Below, one piece after another: positions 1 through 64,000 of a stretch of 64,000 nucleotides of DNA. Source of the stretch: Malus domestica (taxonomy: Eukaryota; Streptophyta; Magnoliopsida; Rosales; Rosaceae); NCBI RefSeq assembly GCF_042453785.1, contig NC_091671.1:6642001-6706000 (forward strand), in the 5' to 3' direction. Made by a program: the position numbers and the translations under genes. The notes beneath the pieces are model-generated. The model worked only from the letters and a program-made list of their open reading frames with translations, did no database searches and had not been told where the DNA came from. Each line of letters starts with the position of its first letter. Positions within the stretch are counted from its first letter, which is position 1.

Positions 1-619
1 CAGTTGACTCTCTTTTGATCTGAAATATTACAAGTACTTAAAAGAAAAGATGGAGCTTTGCATAGAACAAATTGTCACGTTTTCCCTTTCTTTACGACAC
101 TGGCACCAATCCATGCTGCGTAGTTCGTCTAAACCTCACGTTTCACTGCAAAATTGTACTGCAAGTTAAGGAAATTCTATGCATGGTGAACTTTTGTCAA
201 ATAGGGTTGGTTGGTTTTTGGTTTTTGGTTTTGCTCACGCCAATCCACACGACAAGGGCTTCCTCAATGCCCATAGTTTTACACACATATGGATATGATT
301 TTCTTATTCACACCGTTCCCCATGGGAAAGGGTTATTGGCGGTAGCCACTCACGCTAATCTTCACGGCAAGGGCATCTTCATTGCCCATTGTCGAACTCA
401 CACAACAGGCTAGGGGACGGACTTCTTTAGCACAGGTATATAATTATTGTGGGGTTCTGTGTCAATAATACAATGTCATGAGGAGGAAAAATCATTACAT
501 ATGACATTGTATTAATATTGACACGAGACACTACTATAGTGGTGTACCCATAATAGGTAAGTCGTCTTTGCATGCTATGGCTTCTTCACTGCCTATTTAT
601 TAGCTTGGCTTCACTCACT
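1..619. other. Intergenic sequence, no gene recognised
   Basis: I see no convincing coding gene. The longest open frame (72-413, plus) has no recognisable domain; its composition and the repeated phrase 'caagggc..c.tc..tgccca' (near 255 and 370) look like decayed repeat sequence. A hairpin lies at 459-524 and is listed separately. Confidence 0.5.
459..524. repeat. Short foldback hairpin
   Basis: The left stem (459-479, beginning gtgtcaataatacaatg) is the reverse complement of the right stem (501-524) apart from a small bulge, with a loop of about 21 bases. It is probably a small foldback element or the core of a larger MITE, since weak inverted similarity continues outward. No target duplication was identified. 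Confidence 0.55.
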
Positions 620-1080
620 GTTTTAGAAATCTCCGCCTAGCACCTAGGTGACACTAAATTGTTGATCACCGTCTCAATTAATCCATGGAAGTTTGTAAAT
701 TTAAAAATGACGCCTAGACCTGCTTAGGCGCCCACCTAACCCGCCCAAACCCGCCTAGGTTGCGATTCTCATTTAGACATAAAACAAATATCTTTCATTT
801 TGCATTTTATTTATTTCAATAAATTGTAAGAGACTTGTTAAATACTTAGATGAACACAAATTATATGCTTGTTGCTCGTGTTTTCATTATGTTCTAAATA
901 CTTTATAATCTATTTTGCAACTTTTGTATCTCAATGAAATTATGTACTTTATAAGTATAACCATACACTTATTTATACGATATATAACAAATTTACTTAA
1001 ATCCTCCTAGTCAGCCTAGGCCCTGCCTAGGCGCTAGGTCCCAACCTGCCGCTCGACTAGCGTCTAGGGTCATTTAGAAC
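620..1080. mobile_element. Non-autonomous element of the CCTAGGCG-rich family, copy 1
   Basis: This is the first of three dispersed copies, the others being at 27145-27636 and 41193-41665. All share GTTYTAAAAAT-like left and ATTTTTAGAAC-like right termini, subterminal clusters of CGCCTAGGCGCC-like palindromes, and an AT-rich centre containing ttcaataaattgtaagaga. There is no coding capacity. The short inverted termini suggest a DNA-transposon derivative, but the superfamily is not clear and I could not settle a target duplication. This copy is the most diverged at its left end. Confidence 0.6.
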
Positions 1081-2067
1081 CTTTGTCTCATCTAGTTATT
1101 TGTCATGCCATTATCGGAACCCAAGTTAAATCTACTCTGACACTTGGGCATGTTCGACTGCAGCTTCTAGAGAAGGTTGAACGAGTTCACCATTGTGTGG
1201 CATTTCAAGTTGCTAATACAGGTTATGTGTAAAATTATCTCCATATAGCCTTGTATAAGTGTTCCCCATACTTGACGTTCGGAGTACGGGAATCTCTATC
1301 GCTGTATTATATGTGAGCGGGCGCGAAGACACTAGCAAGTTACTAGGTGTCTCACATCGTCTTGGTTTGCAAACATGAAGTTAGGTGCAACCTACATCTC
1401 CATTGTAAGACTTGTTTTGAGTTGGGCGCGACCCAAAGAAAATACCACCTTACTATGTGCCTGTGTGGACCATAGGTGTGACATGCTTAATGCATTTTTT
1501 ATAATTCTTTTCTAAAAATCAGCATAGAATCATATTGGCGTAAAAGTTCTCTCAATTTCTCGATTCAACTTCCACTCTTTCTCTCTTTTTTTCCACTTTT
1601 CTTCTCGTTGTTATCGTCGATCACACCTTATATGCATCTCTCTCCCACATAAATTATAAGGTCTCGTTTGATGCTAAGATGGAATTAGCTATGCAGAAAA
1701 TTTATCCCTTTAATTTCTATAAAAATCTTGGAAGACCGGATATAATTTAGTTTTTTTTCATAATCGACTGCTTTCAACTTGAAAATTTTTTAGAAGTTAA
1801 CATTCATTTATTTCTTTAACATATTAATTCTAATAAGTTATTTAGTTTTATTCAATCTTGGACATCAAACAATGCCAAAAATGTCAGCAATCATATGGAA
1901 CACAAATTCCAATCCTCTTTGGGCTTTGTTTTCCTAGTTTGTTAAACGTTAAGCTCCAATAGACCTAGTTGGCTAACCATCTCCACTTGCCCCTTTTAAA
2001 ACTCTAGTCTCAACTAACTGCAGGTTATGGTACTGGCACGTGTCCTATTCAAATCCGTGTAACTGAT
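1081..2067. other. Intergenic sequence, probable old repeat debris
   Basis: No gene is recognisable. Around 1130-1500 the text has a retroelement-like flavour (tgtctcacatcgtcttgg and similar phrases), but no termini or motifs allow a family call. The rest is AT-rich. Confidence 0.4.
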
Positions 2068-2240
2068 GAGAGATTTTTCAATATGACTGAAACACAGGAT
2101 GATACACCACGTGTCACTATACAAATGATGAGATATGTGTGTTAAAAAGTTAATAACTTATAAAATACAATTTTCATCATTTATATGAAAACACATAATG
2201 TACTATTCGTGTTCCGATCACAATAAAAAAAATTTCGTAG
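2068..2240. mobile_element. Foldback MITE (gagagatttttcaatatg family), copy 1
   Basis: The sequence starts gagagatttttcaatatga and ends with a partly complementary ttgtgatcgg-type terminus read on the other strand. A second copy sits at 63330-63500, with the same central 'gtgtgttaaaaa.ttaataactta' phrase. It is non-coding. Its closeness upstream of the TSP9-like gene means it could contribute promoter sequence. Confidence 0.5.
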
Positions 2241-2341
2241 AACTATCCCTCATCTTACAAAATACCCTTTATTTATTTTTCCTCCTTGTAGAATTTACAG
2301 ACAGCAGCAAAAATATTGGCCAAAAATATTAGAGGAATGAG

Positions 2342-2347
2342 GATAAG
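2342..2347 (+). promoter_or_regulatory. I-box-like GATAAG upstream of the TSP9-like gene
   Basis: GATAAG lies about 200 bases before the TSP9-like start codon. I-boxes are common in promoters of light-regulated photosynthesis genes. A single hexamer is weak evidence by itself; it is listed because the gene product is expected to be photosynthetic. Confidence 0.3.
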
Positions 2348-2547
2348 ACACTTGTGGAGAGCTTGTGCTACAAACACATCCATTCAAATCTAAGTCACCA
2401 TACAAAATCCATCCAGCGGCTCACATTCACTGAAAAAAAAGTGAGGAGGATACATTATCCTACTCACTTTGCTTCCCTCCTCTTATTCACTCCCAACTAT
2501 TCCAAACTTTCATACCATTTTCCTCTAGAGACTCAAACAAGCTTAAC

Positions 2548-2829
2548 ATGGCTTCCTTGACAATGGTCTTTCCTCCGGTGGTGACTGGCAGAGCAACCGG
2601 CCAAGTGTACGCTGCAACGGAGGCCAAGGGAGGAAGCAAACAAGAGAAGGGTCCGTTTGATTGGATTCTCGGAGGGCTAGCAAAGGAGGACCAGCTGCTG
2701 GAGGTTGATCCAATCCTGAAGAAGGTTGAGGACAAGAATGGTTCCGTCAGCGGCGGCAAGGGCACTGTGGCTGTGCCGCCGAAGAAGAAGCAGGGTGGCT
2801 TTGGAGGCCTTTTTGCCAAGAAGGACTGA
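2548..2829 (+). CDS. TSP9: Thylakoid soluble phosphoprotein TSP9-like
   Basis: This is an uninterrupted 93-codon gene. The N-terminal part is rich in Ser, Thr, Val and Ala with few acidic residues, as expected of a plastid transit peptide. The body has the features I associate with the TSP9 family: KGG followed by an FDWILGGLAKEDQ segment, a DPILKKVE motif, and a C-terminal lysine/glycine tail ending GGFGGLFAKKD. In spinach and Arabidopsis (At3g47070, from memory) TSP9 is a small, largely disordered, basic thylakoid protein. It is phosphorylated in the light and associates with light-harvesting complexes and photosystem supercomplexes. The start follows a short A/C-rich leader, with no upstream ATG in frame. 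In Arabidopsis TSP9 neighbours FTSH7; here the FtsH gene is about 19 kb away, with other genes between. The identification is from recalled motifs, not a search. Confidence 0.75.
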   Translation: MASLTMVFPPVVTGRATGQVYAATEAKGGSKQEKGPFDWILGGLAKEDQLLEVDPILKKVEDKNGSVSGGKGTVAVPPKKKQGGFGGLFAKKD

Positions 2830-3990
2830 TCATTTCAGGCAGTATTCTGTGTCTAATTTGCTTTCTGTACTCATTGATCATTGTGAAACATGTTAAGCAT
2901 GTTAAATTCTTCACCTGTCTCTGCATCTAAAGATCTTCATTTTAATATCCATTTTTGATCAGCTGGTAGATAATATATATGATATATTTTGGAAATTAGA
3001 ATAAATTGTGGCAAATGGGGTTATGATCTGTTGATGTTTTCCTTGTGAGAAATGATTTTCACACACCTTTTTTCTCTCTCTACTTTAATTATGACATGTA
3101 GAGTACCGCTTCAATATCCGGTATTTGGAAAGATCTCTCCAAATCATGTGATAAGAAAAAACCAAACATTCTAATCCCACACCACCAAAGTGGTGAAGAT
3201 TAGTAGAATGCTTTAGGAGATAAACTTTAGTGGGGTCGCCTGACCAACCATGTGGTCAAACCACTCTCACAAGCGAACGAGCCTCTTGTATTTGAATACC
3301 ATTTGGCCCGCGTAAGTGCAACTCTCAATGCACGGATCTCACGCCTTGTGACAGCACTGGACTGGTATACTTATTTGATGACTTCACAAACCCTAGAGCT
3401 TCTGTAATCGTCTTCCTTTCTTTGTTTTCCGAAGGACGTTCGAACTTGATTTTCACCGATGACACCTTAGATCCGATGATAAGTTTTCTCTGTTCTTTAA
3501 AAGGAATCGCTAACAAAAAAATTTGACCTCTACGAGAACTTAATTAGTCAAAATTAGAAAAATTAGCAGCTTGTTAGCATCTAATAGACTAATTCATTGC
3601 ATCAGTAGGCAACAAACAACAACAACCAAGCCTTATTCCACTAAGTTTTATTCCACTAAGTGGGTCGGCGGTATGAATTCTAGAACACCACTGTTCTCAG
3701 GTTTGCATCACCAGGCAATGCTTGGAAATTTTGCATTATACCATAATTAAGGACACCAAATTACAAACGATAACCATATGCATAGCAGCATAGGCATAGC
3801 TCTCCAATTTTATGCATCAAACTTCTGTACAATACCATGAACTTTGTTTTTCGAGTTTCTTTTGTTACAAACTAGGAGTCGATTTATATAAGAACGGTAG
3901 TTGGAACAGAAATTCATCGTAAATCCAAGGAGAATGTTTGGCTATAGAAGTTGACCTTGAAAGAGAACAAGAGTTGATGAACTCAATGCA
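2830..3990. other. Intergenic region between the TSP9-like gene and the inverted duplication
   Basis: It holds the TSP9 3' flank (about 2830-2990) and non-coding sequence. A minus-strand open frame at 3325-3516 has no recognisable domain and I do not support it as a gene. A short RTE-type LINE scrap is listed separately. Confidence 0.5.
3608..3682 (-). mobile_element. Short RTE-type LINE scrap
   Basis: The phrase caacaacaaccaagcctta, followed by ccactaag..gggtcggc, is a widespread plant sequence that I associate with the 3' region of RTE-clade LINEs. Only about 75 bases are recognisable. It includes a local duplication of 'ttattccactaag'. Strand is assigned by comparison with the longer remnant at 49385-49770. 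Confidence 0.4.
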
Positions 3991-4250
3991 ATCACTGCCC
4001 TAATTTGCTCACATAAGGGATAACTGAACCAAATAGATACATTTGTGTTGGATTTCATTTGCGAATTTTACGACAAATACAAAAACGATGGAGAGTGTTT
4101 CGAAACCAGCCTGCAACATGACTCGGTTGCAATCCTAACAAGGCATGGACAGTTGATCGCACTGTTAGGGATGAACTGAGATGAAACCTCCTCATAGGTT
4201 AATCTGGGGGCCGAAAATGTGTTAACAAAAACAGCACTTTATCTGTCTCG

Positions 4251-5721
4251 TCACTCGGCTGCATCAGAACTCTCATCTGCTGCCGTCCCTGCAATCCAAA
4301 ATCGAAAAACGAAACCAAATCAACAAGAGGAAATTCCAAGAAAAGATCATCACCATCCTATACAACGTTTTCCTCTCCGTAAAAGTACACAGAAAACCCA
4401 TGACTGGTTCGATGTAAAAATGTGAGTAATGTTTGATACAAACTTGTTTCCGTAATCTAATCACCCATCATTTTGCTACACGTCCCAGCTTGCAAGAATC
4501 AATAAATATGAGTTTGATAAAGAGAAACCGCATTGCCCCCTGCACCCGAAATCCTGTATTCGATTCCCCCCTCCATTAACATCGCACCTGAAATCCTGTA
4601 TTTGATAAATAAACAACCACACTGCACCTTGTCCCCGAGTTTCTATGTTCGTCTCCCCCCTCCCTAATATCGGTTATAAGGAACAGAAAAACCACATTGC
4701 CCGCAAACTTGTTATCCTCCACGTCCGAAATTTGGAATCAAATTAACCGCGGCATTGCTAACAATATGCATACATGTGTTGTGTTCTTATGCTCAATTCA
4801 AAAAATTGCAATCAATACTAAAAGACTGCAGCAAAAACTAGTTCTACAAATGCAGATAAACGAAACAAACCCGAATCAAATCATATCAAACCAGCTTCAA
4901 AAAATGGCGTAAGAGACTTAACCTTCAACTTCAACTCCTCCTTCTTCTTCCTCCTCCTCCTCCTCGTCCTCTGTCTCGCCGTCGTAATCAACCCCGTACC
5001 TTGCATTCAGATAATCCACAATCTCCGGCGTCATGATCAGCTTATCCGCATTCAAAATATCAAACAAATTCAAAGTCCTCCGCGTCAGCGTCTTCAAAGT
5101 CCCAATATTTCTGCTCGAAAGCCTCACATTGTTCGCCACCTCCGTCACCAGAAACGTCGTCTTCTCCTTCGGGTCCGAACCCCACCTCTTCATTGCCGCT
5201 ATAAACTCTGCCGTCTTCGGCTTCTCAAGCCTCTCGAACTCGTCGCTGAAATCCTCCACCTATCGTGTTCTCCGCGGCGCTCGCCACCCCCGTCGAAATC
5301 GCCAGCCGCTTCTCCTTCCGATTGATCTTGATGCTCCAATCCCTGGGCTTGGGTCCGAACACAACCCCACCGCCCGGTCGTAGCGGGTAAGGTTTTCTCC
5401 CTCCTCCGCTGACCTCTGCGTGGGTGAGGGTGGATGCTGTGCCGCGGCGCTTGTTCTGGAGGTCCGTGATGATGGCGCGGTGACGACGGCGCCCGCGGTG
5501 TGGCGGAGTGCGTACTTGAGGTCGAGGAAAGTTTACCCAACTTTTTCGCCGGTGAAGGAGAGGACTGGGAGGGTGGCGAGCTCGGCGGAGACGGAGAGGG
5601 GTTTAGAGATTTTGAGAGAATTGTTGGGTGCGAGGGCAGAGAGGGGTTTGTGGGAGGAGGAGGGGAGGAAGATTGAGGAGTTGAAGAAGGAGAGCGATAA
5701 GTGCGCTGCGGAGGTCGCCAT
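4251..5721 (-). pseudogene. Broken copy of the plastid ribosomal protein L4 gene
   Basis: This is the left-arm counterpart of the intact RPL4 at 12275-13789. The start codon (5719-5721), the transit-peptide region and the acidic C-terminal part are easy to recognise, and the 38-base last exon is kept (4251-4288). Reading is lost several times: a Gly-Glu pair has become Gly-stop soon after residue 60; one base is missing in the following Val-His region; 45 bases are gone between two CCCGC repeats, removing the conserved TGRARQGS segment; and two bases are missing before the EDFSDEF segment. A functional L4 cannot be made. Its neighbour in the arm, the Josephin-like gene, is intact, so decay is selective for the redundant RPL4 copy. 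Confidence 0.88.
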
Positions 5722-6740
5722 TGTTGGAGAGCTCAAGCTCGAGTGAGAGAGTTTATGACTGGTGTTGAAATTTGCTATCCACTACCACTGCGCCCACTGC
5801 CTATCCGTTGGGCGCCAGGCGCGTCTTTGTATAAACGACGTGTCGTGGATTTTCACATAATGTTATACGACCTTGCGCTTTTCCTCGACTATATGATGGT
5901 ATTGCATGCATGTGGGCTTGGGTGTTCTTGGGCCGGTCCACTTAAAAATCCAATCGTGCTTGGGCTGACCCGCTTGTACCTTAACTGAGTAAAGCAGTTA
6001 CCCATACTTGACCCGAAAATAAAAAAAGCAGTTACCCGTACAAGTAAAGTTTTATATTCGATTTTCCTGCTCTATATAACAATTTAGTTTAGTTGTGGTT
6101 TTACAGAAGAATTTACATTGAACAAGTTCATCATCACATGGTGTTCCAATCAAATGTATCGTGTAAGTTTCTCTATTTGTTATAAATTATAATACATTAT
6201 TGAACTGAATTGTTGAGAGATTTTTTAGTATGCCAGGACACATGTCAGTACACCAAATATTATAATTCAAATAGTTGAAAATTTTATTTTTAAGCTTCAC
6301 CAATTATATTATTATACCTATTGTATCGGGTTGTTGTTTCTGACATAATAAAAAATCTCTCTGAACTGTGACGATAATTTCGTGAGTTGCCATGATTTTG
6401 AGCTTTTGTCCGGCCTTTCAAAACCGGCTTAGTTCGCCAGAAAACAATGGGCCATAACACCACCTCAGTAAAACAATGGCCCACGACCCATTCGCCTCGC
6501 TCTCCTTCTGATGACGCGTCCCTACCCAACTTCAAACAAAATTCAACTTCCTTGGCCACTTCGCAGTTCGGTTTCTGCACACAGCCAAAAGCTACAACAA
6601 CCTTTTGGATTTATCTTTCTACGATTTATCCATTCTGGTGAGAAAGTAAAAAAGTTTCTGCGTTCACACCCAGTCGGTGGTTCGCCCCTTGAATTCATAC
6701 TTTCTCTCGTTAAAAGAACTGGAATTTTGAGAAATTGGAA
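5722..6740. promoter_or_regulatory. Shared upstream region between the RPL4 pseudogene and the left Josephin-like gene
   Basis: This one-kilobase divergent intergenic segment is the counterpart of 11403-12274 in the right arm. It keeps GGCCCA/TGGGCC motifs near 6447-6485, which resemble site II elements of ribosomal and housekeeping promoters. No other gene is visible inside it. Confidence 0.45.
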
Positions 6741-7539
6741 ATGGCGACCGACACCAATTCCCAAATCTATCACGAGCGGCAGAAGCTACAGTTTTGCCTC
6801 TTGCACTCGCTCAACAATCTTTTCCAGGTACCCTTTTCACAACCCATCTCTCTCGTTCCCTCTCTTTAATCTACTTCATGTTTGAATTTTGTTTTTATTA
6901 GGAGAAAGGTAATAGAAGAATACCGACTAATTATTTCTGCCCAAAACGATCATTCTGCTTTAATTTTATGATTTTAGACAACCTTAATTTGTATTTTTCG
7001 GTTTTAATTTGCTTATTTGATTTGAGTATTAAGTGGGTTTGATGTTAATTATCGAAAAAATGTATGTAGAACAGAAAAACGATGCATTTACTCGATCAAG
7101 CCTGAATGAGATTGCTGAAAAACTTATGCTTGAAGAACCCAACAAGGAAAAATGGACACCCTTTTCTGTGCTCTTTAAACCCCATCATAATTCACTCACT
7201 GGAAACTATGACATAAATGTGCTAATTGCTGCTTTAGAAGACAAGGGGAAGAATGTGGTTTGGCATGATCGGCGTAATGGGGCATCTTCAATTGATCTAG
7301 ATGGGCCTGAAGATGCTAATTTGATGGGTATTCTGCTTAATGTTCCTGTTAGAATGTTTGCCGGGTTGTGGAAAAGTAGACATTGGGTAACGTTGAGGAA
7401 GATTGGTGGGGTTTGGTACAATTTGGATAGCGAACTTGTTGCTCCTGAGGTCTTTGAAGATGCTGAAAAGGTTAGAGAATTCTTGGATTACATGATTGGA
7501 CATGGTGGAGAAGTTTTGCTTGTTATGAATAATAAATAG
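6741..7539 (+). CDS. JOSL: Josephin-like deubiquitinase, left copy (two exons)
   Basis: Exon 1 is 6741-6827 (29 codons, ending LNNLFQ before GTACCC) and exon 2 is 7075-7539 after an ACAG acceptor; the frame joins cleanly to give 183 residues. It is a single Josephin domain, the ataxin-3-type cysteine protease fold that cleaves ubiquitin linkages, with no ubiquitin-interacting motifs. The expected catalytic residues are present: Cys19 in QFCLLHSLNN, His132 in SRHWVTLRK, and Asp147 in WYNLDS, where ataxin-3 has Asn. It corresponds to Arabidopsis JOSL (At2g29640, from memory). The right-arm copy differs at only a handful of residues (for example SSI/SKI and EVF/AAF). Both copies look functional and face each other tail to tail. 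Confidence 0.88.
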
Positions 7540-8464
7540 TAATTTTCTTTTTACTTGAGTCAAAACATCCTTTTACTTGAATCAAAGTAATCTGATAGGA
7601 TGTTCAAATAACTCTATATAAACTCTGCTTGTAACAAACTCAATTTACATTCAGCTTAGAGAAGAAACAGTTTTGTTTCTTTTTCGTTTTCAGTTTGTTC
7701 CTATGCCCTGTGTGTATTCTGCTTCAGTGCTTAAGATTATTGAGGAGATGTTGGAATTAACAGGATGATGCATTGGGTGGTAAGGATGCTACTAAATGAT
7801 TTATGTGCTTGCATATCTGGTCTTGAAAGGGATTCTCCATTAATCTTGACGCGTTTGGTGGCTTCTGAGTTGATTTTTTCTGAGGTGAAATGTTAGTAGT
7901 TAAGGGCAATGTTCTCTTAGTAAACATCTGGATACTCATAGAAAAGATTGAGTTTGGTTTCATATGAATGTGGATCATATGCTTGACATAGTATGAGATA
8001 TTTTTGCACAACATTTTGTGCGAATTTGATCAAGAAATTGATTTCAAGTTGTCGCTAATCAGTATCGTTTGATACTTGACTAATGATATGTCTGACAGGG
8101 AAAGTTTGGATGGATTGATTGTGCTTTTTCCAAGTTTTGTTGACCACTTTCTTGCTCTATAGAAAATATAACTTAGTTTTGGATCTGTGACCGTTTGTTA
8201 ACCATTTTGTTTTTAATTTCCATTTTTTGGTTAGAGATAGAGGCTAAATACAGGGGAGAAAGGCGGATACAGGAAATTGGTGGAAGGGATGCGCAAGAAA
8301 TGTATACAGAATGGTACATAATATAAAAATTAGAAACAATTATAGATCTCACTTTCAAGTTTTTGTTTTAGATATTCTGTTTCATTTCTCTCCCCCACCG
8401 TTCTTCGCCCCTTTTCCCTTCATATCCTTCCGCTCGTCCTAGCACAAACAACGAAACTAAAACT
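7540..8464. other. Josephin-like 3' flank within the left arm
   Basis: This non-coding stretch is matched in the right arm by 9765-10605. It contains the Josephin-like 3' untranslated region and downstream sequence. No independent gene is supported; short open frames here are conserved only because the whole arm is duplicated. Confidence 0.6.
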
Positions 8465-9067
8465 TGTTGGGTTTTTTAGCCATGATGAGTTGTCGTAAGT
8501 TTATTAGGAATTATTGTCTTAAGTGGATTAAATTGTCTTAAGTCTATTAGAGGTCGCACTTGGTGCGATGGCAAGTGCCTTCGCCCATGAGCGGTAGGTC
8601 TCGGGTTCGAGACTTGGGAGCAGCCTCTCCATAAAATGGGGGTAAAGCTAGCCGACATTCACCTTTCCCAGACCCTGCGTAAAGCGGGAACCTTGTGCAC
8701 TGGGTACGACCTTTAATTGAATTAGTTTTTTTCCAATTGAAGTGATTTTTCCAATCGGAGTTGGTTTCTCGGAGGAGGAGTTATAACTGGGTTCCAATTA
8801 GGATTAGTATTCCTTACTGAAGAATACCTTTATTATATCTATATAAAGAAGCTTTGCACGAGTTTTGAATTGGAGCAAACTAATAAGTTGTATACCACTT
8901 AAGAAGTTAGAGTGAGAGAATATTGTAAGGGCAAAGTGTGCGAGAGAAAATAGAAAAGAAAAGGATACGAGTGTATTTTTTGTTCTTGTTTTTTCAAGTT
9001 TTTCGTCAAGTCTTAATCTTAGAAGTTTGGCAAGATTATTCTTTGTACTCATTATTGATATAGAGAA
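8465..9067 (+). mobile_element. Partial LTR (left-arm copy)
   Basis: It begins TGTTGGGTTTTTTAG, directly after the same flanking bases that border the complete solo LTR of the right arm, and ends where the inverted duplication ends. It corresponds to roughly the first 425 bases of the 532-base LTR, plus an inserted SINE. It is a fossil, and its presence at the same site in both arms shows the LTR predates the duplication. Confidence 0.8.
8552..8714 (+). mobile_element. tRNA-derived SINE (Au-like 3' half)
   Basis: It starts GGTCGCACTTGGTGCGATGG, with an A-box-like TGGTGCGATGG and a B-box-like GGTTCGAGACT, both RNA polymerase III promoter elements. The 3' half (CAGACCCTGCGTAAAGCGGG, then GTGCACTGGGTACGACCTTT) closely recalls the plant Au SINE tail. 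It lies inside the left-arm LTR and is absent from the right arm, so it inserted after the duplication. There is no clean target duplication; about 16 extra bases (tcttaagtctattaga) precede it and resemble sequence 30-40 bases upstream. Confidence 0.8.
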
Positions 9068-9334
9068 AGTAGAGGTTTGAATGTACTAAGATAACATCGA
9101 AAGATGAACAGCACTCAAGTTTTAAAACCCCGTTGAAATCATAACATAACATGCACTAGCTCTCTAGATCATCAACTTGTCATTAAACAAACTATCTTAT
9201 GGTGCCCATACCATTCCGTTTTAGTTTTGTTGTGGATATTGCGTTTAAGAATGGAAAAAACAAAACAAACTCGGACAACCGAAAACAAAATAACCAAGAC
9301 AGATCACACTAAGAATTAACGTGGTTCATCTATA
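9068..9334. other. Spacer of the inverted duplication
   Basis: Bases 9068-9227 have no counterpart in the other arm. Bases 9228-9334 are the remainder of the right-arm solo LTR. The duplication breakpoint therefore lies within the LTR. No gene is present. Confidence 0.75.
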
Positions 9335-9759
9335 TTCTCTATATCAATAATGAGTACAAAGAATAATCTTGCCAAACCTCTTAAGATAAAGACTTGACAG
9401 AATACTTGAAAAAACAAGAACAAAAAATACACTCTTATCCTTTTCTTTTCTCTCACACACATTGCCCTTACAATATTCTCTCACTCTAACTTCTTGAGTG
9501 GTATACAACTTATTATTTTACTCCAATTCAAAACTCGTGCAAAGCTTCTTTATATAGATATAATAAAGATATTCTTCAATAAGGAATACTAATCCTAATT
9601 GGAACCTAGTTATAAATCATTCTCTAAGAAACCAACTCCGATTGGAAAAATCACTTCAATTGGAAAAAAACTAATTCAATTACGAAAACAATTTAATCCA
9701 CTTAAGACAATAATTTCTAATAGACTTAAGACAACTCATCATAGCTAAAAAACCCAACA
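9228..9759 (-). mobile_element. Solo LTR with 5-bp target duplication
   Basis: It is bounded by TGTTG...CAACA inverted ends and by direct AGTTT repeats at 9223-9227 and 9760-9764. No internal retrotransposon coding sequence is attached, so it is a solo LTR left by recombination. On the minus strand it begins TGTTGGGTTTTTTAGC. Bases near its minus-strand end (taattcttagtgtgatctg) resemble LTRs of plant copia-type elements, but the lineage is not certain. A partial copy sits in the left arm. Confidence 0.8.
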
Positions 9760-9764
9760 AGTTT

Positions 9765-10605
9765 TAGTTTCGTTGTTTGTGATAAGATGAGTGGGAGGAT
9801 ATGAAGGGAAAAGGGGTGAAGAACGGTGGATGGAGAGTGTTGGGAGAGAGAAATGAAAGAGAATATCTAAAACAAAAACTTGAAAGTAAAAATTATAATT
9901 GTTTCTAATTTTTATATTATTTACCATTCCGTGTACATTCTTGCGCATCTCTTCCACCAATTTCCTGTATTTGCCTTTCTCCCCTGTATTTAACCTCTAT
10001 CTCTAACCAAAAAATGAAAACTAAAAACGAAATGGTTAACAAACGGTCCCAAATCCAAAACTAAGTTCTATTTTCTACAGAGCAAGAAAGTGGTTAACAA
10101 AACTTGGAAAAAGCACAATCAATCCATCCAAACTTTCCCTTTCAAACGTAGCATCAAACGATACTGATTAGCGACAACTTGAAATCAATTTCCTGATCAA
10201 AATTTGTGCAAAAATATCTCATACTATGTCAAGCACATGATCCATATTCATTTGAAACCAAACTCAATCTTTTCTAATGAGTATCCAGATGTCTACTAAG
10301 AGAACATTGCCCTTAACTACTAACATTTCACCTCAAAAGCCACCAAACGCGTCAAGATTAATGGAGAATCCTTTCCAAGACCAGATATGCAAGCACATAA
10401 ATCATTTAGTAGCATCCTTACCACCCAATGCATTATCCTACTAATTCCAACATCTCCTCAATAATGTTAAGCACTGAAACAGAATACACACAGGAACAAA
10501 CTGAAAACGAAAAAGAAACAAAACAGTTTCTTCTTACAAGCAGAGTTTATATACAGTCATTTGAAAATCCTATCAGATTACTTTGATTCAAGTAAAAGAA
10601 AATTA
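9765..10605. other. Josephin-like 3' flank within the right arm
   Basis: This is the right-arm counterpart of 7540-8464: the 3' flank of the right Josephin-like gene. No independent gene is supported. Confidence 0.6.
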
Positions 10606-11402
10606 CTATTTATTATTCATAACAAGCAAAACTTCTCCACCATGTCCAATCATGTAATCCAAGAATTCTCTAACCTTTTCAGCATCTTCAAAGGCCGCAG
10701 GAGCAACAAGATCGCTATCCAAATTGTACCAAACCCCACCAATCTTCCTCAACGTTACCCAATGCCTACTTTTCCACAATCCGGCAAACATTCTAACCGG
10801 AACATTAAGCAGAATACCCATCAAATTAGCATCTTCAGGCCCGTCTAGATCAATCTTAGACGCCCCATTACGCCGATCGTGCCAAACCACATTCTTCCCC
10901 TTGTCTTCTAAAGCAGCAATTAGCACATTTATGTCATAGTTTCCAGTGAGTGAATTATGATGGGGTTTAAAGAGCACAGAAAAGGGTGTCCATTTTTCCT
11001 TGTTGGGTTCTTCAACCACAAGTTTTTCAGCAACCTCATTCAGGCTTGATCGAGTAAATGCATCTTTTGTCTGTTCAACAAACATTTTTTCGATAATTAG
11101 CATCAAACCCACCTAATACTCAAATCAAATAAGCAAATTAAAACCGAAAAATACACATTAAGGTTGTCTAAAATCATAAAATTAAAGCAGAATGATCATT
11201 TTGGGCAGAAATAATTAGTGGGTAATCTTCTAGTACCTTTCTCCTAATAAAAACAAAATTCAAACGAGAAGTAGATTAAAGAGAGGGAAAGAGAGATGGG
11301 TTTTGAAAGGGTTACCTGGAAAAGATTGTTGAGCGAGTGCAAGAGGCAAAACTGTAGCTTCTGCCGCTCGTGGTAGACTTGGGAGCTGCTGTCGGTCGAC
11401 AT
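10606..11402 (-). CDS. JOSL: Josephin-like deubiquitinase, right copy (two exons)
   Basis: Exon 1 is 11402-11316 (MSTDSSSQVYHERQKL..., ending before GTAACC) and exon 2 is 11070-10606, after a GAACAG acceptor; both have exactly the same lengths as in the left copy, giving 183 residues. Cys19, His132 and Asp147 are kept. It differs from the left copy at about ten residues, mostly conservative, with no stop or shift. It is transcribed toward the left copy, so the two genes are convergent with their stops about 3.1 kb apart. It shares a short divergent promoter with the intact RPL4. The role is probably ubiquitin-linkage hydrolysis, with substrates unknown. Confidence 0.88.
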
Positions 11403-12274
11403 TTCCAATTTCTCAAAATTCCAGTTCTTTTACTGAGAGAACGTATGAATCCAAAAGGCGAATCACCGACTGGGTGTGAAAGGCAGAAACTTTTTACGAT
11501 TTGAGGAACCAGAGTGAATGATTTGAAGAAAGACAAATCCAAAAGCTTTGGCTGTGCAGAAACTGTTCTCCGAGGTGGACAAGGAAGTTGAAATCTGTTT
11601 GAAGTTAGGTAACGCGTCATGAGAAGGAGAGTGGGGCGAATGGGTCGTGGCCCTCCTGGCCCATTGTTTTACTGAGGTGGTGTTATGGCCCATTGTTTTC
11701 TGGCGAACTAAGGCGGTTTTGAAAGACCGTACAAAAGTTGAGGATAAATTTTTCAATGTGCCGGTAATGTAGTCCGATACATTAAATATAATAATACAAT
11801 TGATCGAAACCTTAAAAGAAAACTTTAACCAATTATATTATGACATTTAATGTAGCAGACAGTGTTCCGACACTTTGAAAAATCTCTCCATATAAAAAAA
11901 AAAAAAAAAACTTACACACAATAATACAGCATTTGATCGGGAACCACATGATGGTGAAGTTATTCCATGTAAATTCTTCTCTAAAACCACAACTAAACTA
12001 AATTGTTATATAGCAAAGGAAATTCAAATATAAAACTTTACTTGTATGGGTAAATGCTTTTACTCAGTTAAGGTACAAGCGGATCAGCCCAAGCATGATT
12101 CGATTTTTAAGTGGGCCGGTCCAAGCGCTGACACGACACGTCGTTTATACAAAGAAGCGCCTAGCACCCAACGGATAGGCAGCGGGCGCAGCGGTTGTGG
12201 ATAGCAAATTTCAACACCATCACTGAGAGTCACAAACTCTCTCTCACTCGAGCTCTCGCTCTCGCTCTCCAACA
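11403..12274. promoter_or_regulatory. Divergent promoter region between Josephin-like gene and RPL4
   Basis: These 872 bases separate two head-to-head start codons. They contain three site II-like motifs (GGCCCA at 11658-11663 and 11687-11692, and TGGGCC at 12112-12117), which are typical of TCP-regulated ribosomal protein and growth genes. A poly-A run lies near 11895. A bidirectional promoter is inferred from the arrangement, not shown. Confidence 0.5.
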
Positions 12275-13789
12275 ATGGCGACTTCCGCAGCGTCCTTATC
12301 ACTCTCCTTCTTCAACTCCTCAATCTTCCTCCCCTCCTCCTCCCACAAACCCCTCTCTGCCCTCGCACCGAAAAATTCTCTCAAAACCTCTAAACCCCTC
12401 TCCGTCTCCGCCGAGGTCGCCACCCTCCCAGTCCTCTCCTTCACGGGCGACAAAGTTGGGGAAACTTTCCTAGACCTCAAGTCCGCGCTCCCCGACACCG
12501 CGCGCGCCGTCGTCCACCGCGCCATCATCACCGACCTCCAGAACAAGCGCCGCGGCACAGCATCCACCCTCACCCGCGCGGAGGTCAGCGGAGGAGGGAG
12601 AAAACCTTACCCGCAGAAGAAGACGGGTCGGGCCCGCCAGGGGTCGACTCGAACCCCGCTACGACCCGGCGGAGGGGTCGTGTTCGGACCCAAGCCCAGG
12701 GATTGGAGCATCAAGATCAATCGGAAGGAGAAGCGGCTGGCGATTTCGACGGCGGTGGCGAGCGCCGCGGAGAACACGATCGTGGTGGAGGATTTCAGCG
12801 ACGAGTTCGAGAAGCTTGAGAAGCCGAAGACGACGGAGTTTATAGCGGCGATGAAGCGGTGGGGTTTGGACCCGAAGGAGAAGACGACGTTTCTGGTGAC
12901 GGAGGTGGCGAACAATGTGAGGCTTTCGAGCAGAAATATTGGGACTTTGAAGATGCTGACGCCGAGGACTTTGAATTTGTTTGACATTTTGAATGCGGAT
13001 AAGCTGATCATGACGCCGGAGATTGTGGATTATCTGAATGCAAGGTACGGGGTTGATTACGACGGCGAGACAGAGGACGAGGAGGAGGAGGAAGAAGAAG
13101 GAGGAGTTGAAGGTGAAGGTTAAGTCTCTTACGCCATTTTTTGAAGCTGGTTTAATATGATTTGATTCGGGTTTGTTCGTTTATCTGCGTTTGTAGAACT
13201 AGTTTTTGCTGCAGTCTTTTAGTATTGATTGAAATTTTTTGAATTGAGCATAAGAACACAACACATGTATGCATATTGTTAGCAATGCTCCGGTTAATTT
13301 GGTTCCAAATTTCGGACGTGGAGGATAAAAAGTTCGCGGGCAATGTGGTTTTTCTGTTTCTTGTAACCGATATTAGGGAGGGGGGAGACGAACATAGAAA
13401 CTCGGGGACAAGGTGCAATGTGGTTGTTTAGTTATCAAATACAGGATTTCGGGTGCGATGTTAATGGAGGGGGGAATCGAATACAGGCTTTCGGGGTGCA
13501 GGGGGCAATGTGGTTTCTCTTTATCAAACTCATATTCATTGATTCTTGCAAGCTGGGACGTGTAGGAAATGATCGGTGATTAGATTACGCTAACAAGTTT
13601 GTATCAAACATTACTCACATTTTTATATCGAACCAGTCATGGGTTTTCTGTGTACTTTTACGGAGAGGACAACGTTGTATAGGATGATGATGATCTTTTC
13701 TTGGAATTTTGTCTTGTTGATTTGGTTTCGTTTTTCGATTTTGGATTGCAGGGACGGCAGCAGATGAGAGTTCTGATGCAGCCGAGTGA
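12275..13789 (+). CDS. RPL4: Plastid ribosomal protein L4 (uL4c), intact
   Basis: Exon 1 is 12275-13118. A 633-base intron (GTTAAG ... T-rich tract ... GATTGCAG) leads to a 38-base last exon (13752-13789), giving 293 residues that end GTAADESSDAAE. If the intron is retained, the frame stops at 13123 with 282 residues, the length I recall for Arabidopsis RPL4 (At1g07320). Residues 1 to about 46 form a Ser/Pro-rich transit peptide. The L4 core follows, including PQKKTGRARQGSTRTP, the rRNA-contacting loop, and [12 protein letters not shown]. The C-terminus is strongly acidic (a long Glu run), as in plastid L4. The protein is part of the large subunit of chloroplast ribosomes and lines the peptide exit tunnel. 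The only other copy, in the left arm, is dead, so this one must serve. Confidence 0.92.
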
Positions 13790-14049
13790 CGAGACAGATA
13801 AAGAGCTGTTTTTGTTAACACATTTTCGGCCCCCAGATTAACCCATGAGGAGGTTTCATCTCAGTTCATCCCTAACAGTGCGATCAACTATCCATGCCTT
13901 GTTAGGATTGCAACCGAGTCATGTTGCAGGCTGGTTTCGAAACACTCTCCATCGTTTTTGTATTTGTCGTAAAATTCGTAAACGAAATCCAATACAAATG
14001 TATGTATTTGGTTCAGTTATCCCTTTTGTGAGCAAATTAGGGCAGTGAT

Positions 14050-14764
14050 TTCACAACCTTGTTCTCCTTGTGCCGTCCTCCTTCCTTTTGCCCCTTGATT
14101 CTCCACTAGGTTTTTCAATCGAAAGGCTAGAGAGACACAGACGAGTGCACGAGGAGAAAAGGGGTACGGAAATTACTACCCGTGAATTACTTTTACCAAT
14201 GCAATCTTCTTGCACAATTATCTTCATCCTTGTGGTCTTTTGTATGTGTGACAAAATGCTAAGCTCGCTTATTTGGTGTCTCTCTCAGTATTACAACTCT
14301 TTTGGGTCGAAGTTTTGTATCCAATGATATGATCTCGAACCAAATTTGGTAACAGGAAATTCGGAAAACTAAACCTTTTATAACACATGAAAGACTCGAG
14401 TCAGGGCTCATTTGGAAATGCTTCTAAAACGACTGACTGCTTCTTGCAGGAAGCGCTCCAAATGCTTTTGGAACTGAAAAACATTTTCTTTAAAAGTGCT
14501 TTTCAATCTAGCACCGAGTTCGGCTAATTGAAGTACAGTGAATTTAAAACTGAGTGTTGAGGAAGAAACCAGTTGCAATAGACGAGAGAACAAAATAATC
14601 GAAGCTGGTGAGTTATAGGCACTGTTTTCCTCTTTGTATCATAGAATTGCCACTCGGTTCCTCCCAGCCGTGCAGACTGATCGGCTCGGCCATGATGCTA
14701 TCAGCTAGCCCGAACCATGGACGAAAGCTCTCCCTCCCTGTGCAAGCACAGAAACAGGAAAAAG
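14050..14764. other. Intergenic region between RPL4 and the THIC riboswitch
   Basis: No gene is supported. Between about 14405 and 14515 lies a possible foldback fragment (ggaaatgcttctaaaacgac..., then ...aaaagtgctttt), similar in style to the element at 59700-59885. The rest probably contains the THIC distal 3' untranslated region and transcription end on the minus strand. Confidence 0.4.
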
Positions 14765-14765
14765 A

Positions 14766-14891
14766 GATGCACACTCCCTACGCAGGCATTAACCTGTTCA
14801 GGTTCAAAGGGACTATCTCAGCCTGACCTGCTCCTCGCATACTAACCACGAGGCCAGTGCTAGAGCAGATACAGGCACCCCTGGTGCGTCC
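14766..14891 (-). promoter_or_regulatory. TPP riboswitch in the 3' untranslated region of THIC
   Basis: On the minus strand the segment shows the conserved thiamin pyrophosphate aptamer: a GCACCAGGGGTGCC start, the CTGAGA core (in GGCTGAGATAGTCC), and ACCTGAACAGGTTAATGCC followed by TGCGTAGGGA, closing with a stem that pairs GCAC with GTGC. The extra P3 stem (CTGGCCTCGTGG...ATGCGAGGAG) is typical of plant versions. It starts about 510 bases beyond the THIC stop. In plant THIC genes TPP binding changes 3' untranslated region splicing: it exposes a 5' splice site, removes the normal processing site and gives a longer, less stable mRNA. This is negative feedback on thiamin synthesis. The position and strand here fit that model. 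Confidence 0.95.
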
Positions 14892-15398
14892 TTTATGTCA
14901 ATACGATGCTAACAATATAAACACAATATCGATGTAATATGAACGGAAAGCATTTTATTACGGAGAAACGTAAGCTCAAGCAAGAAAACGATAATGTCAT
15001 GAGTCTTCAGAATTATTTCACACACACCAAACTATGTCTATACCATAGCATGAAAATGAAAACCTCGCTGCGCACAAGCCGATCATGCACGAAAGCCTCC
15101 AGAGTCGTCAAACTGATTCTGGTTATTCACGTGATCCTGCAACTGTTCCCGTTGTAGAACAGAAGAACAAAATAATGAGAATAGCGTAGATGTGAGCGGT
15201 CTATTTGCTAAACGAAGATGATGGAATGCACGATAGCAAATTTCTTCTTCAAACCGATTCATCCTGTGAATGCAGCTTAAGTACAGAAATTGACAGTTTT
15301 ACAATGGCAAATTAAATTCTCCGCACCACTGATATTTCCCACAAAATCACATCAAGTTTATAGAAAATAGAAATTTAATAAAAAGAAATTACTGACCT
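14892..15398 (-). other. THIC 3' untranslated region with candidate regulated 5' splice site
   Basis: Directly after the THIC stop codon the minus strand reads TGAAG|GTCAGTAATTTC, a good plant 5' splice site in the place where riboswitch-controlled THIC genes carry theirs. The intervening 500 bases hold no open frame worth annotating. Which 3' splice sites are used cannot be fixed by eye. Confidence 0.65.
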
Positions 15399-17752
<2,354 letters not shown>

Positions 17753-18019
17753 CTATTTTTATTCACAATTTCACATCCATTTCAGGGAATGAACAATTTC
17801 AGTGAGGCATGCAAAAACAAAACAAAAGCATCAGAATTTAATCAATTTATCTTCAACACTCCAGATATTAGAAATTGTTTGAATTTGCAGGAAACCAAAA
17901 TCGTTAAAAGTTTGATAATTTGTGTTCATTTGACAAGCACCTTGAACTTTCTAGGCAACCAAACAGAAAATTAAGACCGACCCAAGTGAGCTAGAAGGAT
18001 TACTATGAGAGTGAAAATG

Positions 18020-18060
18020 TTGGGTTTTGAAGAGAGAGAGAGAGAGAGGAGAGAGAAAGG
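18020..18060. repeat. GA-rich microsatellite in the THIC 5' region
   Basis: A short GA repeat run (gagagagagagagaga) lies in the inferred 5' untranslated intron or leader of THIC; on the transcribed strand it is a CT-rich tract. Confidence 0.7.
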
Positions 18061-18180
18061 AAGAACCTGGAACCTGGGGCTGGTAGAAGAAGGAAGGCTT
18101 CTCACAGGCTTATCTTGTTCTCTCTCTCACAACTGAAAATTTCAATGACAATCTGAGCACTTGCCTAAGATTACGTTGTA

Positions 18181-20158
18181 GCATTTTATAGGGAGTTAAA
18201 AAGCAGTGTACTCGTGTTTGCTCCAGAAGGTAACCAGAAAGCCAACACTACGTGGCTCTAGGTGATTTTTCCAACCAGATATTTTCTGAATTCTTCTTAA
18301 TTCAATAAAAAATTAATGCACATGACTTGTTAATTTAATAGCACTCGGTTTTTACTTTGTCTTAATTTTAAAGTTTAATCACACATGATGGGACGAGGAT
18401 ATATTTATAGTTGCGTATTCCAATTTCTAGATTTCATTCGGAATTATTTAGAGTTTAAGATTTATGACTCATGGTGATTCCGTTAGAACAAATTCATAGT
18501 TACATATAATTTGGATGCTTTGCGATTGTTCATGAGGTGCTTGTGGCTAATTGTCTTATGCTAACATGTGAAATTGTGTGACAACTTTGAAATATCATAT
18601 AGTTTAAGATGACCCTATGATCAAAACGAGATGAGACGACGATATAATTTGTGATTACATTATTCCAAGTTTTTTAACGGTTTTTTTTAACTGTTTGGTG
18701 AGTTTATGATTAAGTTATGATACATCGTGATTTTATTCCAACGATCCGTTGGATGCTTTGGAATTGTTCATGAGGAGCGTATGACTAACTGTCTTTCATT
18801 AACATCTTGACAAATTTGGCATGTCATATGAATATGTAGTTGCCTTTTTTTGGCCTTACCATTCACGTGAGACATTGCGATCTTCTCAATTTTCGAAAGG
18901 GGCAACGTAAGATGTTCCAAATTACTTTAGGTCCTTCAACTTTGGTTCTGTGTCGTCGTTTGGTTCTTGTCAAATTTTGGCAATTTCTGCAGATTATTAT
19001 GAAGAATAATTGCTTAATAAGGATAAGAGAAATGTTAAGGGAACTCTCTCAAAGTGAGACTTTTCATATATTTTTTGTCACCTCATAATTTAACTTCAAT
19101 TCTCTTGCAAAATTATTAAACATTGTGTAAAAAACACGATGTGACAAAGAGTACATGAAGAGATTTGACATTTGCCTCCAAACATTAAAGAGTAGCTAAT
19201 AGAGTTTAGAAATCGTCATTACGTATTAAGCAACTTGCTAATTATGCATGTTATATACCATTGCCATGCAAAAACCGTCAAGCGTGCTACGTACGTCCGC
19301 AGTAGTAAGCTCTTGTTCTCAGCGACTTATCAACATTACGCTCTTAACCATTAACGTATTATTGTGAATAACTCTCAACCATTGAATGTAACATAGAACG
19401 ACTAGTAGAAAATTTGGCTATTCCCACCGATTTCACAAGTGTCTTTTAGAATACCAACATTCTGTTTTTTGTGTCTAATCGATACGGTCACCATGCAGCC
19501 ATTAATGTATGGTCAATATTATCCAAATGAGATTCACTCCAAATCTCTGTGTCCAGAGTTCGCGGACCGAGAAATCCTTACTTTTAAAAAAAGGGAAAGA
19601 GATTCGAACTGTTCAAGTTTTTAGATTTTTGTTAAGTGAACTAGTGGGATGGAGGCATAGGATTGAAATTAAATGGTTCGAATTTCTCGATCTGCGAGCT
19701 CCAGATACAAGAGATGTGGAGTGGATGTCAATCCAATGTTCTCTATCTGAGTTTCTATCTACTTAGCCAACCGCATGTGTTTTGATGCCATGTTTTCTAC
19801 TAGTGAACTCATCGTGCATCTACAATCGTCCACAAACCACATATGGAGACTATTGTTGTTGCTACTTCCATTTCCCTTGTACAAGAGCAAAAAACATTTT
19901 TCCTTTTCTAATATCTGAAAGTACAAAACATTTTGTTCATGTTACTTTGCCATGCATTTTGTTTCCTTATATGTAAAAGGCTAGTCTTTCTTATCTGGAA
20001 AATACAAATTATTTATTAAAATTATTAAAAGGAACAATACTCACATATATCAAACTATCATATGAATTTTTACAGGTAAAAGAAACCGATTATTTTCCAC
20101 TATAAATTATCCCTAAAGTAAATTAGTTTGCATTAGGGTTCTTGTGGATTGAATCATC
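18181..20158. other. Intergenic region upstream of THIC
   Basis: No gene is supported. The part near 18181-18300 should contain the THIC promoter on the minus strand. Beyond that the sequence is AT-rich and shows a weak internal duplication (similar phrases 'ggatgctttg.gattgttcatgagg' near 18511 and 18751). Short open frames at 18840-19088 and 19439-19766 have no recognisable domains. Confidence 0.45.
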
Positions 20159-20170
20159 AAATTTGATCAA

Positions 20171-20325
20171 TATATAAGGGTGACTGCAAGCCAGCAAGAC
20201 TCCCTCGTTTACAAAGATCACGGGAGAGGTCTATAGTACGCAGCCTTACAACTGTTTTCAAGACTCGAAACCATGACCTTTCGATTATAAAGGAACAACT
20301 TTTCTGTTGCGTCAAGACTCGCCTT
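20171..20325 (-). mobile_element. tRNA-derived SINE with target duplication
   Basis: On the minus strand it begins near CTTGACGCAACAGAAAAG, has a B-box-like GGTTTCGAGTC, and contains AAGGCTGCGTACTATAGACC, a hallmark phrase of a common plant SINE family. It is flanked by 12-base direct repeats with one mismatch (aaatttgatcaa at 20159-20170 and aaatttgaccaa at 20326-20337). It is non-coding and diverged from the consensus I remember, so not very recent. Confidence 0.78.
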
Positions 20326-20339
20326 AAATTTGACCAACA

Positions 20340-21475
20340 CAAATGGCTCATAAACTAACTATGGCCTATAGTCGAAAGTAAGAATTTTCGTTAGTCATAA
20401 AGTGGATTGGTAGTGGAGAAAAGTTGAAGTTACAAGTGAATGAATAGGACACTCAAATTACGGAAGGAAACAGAAAGATATGGGGACAGTGGTCCTTCAG
20501 CTGGTTAAGATGTTCCTCTGCTTCCTTCTGCCAAAACCCTAAACACCAAAGTCTTATGTTTCTTTCAGAAAGGGACGCCGATATTTTTGGACTCCAAAAT
20601 GTCTAAGCATAAAGATTACAGACAATAATATCCATCACCAATAATAACATCCATTACCAATCTCTCCCCATCTCAAATAATTTGGACCGTATTCTACCCT
20701 TGGCTCAACTATTCAACGAGACGGTGCGTATTGACTTGAGATGCTATTACAATGACTTCTCCCGTGTCTAGAATTCCTCCGATTTCAGATCAAAAACCGA
20801 AAGAGACTTCTTTAACCCCCAAGGGCAAAACAATGACCGAAAACTGAAACCACCAACAAATCAAACAACCAAATAAAACAATGACTTGGCATACCCTTGG
20901 GTCAATACCGCTTCTCACCACCGGCGTTCAAGCCTAGGGCAAACTTTCTTTGTCCGGCAACATTGCCGGTACCATCCCAATACCAAAAATATGACATGCA
21001 CACCATTCATCTGAACTTTTTGAACCAATATGAGGAGATTACATCTTTTGTAATAATTATCGTATACAACTCATGAACAATTACCATTGCATATAGGCAG
21101 ATCATGTGTAATTGAGTAACAGTCAATGTACAACAGTTTCAGATACCAACCCGGTTGTGCTGAAGTTAACATGGGTGACCCCGAAACAGTTTCAGATACC
21201 AAACAGTTTCAGGTACCATTCTCCGGCTTCTTTCCCTTCTCTTTGGTTGGGCAACTTGGGCTGGTGAATTGTGAGGTAAAACAAAGAGCGTGAATTGTGA
21301 GGTAAAACAAAGAGCGTGATCACACTCGTTAGAAAATGAACCCAAAATATACAAGTTGTAAGTGGGAGCTGCTGCCAATAAAGAGGATGAATTCACTGAC
21401 AGGACAGCGGCACAAAGAGCAGTAAGCTACTCCATATTTCACACCGAGGAGAATAAGTATAACCACATATGGTAG
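20340..21475. other. FtsH 3' flank and intergenic sequence
   Basis: No gene is visible. The segment immediately left of 21476 should be the 3' untranslated region of the FtsH gene (minus strand). It contains two perfect 26-base direct repeats, listed separately. Confidence 0.45.
21264..21315. repeat. Two tandem 26-base units
   Basis: The unit gtgaattgtgaggtaaaaca plus aagagc occurs twice back to back (21264-21289 and 21290-21315) with no mismatch. It lies about 160 bases beyond the FtsH stop codon, probably within the transcribed 3' region. Confidence 0.8.
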
Positions 21476-26722
<5,247 letters not shown>

Positions 26723-27144
26723 CCCAATAAAAACCCTAGAAATTCAAAATTCCCAACTCAAAAGTTCACATATTTATACACAACATCTTTTTATATTCCC
26801 CCAATCCGATAAAAAAATAGAAATTCTTGAGCTTCGTCAATGGCGCTGTGAGGCAAAAGGTTGGAACTTTTTGGGACACAGAAGAGAGAGAAAGATAGAT
26901 GATAAAAGTACAGGTTGAACTTGGGATGTGAACCGTCGGATGAAGTAGGAGTTGGAGATCTTAACCGTCGGCTTTTTAACTCTCCAAGCGACTTATCGTT
27001 ATCCTCAGTTTTCTCCCGTAATACGCTAACACTGAAGATATCTAGGGCCGTGGTTGTCCGTATCAACACTAGTGTATGATTGTTATACTGTCACAAACTG
27101 TGGGTATTACATGTGATAATAATATGAGTGACGTAGTCCGCACT
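26723..27144. promoter_or_regulatory. FtsH 5' flank
   Basis: This is upstream sequence of the FtsH gene on the minus strand, expected to hold its leader and promoter. A minus-strand open frame (26791-27069) shows no domain and is probably chance. Paired AACCGTCGG words at about 26930 and 26962 are the only obvious repeated motif. Confidence 0.4.
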
Positions 27145-27636
27145 GTTCTAAAAATTCTCATCTAGTGCCGTCTAGGTTCTGTCTAAGTGTTAGGTGGTTG
27201 GTCATCGTTCCGATTAATGTCTAGACATTGGAAAACTAAGAAAATGCGTCTAGACTTGCTAAGGAGTCTGCCTATGCCGCCCAGACCCGCCTAGGCACCC
27301 ACTTAGGTTGCGGCTCACTTAGACAGAAAACAGATAACTTTTATTTTGCATTTTATTTTTTTCAATAAATTGTAAGAAACTTGTTGAATACTTAAATGAA
27401 CACACATTATATGTTTATTCCTATGTTTTCATTATTTTACAATGATTCATAATATATATGTCATTCTACTTGTAGTTCATAATGAAATTATATATATTTT
27501 AAGTATAAACAAACATTTATTTATACGAAATATAATAGATTTACTTAAATTTGTCTAGTCCGTCTAGGCGCCTGCTAGCCACTTAAGCGCTAAACCCTAA
27601 CGCGCCGCCCGACTAGCGGCTAGCGTCTTTTAAAAC
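27145..27636. mobile_element. Non-autonomous element of the CCTAGGCG-rich family, copy 2
   Basis: It begins GTTCTAAAAATTCTCATC and ends GTCTTTTAAAAC, with the shared AT-rich centre (ttcaataaattgtaagaaac) and subterminal CCGCCTAGGC-type palindromes. At 492 bases it is the longest of the three copies and less well preserved than copy 3. Confidence 0.6.
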
Positions 27637-27807
27637 CTTGGTAGTACATTTAATAATTACACACATGATAATACCGTGTAACCGCATTTATGCTACATTT
27701 GAATAATACCTCGCAACACTTGAGGGTTGTAAAGCAGATTAATACGGCTCGAGTTCATATCAAGCTTGACACAAACTTGACTCATCGGTTTGGTTAGGAA
27801 TAAAAAC

Positions 27808-27968
27808 AAACGAAAACTAATGAAAATGACTTTAAAACTTTGAGTTTTAATGAAAATGACAAAAATACGTTGTAAGTGAATAGTACCATGAGTGACTTTT
27901 TAGGGTAAAAATGTTATTTTCGTTAAAAATGAACAGCATTGAAAGAATTTCGTTAAAACTCCCTTAAA
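27808..27968. mobile_element. Small MITE (gtgaatagtacc family), copy 1
   Basis: This short non-coding element contains ttgagttttaatgaaaatga, then gtgaatagtacc...gactttttagggtaaaaatg, and ends cgttaaaactccctta. The family, with 'tttcgttaaa' termini, is in my experience abundant in Rosaceae genomes. A related copy is at 51747-51899. Confidence 0.5.
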
Positions 27969-28239
27969 ATAAATCAGTTCAAGCTTGACTCAATAGAAAT
28001 GGTTGAGTTTGTTTAACGAGAATATGCACCCTAGAGTTGGTTTCAACAACACGCGTCTTCAAGGATTGGGCCTTGACTATGAGTTGCAAGAGTCATATAA
28101 CGACCGCCACCTGTTTTCTATTTTGTCCTGCCGAGGTTTGTGCGATGGAGGCTTGGACTAATGTCCTGAAACGAAGGATCGTCTTACAAAAACTAGGAGC
28201 CAAGAGAAAAACAAGTTTCCTAAATTTGGAAGAAAGAAC

Positions 28240-28650
28240 CTAAATCCGGAGCTGCAGAGAAACACACACACACAAAGCAAAAGATTGTGAGATACTTTCA
28301 TCCTTTTTCGTAGGCAAAAAATTTGACCCCTCTTCCTCCCTCGTTTGCTCTTCCTTTCTGCCTCACATTTTCTTATGGTTTTACAAGGTTTTATTATATC
28401 GAAATCGTCATCCATCTCAAACGTTCTTAATCTTGTTTTCCTTCTTCAAAACCCGATTCTCACCAATTTTTAAAATGCGGGTTTGCTTTCGTTCATCTGT
28501 TTCTAGTCCAAGAACCGCGTAAATGTACATTTCTCCATTTCTAGTCCTAGTACTGTTCAAATTGTGCTAGGTTTTGATGTAGCAATTGTTCACTTAGTTT
28601 GGTAATTTTTTCGGGTTCTGTATTTTTCGAGATTGTTCAAAGAGGTAGAT
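28240..28650 (+). promoter_or_regulatory. 5' region of the large repeat-protein gene
   Basis: A CA microsatellite (cacacacacacaca, about 28261) and CT-rich text precede the ATG at 28651. This is probably leader and proximal promoter. A minus-strand open frame here (28158-28415) is not supported. Confidence 0.35.
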
Positions 28651-31600
28651 ATGTCTGTTGGAGCAGAGACTTTACTAGTTTGTGTATGGAGATTCCTTAA
28701 ACTTTCCATGAAAACTAGTAGCCTGTGTGTACGTAGGCATCCATTTATTTCTGCTACTTTGTTGTTCTTCTACCTCTTTTATGTATTTTTCAATCTTTTC
28801 GTCTTCTGGTTTCCGTTTCTGGTCTGCATTGTTGTTCTTGTTAGATTATTTTACACTTCCGGAGGACTCGCTATCTTAGAAGAGGCCAAACGAGATGAAA
28901 AACCAAGTACTGATGATCGACTGTCGTGTAAAAAACCCGACCATCCTGTTGGAGGTGATGGTGTTGTCAACCGAGATGGGTGCTCCTTGATGAAACAGAA
29001 AAGCAGACGAACAAATGTCTCGAGAAGGTGCATAGAAGCGAGTGGGCAAGATTATTACAATGTAGGAAAAGGCATTTCTATATCCAAAACTCCGAAAGAT
29101 AGTTTGATTGGTGGAACTGCATTGATCGACAGAAGCAAGAAAGCAATCATGGAGGAGAAAAGGAAATGTGGTTTTGATAAGGGAGAGAGTTCAACGGTGA
29201 AAGCATCAGCGGAAGAAAATATTCAGGCTCTTGTTGAGCAACACCGCTCGGTCCTAGATTCCGACATTTCAGAATCTCAACTGTTATCTTCTGATGACTC
29301 GGACGAGCAGCCTGACAAATCCAAAGGTGGTGGAACTAATGGAGAAGAGATGCAAGAGGATGGGAACAAGGCGGTGCAGTGGACAGATGATGATCAAAGG
29401 AATCTTATGGATCTCGGGCTTTCGGAGATAGAAAGGAACAGAAGGCTGGAAAGTTTGATTGCCAGGAGAAGAGCAAGAAAGTTGTTCAAAATGCAAGTTG
29501 AGAAAGGTCTAATTGACCTGGATACTATCATACCAGGCCAGATTGCTCCAATTTTTGTTGCGAAAAACACCCCATTTGATTACGCGAAATTATTTTCAAG
29601 CAATCTGGACACACCTGGTTCAGCCCCTCCCATTTTGTTACCAGTGCAAAATCCATTTGATCTTCCGTACGATCCACAAGAAGAGAAACCGAACCTTATG
29701 GCGGATAGTTTCCAACAAGAATTCACGACGGTTCACCAGAAGGAAATGTTATTTTGCCGGCACGAGAGCTTCTCTTCGGGAGCTGCTTCATATCCATTGG
29801 AACCCAAGAGAAAATCATTGGATGGATTGGGGTTTTCCGGATTTAAAAAGCTATCAGGTGAGACGAACTTTTCTTGTTTCCCGCTTTAGAAAGTTTTTTG
29901 TTGCTTGTAGTTCAAGTTATGATTCTTAAGTCTTAAATGCATCCATATTTCTTTTTCTTCCGTAGAGACAGGAGCTCACGATAAGCATATCGAAAGAATG
30001 TTGTCGGGTAAGCATGACGAAGTTATTGAAGCTCTGCTGTCAATGGCACGCAACATGTCCGACATTGGCAGCAATGCTGATACTGCTGAAAGCAGAACTG
30101 AGTCCCCTCTTATTGAATCCCCCATTCCGGCAATAAGTTCAGTGAAACCGAAAGATGAAGGAAATAGCGAAACTCAGAGGTTGACTGACACAAAAGCAAC
30201 GAACAAGATGGAAAGTAGAAGTGTAGAGATGGAGTCACACGTAACTGATGATAGTAATGATGAGTCAAGCTCAACGTCATACTCCGAAGACGATGAGCAG
30301 AGCTTTCATTCTACTAGACCTGGGCCCTCACAAAATGCAGGATCAAAAGTGAGGCATTTTCCACCAAAACCCCTAAATTGTTCGATTCCTATGAGCAAAT
30401 CTGTGAAGGAGTTGTTGTATGATTCTAGCCCTTCTGCGAACAAAATGAGTAGATTAGAAGAACGCTTGTTTTATTCTGAAAGAGGCACTTGTCATACTCC
30501 TACATACTCTATAGCTTCTGACCTGCAGGTGGAGGTTTCGGAGGCTGGTTCACCTTCGCTGACAGATAACGCGGCCAATTCACCTTCAGATAAGGAATCT
30601 GAGACGTTGGATGGAAACTTCGAAAAAGAGTACATGTGGACAGCATCGCCTCAATCATCAAGAACAGAAGAAAATGAATCAAAACTTAGGGACGCATGTG
30701 GACTCAGCGAGAAAGACCTTGCAAGTATAAGATTTTCGGGTAACAATAAGAACATCAAGGATTCTTCTGAATCATCTTCTATGCACTTGCAGCACCTAGA
30801 TGATGTGTGCTCATTGTCATCTTCTATAACAGACTTATATGGAGACATCCAAACCCATTCAATGGGTTATAATGGAAAGAGCTATGACGATGTCAGGCAA
30901 GCGGTCGAAAAAGTTGGAAAGCTAAAGACTTCCAGCTCATGCACTGTACTTTTACTCGAAAACCAAGACGAAACAACGAAATCAAATGAAAACTTGGTGA
31001 CTCATTCTTCTGCAGAACTAGAGGTAAATCTATATGCTAAATGACTTTGAATTAATGTTTTATATGCAGAAACCTATTTCTTTCTCTCTGAACTTCTTGG
31101 ATATATATTGAACAGGAATCATTGAATCGCCTTGATGAGATGACAAAGAAGGTGAATACGCCAGCAATCAACGCCACTAATTTGAAAGATGAGAGGACAA
31201 ATGCAGACAGAGATGGTGGAGACCAGATATTGATTAAGCAAGAGACTGGGGGAGAGTCGTCAAAGTCAAAGGAGGTGACGATTTTAGTATCTAGTAGGCC
31301 TTCGGAGGAAATTCTTGCGAATTCTGATAAACGCGATGTTTCCTTGGACACTAAGCAACTGATCAAGGACAATAAGAATTCAAATTATACTAAGGGAGAT
31401 CTTCAACAGGAAACTGAAAACGAAGACAAAAAAGAACTTGATGCAAAAAAGAACTCAAACCCAATTCAAGGCAGAAAGGATGATCAACGTACTGCAGAAA
31501 GCAGAGTTTGTAGCGATCGTATTCCAACAGTTGTGCAGAAAGATCTGGTGAATGAAGACGTTGTCGTTGCATCCAATTATTTATCATCATCATCATCATC

Positions 31601-33443
31601 ATCTCTGACATCTGTGTTACTAGAAGATATCCCAAGGGATCAAGCTTCCTCATCAACTTACAACCCCGAAAGAAACATTGGTGTCTCAGAATCTAAGGCG
31701 GGAGGCAAGGCGAAAAGTGATTCATCCGCAATGAAGCCACATGACAGCACATTTTTGACACCTCAAACTGCAGTACAACCTGTTGAGGAATCAACAAGTG
31801 ACCGTTCAAATACAAGTTATTCAAAAAAATCACAGGTTTGTAACTCCTAGCAACTAAAGATACATACTTCCAATCAAATTTTTTGACTTTTTGTTTCTCT
31901 AGTAAAATGTTCTCTCATGATTTTCAGAATCAAAATTGTAAGGTTTTACTAATACTTACATTTCACATAACAGGAACAATGTAAGCCTACAGAAAAATCC
32001 GAGGAAGCCAACATCATACTGACTGAACAAGCTGAAGAAATTGGAGATCTATCACAAAAAACAGGAGAAGCTGCTTCAGAATTAAAAAAACAAGCTGCGG
32101 AAATTGAAAAAATATCGGGTAAAGCAAAAGAAGCTGCTGCCAAACTGAAAAAACCTGCTGAAGAAACAGGAAACTTATCACAAAAAGCAACCGAGACTAT
32201 TTTAGAATTAAAGAAGTCTGCAGAAGAAATTGAAAGCATGTCACAAAAAGCCCGAGAGGTTGCTGCTGAGATGAAAATTCCGGCTGAAGAAATTGTAAAC
32301 GTATCAAAAAAGGCAGCAGAAACTGTAGAGTTGAAAAAACCAGCTGAAGAAATAGAAAGTGTATCACAGAAAGCAACACAGCCTACAGTAGAATCTAAAA
32401 AACCGATTGAAGCAATTGAGAGTGCAACACAAAAGGCAACTGTGGCTCCTACAAAATTGATAAAACCAGGCGAAGCAATCAAAGAGGCACCAGAAAAAAC
32501 TACAAAGGTTGATGCAGAACTGAAGCAATCAGTAAAAGCAGCATCAAATGTATCACAAAAGGCAACAGAAACTGCCGCACGGTCAAAAATACCAATTGAG
32601 AAAATTGAAGATGCATCAGCAAAGACAACAAAGGTTGAAGCAGAAATAACGAAATCAGCTGAACAAACAGGAAATATATCGCAAAAAACAATAGAAGCAG
32701 CTTCAGAATTGAAAAAACAGGGTGATGAAATTGGAAGTGTATCAACAAAAGAAGTCGAGGCTACTGCAAAGGTGAAAAAACCAGCTGAAGAAGTTGGAAG
32801 TGTGTTATGTAAGGCAACAGAGGCTCCGGTGGTACTAAAAATACCATCTGAAGAAGTTGGAATAATATCACAGAAAGCTAGTAAGGCTCCTGCAATATTG
32901 AAGCATCCATCCGAAGAAATTGCAAATGTATCACAAAAAGCAAGCGAGACTCCAGCAGAACTTAAAAAACCAGCTGAAGAAATTGAAAGTGTATCGCAAA
33001 AAGCATCAAAGGCAGCCACAGAATCAAGAGATTTAACCGAAAAAGTTGAAAATGTATCAAGAAAAAAAATAGAGGTAGTTGCAGAGTTGAAAAACCCAGC
33101 AGAGGAAAATGGAAACGTTTCAACTGGGGTAACTGTAGAAGTGGAAAAACCAGTTAAAGTTCCGAGTGAATCACAAAGAGCAACTGAGGCTACTGTAGAA
33201 CTGAAAAAGTCGGCTGAAGAAGTTGGAAGTGCACCACAAAAAGAGACGGAGGCTCGTGTAGCTTTGAAAAAATCATCTGAAGAAATCGAAAGTGGATCAC
33301 AAAAAATGATAGAGGCTCCAGAAAAAATAAAACATCCAGTTGAAGAATTAGGTACTGTATTACAACAAGCAACAATGGCTGGGCTAGAATTGTTACCACC
33401 AGCTAAAGAAACTATTGAAGGAAGGACCTCCGGTTACTTATGA
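28651..33443 (+). CDS. Large membrane-anchored repeat protein (At1g07330/At2g29620-like), truncated by a retrotransposon
   Basis: Exons are 28651-29857, 29966-31023, 31116-31835 and 31974 onward; the frame is continuous for 1484 codons, the last ten (TIEGRTSGYL and partner base) running into the inserted LTR. Residues about 25-75 hold two adjacent hydrophobic membrane segments. Around residues 240-400 is the conserved core of a plant family of unknown function: WTDDDQRNLMDLG, IERNRRLESLIARRRARKLF, NTPFDYA, PGSAPPILLP, NPFDLPYDPQEEKP. Exons 2-3 are long, acidic and probably disordered, with a Ser run from (TCA)n. Exon 4 is an array of about 22 repeats of 21 residues, consensus close to SQKATEAAAELKKPAEEIESV, predicted helical and rich in Lys/Glu. 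A copia element inserted at 33412 cuts the gene. A truncated product is possible; the native 3' end is lost or decayed. Confidence 0.8.
32017..33412 (+). repeat. In-frame 63-bp minisatellite coding 21-residue repeats
   Basis: About 22 tandem units occur without a frame break. Each has the pattern S-Q-K-A-x-E-x-x-x-E-L-K-K-P-A-E-E-I-x-x-V with many substitutions, so the array is not freshly homogenised. One unit (STGVTVEVEKPVKVPSE) is short. The alternating Lys/Glu spacing suggests an extended amphipathic helix or coiled coil resembling LEA- or apolipoprotein-style repeats. Further, more decayed units resume after the retrotransposon at 38509. Confidence 0.85.
33408..33412. repeat. Target site duplication of the copia element (left)
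   Basis: GAAAC directly precedes the 5' LTR and recurs at 38509-38513 directly after the 3' LTR, the 5-base duplication expected of copia integration. Confidence 0.9.
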
Positions 33444-33754
33444 CTACTCTTCATTAGGGTTTTATCTAGTTAATAGCTGTCTATTTTCTTCTTGATCTTA
33501 TCTCCTCATTTCAAGGAAGATTAGTGTGGCCCTATGCCGGCTGCTTTGCATGATTTAAGGAGATTAGTGTGGCTGATTAGTGTGGCTCCCTATGTCTCAA
33601 TTAGCTGTCTTGCATGATTTAAGGAGATTAGTGTGGCATCCTATGCTGGCTGTCGTGAGTGTTGAGTGCAGTTTGCAACTCACTCAAACTCTTCTATATA
33701 TTTTGCGTAACCTTTGGATGCTTGAGAACATAATCAAAACCACAAACTTCAACA
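33413..33754 (+). repeat. 5' LTR of the copia element
   Basis: The 342-base LTR begins TATTGAAG and ends CTTCAACA. The usual start would be TG; TA is present in both LTRs, so the variant was inherited at integration. It contains internal repeats of 'gattagtgtggc' and 'tgcatgatttaaggagatta'. Confidence 0.92.
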
Positions 33755-36700
33755 TGGTATCAGAGCGGGCATCATTCTGAGCCTGTTCTGTATATCGAAA
33801 CTGATGTGTTTATTTTTTTCAAAAACAGTGGCAGATGGAAGTCCAGAGGATGTAAGCATCATTGCTTCTTCATCTATAAGCGCGTCTGAAATTGATATCA
33901 ATCCAAACCAACGTCTCAGTTCAGTGTTATTGAATGAGTTTAATTATTTGCCATGGGCAAGGGCTGCCAGTCTTGCTCTCGGTGGAAGATCCAAACTTGG
34001 TTTCATCAATGGCAGTCAACCTGCACCAGATGCTTCTTCTCCAGAATTTGGAGGGTGGCTATGTAAAGATCAATTGGTCATGTCATGGTTGTTAAATTCT
34101 ATGGAAAGGAAGGTTGTTGAAATCTTCAGCTATTCTGAGTCGTCTCTCACTCTTTGGACCACCGTGAAGGAGATGTATGGCAATCAAAACAATGCAGCTC
34201 GCATCTTTCAACTCAAGAAGGATATCTCCAATATACAGCAAGAAGGTAAAAGCTTTGTTCAACATCTTGGTTCCTTGAGAAGCATGTGGAATGAGTTAGA
34301 TGTGTACAGACCTCACACAACTGATTCCTCAGTGCTCCTTAAAAGAATTGAAGAAGATAAAAATTTTCAATTATTGTCTAGCTTAAGCTCAGAATATGAG
34401 GATTTGAGAAGTCACATTCTCATGAACCTGGAGCTACCATCCTTCACTAGTGTCTGTGCAACAATCCAACGTGAGGAAGTAAGGAGAAAAGTCATGAACA
34501 ATGGTATAAAAACCAACATGACAGAAGCTAGGGCTTACCTGACAAATGAAAAAAGGTATAAAGGGAAAAACCCTCATTTGAAGTGTCTATATTGTGACAA
34601 CATCGGGCATGTGAGAGATAAGTGCTGGATCCTACATCCAGAACTCAAACCTGACTTCATGAAGGATAAATCCGCACCAAAGACAAGTCGAGCATACCCT
34701 CGTGCCAACACTGCAACATCTTCATCTATCAACAGTTTTGATACCTATCAACAGTTTACTGCAAATCCTGCCACCCTATTAAATGAGTTTGCAGCGTATC
34801 TCCAACAAAAGAAGGGAAGAGATGAGGGATCTGTTGATCATGAAGATGGAAGTACTACTGCATTGATGGGCAAATTTGCAGGTTTTTTAGCTGATGCTGA
34901 TTGTGTACCTCAAACAGACTCGAAAGGTATTATAACTGCTTTCCAAACTGCTCTTAAAATAAATGAGTTACATGATTTTTGGGTTGAAGATTCTGGTGCC
35001 ACAGACCATATGACAAATCAAATGTCAAAGTTACATAAATTTGAGAAACTACATAATCCTTCACATGTATCTGTTGCTAATGGTGAAGGTGCTAGGATTG
35101 TAGGAAAGGGAAAAATTCACCTGATATCAGATCAAATAGAGTATATGGCCCTATATGTCCCATCTTTTCCATTTCAACTTCTCTCAGTGGGAAGAATCAC
35201 AAATTCCTTAAATTGTTTGGCCATTTTTTCACCAAAAACTGTCATTTTTCAGGATTGTATAACCAAGAGGACGATTGGTGAGGGGTTTTACAGTGATGGT
35301 CTCTATTACATATCGAAAAACTCTTCCTGTAGGTTTCATGCCAAGTCAAAGTCCATCTATACCTCCATTCAAGAGGCCTCATTGTGGCACCAGCGACTAG
35401 CCCATCCATCTCAACCTATCTTGTCCACCTTATTTCCTGATTTAGGCAAAGAATCAACCCACTGTGAAACTTGCCATTTGTCAAAGGCAACAAGACTACC
35501 TCTAGGGTCTTCGATGTCTAGAGTTTTTCACCTTTTTGAGCTTGTACACTCTGATATATGGGGACCAACAAGTGAATCTTTTGATGGTTATAAATATTTC
35601 ATAACTTTTGTTGATGATTATTCAAAAACCACTTGGTTATATTTGTTAAAATCAAAAAGTGAGGTGATGGAAGTGTTTAAGGACTTTCACAACCTTGTTA
35701 AAAATCATTTTTCTTCTCAAATCAAAACCCTAAGGTCTGATAATGGCACCGAATACATGTCCCAAGTCATGACTCAATATTTGAGTAACAATGGCATCAT
35801 ACATCAAACTAGTTGTGTTGGCACACCCCAACAAAATGGTGTTGCTGAGAGGAAAAACCGTGATCTCCTTGAAAAAACTAGGGCATTGATGTTACAAATG
35901 AATGTACCAAAACGTTTTTGGTCTCAAAGCGTCATGACAGCAGCTTACCTGATCAACAGGTTACCTAGTAGGGTTTTGGGGTTCAAATCTCCAATAGAGA
36001 TAGTCAAGAACAGAAAGGTGGACTTGTCTCACCTTAAAGTCTTTGGATGCATCTGTTTTGTTCATGTTCAGCCCTTACATCGAGACAAACTTGATCCTAG
36101 GGCAACTAAATGCATTTTCCTTGGCTACTCATCCACACAAAAAGGGTATAAGTGTTACAATCCACAACTTAAGAGATTAATTGTTTCAAATGATGTTCAA
36201 TTTCATGAAACTAATTCTTATTACAGTAAGTCTCTGGATAGTACAAGTCAGAGGGAGATTAGCTTGGACATGTTTCCACTGCCAAGGACTGAGATACCCA
36301 ACAATGTGGGTGATCAACCTCACACGATGGATCTTGTGGCCCCAAATCCACCGGCTCCATATGACGACAACAACATGCCTGTGGAAGATGAAACTCTACG
36401 CAGTATTCATCCTGAAGAATCCTCAGAGGAGTCTCTTCCTATCATACCTCGACGAAATCCAACTCGTGAGAGGCACCCACCAGCAAGACTGCAAGATTTT
36501 GTTACGCACAAGCCCAAGCACCCCTTATCCAACTACTGTTCTTACCAAAAGTTGTCACCTAATTATACTGCCTATTTGAGTAATATATCTGCACATGAAG
36601 AGCCTCAATCATTTCAAGAAGCTAACCAATCACAGGTGTGGCAGCAAGCCATGCAGGATGAATTGCATGCACTCGATCAACATAAAACCTAGAGCATTGT

Positions 36701-38145
36701 GCCACTGCCCAAAGGAAAGAAAATAGTAGGCTGCAGGTGGATATACAAGATTAAATTCAACTCGGATGGGTCTATAGAAAGACACAAGGCACAATTAGTG
36801 GCCCGGGGCTTCACTCAAACATTTGATGTGGATTACAAGGAAACCTTTGCCCCGGTTGCAAAGATGAACACAGTGCGCGTACTCTTGTCCGTGGCTGTCA
36901 ACAAAGGATGGCTTATGTATCAAATGGATGTAAAAAAACGCCTTCTTACATGGTGAGCTTGAAGAATACGTCTACATGAGATTACCACCGGGTCACTCTC
37001 AAAGTCATAAACAGGATGTTGTGTGTAAACTGCACAAATCAATTTATGGCCTTAAACAATCACTGAGAGCCTGGTATGCTAAGCTTAGTTCAGTCCTTAT
37101 CAGTGTTGGTTTTGGAAGAAGCAATGCGGACTCTTCTTTATTTATACGCTCAGGCACCGCTGGTACATTGGTTGTTCTTGTGTATGTTGATGACTTGATC
37201 ATCACCGGAGATAACCCTGAAGAAATCAAAGAACTTAAGCATTCTCTTCAGCAACGCTTTGCAATAAAAGATCTTGGTGTACTGAGATACTTCCTTGGCA
37301 TCGAAATGGCTACCTCTCACAAGGGCTCTTATTCCTTAACCAGCGCAAATATGTTCTTGATCTCCTTAAGGAAGCAAACATGAGTGATGCTAAACCGGTC
37401 CCTACACCTCTCGACATTAAACTTAAGCTCAGCTTAGAGGGTCAACCTCTTCCGAACATAAGCTATTATCAGCGGTTGGTTGGTAAGTTGATATATCTGA
37501 CCATCACAAGGCTCGACATTACCTATGCTGTCAGTATTGTTAGCCAATTTATGCACTCTCCCACGATGGAACACTTTAACCTAGTCAAAAGCATACTTCG
37601 GTATCTAAAAGGTTATGTGGGACGTGGTATAATCATGAAGAACAATGCAAGCACTCAGATTACAGGTTATTGTGATGCAGATTGGGCTGGCAATTCCATT
37701 GATCGTAAGTCTACAACGGGATATTGCACGTTTGTGGGAGGCAACCTTGTCTCATGGAAAAGCAAAAAACAGACTGTCGTTGCAAGATCCAGTGCTGAGG
37801 CAGAATATTGGGCCATGGCATCTACTGCGTGTGAACTAATTTGGCTCAAAGGTTTACTGTGTGACTTAGGTGTTTTCAATCATCAATCCATGTCTCTTTT
37901 ATGTGACAATCAGGCTGCAATGCACATTGCTTCCAACCCAGTTTTTCACGAGAGAACCAAGCACATTGAAGTCGATTGTCACTATGTTCGTACACAAATT
38001 CAATCTCAGGTTATCCAAACGCATTTTGTAAGGAGCTCGGATCAACTTGCGGACCTATTCACCAAATCCTTGGCCTCTCATCAATTTCAGCTTCTCCTTG
38101 GCAAGCTTGGATCCATCAACCTTTTGGATCCAGCTTGAGGGGGAG

Positions 38146-38508
38146 TATTGAAGGAAGGACCTCCGGTTACTTATGACTACTCTTCATTAGGGTTTTATCT
38201 AGTTAATAGCTGTCTATTTTCTTCTTGATCTTATCATCTTGTGTAAGGGTCTTATCTCCTCATTTCAAGGAAGATTAGTGTGGCCCTATGCCGGCTGCTT
38301 TGCATGATTTAAGGAGATTAGTGTGGCTGATTAGTGTGGCTCCCTATGTCTCAATTAGTTGTCTTGCATGATTTAAGGAGATTAGTGTGGCATCCTATGC
38401 TGGCTGTCGTGAGTGTTGAGTGCAGTTTGCAACTCACTCAAACTCTTCTATATATTTTGTGTAACCTTTGGATGCTTGAGAACATAATCAAAACCACAAA
38501 CTTCAACA
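38146..38508 (+). repeat. 3' LTR of the copia element
   Basis: The 363-base LTR follows the polypurine tract. It differs from the 5' LTR by a 21-base tandem-type length difference around 'cttatc' and about two substitutions. Confidence 0.92.
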
Positions 38509-39590
38509 GAAACTGAAAATCTACCACAAAAAGCATCAGAGGTTGCTGCAAAATAGCAGACGATAGTAAAGAGTTGAAAAAACCGCCTGAAGAAGTTCAA
38601 AATGTCTCTCAAACAGAAACAGAAGCGTCCGCAAGAATGAAAGAAACAGATGAAAAGACCGGAAGTGTACCAACGAAAGCAATTGAAGCTGCTACAGAAA
38701 TGAAAAAATTTGCTGAAGAAACCGAGAGTGTATCGACAAAAGAAGCAGAGGTCCCAACAAATTTAAAAGTGCAAACTGAAAAAATTGCAGGTGCATCACA
38801 AAAAAGCAGTAGAGATTCCAAGAGAACTGAAAAGGTCTGCTGAGGAAACAGGAACTGGACCAAAAAAAATCAATAGTCTACAACAGAGTTGAAAAAACCA
38901 GCTAAAGAAAGCAAAATAGCATCACAAAAAACAGTAGAGATTCCGAGAGAACTTAAAAGGTCAGCTAAAGAAAAAGGAATTGGATCAGAAAAATTAATAG
39001 TCTGCAACAGAATTGAAACAAACAGCTAAAGAAAGCGAAGCAACGTCACAAAAACAAGTAGAGATTTCGAGAGAACTGAAAAGGCCAGCTGAAGAAATAG
39101 GACTTAGATCGGAAATATATACATTTAGATGTGTAGCTAGTTTACAAAAGTGATTTGTTAGCGTCACTGGGCATTGCCCTACTTTGTATTCGAGCCCTTG
39201 ACCTCTTAAAGTTAACGAAAAACATGAATACACCACACCATCAGTTGTTTGTATGAAATTCTTAGTCCTATTACAATTTAGTACAACTGAAAAGATTTTA
39301 CGATCTTAGCATATTCAGGTTTTTAATTTACTTTCGCACAGGGCCCTGAAATCTCAGGGCCGGCACTGATGTAGCACATAAGGCAAATGAGGGAGCTATT
39401 GAGGTGAAAAAGCTAAGTGAAGAAATTGTAAATGTGGCAAGAAAAGCAACGGAGGCTGCTCCTGAATTGAAAGGAAACCAATTACTGAGGCTACTGCAGA
39501 ATTGAAAAAACCAGTTGAAGAGATCAAAACTTGACAAAAACTGTAGTGAAGATGGGGAAAATGTATCACGAACAGAAACCAAGGTAAGCA
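38509..39590 (+). pseudogene. Severed and decaying 3' part of the 21-residue repeat gene
   Basis: After the second GAAAC the host reading resumes as TENLPQKASEVAAK and then meets a stop, followed by a frame change. A second open run (38574-38843: KKPPEEVQNVSQTETEAS...) still shows the 21-residue pattern. Farther on, a unit of about 125 bases is tandemly repeated (about 38830-39110) and contains stops, and a last repeat-coding patch lies at 39363-39590 (EVKKLSEEIVNVARKATEAA). Between them, 39110-39360 is unrelated or intronic. No final exon of the family is recognisable before the foldback element at 39720, so the gene's 3' end is missing or very diverged. Confidence 0.72.
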
Positions 39591-39719
39591 AAGTATAATT
39601 TCCACGAAAAATATTTTTTTGTTTCTTCTTGGTGAATAAGCAAACATTTTACAAACCTCGTTATTCTGCAAACCTCATATATAAGCAAATATTATTATAA
39701 ATTGGAAAAATTAGTATCC

Positions 39720-40444
39720 GGTCCCTAGTTTTTACTGTTCATTGATTAAGACCTTATTAGTTCTCAAATTTTGATTCAAGTCCCTAGCATTAATGTGATA
39801 ATGAATTTACATGTTTATTATATAATTTTTTAATATAAAAATTAGTAATTAATTTAGGGTTTAATACTCACACCTCTATTAAACTTCTAATTAATTTTCA
39901 AAATAATAAAAAATTAAATTAAATTAAGTTTGTACCTATTAGTTTTTTTTTATATATAAAAAGATTCTCAATGTTTTAATCTTAAATGTACCCATTCATA
40001 TAATTTTTCAATTTTTTTAATCTTAAATGTGCCCATTCTCAAATATATCAATTTGTTATATGTAAAATGTACCCTTTTTTTAATATAAAATCCATTCAAA
40101 TTTTTTAATCCATGTTTAAACTTATATGAGTACATTCTTTTTCGTTGATTTAATAATGTATCCATGTTTTGGTACAATAACTTTTTTTGTTAATTTTGGT
40201 TAATGTACCCATACATATATGTACACACACACACAATATAATAGAGAGTATAATTTATATTTTATTATTTTTAATCCCATAAATTATGGGTTAATCTCAT
40301 TAATATAAACAATTACAAATTTCAATTTTTTTTTTTTAATTAAAAAAATATAGTAACTTACATTATTACATTAATGTCAGGGACCTCAATAAAAAACTAA
40401 AAACTAACAAGGTTTCAATCAAAGACTATTGATAGTTAGGGACC
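39720..40444. mobile_element. Foldback element with ggtccct termini
   Basis: The left 85 bases (ggtccctagtttttactg..., ...cattaatgtgataatga) are matched in reverse complement by the right 85 bases (cattattacattaatgtcag..., ...agttagggacc). The centre is extremely AT-rich with repeated 'aatgtaccca' words and a CA run at about 40225. There is no coding capacity. It is a non-autonomous DNA-transposon-like element. Confidence 0.7.
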
Positions 40445-41192
40445 CCATCCAAAGTGTCCCTTATAAATATAACTCACATTTTCACAACGTTATTTTGTTC
40501 TCTCTAAAAGCTAGAAGAGAGGGATCTTATATTCATTGAGTTTCCGAGACTAACGAACGCAAAACTTGTTAAATAGAACAGGTACTAATGAATTTGATGA
40601 TCGAGTAGTCGTGACAAGGAATTCCAGAATAAATTAGAAGAAGTTAATCTGTAGAAGATGTGGGTAACAGTGGCTTGTCATCCGTTGTCCTCCTTTTTTT
40701 CTAAAAAAAAACATTAAAAAGTAATATAATGATCCGCGTAACCGTTGTAGCATAAATAAATAATATGATGTTCAATAACAGTTGAACAGATTCATTTGGC
40801 TCTCCATACGATTAGAGTAGGAAACCTTTGTGTGTTCCAAATATTTGAAACATATCAATTTTCTTATGTCTTCCCCTTTTTTGAGAAAGAATTCAATGTA
40901 AATGTAACTACTTTGTTGAATTCGGATAAATTTATACCTCATATTTGATCACACAAGAAAACTTATACATTGTAAAACAAAAGCCTTTTTTGAAACCTCA
41001 AGAGGGAGGGTAGCAGAGGTTAAGAGATGTGTACGTGTTTTTTTGGATAGATATTCTATTATGTACTCCAAAATACCAGGAGAGAAATTCAAGCTTGAGT
41101 GCTAATGAGGTACATTGTCCTAACTAACTTAACTACGCCGATGTATGCAAAAGACGTGGTAAAATCACTAGCCAGTATCTATTATGAACACT
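40445..41192. other. Intergenic sequence
   Basis: No gene or well-bounded repeat is recognised. Text is AT-rich with scattered poly-T runs. Confidence 0.4.
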
Positions 41193-41665
41193 GTTCTAAA
41201 AATCCCCGCCTAGCTCTGCCTAGGCGCTAGGCCCCAGCCCACCGCCCCGATTAATGCCTAGGCCCCAGCCCACCGCCTAGACCACCTAGGCACCCGCCTA
41301 ACCCGCCTAGGCACCCGCCTAGACCCGCCTAGGTTGCAACTCACTTAGACAGAAAATACATAACTTTCATTTTGCATTTTGTTTTTTTCCAATAAATTGT
41401 AAGAGACTTATTGCATACTTGAATGAACAAACATTATATCCTTATTTCACATGTTTTCATTATGTTCCAATACTTCATGATATATATGCATTGTATTTTG
41501 TAGTTTATGATGAAATTATATATATTTCAAGTAGAAGCAGACACTTATTTACATAAAATATGATAGATTTACTTAAATCCGCCTAGTCCGCCTAGGCGCC
41601 CGCCTAGCCGCCTAGGCCCTAGGCTCCAACCAGCCGCCCGACTAGCGCCTAACAATTTTTAGAAC
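41193..41665. mobile_element. Non-autonomous element of the CCTAGGCG-rich family, copy 3
   Basis: This is the best-preserved copy: GTTCTAAAAATCCCCGCCTA at the left and CAATTTTTAGAAC at the right form about 11-base inverted ends. Subterminal regions are dense in CCGCCTAGGCGCC palindromes, including a local amplification of 'ccgcctaggcacccgccta' near 41283. The AT-rich centre matches copies 1 and 2. Confidence 0.65.
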
Positions 41666-41899
41666 CTTAATTATGAATGGTAGATGCGCAAGTTACCCCC
41701 AAAATTTGTTGACAAACAATTGACTAATTATGAATGGTAGATGCGCCAGTTAGCCCTAGTAAGCGACATCCACAATCACAAGAAAGTTAGATTTAGACAA
41801 AGCAAGAAAGCTGGTGACATCCTCCACACAACAAAAGGCCACTCCTATTCAAATAAGTAGGTAGTAATATAGTTACGTAGAGTATTGTCTGACGAGTTA

Positions 41900-42335
41900 T
41901 GATCCCTTAACTTTAACTCAATTGGAGCAATGGTCCATCAATTAAAAATTCATTACCATTGGTCTCTCAACTCATCAAAACGTGCAGCTATGGTCCCTCA
42001 ACTAAAAATCCATTACCATTGGTCCTTCAACTTTAATTCAACTAGAGAAATTGTCCCTTAACCTTAACCTAATTGTAACAATGGTCATTCCAACATAACT
42101 CATTTTGACAAAAATTTTGACGTAATTGGTGAAAATGACCATAATTACACACTTTGATGAGTTGAGGGATCCTAATGATATAAATAGTTATTCCAACATA
42201 ACTTATTTTGATAAAATTTTGACGAAATTGATGAAAATGACTATAGCTACATATTTTGATAAGTTGAGGGACCAATGGTAATGGTTTTTTAGTTGAGGGA
42301 CCATTACTACACTTTACTCAAGTTAAAAAGACTTT
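41900..42335. mobile_element. Foldback-like repeat with 'ggtccctcaactt' words
   Basis: Repeated words (ggtccctcaact, attaccattggtc, ttgagggacca) occur in both orientations, giving a partly self-complementary block. Such sequences are frequent in plant genomes. Boundaries are approximate; no target duplication was identified. Confidence 0.5.
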
Positions 42336-42338
42336 GAG

Positions 42339-42608
42339 GTACCGTTTGGTACGTGGGACGGGACGAGCCATTCCGTCCCACGTTTGGTGCGCCTAAAAAC
42401 TATGGAACGGGTTGTCCCATGGGACCAAATTTGGCTGATTTTTCGTTCCACCTCTTCCCCCTGGAACGATCAATTCCACATCCGTGGAACACAAATTTAT
42501 AACATTTTATGACAAAATTTCTCCTTATCTTTTTCAATATTTACATCATCAGTTTCGTCCTGTTCTGTCCCGTCCCATTCCGTTCCGTCCCGTTTGCGTA
42601 CCAATGTA
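42339..42608. mobile_element. GC-rich MITE with ttggtacg termini
   Basis: The left side (gtttggtacgtgggacgggac) is echoed in reverse complement at the right (cgtcccgtttgcgtaccaatg). Multiple 'ttccgtccc' words lie near both ends. It is non-coding and directly abuts the neighbouring foldback elements. Confidence 0.55.
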
Positions 42609-42649
42609 ACGGGATGTCACATACTATTGTGTGCAAAATTTAAGAATTT

Positions 42650-43068
42650 TTTTAGCTAAAATAGTTTTTGAAGTTGACATAATTTCTCATTTTGGTCTTT
42701 GAAATTTGAAATCGATATAAATGGTCCATGAGTTTGTCCACCATTATCATTTTGATCATTCCGTGGATAAATATGTTAAAAGACCCATAATGACAAAAAT
42801 ATCATCAATTTAATAAACAATGAGCCAACTTAATTTGACAAAAATTAAGGATAGTTTTATCATTTTATCCTTATTTAATGGATACTTTTTACAAAATGAT
42901 TGATGTTTGACAAACTTAAGAACTATTTCTATTAGAAAATGATTGATGTTTGACAAACTTAGGAATTATTTCTATTGATCTTAAATCTTAGAAACCAAAG
43001 TGCTGATTTCAAATTTCAAAGATCAAAATAAAAAGTTATGTCAATTTCAAGAACTATTTTAGATAAAA
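42650..43068. mobile_element. Foldback MITE with ~65-base inverted ends
   Basis: The left end (tagctaaaatagtttttgaa, then gttgacataattt) pairs with the right end (aaagttatgtcaatttcaag, then aactattttaga). An internal 52-base stretch (tgattgatgtttgacaaact and flanks) is duplicated in tandem near 42900-42975. It ends about 230 bases before the GH3 start codon. Confidence 0.7.
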
Positions 43069-43298
43069 AGATATTTAAAATGTATGATTGATTTGAGATA
43101 CGTGATGCGAGTCGGTGATGGAAAATTGGTGGCTTCCAGACAAGCGATGACATTGTACGTAATAATATGCTGCAATGCAACTCTACCGGCTAAAATTGGT
43201 CAGATTTACTTGTAACACTCAGAGTTGCATACCTGATCTGTTCAGCTGAAGCTAGGAAGAGGAAGGAAGAAGAAGAAGAGCTTAAGCTGAGCTCAAAG
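43069..43298 (+). promoter_or_regulatory. Proximal 5' region of the GH3 gene
   Basis: These 230 bases lie between the last foldback element and the ATG. A purine-rich leader (gaagaggaaggaagaagaag) precedes the start. Regulatory sequence for the gene must lie here or within the MITE block. Confidence 0.35.
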
Positions 43299-46200
43299 AT
43301 GGACAAAGTCAACGACTTGAATTGCATATACAGAAACCCGAATGAACCCATTGAAGCTCGAGTCAAGGACCTCCTTTCGCGCATGACTTTGAGAGAGAAG
43401 GCCGGCCAGATGACCCAAATCGAGCGCCAGGTCTCCACCCCAGAAGCCATCAGAGACTTCTCCATCGGTACCCCATGGCTTGAACTTTAACATGCATGTC
43501 TTTACTTTCTTTCACTCGTTTCATAAAAAATCTGGAGGGCAATATCTGCGTTTCTATCATGCAGGGAGTATACTCAGTGCTGGAGGCAGTGTGCCCTTTG
43601 AGAATGCCTTATCAAAGGACTGGGCAGATATGGTCGACGGGTTTCAGAGGTCGGCACTTGAAAACAGGCTCGGAATACCGATGATATATGGGATTGATGC
43701 GGTTCATGGGAACAACAGTGTATATGGTGCCACCATATTTCCTCACAATGTTGGTCTTGGGGCATCCAGGTTAGCTTCATTCACTGGTTTTTGAGTTCAA
43801 AGTTGTAATTGATCCAGTTTTTTACTTCTTGTTGCTGCTTTGTTTGGTTACTAAGAAAATGTTGGAAAAGAATTGAAATTTATCATTTATGTTTTGAATC
43901 CCTACTCATTACTCGAAAGGTTACAGTTACGTTAATTACTGGAAGTTGAATGGCAAGAACATGGACCCAAGATTTCATCTTTTCTGGAACAGCAATTTAG
44001 TCATATATTTATAATGCTGCTCAAACTGAGATTGTGAATCCCACGTCGGAGAAATAAAGCCTTGCATAACAGTTTAAAAGATCTTGGGTCTCTCCGCCCG
44101 CCAATTGGTTTTGCGTTGGATGCTCGTATGGGATTAGAGCAGGCTACGTGTTAGGTATTTGGTTGGAGTGACGCTACACATGAGGGGGAGTGTTGAGAAA
44201 ACGATTCCCACATCAGAGAATTGAAGTCTTGCCAATTGGTTTTGAATGGAATGCTCACATTCTAATAACTTGTACAGCTTAACCACCAATGGGTTGGTGG
44301 CTATTTCTATGTTCTCTTTGTCCTTTTAATTTGATTTCCTTGTAGTGGTTGATATTCGTGTTGCCATTCAGTTAAAAAGAATGATATAAAGAAAGAAAAA
44401 AAGAAACCCAGAAGGAAAAAGTGGAGTTAAATTACTAAATTATAGATACAAGTTCTGTTTTAGTCCTGTATTTCCCCTCATCTATTATGAACTGTGTGAC
44501 AGAGATGCTGATTTGGCTGAAAGGATTGGTGCTGCAACTGCTCTTGAAGTCAGGGCCAGTGGCATTCACTATACTTTTGCTCCCTGTGTTGCTGTATGTC
44601 ACGAGGGACATATGTTTGTTATTACAGTAAGACTGATGAAATTAAATGTATTAGTCATGCAATTCACTTGAATGGGTTCTGACAGGTTTGCAAAGATCCC
44701 AGATGGGGAAGATGCTATGAGAGTTTCAGTGAAGACACTGAAATTGTTAGAAAGATGACTACCGTTGTTACAGGCTTGCAGGGGCAGCCACCTGAAGGAC
44801 ATCCAAAGGGCTACCCTTTTGTAATGGGAAGGTAAGTAGAAGTCGTCTGTTAAAAATTTTCCATGTATACGTCTTTCATCAAACATGTTACATCTTTGCC
44901 TGAATTCAAGAGGGAAGAAGAAAAGGGAAAAAGAATACTTGCTGGAGATTCACATAGACACTGATGAGATCGTTTCCTGAAAACTCATCTCCTTTGTTCT
45001 GTGTATTAATTGTATCTGAAGTTATGTCAAGATGCTTTCACATAGTTCAATTATCTTAGATATTTAGAAATTGTACTCACTTTCTCATCTTTCATGTTAA
45101 CATATTCATACCTTGATTTTGTATTCCATTACTAAGTCAGATATAACTTGCTAATAAAGATTATAAATTATTTTTTAACTTCCATTTTCTTTTTATTCCA
45201 GAAACAAAACTATTGCATGTGCCAAGCATTTTGTCGGAGATGGGGGTACACATAAAGGTCTAAACGAGGGGAATACCATATCATCTTACGAGGACTTAGA
45301 GAGGATTCATGTGGCACCATATCTGGACTGTATTTCTCAGGGAGTTTCTACTGTTATGGCATCCTATTCCAGTTGGAATGGAAGTAAATTACATGCTGAT
45401 CGTTTTCTCCTGACAGAAGTATTGAAAGATAAGCTAGGATTTAAGGTAAAGAAACCATATAACATGCACCTGTAAGAGCTTTTGTTATAATCATAGATTC
45501 TATAAAGAAATGTGACACTGCACATTTTGCTTGCTTTTTGCTAGCTTTCTGGGCTCTGGATATGCTTCCTACTGATCAATTTGATGCAACTTTGCTAACA
45601 TTAGAATGATATAGTGAAACTCAAATTAATTAAAAGAGGCACATTTTTATTGGTATTAGATGTGACTGTCAGATTTTGCGTGGTTTTTTTAAAGTAGTTT
45701 CTCTAACATTAAAAGGCGGGATGTCAGATAAATAACAGTGTTTTTTCTGCTGCAGGGTTTTGTGATTTCTGACTGGGAAGCACTTGACCGACTTTGTGAA
45801 CCTCAAGGTTCAGACTATCGTTTCTGCATTTCATCTTCCGTTAATGCAGGAGTTGACATGGTAGACATTGAACTTTAAGTTCAATTTGTTTGTTTCAATC
45901 CTTGATTGGCACTTCTTTTGTCTGATTGACAAGGTATGCAGGTGATGGTGCCTTTCAGATATGAACAGTTTGTGGAGGATTTGGTATATCTGGTGGAACA
46001 TGGGGAGATACCGATGTCCAGGATAGATGATGCTGTTGAAAGAATACTGAGAGTGAAGTTTGTTGCCGGTATTTTTGAGCATCCTTTCTCCGATAGATCC
46101 TTGCTAGACATAGTTGGTTGCAAGGTAAGTTCATAGTGTCTTGTATTCACCTCATAGAAAATCACATGCTTCGCGTTGCTCATTGAACATATTCTATTTT

Positions 46201-47515
46201 AAAAATATTACTCTTATTTGAGGCATTTTGGACCTTGTAATGCTTTAAATTTAGCAACAGTTATACAAGAACTTCCCCAATCGATTTGATACCTGAGATG
46301 CAGTTTTTACTGTTACTGTTTTGTACAGCTGCATAGAGATCTAGCACGGGAAGCAGTTCGCAAGTCCTTGGTTATGTTGAAGAATGGAAAGGACCCAAGG
46401 AAACCTTTTCTCCCATTAGATAGAAAAGTAAAAAGAATACTTGTTACTGGAACACATGCCGATGATCTTGGATATCAGTGTGGAGGATGGACAGCTACTT
46501 GGGATGGTCGCAGTGGCAGGATCACAATTGGTATGAAATGTTATGTGCCCACCGTTTGAATAATTGAAAAGGCTATAGGTTGATTGTTATAATCAATTAT
46601 TAATGTGATTATATATAACTTCACTAGACGAGGACAGTAGGATTTTAACTTTCATACAGATAGTTTTCGATAAGTTTTCTGTTTTGAGTTATTGAACTGA
46701 AAATCTGCTTCTTGAATAACTAATGCAAAGAAGAGACATTCTCCTTTCTTGTCACTGGGGAATCTGGTAATGTATTACTCCTAAATCATTGTATGCTCCC
46801 ACGGTCTTGGCCCACAGTTTTCTTCGGGGGTGAAGAAACAATGAAAACTTTCCTCTGCTCCCTAGTTAGGTTCTATTGTTTTTCAACAACATAGTTAAAT
46901 CTTATGCTGAAATTTTGTAGAGAACAAGGAATTCTTAGATTGTATATTTTCATGTTAATATCTTATACTGTCGCTTTGATTGCACAGACACACTTAACTA
47001 ATAAGTGATTTACATGTGAAGGCACAACCGTCTTGGAAGCTATCGAGAAGGCAGTTGGAGACGATACAGAAATTATTTATGAGCTATGTCCGTCAACAGA
47101 GACCTTAGCACGCCAAGATATCTCTTTTGCAGTCGTAGCTGTTGGTGAAGGTCCATATGCAGAATTCAGGGGTGACAATTTAACGCTTGTGATCCCCTTT
47201 AATGGAGCTGATGTTATAAGCTCAGTTGCTGACAGATTCCCTACGCTGGTGATTCTGATATCTGGAAGGCCCTTAACTTTAGAGCCCCAACTCTTGGAAA
47301 AGATGGATGCTCTTGTCGCTGCTTGGTTGCCTGGTAGTGAAGGAGAGGGAATTACAGATGTTATCTTCGGAGATTATGACTTCGAGGGCAGACTACCAGT
47401 TTCATGGTTTAAAAGTGTTGAACAGCTTCCCATGAACGCCAGAGACAACTCATATGACCCTTTATATCCTCTTGGCTTCGGGTTGACTTACAATAAGGGA
47501 AGGTCCTTGCACTAA
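43299..47515 (+). CDS. Glycoside hydrolase family 3 beta-glucosidase (nine exons)
   Basis: Exons: 43299-43467, 43565-43769, 44503-44593, 44686-44831, 45202-45445, 45756-45860, 45942-46124, 46329-46530, 47022-47515. All introns are GT-AG and the frame is unbroken over 612 residues. The N-terminal TIM-barrel domain shows [49 protein letters not shown], and [11 protein letters not shown]. The catalytic nucleophile is Asp291 in [11 protein letters not shown]. The second domain contains [37 protein letters not shown] and [13 protein letters not shown]. Family members hydrolyse terminal beta-glucosyl residues of cell-wall glucans and related oligosaccharides. No N-terminal signal peptide is seen, as in the At3g47000 group I recall. 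Intron 2 (43770-44502) carries retroelement-like text. Confidence 0.95.
44030..44290 (+). mobile_element. LTR-element-like fragment in GH3 intron 2
   Basis: The phrase catgagggggagtgttgaga resembles a polypurine tract followed by an LTR start. The sequences before and after it repeat related words (cccacgtcgg/cccacatcag, gccaattggttttg twice). It looks like an internal-LTR junction fragment of an old element. It is a fossil scrap; exact limits and lineage are uncertain. Confidence 0.45.
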
Positions 47516-49384
47516 AATCATTCAATGACTGAGACCGTTCGCAAGAGTAGACTGAGTTTCCTGAGTCTATTTTAGCAGAACCACCGTTCAGGAATAATTT
47601 CCACCTGGATATCAAATGTCTCTGTACTTATTGAATGTATGAATTTATCCTGTTCTTTTCTTATGTTACCTTATTACCATGCCGCTTGTTCCTTGTCATT
47701 ATAGTCAGCTGGCATGAAGGGTGGACTATGCAATGTTTTCTTAGAGCGGATACAAGTCGTACTATCAGATATTTGAAATTCGGTTCATTACAATAAAGAG
47801 ATAGAAGGACAAGGTTTCCAGTCTCATATTTCCCAACTAAAGCTTCGGATCCCAACTGATATTATTGACAATGGTATGTCTTTATCTATTATACTCTTTT
47901 TCTTGTCCAGGTATGCCTCAACTTCTACTCCTTAGTCTGTTCAACTGTTTCTCCGATTCTTATTACTCACACGGAAATGAAACCGTTTAATCTGTGATTA
48001 CATTAACTAATGTTGTTCAGATATGATGCATCTTCTGCTTTCCGACCTTCAATATTCTTTACTTTGATATGTAGAAATAGGTCCCCCCACAAGAGATTAT
48101 TCCCAGATATCTCCGGGGGGCCACTGAAGTGAAGCATCATAGAGAATCAAACCCTACAAAAAGTCCTCTCATATCTTTTCTTTTGATGTATGAATATCTA
48201 GCCCTTTCTTAGCAGGGATCCTGTTTTACTGTAGCAAAAACCGGACCTAGGGTCCATAGGGAATTCTGGAGTGCATTTTAGCTACTAGCAATTTGAGAGA
48301 GAAGAATCAGAATACAAGTTGAGAAAATGGAGAGAAAACAAGATGGCCGAAAGTAGAAGTACGGATGGTGCGATACTATATGTATGTGGTTAGAATTAGT
48401 TTTTGAGATGTTAATCAAACTAGGAATAAAGTGGTATAGGATGCTTTCCTCTCCAAGTTGCAGAAAGGGTTGGAAAATGATGGTGATTAGTTTGTCATTT
48501 TACTGTGGAGAAACCCAATTGTCAATGACTATATTGCCCGAGTTGGTCTGGATTCTTTACTTCATACACAGGGTTGAGTAGAACAGTATCTCATTGACCG
48601 AGAAAAATATATTTGGCATGGTCACGCAATAAGTAAGATAGAAGGGGTATCTTCCCCGTTACACCCAAGATTTTGCCCTGACACGAGGGTGTAACCCTAG
48701 TATGCCTATCTTGAAAATGGAACAAAGTGAAAAACAGCACAGTGCAACTAGAGCCATTTGTTTATTGTTTTGCCATTTTGTTTAACTGTATGCTCTGCAA
48801 TAGCAAGTTTCCTTTCATATAAAGTTGAAGTTTCACGTAGTAAATCCCCTGAAGTTGTTTTTGGTTTTTCTTGTTTTCTCTCCATCGATTCTCTCATCCC
48901 TTTTCTTTAACCATCTGTTGGAGAAAAGTAACGCTTCGGAATGTCTACTATATGATCTGCACATCGATATTAGAAATCTGCTGAGAGATCACACATAGAT
49001 AGGCAGGGTGTTCAACGATGAAGAAGAGATGTTTCATGTTCGATTAGGGGTGAATGTTACGGACTGGAACACTACACCGGATAGGAATGAGTTCGATCAA
49101 TTCATGGGTTCACGAGGTTAGGAAAATGGTATCACCTAACAAGTTGATCTTTTTGGGTTTGGGTGGCAAACATCCATGCCATGACATTACCTTTGAATGG
49201 ATCATTAGTCCAATGCGGAAATTAGTTCCACAAAAACCTTGTTACGAGGGAGAAAAAAACTTAATAAGAGCATCCATATCACGTGACTCATCACCTATAT
49301 TTTAACTCTCACCCAATGAACGTGTCATGAACCCCTTGGTCTGCCAATGTACCATAGTAGTAGTGCGACAACCTTATTGAATAC
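47516..49384. other. GH3 3' flank and intergenic sequence
   Basis: The first 150-200 bases are GH3 3' untranslated region (alternating T-rich and GTA words, poly-A region uncertain). The rest shows no supported gene; short open frames at 48384-48581 and 49054-49305 have no recognisable domains. Confidence 0.45.
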
Positions 49385-49770
49385 TCCCTCGTTCTAAGGA
49401 TATAATGACAACAAAGCTTTATCATACTAATTAGGGTTGATTGTATGAATCCTATCCCGCCATTGTGTTTAGCTCTAGTGCTCCATGTCTTTTCTTAAAA
49501 TCTCTTTCCAAATCTTCTAAAGTCTTCCTCCATCTCTTTTTCCGTGAGGCCCTATCTCAATAATTGCATTTTCTAACCAGAGTATCTACATGTCTTCTAT
49601 GTCCAAACCACCTTAACCGATTATCTATTGTCTTATCTTCAATTGTAACTACTCTTATTACCTCGGATATCCTCGTTCTTAATTCTATCATTTCTCATGT
49701 GGGCACATATCCAACGAAGTATTATCATCTCCACTACACTCATATTTTGCACGTGTGATGCAAACTCAGC
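49385..49770 (-). mobile_element. 3' remnant of an RTE-type LINE
   Basis: Read on the minus strand, the segment encodes a decayed RWFGH...(V/L)VRK stretch and the downstream RKKRWRKTLED-like tail that I recognise from the end of plant RTE-clade reverse transcriptase reading frames. Stops are present and no 5' part is visible. It was probably a 5'-truncated insertion. The scrap at 3608-3682 is from the same kind of element. Confidence 0.65.
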
Positions 49771-50054
49771 TTCCAAAATATGCTTGTACTGTCATTGAAC
49801 ATTATGCAGCTAAATAGTAGGTAATAATTGCTAGGTTGTCTTACCATATGGCATTGCATATTACTAGTTCAAAGTAGCACTTAATTAGAAGCAAGATTCT
49901 TCTTCCAAATAAATAAAAGAAGAAAGTCAAAAGGTAAATATATTACAAGTCAATCATATCCCCACCAAAAGAGAATCTCAAATTACGTAATGAACTATAC
50001 AAAATCAAGTAAACAAATTTTGTAAAAAAATTGGTGTTACAAATTCCTCGTCAT

Positions 50055-50056
<2 letters not shown>

Positions 50057-50087
<31 letters not shown>

Positions 50088-50104
50088 ATAATAATAATAA
50101 TAAT
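50057..50104. repeat. TA and AAT microsatellites
   Basis: A (TA)n run of about 12 units is followed after a few bases by a run of ATA/AAT trinucleotides. Confidence 0.85.
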
Positions 50105-51746
50105 GCAGACTCAGAGAAACAAGGGTTAAGAAGTCTTTCTGCCAATAAAAGGATTGTCTCCAAATTCTGTATCATGATCACAAGTTGAGTCTAAGATCTG
50201 ATTAGAGGACAATTTAATCTCTTTTAACATTATTTAGTTGGTAGGTGCCGTACACTTGGAATCACAAAACCACCATCGTCAAAATTCCAAATCCAGCACT
50301 GAAAACATGAACCACCAATTTATAGAAACTTACCAGACCAAATCTGTTCTGTATCTTGTTCTGTGCTGTATATTATTATAGAATGGACCACTAATATTGG
50401 CTCCTTTCAATTAACGAGTCATTCATCAATAACAGTAAGTTATCGGCTGATACATATACTAAACTGACTTATTAAAAAGAAAAATTTATATTCACGTGTC
50501 AAATTGTGATTTACTTGTAAAAAGAAGAAAAAAACTCCTTCCCTGGAACGAGTCGAGTATTTTCTAAGCTTAATTAAATCATTAATCATCACTCCTAGAC
50601 TACTAGAAGGGGATCTTCTTTCCTAATTAGAAGAGGATCTCATAGAAACATTGCCAGAAAAGTGATTGAAGAAGCATAAGATGCTTGAGTTAGTGCAGGG
50701 AAGAGTCAGCATTTAATCAAAGCTTTTGGACTTTGAAGGTCTTGGCTAGTCAACTTGCCCATTTTTTGAACCAAAGTAGTGAGACAGTCTAAAAAGAGTT
50801 AAAAGTAGGCAGTCTTACTTACCAATTACCATCGAATTCCAAACATAAGTGCTCTATGACTTGGCCTATTTGAATTCAAAATCCAGCATCCAGTGCCTTT
50901 CTTTACCCTTTTTTTTCCCTGGTGGAAAGCAACAAGTCTGACTGCATAGTCTAAAGACTAGTTAGGGAAGATTTAGATTAGGGAAGTGATTTCCGCAACG
51001 TCTTTTCTCCCCTGAACAGATAAAGCGTAATGTGAGATGCTCATAGATTATTTGATTGCATAAATCAAAGGAGAATCAATGACAAAAGTAAACGGAATTG
51101 TGCAGAAGGAGAAAATGAGTAAGCGGGAATCATTCTCTTTAAATTATTCCGAGTAGTCAAAGCACGATGTGAGATGCTCGTAGATTTTTCAACAATTTTA
51201 ATTTTTTCCGTATTCTGTTAAGTGGCAAAGTTTGAGCCTTTGTGGCAAAAATAGAAGTCCTAGACATTTGACTAAAATTCAAAGGGTAGAGAAAAACTAA
51301 AGCTTGGAAAATCCCCGTGCGTATTAAGTTAATCATGATTAGTACTAATCCTGGTCATAAGATTCATAATTAATATGCAGGTGAGATACTAAGACGTACT
51401 AATTATGCTTTCACTATTTGATTAAAGATGCTTTATCTTCACTAAGATGCGATCTGATCTGATGTATGATCTCCCTCCTGCATTCCATTCTTCACTAGAG
51501 GAACCATTTTTAAGGTCTCAGATAAAGAACAGTCAAACCGCTCAGCTTAGCATCTTGCTTTAAGATAAGATCCTTAAGCCGGGAGAAAATATTCAGTAAG
51601 GCAACCTAATCGGTCAGTTGATTCGGCCACTCTCACAAAAGGCCGGTGTACATTGGAAGTATAACCTATGTGGGATTCGATGTGGGCCTCGGCCTCCTTT
51701 GAGAGTGTGTGACTCAAGTGGTGCTGATCAAATTGCCCTGCCTAAG

Positions 51747-51899
51747 TTTTTTGGAAGTTTTAACAAAATACTCTCGGTACTGTTTACTTTTAACGAAAAA
51801 TCATATTTTTGCTTTTAACTGGCACTATTCACTATACCTTTAAAAATGATTTTTTGTTAAAAGAGAAGTTTTTTTGAACTTTTCGTTAGTTTTTCTCGC
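51747..51899. mobile_element. Small MITE (cgttaaa family), copy 2
   Basis: It contains ctgtttacttttaacgaaaa, gcactattcactataccttt and terminal-type 'ttttcgttagtttttct'. It is related in style to 27808-27968 but more diverged and differently oriented. It is non-coding. Confidence 0.45.
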
Positions 51900-52266
51900 A
51901 AACCGGATTCTAGAAAGTAAAATCAATCTCTCTCTCTCTCTCATCCATGCTCTTGTTCATCATTTAGATGCCTTATGCAATAATTCACCACTACCTTATC
52001 ACATAACAGAATATGAAATCCAGAGTGGGGCAAGAACATCAAATCCATAGGGTTTGAGATGCTTCAACTTCATAATTAGAAATTCCAAGAAAAAACTTGG
52101 ATCCTGTTCCCCAAATACTGCTTGGCTAACTCAAAGTTCTGAATAACATATTTACATTAAACCATGAAAATAGAGCTCAGATCAAGCTAAACCAATGAAC
52201 TAAAAGACCATATGACGGCATGTGAAGCTGCAGAGGATTGAGGACAGGAGAGCTGCCGCTGCTAGA

Positions 52267-53424
52267 TCATCCGTGCGGGTAGTGCTGCGAGGATTGCATC
52301 TGGAAACCCAAATTCTGCGGTCCATAGTACGAATTATTAGCAGCACCTTTGTGCATATCCTGCCCCTGCATTTTTAGTCCATATGAACTAATCCCATAAG
52401 GATGGGAAGACATGAACATATTTCCATGCCCTTGATTGAAACCCATGTTTACTCCACCGCCTTGCGGCTGATGCCACTGAAATGGAACCCTTGCGGTGAC
52501 AGCAGAATTCGGATGCTGAGGCAGCTCTGGAGAGATAGGACTTTTGTTGTCTGGAGACGGAGTTCTCATGTCGTTGAGATTGACAGTTGTTATGTCATGG
52601 ATGCTGGCTCTTCGCTTATCCTTGCCCCCGGAAAGCTGCCTGATGAAGTACTTCTGTGCGTGACTAGCCACCTGAGTTGGTGTTCGTGTCACCACAAAAT
52701 TCCGCGAGATGTTCCTCCAGTCCCCCTTGCCATACTTCTTCAGCCCCATTAGGAACAGCCTGTGCAGAATCATCAAAATATCATGTCAAAACAATGTCTG
52801 AAAAATTCTTAACCAATATAATTTTCATCAGAATTTCGACATCTTAGCTAACCTTGATACGCAATACCGAATTTATACCAAAATTTCGCACTTTTTGTTG
52901 ATCATATACTCGAAAAAAGTTAAAACTTCAATTCAATTTACTTCAACAGATCAAAATGTTATTACATTCTCAATTGTACATTGGAAAACTTACTTGTGTT
53001 CTTCCTCAGTCCACGGAACCCCTTTCTTTCTTTCGTGATCCGAAGGGCGATTCGACGAAGATCTCTTGCCGCCAAACCCGTAAGCCTGCTGTTTGAACCC
53101 ATCATAGCCGCCATGTCTGTTCACCCACTCCAATGTGAATGGAGAGGTGCTGTATCCCGGAATTGGAACTAGCCCTGCTTCTATCTGGCCAACATCAGCT
53201 TCCAATTCCTCGTACTGCTTCTTCACGTCCCTCACCGTCTTCCCCGGTATCATAGCCGCCACCTGGTGCCACCGGTCCGGCGTGTCCCTGTCGTACACCG
53301 CCAGGGCGTTTTCGAACATTTTGTTCTCCGCCGAAGTCCATCTCGCGCTCCTGCTCTCTTCGACAAGCCAATTCGAAGTCGAAGAGTAGGACGAAGGGGA
53401 CAGAATCTCCATCTCAAACTTCAT
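52267..53424 (-). CDS. DIVARICATA-type MYB transcription factor (two exons)
   Basis: Exon 1 is 53424-52994 and exon 2 is 52759-52267, with a GTAAGT donor and GCACAG acceptor; the frame joins at Lys (AA|G) to give 307 residues. If the next in-frame ATG (53412) is used the protein is four residues shorter. There are two SANT/MYB domains: the first at about 27-75 ([20 protein letters not shown] ... [15 protein letters not shown]), the second at about 136-186 ([20 protein letters not shown] ... [13 protein letters not shown]). The SHAQKYF signature and two-repeat layout define the DIV/SRM1-like R-R class, which binds GATAA-type I-box motifs and acts in development or stress. The C-terminus is rich in Gln, His and Pro and is probably disordered. 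Arabidopsis At5g58900 lies near FTSH9 (from memory), matching the neighbourhood here. Confidence 0.94.
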
Positions 53425-54636
53425 ATGATCGAATTAAAGAGCTCCAATTCACACTAACATAACGAAAAACTTGAAGAATTTGGAGAAACAGAGCAAGAGA
53501 AGGAGAACCCTTAAGAGGAAATGCAGAGCGAGAGGGGTGGAGATTTCAGAGTGGTGAAATGTGTTAAATCAAGGGGCATTCTGAAAGGAATCAGAATACC
53601 TTTTCTCTGAGGAATCCAGAAAAGAACCCAACTTTTCGAAATCGAAAATGAAATCTTGAAAACCAAATCAAGAAGCCAAATTAGTTTAACTTGCTCCAAA
53701 TCCAAAAACCCCAAAAACCCTAATGGGATCTGAACCCATGGAAGCTTCAAAGATCATAGACAGAGAACCAAACTGAAACCGTTTTCAGAAAATGGAAATT
53801 GGGATCTTGGGCAGGATTTAAAAACAGGAAAGCTCACTTGTATCTGCAAGTTCTTGTTCTTTCTTCTCCTTCAAATTCTAACACATCCCAATTAGGAAAG
53901 ACAGAGAAACTGAAAAGAAAGGGGAAAACCCAATTGGGGAGTAGAGTGAGAGGGGCTCTGAATTTGAGAGCAGGAGTGAGAAGGAAAAGTAGGGAAAGGT
54001 TTCTTCTTTCTTCCTTTTTTCTTTGAGGCCCTCTCAGCAACAAAGAAAAGAGAAGAAAGAAAAAACAAAAGTGTAGTGTTTGAGCTATGAAATGGAAAAA
54101 GAAAACTATAGGGAGCTCAGATAAAAGCAAAGCTTCAAGAAATGAATCTAAAATCTTGAGAGAGGGGGGAAGAGAGAGAGAGTATGAAGGTGGGGTGGCT
54201 GTGATTGGAGGGTAAGGTGTTTGTAGATACTTCAAATTATGAAAAAGTTCCCTCTTATTATAATGCACACTCACTCTGATTTTTGGGTTTTTTTATTGGT
54301 TTGAAGGTCAAATTTCCTTCTTTAATTTTGAGTTGTGAGGAAACAATGGGTTGGCAACTGATGATGATTGATGGAAGTTCATCCTGTAATAACTTGTCTA
54401 TTGCAAAAAAAAAAATTGATAAAACTGTTTGACACATTTTTAGAAACAAAACTTTAATACGATTTTGTGAGAGCAGGGTGACATTTTTATTGAGAATTCC
54501 TAAAGCATCACCAGGGGAGTGTGCAAATTAAATTAGCAAAATTGTGTTATAGGAATCTATGTGGTATGTTCTTTTCTGGGAGAGTGCTATAATTGCCTAC
54601 TTCTTTGCTCATTCCCTTTGATAAGTTTTTGTCTAA
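53425..54636 (-). promoter_or_regulatory. 5' leader and upstream region of the MYB gene
   Basis: No other gene is present. The minus strand is CT-rich over 53850-54190 (ctctctctct, ttcttcttt), as in long plant leaders, and a 5' untranslated intron is plausible. The open frame 53834-54274 (minus) is hydrophobic Phe/Leu-rich from that tract and is not supported as a gene. Confidence 0.4.
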
Positions 54637-55904
54637 GAGCATCTCCACCCTTTAGTGGAAGGCAAAGGTAAGGACATGTAAGTTGCCCTTACTATTCACT
54701 TTGAATAGTACTTGTCCTTATGCAACTCCACTTGTTTGACAATGGTAACGACAAGGGCACAGGCAAGTACCATTCACAATTTTTTTTTTTGACATTTAAA
54801 CGAGTGTTTAATTCTAATAAATTATTCCAAATACAAGCCAAAAGCATAGCATAACCTAGGAGATAAAATCAATATGGCTCGGTCCATCTTCCCTTGAAGT
54901 GTGGAATTTCCTTATCTTCTGCAAGAAATGTCAAATGGCTTATTCCCATGCTCTTAGTGCCACTAGCATAAACTCCTTCTGCTTTTTCAAGGGCTTATTC
55001 CCAAACTTTCAAATCTTTATGTAGATGTTTGTACCTATTCGACAGAGATTGTTCGGTCTGGATGTGCCTTAAATTAGAAAGTGGAAAACAAATATGGAAG
55101 AGTGCAGTAAAAATGAATATTGAAGATTGAGTATTTATAGAACGGCAATATAAAAAATTCTAATTTTTTTCATTTTCCAGATTTTTTTTTAATAATTTGT
55201 TTCAATTTTTTCTAATCTTTTTATTTTATTTTTTAACTTTGGATTACTTGTTGCCGTTGATTTTCAAATTGATTTGAAATCGAAGGCACCATATTGTGCC
55301 ACATGTCGCAATGGTATTATTTTTAATTTGTTTTACTGTTGGAAATCCAATGGTCCATCATCTAACCGTTGGAAATCCAACAGTCCACACAGCGCCATGT
55401 CAGTAGCTGTTGGAAAGGTCTCTGATTTCGAGTCAGTATCCTCGCCGGATCCTCTTTGTGAGGATCCTGGAGATCCGTGAATCATGTCCGTTCATCGTAT
55501 ATCGTGTGGTCAGAAATCATTTTAAATATTTTTATTTAAAAATAAATATAAATAGTACTTGACAAAAACTGACCGTACGATTTACGATGAACGGACACGA
55601 TTCACAGATCCTCACCAAAAGGATCCGAACAGGATCTTGTTGGTCTAATTTCTGCAGCAACAGGTTCCACCGTTGCAATTTTTCTTGGCCACTCTCTTTT
55701 TTGGGTGCGTGTGTTACACGTCCCTGATAAAAAAAAATTAAAAATTGTGTGCTGACGTCAGCTTACCCGAAAGCAATAGGCCGGGCTTGAGAAGGCTGGG
55801 CAATTGGGCTGGCAGTGGTTGGCCGCCACTTGTTTTTTGGGTTGGAGTTGGAGGGCAATATTGTTGCCTTTTTCCTTACCTTCCACCAATTAGTGGAGAT
55901 ACTC
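54637..55904. mobile_element. 1.27-kb PIF/Harbinger-like non-autonomous element
   Basis: Inverted ends GAGCATCTCCACCCTTTAGT and (in reverse complement) GAGTATCTCCACTAATTGGT are flanked by direct TAA triplets (54634-54636 and 55905-55907). TWA target duplication and GAGCATCTCC-type ends fit the PIF/Harbinger superfamily. I see no transposase; the short internal open frames have no domains. A second, unrelated foldback element (55437-55637) is nested inside. Confidence 0.68.
55437..55637. mobile_element. Foldback MITE with GGATCC-rich ends, copy 1
   Basis: About 75 bases at the left (containing gtgaatcatgtccgttcatc, then gtatatcgtgtggtcag) are the reverse complement of the right end (ctgaccgtacgatttacgat, then gaacggacacgattcac). 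A short AT-rich loop separates them. A second copy is at 63037-63244. Confidence 0.78.
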
Positions 55905-56592
55905 TAAATGGCTTGGAAAATCATGTTTGCCTATTGGACTCACCACTAACATGTAGGCTAGTAACGTATCTTTGGAAGTAAAACACGAAATTCCGTTATT
56001 GTTTGGAATGTGACCATAGCTTACAAAAATTATAGGCAAGTCCTTCGCAAGAAGCATGCGACCCTTGTATTTAGGTCTTATCAGACTCCACAGTATTCTC
56101 ACAGTACGAAAATTGACATTGTCTAACAGCCCTAACGAATTTTCCACTATGTTGGATGTCAACAGCAGCCAATTTGATCCCTATCGCTTCTTCTAAACCA
56201 ACCTTTAAAGCAAGACTTTTTTATTCTTTTGAAAAAAAAAATCTTTTGATATAGGCGCCTCAGTTTTGAATATTTTAGATCAAACATCCATACCTTTTAA
56301 TGATTTTATTAAAAAAATAAAATTTGTCATAATTTTGGTGCTATATGCACATTATATTGTAACAAATTTCTTATAATATAGTTTTTTTATTACACTCTCC
56401 TCCGTTAGAGATAATTGTAAAAAAAAAAAGTTGGTTAAATTCAATTTATTTTCACAATAATGCTACAATTTAGCAATAATTATCTAGGATTTAAGATATT
56501 TTCTTTCCAAAATAGTTTAAAATATTTTTAAATCCCCCAAAATCAAACGTACCGAAATAAGTTTTTCTTTTAGTACGTTAAGAGAAAATATG
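55905..56592. other. AT-rich intergenic sequence
   Basis: No gene is supported; poly-A and poly-T runs are frequent. The minus-strand open frame 55890-56162 has no recognisable domain. Confidence 0.4.
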
Positions 56593-57539
56593 ATTGAGAA
56601 TAATATAAACATACCAATACACAATGTGTACAAAATAAAACGTACCAAAATAAAAATAATGTACCAATATTAACAATATGTATCAAATCAAACGTACCAA
56701 AATTACAAATAAACGTACCAATTAATGATTTTTGTAAATTCAAACGTACTCGCAGATAATATATACATATTGTATTGTACCTAAAAATAATTCGTCAACA
56801 ACTATACTTAAAAAACAGCAAAATAAAAATATAATTTCACAAAAAAAATTGAAAAAAATTACACGGAGCTTTTATGTTGATCACCAACTATTTGAAAAAG
56901 AAAAAAAAAACCATTTGGAAAAAGAAATAATATTAAATGTTTGCCAAAAAAATTGTGATTAAAAAAACATATTTGGAAGAAGAGAAAATATAGTTTAATT
57001 ACTAATATCTCCACTAAATAAGAAAAAGTGCATCATGCAAATAAAAGGATAAATTCAAAAATTATTTTAATTTAAAAAAAAATAGAGGTGATTATTGGTC
57101 AAAGAACTTTAATCAAATTTTAAAAAGGCACAGATGTTTAATCTAAATAATATAGAAAAACTGTAGTGGATTCTAATGCATGATTAATTGAAATTTGATA
57201 AAATAGTTAGATTTTTTTCATTTTTTGGTAACAGAAAGTTTAGAGGGAGATTGATTATTCTCGCTACCAGCGTTAAGGTATACCTACAATTTTGAATTGG
57301 AAAGACTTCCGCGTGACTGCAATCTCCTATCGATATGAATTTACAAAAAAAAAAAATTATGTATCGTACATCAACAAGAACGACATAGACTCAAACTTTA
57401 GTGAAGCGACATACAAGTAAAGATGAGCTTACTAACTAAGCCAATTTCTACTGCTGAGATAAGAAATCCTTTTCAAACTCTTTGTACAGTTGCAACTTGA
57501 AAGAGTAGGGGGCCCTCATGTGGTTTTTCCTCCGGGCTA
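56593..57539 (+). repeat. Tandem duplication, unit 1
   Basis: The unit begins attgagaataa, contains many 'aacgtacca' words, and ends gggggccctcatgtggtttt followed by tcctccgggcta. It is followed immediately by a second copy. The shared tail (ctgctgagataagaaatcct onward) is almost identical, while the AT-rich part differs by many small indels. It is non-coding. Confidence 0.8.
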
Positions 57540-58457
57540 ATTGAGAATAAACGTACCAATACACAATGTGTACAAAATAAAACGTACCAAAATAATAATA
57601 ATGTACCAATATTAACAATATGTATCAAATCAAATGTACCAAAATTGCAAATAAACGTACCAATTAATGATTTTTTTTAAATTCAAACGTACTCACAGAT
57701 AATATATAAGTAACGTATTGTACCTAATAATAATTCGTCAACAACTATACTTAAAAAAACAAAAAAATATAATTTCACAAAAAAAAATTGAAAAAAATTA
57801 CACAGAGCTTTTATGTTGATCACCAACTATTTGAAAAAGAAAAAAAACCATTTGAAAAAAGAAATAATATTAAATGTTTGCATAACAAAAAAAAAAACTG
57901 TGATAAAAAAAAAGTTTAATTACTAATATATCTACTAAATAAGGAAATATACATCATGCAAATAAAAGGATAAATTCAAAAATTATTCTAATTTTAAAAA
58001 ATAGAGGTGATTATTGGTCAAAGCACTTTAATCAAATTTTTAAAAAGCAAATGTTTAACCTAAAAGATATAGAAAAATTGTAGAGGATTCTAATGCATGA
58101 TTAATTGAAATTTGATAAAATAGTCAGATTTTTATTTTTATTTTTCAGTAACAGAAAGTTTAGAAGGAGATTGATTACTCTCCCCATCAGCGCTAAGGTA
58201 TACCTACAATTTTGAATCGAAAAAACTTGCACGTGACTGCAATCTTCTATCGATATGAATTTACAAAAAAAATTATGTATCGCACGTCAACAAGAATGGC
58301 TGATAGACTCAAACTTTAATGGAGCGACATGCAAGTGAGGACGGGGTTACTAACTAAGCCAATTTCCACTGCTGAGATAAGAAATCCTTTTCAAACTCTT
58401 TGTACAGTTGCAACTTGAGGGAGTAGGGGGCCCTCATGTGGTTTTTCCTCCGGGCTA
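57540..58457 (+). repeat. Tandem duplication, unit 2
   Basis: This is the second unit of the direct duplication, 918 bases against 947 in unit 1. The junction is ccgggcta|attgagaata. Divergence by eye is several percent with multiple indels, so the duplication is not very recent. Confidence 0.8.
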
Positions 58458-59699
58458 TGATTGGTCAGCCTCCTTTATCATTGCAAAAGTTATGATCTCA
58501 AGGAGCTGCGTCGGCCAATGAGCTGGAACCACGTAGGAATACAAATCGTGGACCCGAGTGTTGCTGGTTTCCTTCTGATAATTTAGCCAACCACCACCGC
58601 CCTCTCTCAGCTCACTTATTCTTTCCTTCGTCTCTCAAATGTTCAAAATGATGTAATATTTACTCTCTTGAATGCGCGTGCATTTCACTCTCATTTCTAT
58701 AACTTTTAACACCAGAAAACCGGAATAATCTATTGGAGCGTGGGGGCACGCGTTATGTATGCAGTTGGTTCTTTGTGCTTTTGTTGCTCTGTAATACAAA
58801 CCAATACAACTAGGCGGTCCCCTTCAGATGTGACCAACTGCTCCACTGCTATGTCCCCTACCTTTGTAAGAAATTTTTATAAAGTGTAACTTGAAAAATA
58901 GTCGGTTTGGTTCATTAAAGTTTGTTGTGATTTGAGTTCAACCATTATTCTCCTTCCTTAAAGGTTCTAATTATCTAGATAACTCTTGACCGTTGATGGA
59001 TTTAGAATTTCTTTTGCTACAACGATTAAGAAGTAAGAGAAATAAATTAGTTTTAATCTCGTTGTTCATGATATTAGAATCTAAGACCTATACTTATAAG
59101 TGTAGATAAATATTACTAAACTGTAATACTATGTGACATATCGTACTAGAATAATAAAGTATAATCGATTGAAAATGTTTTCATGCATACTGTTTGACAA
59201 CATAAGATCTTTTCAGATAGTATGTTACGACTATTCACATCTAGACTTTGAACATGAACTATTATGTTTGGTTAACATATGTTACTGATTATTAATTGTT
59301 GGCGAATAATGGTTAACCAATAACTAACAGTTACTTATGTGCAGATCAACGAGTGTCCAAAGTAATTTTAATCATTTGAGTTGTTTATGTTTGTGTAAAG
59401 AACTAACCATTAATAGATTTGAGTCTCGAAGTAGACTTTGCATTAATCATCCGTTATTATTTAACGCACAAACGTGTTAATAATTCTCCACTTAACAATA
59501 TAATTATAAGATGACACATGTTCAATAGATAAAAATTGATCATCAAATATAAACACATGTAAAAAACTATTATGCTACTCTACATTACCACGTGACAAGG
59601 ACCCTTTACATATTTTCTCCATATAAATATCTTACATGTTTAACCTAGAAAAATAAGTTTGTCGAAATTTAACATCATTATAACTAACAAGTCGGTAGT
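58458..59699. other. Intergenic sequence
   Basis: No gene is recognised. Around 58461-58600 the base composition is less AT-rich (ggccaatgagctggaaccac), which could be promoter-like, but no coding region follows. Confidence 0.4.
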
Positions 59700-59885
59700 A
59701 CGAGTTTGTTTGAAAGTGTTTTTCAAATAACTGAAAGTATTTTTAGAAAAAATATTTGTTTTTTGCAGAAGCACTTCAAGTGCTTCTTTAGAATCAACTT
59801 GTATTTTTACTAAGAAAGATGGGTTCAATAATATTTTCACCAAAATTGCTTTCAATCATATGAAAAATACTTCCGAACGAGCTAT
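59700..59885. mobile_element. Foldback MITE
   Basis: The left end (cgagtttgtttgaaagtgtt) and the right end (aaaatacttccgaacgagct) are imperfect reverse complements, with 'aagcacttcaagtgctt' palindromic text in the middle. It is non-coding. Confidence 0.5.
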
Positions 59886-59899
59886 ACATTAATTAAAGA

Positions 59900-60110
59900 G
59901 AATTTGGATCTGCTCCGAATCTTAGTGTCTGGAGCCTAGGGATCAATTCATCTGGGCCGTACAAATTCAATTAAACGGTTCCCATTAACTCATTTTCCTA
60001 GCCTACCACACAAAACTAACGGCTCTGATTTCTTTTACATACTAATTAGCAGCCTAGATGATTTGATTCCTAAGCTCCGGACATTAAAGTTCGGAGTGGA
60101 TCCAAATCCA
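59900..60110. mobile_element. Foldback MITE with 'tttggatc..ctccgaa' ends
   Basis: The left end (tttggatctgctccgaatct, then tagtgtctggagcctaggga) pairs with the right end (cctaagctccggacattaaa, then gttcggagtggatccaaatc). The centre is short. Inverted ends are about 60 bases with several mismatches. Confidence 0.72.
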
Positions 60111-60831
60111 ATTAAAGACTAATCAGTCATTCCCTTTTATTGTGAGTGGGCTATTCTTAGCACCGTACTTCGCTATACAAAGCTAGCTCTAATTCTCGTT
60201 GGCACCTAATATTCAATATATAAAAAAGTTTGTTACCCATGTCTAATTATTTGGGCCGTAATTAACTTTGAGATTGGGCTTGGACTATCATGTGTAAATA
60301 AAGAAGCCCAAGGAAGGAGATGCCTGTTGCCACATGCACACAGTTTTTCATCGGGGGAAAACATGTTGTATTGTTGATTGGTGTAGGGGCCCACCATCAT
60401 CCCTTAAGAGTCCACCTCGAATCTCGCAATTTTGAATCAATAGGCCGACGTGTCTATTAATGAGCCAAGGTCGCTGTCTCGCATTTGCCCAGTAGCTCTC
60501 CCATTACCTTCGTGTCCATTGTTTAGAGAGTTTTTCTGTGTGCCAAAAAAAAAAACACGGTCTGATGCGCTAAGTGTTATATAATATACTTGGTTAATTT
60601 TTTTAACCAATTAGACGATACAATCGTGTGTTTGTTTTGATGAAGGGATGGGGATTCCAAAATGAATTAGATTGGACTTATTACCTTTGAAACTAATTTC
60701 TTATTTTTCTCTTAGCAGAAATGTCCTATGTTTTTTGACAGGTGGGTGTCACGTCAAGGATATGAAGGAAGAAGATAACGGCAGAGAGTAAAGTGAGACA
60801 TATATGTGTTTTGGAGATCTCTCTCTCCCAG
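60111..60831. other. Intergenic sequence
   Basis: No gene is supported. Poly-A (about 60546) and otherwise unremarkable text. Confidence 0.4.
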
Positions 60832-61050
60832 ACTTGGATTGTCTGCCCTCCTCATCCCATACTCTTCTCATGCCCTCCTATATTATGTGGTCACAGTTAA
60901 GCCACGTCAACATTTTATATTGATTTTTTTTTATAGAAATAATAAGATGAAAAGTAATGGGAATATAAAATGTTGATGTGGCTTAACTGTGACCACATAA
61001 ATAGGAGGGCATGTGGAGGGTATAGGTTGGGGAGGGCAAACAATCTAAGT
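60832..61050. mobile_element. Long-armed foldback MITE
   Basis: The ends acttggattgtctgccctcc and (reverse complement of the right end) acttagattgtttgccctcc match. The inner part is a nearly perfect hairpin: tgtggtcacagttaagccac at the left against gtggcttaactgtgaccaca at the right, continuing to 'aacattttatatt'. The loop is only about 40 bases. The strong complementarity suggests it is young. Confidence 0.82.
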
Positions 61051-61611
61051 GTTTGCTAGTTGTGTTTGCTTTGAGCTTGTCTCATTTTCCTTGAGTTTTG
61101 TCTCAGTGTTTGGCAATCTTGTTGCAGATACGAGTTTCACGTTGTTTCCTTCTCAAATTGTTGTTGCCAATCGTGAGCTCCTACCCACTTGGTTTAACTA
61201 TTCGGCTTCTTGTGCTCTTCCTTTTTAGACTTTGGTTGGAGGCGTGCCTTGGGTTTCGGTGGCTGCTAAAGTGCATTTCGCACTATTTGATAGGATTATG
61301 AGAGCACTTTTTAAGCGGGTGGCTTGCCCACCCTTATTTTCCGTTCATCCTTTCAGTTCGTTGGTTCTTTTTACCAGTGGCGGCGGCTTTGTGATGGTGG
61401 TGCGGCTGTTTTGGTGAAGCGGTTGATTCTCGTTTCCAGATCTAGGGTTTTCGGTTTAGGCTTTATCTTGGGCTCACTTTTGGGGCTTGTTTCCTTTACT
61501 TTTGTATTGGGCTGCACTTTTACTGTGTTGTGGACTGTCTTCAAACTAGCCTCACTTTGTATTAGTGTGTTTTATATTTAATGAATTCAGTTGTTTGATG
61601 AAAAAAAAAAA
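61051..61611 (+). mobile_element. 5'-truncated LINE 3' end (L1-like)
   Basis: The segment is GT-rich and non-coding. It ends ttaatgaattcagttgtttg, then atg and a poly-A run, a typical tail of plant L1-type non-LTR retrotransposons. Frames at 61098-61301 and 61324-61581 have no domains. The 5' limit is uncertain because it abuts the foldback element. Confidence 0.5.
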
Positions 61612-63036
61612 GATGGCAAGTTGGAACAAAACAAATTTCATAGGATAAAGTGAAACTAAAAAAATAAAGCCAAGTTAGCTAACGTCTGGTTTGTTTTCTT
61701 GGAATTTCTTATGTATAGTTTGTTGAAACAGTAGACGATCTTATCTAAAAAGCTTAAAATATGTCCGTCAAAACAATATGAATGTTCTAAATCACGAAAT
61801 CCTAAAAAAAAAATAATGGGAATTATTTATTTTTTGCTAAAATTTAAAAATACACATAGCCAATAGACGTGACGAGTTTTTCATATCAAAATGCATGTCG
61901 ACACAAAGGTTACAATTAGATAGAAGCTACACCATACCTAACAATAATGACATATAAAATAATGCTAAAAAAAGTTCCAATATGTAGCCATAATAAATAA
62001 TCCCTTTCTACAACAAATAATTAAACTAGAACCAACATCTATTTTCTAGAAAAAAAATTACAAGTGCGCTTAAGTAAACACTATTAACTTGTTCAGATTT
62101 TAAAGAAGCGGCACAACAATTCTCTACTGATTGGTTCATCGCTGATAATATTTTAACTTAACCACTTACACAATTTGGCATCGACCAACAAATACAACGG
62201 GGAGTTTAGCACATAAAACTCAATGGACGCAAGATTATGATCAAAACAATGTTCACAAATTTTTTGTGAAAAAGTTGAATTTTATACTCATCTAACGACA
62301 ATCAATGCATTGGTAATGCTCACCACCGCTTAACAAACAAAAAATTTTCCATTATCTGTTTCTTACCTGTGATCTTACATTGGAAATATGGTCTTAAGGT
62401 TTTATTTATATATTAAACCTTTTGTTAGTATATCATTTTCACATGTTGGGTTCTCCGCGTATATGCGTATGGGAGGCTGCTCCTGTGCGCATGCAGGCAA
62501 AGCATGGGGAGCAGGAAACAACACAAAAACAATTGGAGACTTGTTTCTACTTGTTAAAATATTGTCCAATTTAATACCAATAATACCATTAATAATGAAA
62601 GATGTTAGCTACACCTTCAAATAAAAAATGTATCTAAATTTCCAATTTTTTTTTCAATGAGCATTTAATCTAATTGTATCACAAGATAGAAAGAAAAAAA
62701 AATAGAAACGAAAAATAAAGTCAAGTAGCTTGAAACGAAAAATAGAAAGAAAAAATTATTCTATTTAGATTTACCAAAATTCAAGTATTTCTAATTGCCC
62801 TAACACCTCTGTAATTTGGTGCCCTTCTAAATTGGCTAATGCAACTTGAAATGATGGATAATTGTATATGCATGAAAATAAAATAAATAAATAAAAACTA
62901 TTAAAAAAAATCTAAAAAAAAGGTACAACCCAATAATTGAATTAAATAGGGGTTTTGGGGCAGGTGGGGCACCAACACGAATTTGTTACCATTAAAGGAA
63001 AGATTCCCTTTTCAAAGTGTTACCCCCACCTTGGAA
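61612..63036. other. AT-rich intergenic sequence
   Basis: No gene or well-bounded repeat is seen. Many poly-A runs and homopolymeric stretches occur. Confidence 0.4.
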
Positions 63037-63244
63037 AAGGATCCTCGCGGGATCCCTTTTTTTAGGATAGTAGAGATCACGTGATTGTGATCGTTTATTG
63101 TATATCGTGTGGTTAGAAATCATTTCAAAATTTAAAATTTAAAATTAAATATAAATAATACTTAATAAAAACTGATCGTACGATATACGATGAACGATTA
63201 CGAAATCCCTATGATCCCCAAACAAAGATCTGGCGAGAATCCTG
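63037..63244. mobile_element. Foldback MITE with GGATCC-rich ends, copy 2
   Basis: It has the same family layout as 55437-55637: aaggatcctcgcgggatccc at the left, the shared gtatatcgtgtggttagaaatc, an AT-rich loop, then actgatcgtacgatatacga and a terminal ctggcgagaatcctg. Its arms have drifted more than those of copy 1. Confidence 0.72.
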
Positions 63245-63329
63245 CCCCCACCCTCTTTCCATAAAAGTCGAAAAGTCAGACATATTGCTACTACTCTAGC
63301 TTGCATGTGCATCATGTGCTCTTTGTCTC

Positions 63330-63500
63330 GAGAAAATTTTCAATATGATCGGTACACAAGATGTTATATCATGTGTTATTATATAAATAGTGGAATATGT
63401 GTGTTAAAAAATTAATAACTTATAAATAAAAATCTTCACCACTTATATAAAAATACGTGATATACCATATGTATTCCGGTCATAATGAAATTTTTTCATG
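63330..63500. mobile_element. Foldback MITE (gagaaaattttcaatatg family), copy 2
   Basis: It shares the order of words with 2068-2240 (caatatgat, then gtgtgttaaaaa.ttaataactta, then atataaaaatacgtgatata) and has partly complementary ends. It is non-coding. Confidence 0.5.
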
Positions 63501-64000
63501 AAGAGAAATGTTAAAAGTGGTTTTTTTCTAAGAAGACAATAATTATTGAATTATTCTAATTTACATGGAAAATATTCAAACATGAGTGTTCTGCTCCTAA
63601 CTAACTAATCTAACTCGCATCGTGACAACAACCATTTTTGTGAAATGCTTTCAATGCGAGCCATTTGCCAGCGAAGCCCAGACATGAACTTCTTGATGTC
63701 ATCACATGCTGGGCTTATTTGTTAGTAACAATTGGGCCAAGAATGACATGGTTCACTCTTAACAACAATTGGTGCATAATGCATATATAGGTTTTTATTC
63801 TCCTTTTCTTTTCGAAATTGTTATTGACAATCTAAAAATTCCATTTTGCACTCTAAAATTATATAATTAGAAAAAAAAATACACTTGTAAAGAGTTTAGA
63901 ATAAGATTTTTAGAGTGCTAATAACAGTTTCATTTCCTTTTTGGGTAAGAATTGATCTTTATAGGAACATCACCGACACTTTAGCAGAAGAGATTTTGTT
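63501..64000. other. Intergenic sequence at the window edge
   Basis: No gene is supported in the last 500 bases. Confidence 0.4.

What the first reader, a model, noticed from the sequence alone, without database searches (positions are those of the whole stretch)
3991..14049. Ten-kilobase near-palindrome containing a duplicated RPL4 / Josephin-like gene pair
Seen: the two arms (3991-9067 and 14049-9335) are reverse complements across genes, promoters and flanks, with about 2% substitutions in a 360-base sample and a spacer of only 267 bases. Inference: a single inverted duplication, perhaps one to two million years old at usual plant rates. Such tight palindromes are unstable and uncommon in plant euchromatin, and may also reflect assembly of two haplotypes.
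Basis: partly seen in the sequence, partly recalled or inferred. Interest (0 to 1): 0.7.

Follow-up and report, generated by a model that had tools for sequence, protein, structure and literature searches.

The report
Old inverted duplication of gene pair
A stretch of plant chromosome carrying a chloroplast-ribosome gene and a deubiquitinase-type gene was copied backwards beside itself several million years ago, probably by a DNA-copying slip, leaving one spare deubiquitinase-type gene and one dead ribosomal gene; it is a real and instructive but ordinary kind of rearrangement.

Summary
The near-palindrome is real: arms 3990-9067 and 9335-14050, spacer 9068-9334. The arms differ by about 5% (noncoding K=0.0535), not 2%, with a far more diverged patch between the two promoters. 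The colinear locus on contig C3 (the genome looks like apple) has one RPL4-Josephin pair, in right-arm orientation, so the left arm is the inverted copy. Both junctions show microhomology (AATC; up to TAGAGA), and a 1.14 kb C3 segment is missing on C11 exactly between them: the deletion / copy-neutral / inverted-duplication (1-0-1-2-1) signature of replicative template switching. The inner breakpoint lies inside a solo LTR that C3 lacks; a SINE-like element is in the left arm only. Age is about 5-8 My at 3.9e-9 per site per year, not 1-2 My. Left RPL4 is a pseudogene, right RPL4 intact; both Josephin genes are intact, the C3 one is broken. Divergence varies along the arms, hinting at partial gene conversion, but no significantly homogenised tract was found. 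A haplotype artefact is very unlikely on sequence grounds; reads were not available. An RNAi-hairpin role is possible but unsupported.

The parts
3990..9067 (-). Left arm: the younger, inverted copy of 9335-14050
   Evidence: Self-BLAST and global alignment; absent from the colinear position on C3
9335..14050 (+). Right arm: the ancestral copy, colinear with C3
   Evidence: C3 7974-11831 (coordinates of L009+L010+L011 end to end) aligns colinearly to 9761-14008
9068..9334 (.). Spacer, single copy: ancestral flank (9071-9206 matches C3 7530-7672) plus the first 107 bases of a solo LTR
3990..3993 (+). Outer junction, 4-bp microhomology AATC shared by left flank (as on C3) and right-arm end (14047-14050)
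9061..9066 (+). Inner junction, up to 6-bp microhomology TAGAGA shared by arm (9336-9341) and C3 7518-7523; one or two extra A follow
9228..9759 (-). Solo LTR (TG...CA), 5-bp target duplication AGTTT at 9223-9227 and 9760-9764; partial copy in left arm 8465-9067. Strand inferred.
   Evidence: ends and TSD read from sequence; 34 of 46 listed genome matches span query <=6 to >=530 of 538, the window's own not counted; absent at C3
8547..8714 (+). SINE-like high-copy element (tRNA-like boxes judged from memory, not tested) inside the left LTR copy only
   Evidence: 42 listed matches, the window's own included, 39 of them at 97% or more (40 of 1178 candidates scored); missing in right arm
6741..7539 (+). 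Josephin-like gene, left copy (predicted exons 6741-6827, 7075-7539; 183 aa, intact)
10606..11402 (-). Josephin-like gene, right copy (predicted exons 11402-11316, 11070-10606; 183 aa, intact)
12275..13789 (+). Plastid ribosomal protein uL4c gene, right copy, intact (predicted exons 12275-13118, 13752-13789; 293 aa)
4251..5721 (-). uL4c pseudogene, left copy (in-frame stop, frameshifts, 45-base deletion)
5849..6740 (.). Left shared promoter region with a MITE-like repeat (about 6215-6362); counterpart of right 11403-12130 (repeat about 11748-11889); strongly diverged between arms

Best explanation
It is a germline inverted duplication, most likely made in one replication-repair event, after the whole-genome duplication that gave the C3/C11 pair. 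Shown by sequence: the order kept on C3 is left flank, 1.14 kb, spacer, Josephin (-), RPL4 (+), right flank. On C11 the 1.14 kb is absent and an inverted copy of the 4.7 kb Josephin-RPL4 block stands in its place, with microhomology at both junctions. Inferred: a nascent strand ending AATC at the left flank switched to the complementary GATT about 6 kb ahead, copied the block backwards to a point inside a solo LTR, then switched back at TAGAGA 1.14 kb beyond where it had left. This is FoSTeS/MMBIR-type template switching or an equivalent templated break repair. Afterwards the left RPL4 decayed and both Josephin copies stayed intact; at some time the C3 Josephin gene was broken. The intact complement found is two RPL4 (right arm, C3) and two Josephin genes of this type (both arms). 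Uneven divergence hints that part of the arms was later homogenised by gene conversion. The palindrome itself most likely has no function beyond the extra Josephin copy.
For: Single-copy, right-oriented C3 locus and colinear flanks. The missing 1.14 kb C3 segment matched only itself in the genome, and both its edges fall at the two junctions. Microhomologies of 4 and up to 6 bp have random rates of 2.1% and 0.2% in 200,000 simulated junctions. The inner breakpoint is inside an LTR whose relatives run end to end elsewhere, so the LTR came first. Noncoding arm K=0.053 against 0.23-0.25 between right arm and C3. Josephin arms: Ka=0.033, Ks=0.082, ratio 0.40, Fisher p=0.037. Left RPL4 broken. C3 Josephin: no exon-1 match and the match ends at residue 142 of 183; a high-copy repeat lies where exon 1 would be.
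Against: The ancestral C11 state is known only through C3, so the 1.14 kb could in principle be a C3 gain, and the junction bases are proxies; the genome DNA search warns that no match does not prove rarity. The TAGAGA junction carries one or two unexplained A's. A single event cannot be told from two. No reads and no other Rosaceae genome were available. The promoter patch (K 0.12-0.29) does not fit one uniform age. For conversion: the permutation variance test gives p=0.0005 (all sites) and 0.025 (noncoding), but the scan for a homogenised tract gives p=0.14 and 0.77.
Confidence: 0.8

Rival explanations
1. Assembly artefact: two haplotypes of one locus joined head to head.
For: The source's reads are unseen; heterozygous assemblies can carry false duplications (inference).
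Against: Arm divergence of about 5% against reported heterozygosity 0.85-1.28% (PMC7728601, passage). Inverted orientation, unique spacer, microhomology junctions and a co-located deletion. Only the left RPL4 is a pseudogene and only the left arm has the SINE-like insert.
Confidence: 0.04
2. ODIRA or fold-back origin: an inverted triplication or similar intermediate formed first and was later eroded to the present deletion / neutral / inverted-duplication layout.
For: Brewer et al. 2024 (PMC10766186; abstract and section 6 read) derive the 1-0-1-2-1 pattern from an eroded triplication.
Against: Needs two steps; the DNA search with the outer 1.5 kb shows no third copy on C11; both junctions are simple microhomologies.
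Confidence: 0.15
3. Functional hairpin locus: read-through of the tail-to-tail Josephin genes across the centre makes double-stranded RNA and siRNAs that silence Josephin, as at Arabidopsis PAI4-PAI1 and VIM4-VIM2.
For: Tail-to-tail Josephin orientation as in PAI4-PAI1 (PMC13213937, passages). 70 identical runs of 21 nt or more between arms. The central 977 nt folds into a near-continuous stem (-548.9 kcal/mol, 0 of 20 shuffles as good), which any inverted repeat would.
Against: About 3 kb separates the Josephin stop codons; 5% divergence; no transcript or small-RNA data. No strong excess of C>T/G>A among arm-specific changes (28 C>T/G>A against 21 T>C/A>G of 66 in two noncoding blocks). Both genes intact under some constraint.
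Confidence: 0.08
4. Not exclusive with the best explanation: the event is much older than 5-8 My and much of the arms has been homogenised by gene conversion; the diverged promoter patch keeps the original age.
For: The share of arm-specific over C3-specific changes varies by block (0.13 to 0.46; chi-square p=3e-5 over six blocks; RPL4 5' block against RPL4 3' side p=5e-7; noncoding Josephin side against RPL4 3' side p=0.002); permutation variance p=0.0005.
Against: Blocks were chosen after looking. Noncoding-only variance p=0.025, scan maximum p=0.07 (0.016 all sites); the scan minimum, the direct sign of a homogenised tract, is not significant (p=0.77 noncoding, 0.14 all sites). The patch includes coding sequence and differing MITE-like repeats. 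Conversion from C3, or faster local evolution, could do the same.
Confidence: 0.25

Closest known systems
Human deletion / copy-neutral / inverted-duplication variants (1-0-1-2-1), e.g. at the Factor 8 locus (PMC10766186, abstract, section 6)
   Same: Deletion, unduplicated spacer, inverted duplicate, a junction with little or no homology.
   Different: Here in a plant, only about 6 kb across and millions of years old; both junctions are microhomologies; the deletion is inferred from a homoeolog.
MMBIR/FoSTeS template switching (PMC2621351, title and start of abstract seen in the listing; model otherwise recalled)
   Same: Microhomology at both junctions, change of copying direction, accompanying deletion.
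   Different: The event is inferred from its scar.
Arabidopsis PAI4-PAI1 and VIM4-VIM2 inverted repeats (PMC13213937, passages)
   Same: Gene-scale inverted repeat; Josephin genes tail to tail like PAI.
   Different: The VIM arms are reported 100% identical over first exon and intron, and both loci give siRNAs; here arms differ by 5% and no RNA data exist.
Primate Y palindromes with arm-to-arm gene conversion (PMC6790999, start of abstract in the listing)
   Same: Paired inverted arms; uneven divergence hints at conversion.
   Different: Plant locus on a numbered chromosome, conversion only suggested.

Membership tests
Deletion / neutral / inverted-duplication (1-0-1-2-1) rearrangement | Inverted duplicate next to a copy-neutral spacer | tested here: met
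Deletion / neutral / inverted-duplication (1-0-1-2-1) rearrangement | Deletion at the insertion point of the inverted copy | tested here: met
   1.14 kb C3 segment missing exactly between the junctions; C3 stands proxy for the ancestor, so a C3 gain is not excluded
Deletion / neutral / inverted-duplication (1-0-1-2-1) rearrangement | Microhomology or little homology at junctions | tested here: met
   AATC and up to TAGAGA
Deletion / neutral / inverted-duplication (1-0-1-2-1) rearrangement | Initiating inverted triplication (ODIRA) | not testable with these tools
   No intermediate or relative available
siRNA-producing gene palindrome (PAI/VIM type) | Near-identical arms able to form long perfect stems | tested here: not met
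   About 5% divergence; longest identical run 136 nt, 70 runs of at least 21 nt
siRNA-producing gene palindrome (PAI/VIM type) | Read-through transcript, siRNAs and non-CG methylation | not testable with these tools
   No expression, small-RNA or methylome data
Gene-converted palindrome | Tracts of homogenised arm sequence | tested here: inconclusive
   Block heterogeneity p=3e-5; permutation variance p=0.0005 all sites, 0.025 noncoding; scan minimum p=0.14 and 0.77
Haplotype-duplication assembly artefact | Arm divergence at the level of heterozygosity | tested here: not met
   5% against 0.85-1.28%
Haplotype-duplication assembly artefact | Half read depth and no spanning reads | not testable with these tools
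   No reads
Mobile fold-back element | Many copies with inverted ends | tested here: not met
   The outer 1.5 kb (3991-5500) matched elsewhere only the right arm, C3, and RPL4 exon fragments on C8, C13 and C15 (12 matches)
Solo LTR | TG...CA ends, target-site duplication, no internal region, end-to-end relatives | tested here: met

The most novel reading that the evidence does not exclude
A small plant palindrome that has survived for millions of years because its arms are kept alike by gene conversion and its tail-to-tail Josephin genes form a self-regulating hairpin locus, holding the only intact genes of this Josephin type detected in the genome.
Probability: 0.07. Interest if true: 0.6.

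Novelty: new member of a known kind. Interest (0 to 1): 0.3.

Why it matters
The locus gives base-level anatomy of a 1-0-1-2-1 inverted duplication in a plant, with a sister copy in the same genome that fixes direction and order of events. It indicates that a near-palindrome with a 267-base centre can persist for millions of years, and that gene loss on one homoeolog (C3 Josephin) can coexist with local duplication on the other.

Tried and rejected
Rejected: mobile fold-back element; two-haplotype artefact; an age of 1-2 My. My first thought that these were the only Josephin genes in the genome was corrected: Pfam Josephin also hits C4 and C12 (two exons each) and single stretches elsewhere (14 matches in all); only this subtype is confined to C11 plus the broken C3 copy, at E <= 0.001 (5 matches). 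C>T excess as a methylation footprint: none clear. Folding the centre only restates the inverted repeat. Paper searches for this locus: Josephin + Malus domestica + inverted gave 0 papers; apple genome / palindrome / inverted duplication / gene pair / tail-to-tail, any two, gave 711 papers, of which I saw 8 listed and none was on it. Rows dropped: gap columns are left out of all K values; the diverged promoter region (right 11403-12130) is left out of the 'well-aligned' totals and told apart; C3 7530-7873 (L009), part of a small local repeat on C3, was left out of the three-way alignment. On re-checking I lowered the conversion rival from 0.30 to 0.25 because the non-significant scan minimum had been left out, and the eroded-triplication rival from 0.20 to 0.15 so that exclusive readings do not add to more than 1.
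Full report
The window lies at G000:C11:6642001-6706000 of a 651 Mb genome in 19 contigs. No call names the organism. Colinear C3 and C11 loci, contig lengths and size point to apple: published haploid apple assemblies are 652-668 Mb and 658 Mb (PMC7728601, PMC13334179, passages); [quoted passage not shown]

Observation. Self-BLAST and a global alignment show inverted arms 3990-9067 and 9335-14050, spacer 9068-9334. Well-aligned blocks hold 168 differences in 3,472 sites (K=0.050; noncoding 0.0535). The region between the Josephin and RPL4 genes is far more diverged: K 0.17-0.23 in 250-base windows over right 11335-12084, and 0.29 for the block 11751-12130. Both arms there carry related but different MITE-like repeats, 74% alike.

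Direction. The C3 locus has one RPL4-Josephin pair. From left to right it reads: left flank to window 3993, a 1.14 kb stretch unmatched on C11, the spacer (window 9071-9206), then the right arm colinearly to 14008, then right flank and the THIC gene. So the right arm and spacer are ancestral and the left arm is the inverted copy. The 1.14 kb stretch matched nothing else in the genome (that search warns that no match does not prove rarity), and its two edges coincide with the two junctions.

Junctions. Outer: AATC is shared by the left flank (as on C3) and the end of the right arm. Inner: TAGAGA is shared by arm and C3, with one or two extra A's. In 200,000 random junctions of this window with its own reverse complement, 4 bp or more occurred in 2.1% and 6 bp or more in 0.2%. 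Deletion, neutral spacer and inverted duplicate make the 1-0-1-2-1 pattern described for human variants (PMC10766186, abstract and section 6). I favour a two-switch copying event; the eroded-triplication route stays open.

Order of events. A 532-base LTR with TSD AGTTT sits at 9228-9759; 34 of 46 listed genome matches, the window's own not counted, run from query position 6 or less to 530 or more (a lower bound, as 40 of 241 candidates were scored). C3 lacks it. The left arm's LTR copy stops at about LTR position 102-108, where the spacer begins, so the LTR was there before the duplication. A high-copy SINE-like element (8547-8714) is in the left LTR copy only. The five other LTR copies I aligned (L018-L022, of 30 loci fetched) show no large insert at that site, so I take it as a later insertion.

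Age. Noncoding arm K=0.0525 +/- 0.0051, 6.7 My at 3.9e-9; RPL4 3' side 4.9 My, Josephin 3' side 8.0 My, LTR part 8.1 My; right arm to C3 0.228, 29 My (rate from PMC7728601, passage). These depend on the rate and, if conversion acted, are minimum ages.

Uneven divergence. The share of variable sites that separate the arms, rather than setting C3 apart, runs from 0.13 (RPL4 3' end) to 0.46 (RPL4 5' block); chi-square p=3e-5 over six blocks, coding ones included, and p=0.002 between the two long noncoding blocks (blocks chosen after looking). Permutation of site order gives variance p=0.0005 for all sites and 0.025 for noncoding sites; scan maximum p=0.016 and 0.07; scan minimum p=0.14 and 0.77. 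So divergence is uneven, with a diverged patch at the RPL4 5' end, but no significantly homogenised tract. Partial gene conversion is a suggestion only.

Genes. Right uL4c is intact (293 aa as spliced by me); left has an in-frame stop, frameshifts and a 45-base deletion in a stretch conserved in the solved plastid uL4c 5mmi; the C3 gene is open. Both Josephin genes are 183 aa. The right one aligns with Josephin-2 (6pgv) over the Cys, His and Asn positions of the triad (triad positions recalled), and the left has the same letters there. Ka/Ks between arms is 0.40, Fisher p=0.037. The C3 Josephin copy has no exon-1 match and its protein match ends at residue 142 of 183, with small frame-shifting differences visible in its sequence; a high-copy repeat lies where exon 1 would be. 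Fourteen Josephin-domain matches occur genome-wide, including two-exon hits on C4 and C12. Arabidopsis has an MJD gene At1g07300 (PMC8281628, passage), and plastid RPL4 is AT1G07320 (recalled), so the neighbouring pair may be ancient.

Function. Nothing shows that the palindrome itself acts. A hairpin-RNA role like PAI/VIM (PMC13213937, passages) is possible: tail-to-tail genes, 70 identical runs of 21 nt or more. But arms are 5% apart, stop codons 3 kb apart, and there is no RNA evidence. Verdict: a real, old, well-explained inverted duplication of modest interest.

Noticed in passing
G000 C15:38088000-38094500 (L012), C13:38063500-38070000 (L013), C8:11269500-11276000 (L014): At least three copies of a 1.3 kb element with roughly 260-380 base terminal inverted repeats carry an RPL4 exon fragment (window 12329-12906). 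Exact 9-base flanking duplications at C15 and C8 and an imperfect one at C13 suggest a Pack-MULE.
   Followed up: partly
window 14757-14892 (-): TPP riboswitch (RF00059, 68.9 bits) on the 3' side of the THIC coding stretch (15399-16838, Pfam ThiC_Rad_SAM), about 700 bases from the palindrome's outer end.
   Followed up: no
window 33413-33754 and 38146-38508: Direct repeats with 2 mismatches and one gap, 4.7 kb apart: perhaps LTRs of a young retrotransposon.
   Followed up: no
window 56605-57539 and 57547-58457: Adjacent direct repeat of about 0.9 kb, 89% identical.
   Followed up: no
window 749-1083, 27270-27639, 41296-41668: Three dispersed direct copies of a roughly 350-base repeat at 79-82% identity.
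   Followed up: no
L009 7530-8000 (C3): Small local duplication on C3 of the stretch next to the Josephin 3' end: window 9129-9206 matches it twice.
   Followed up: no
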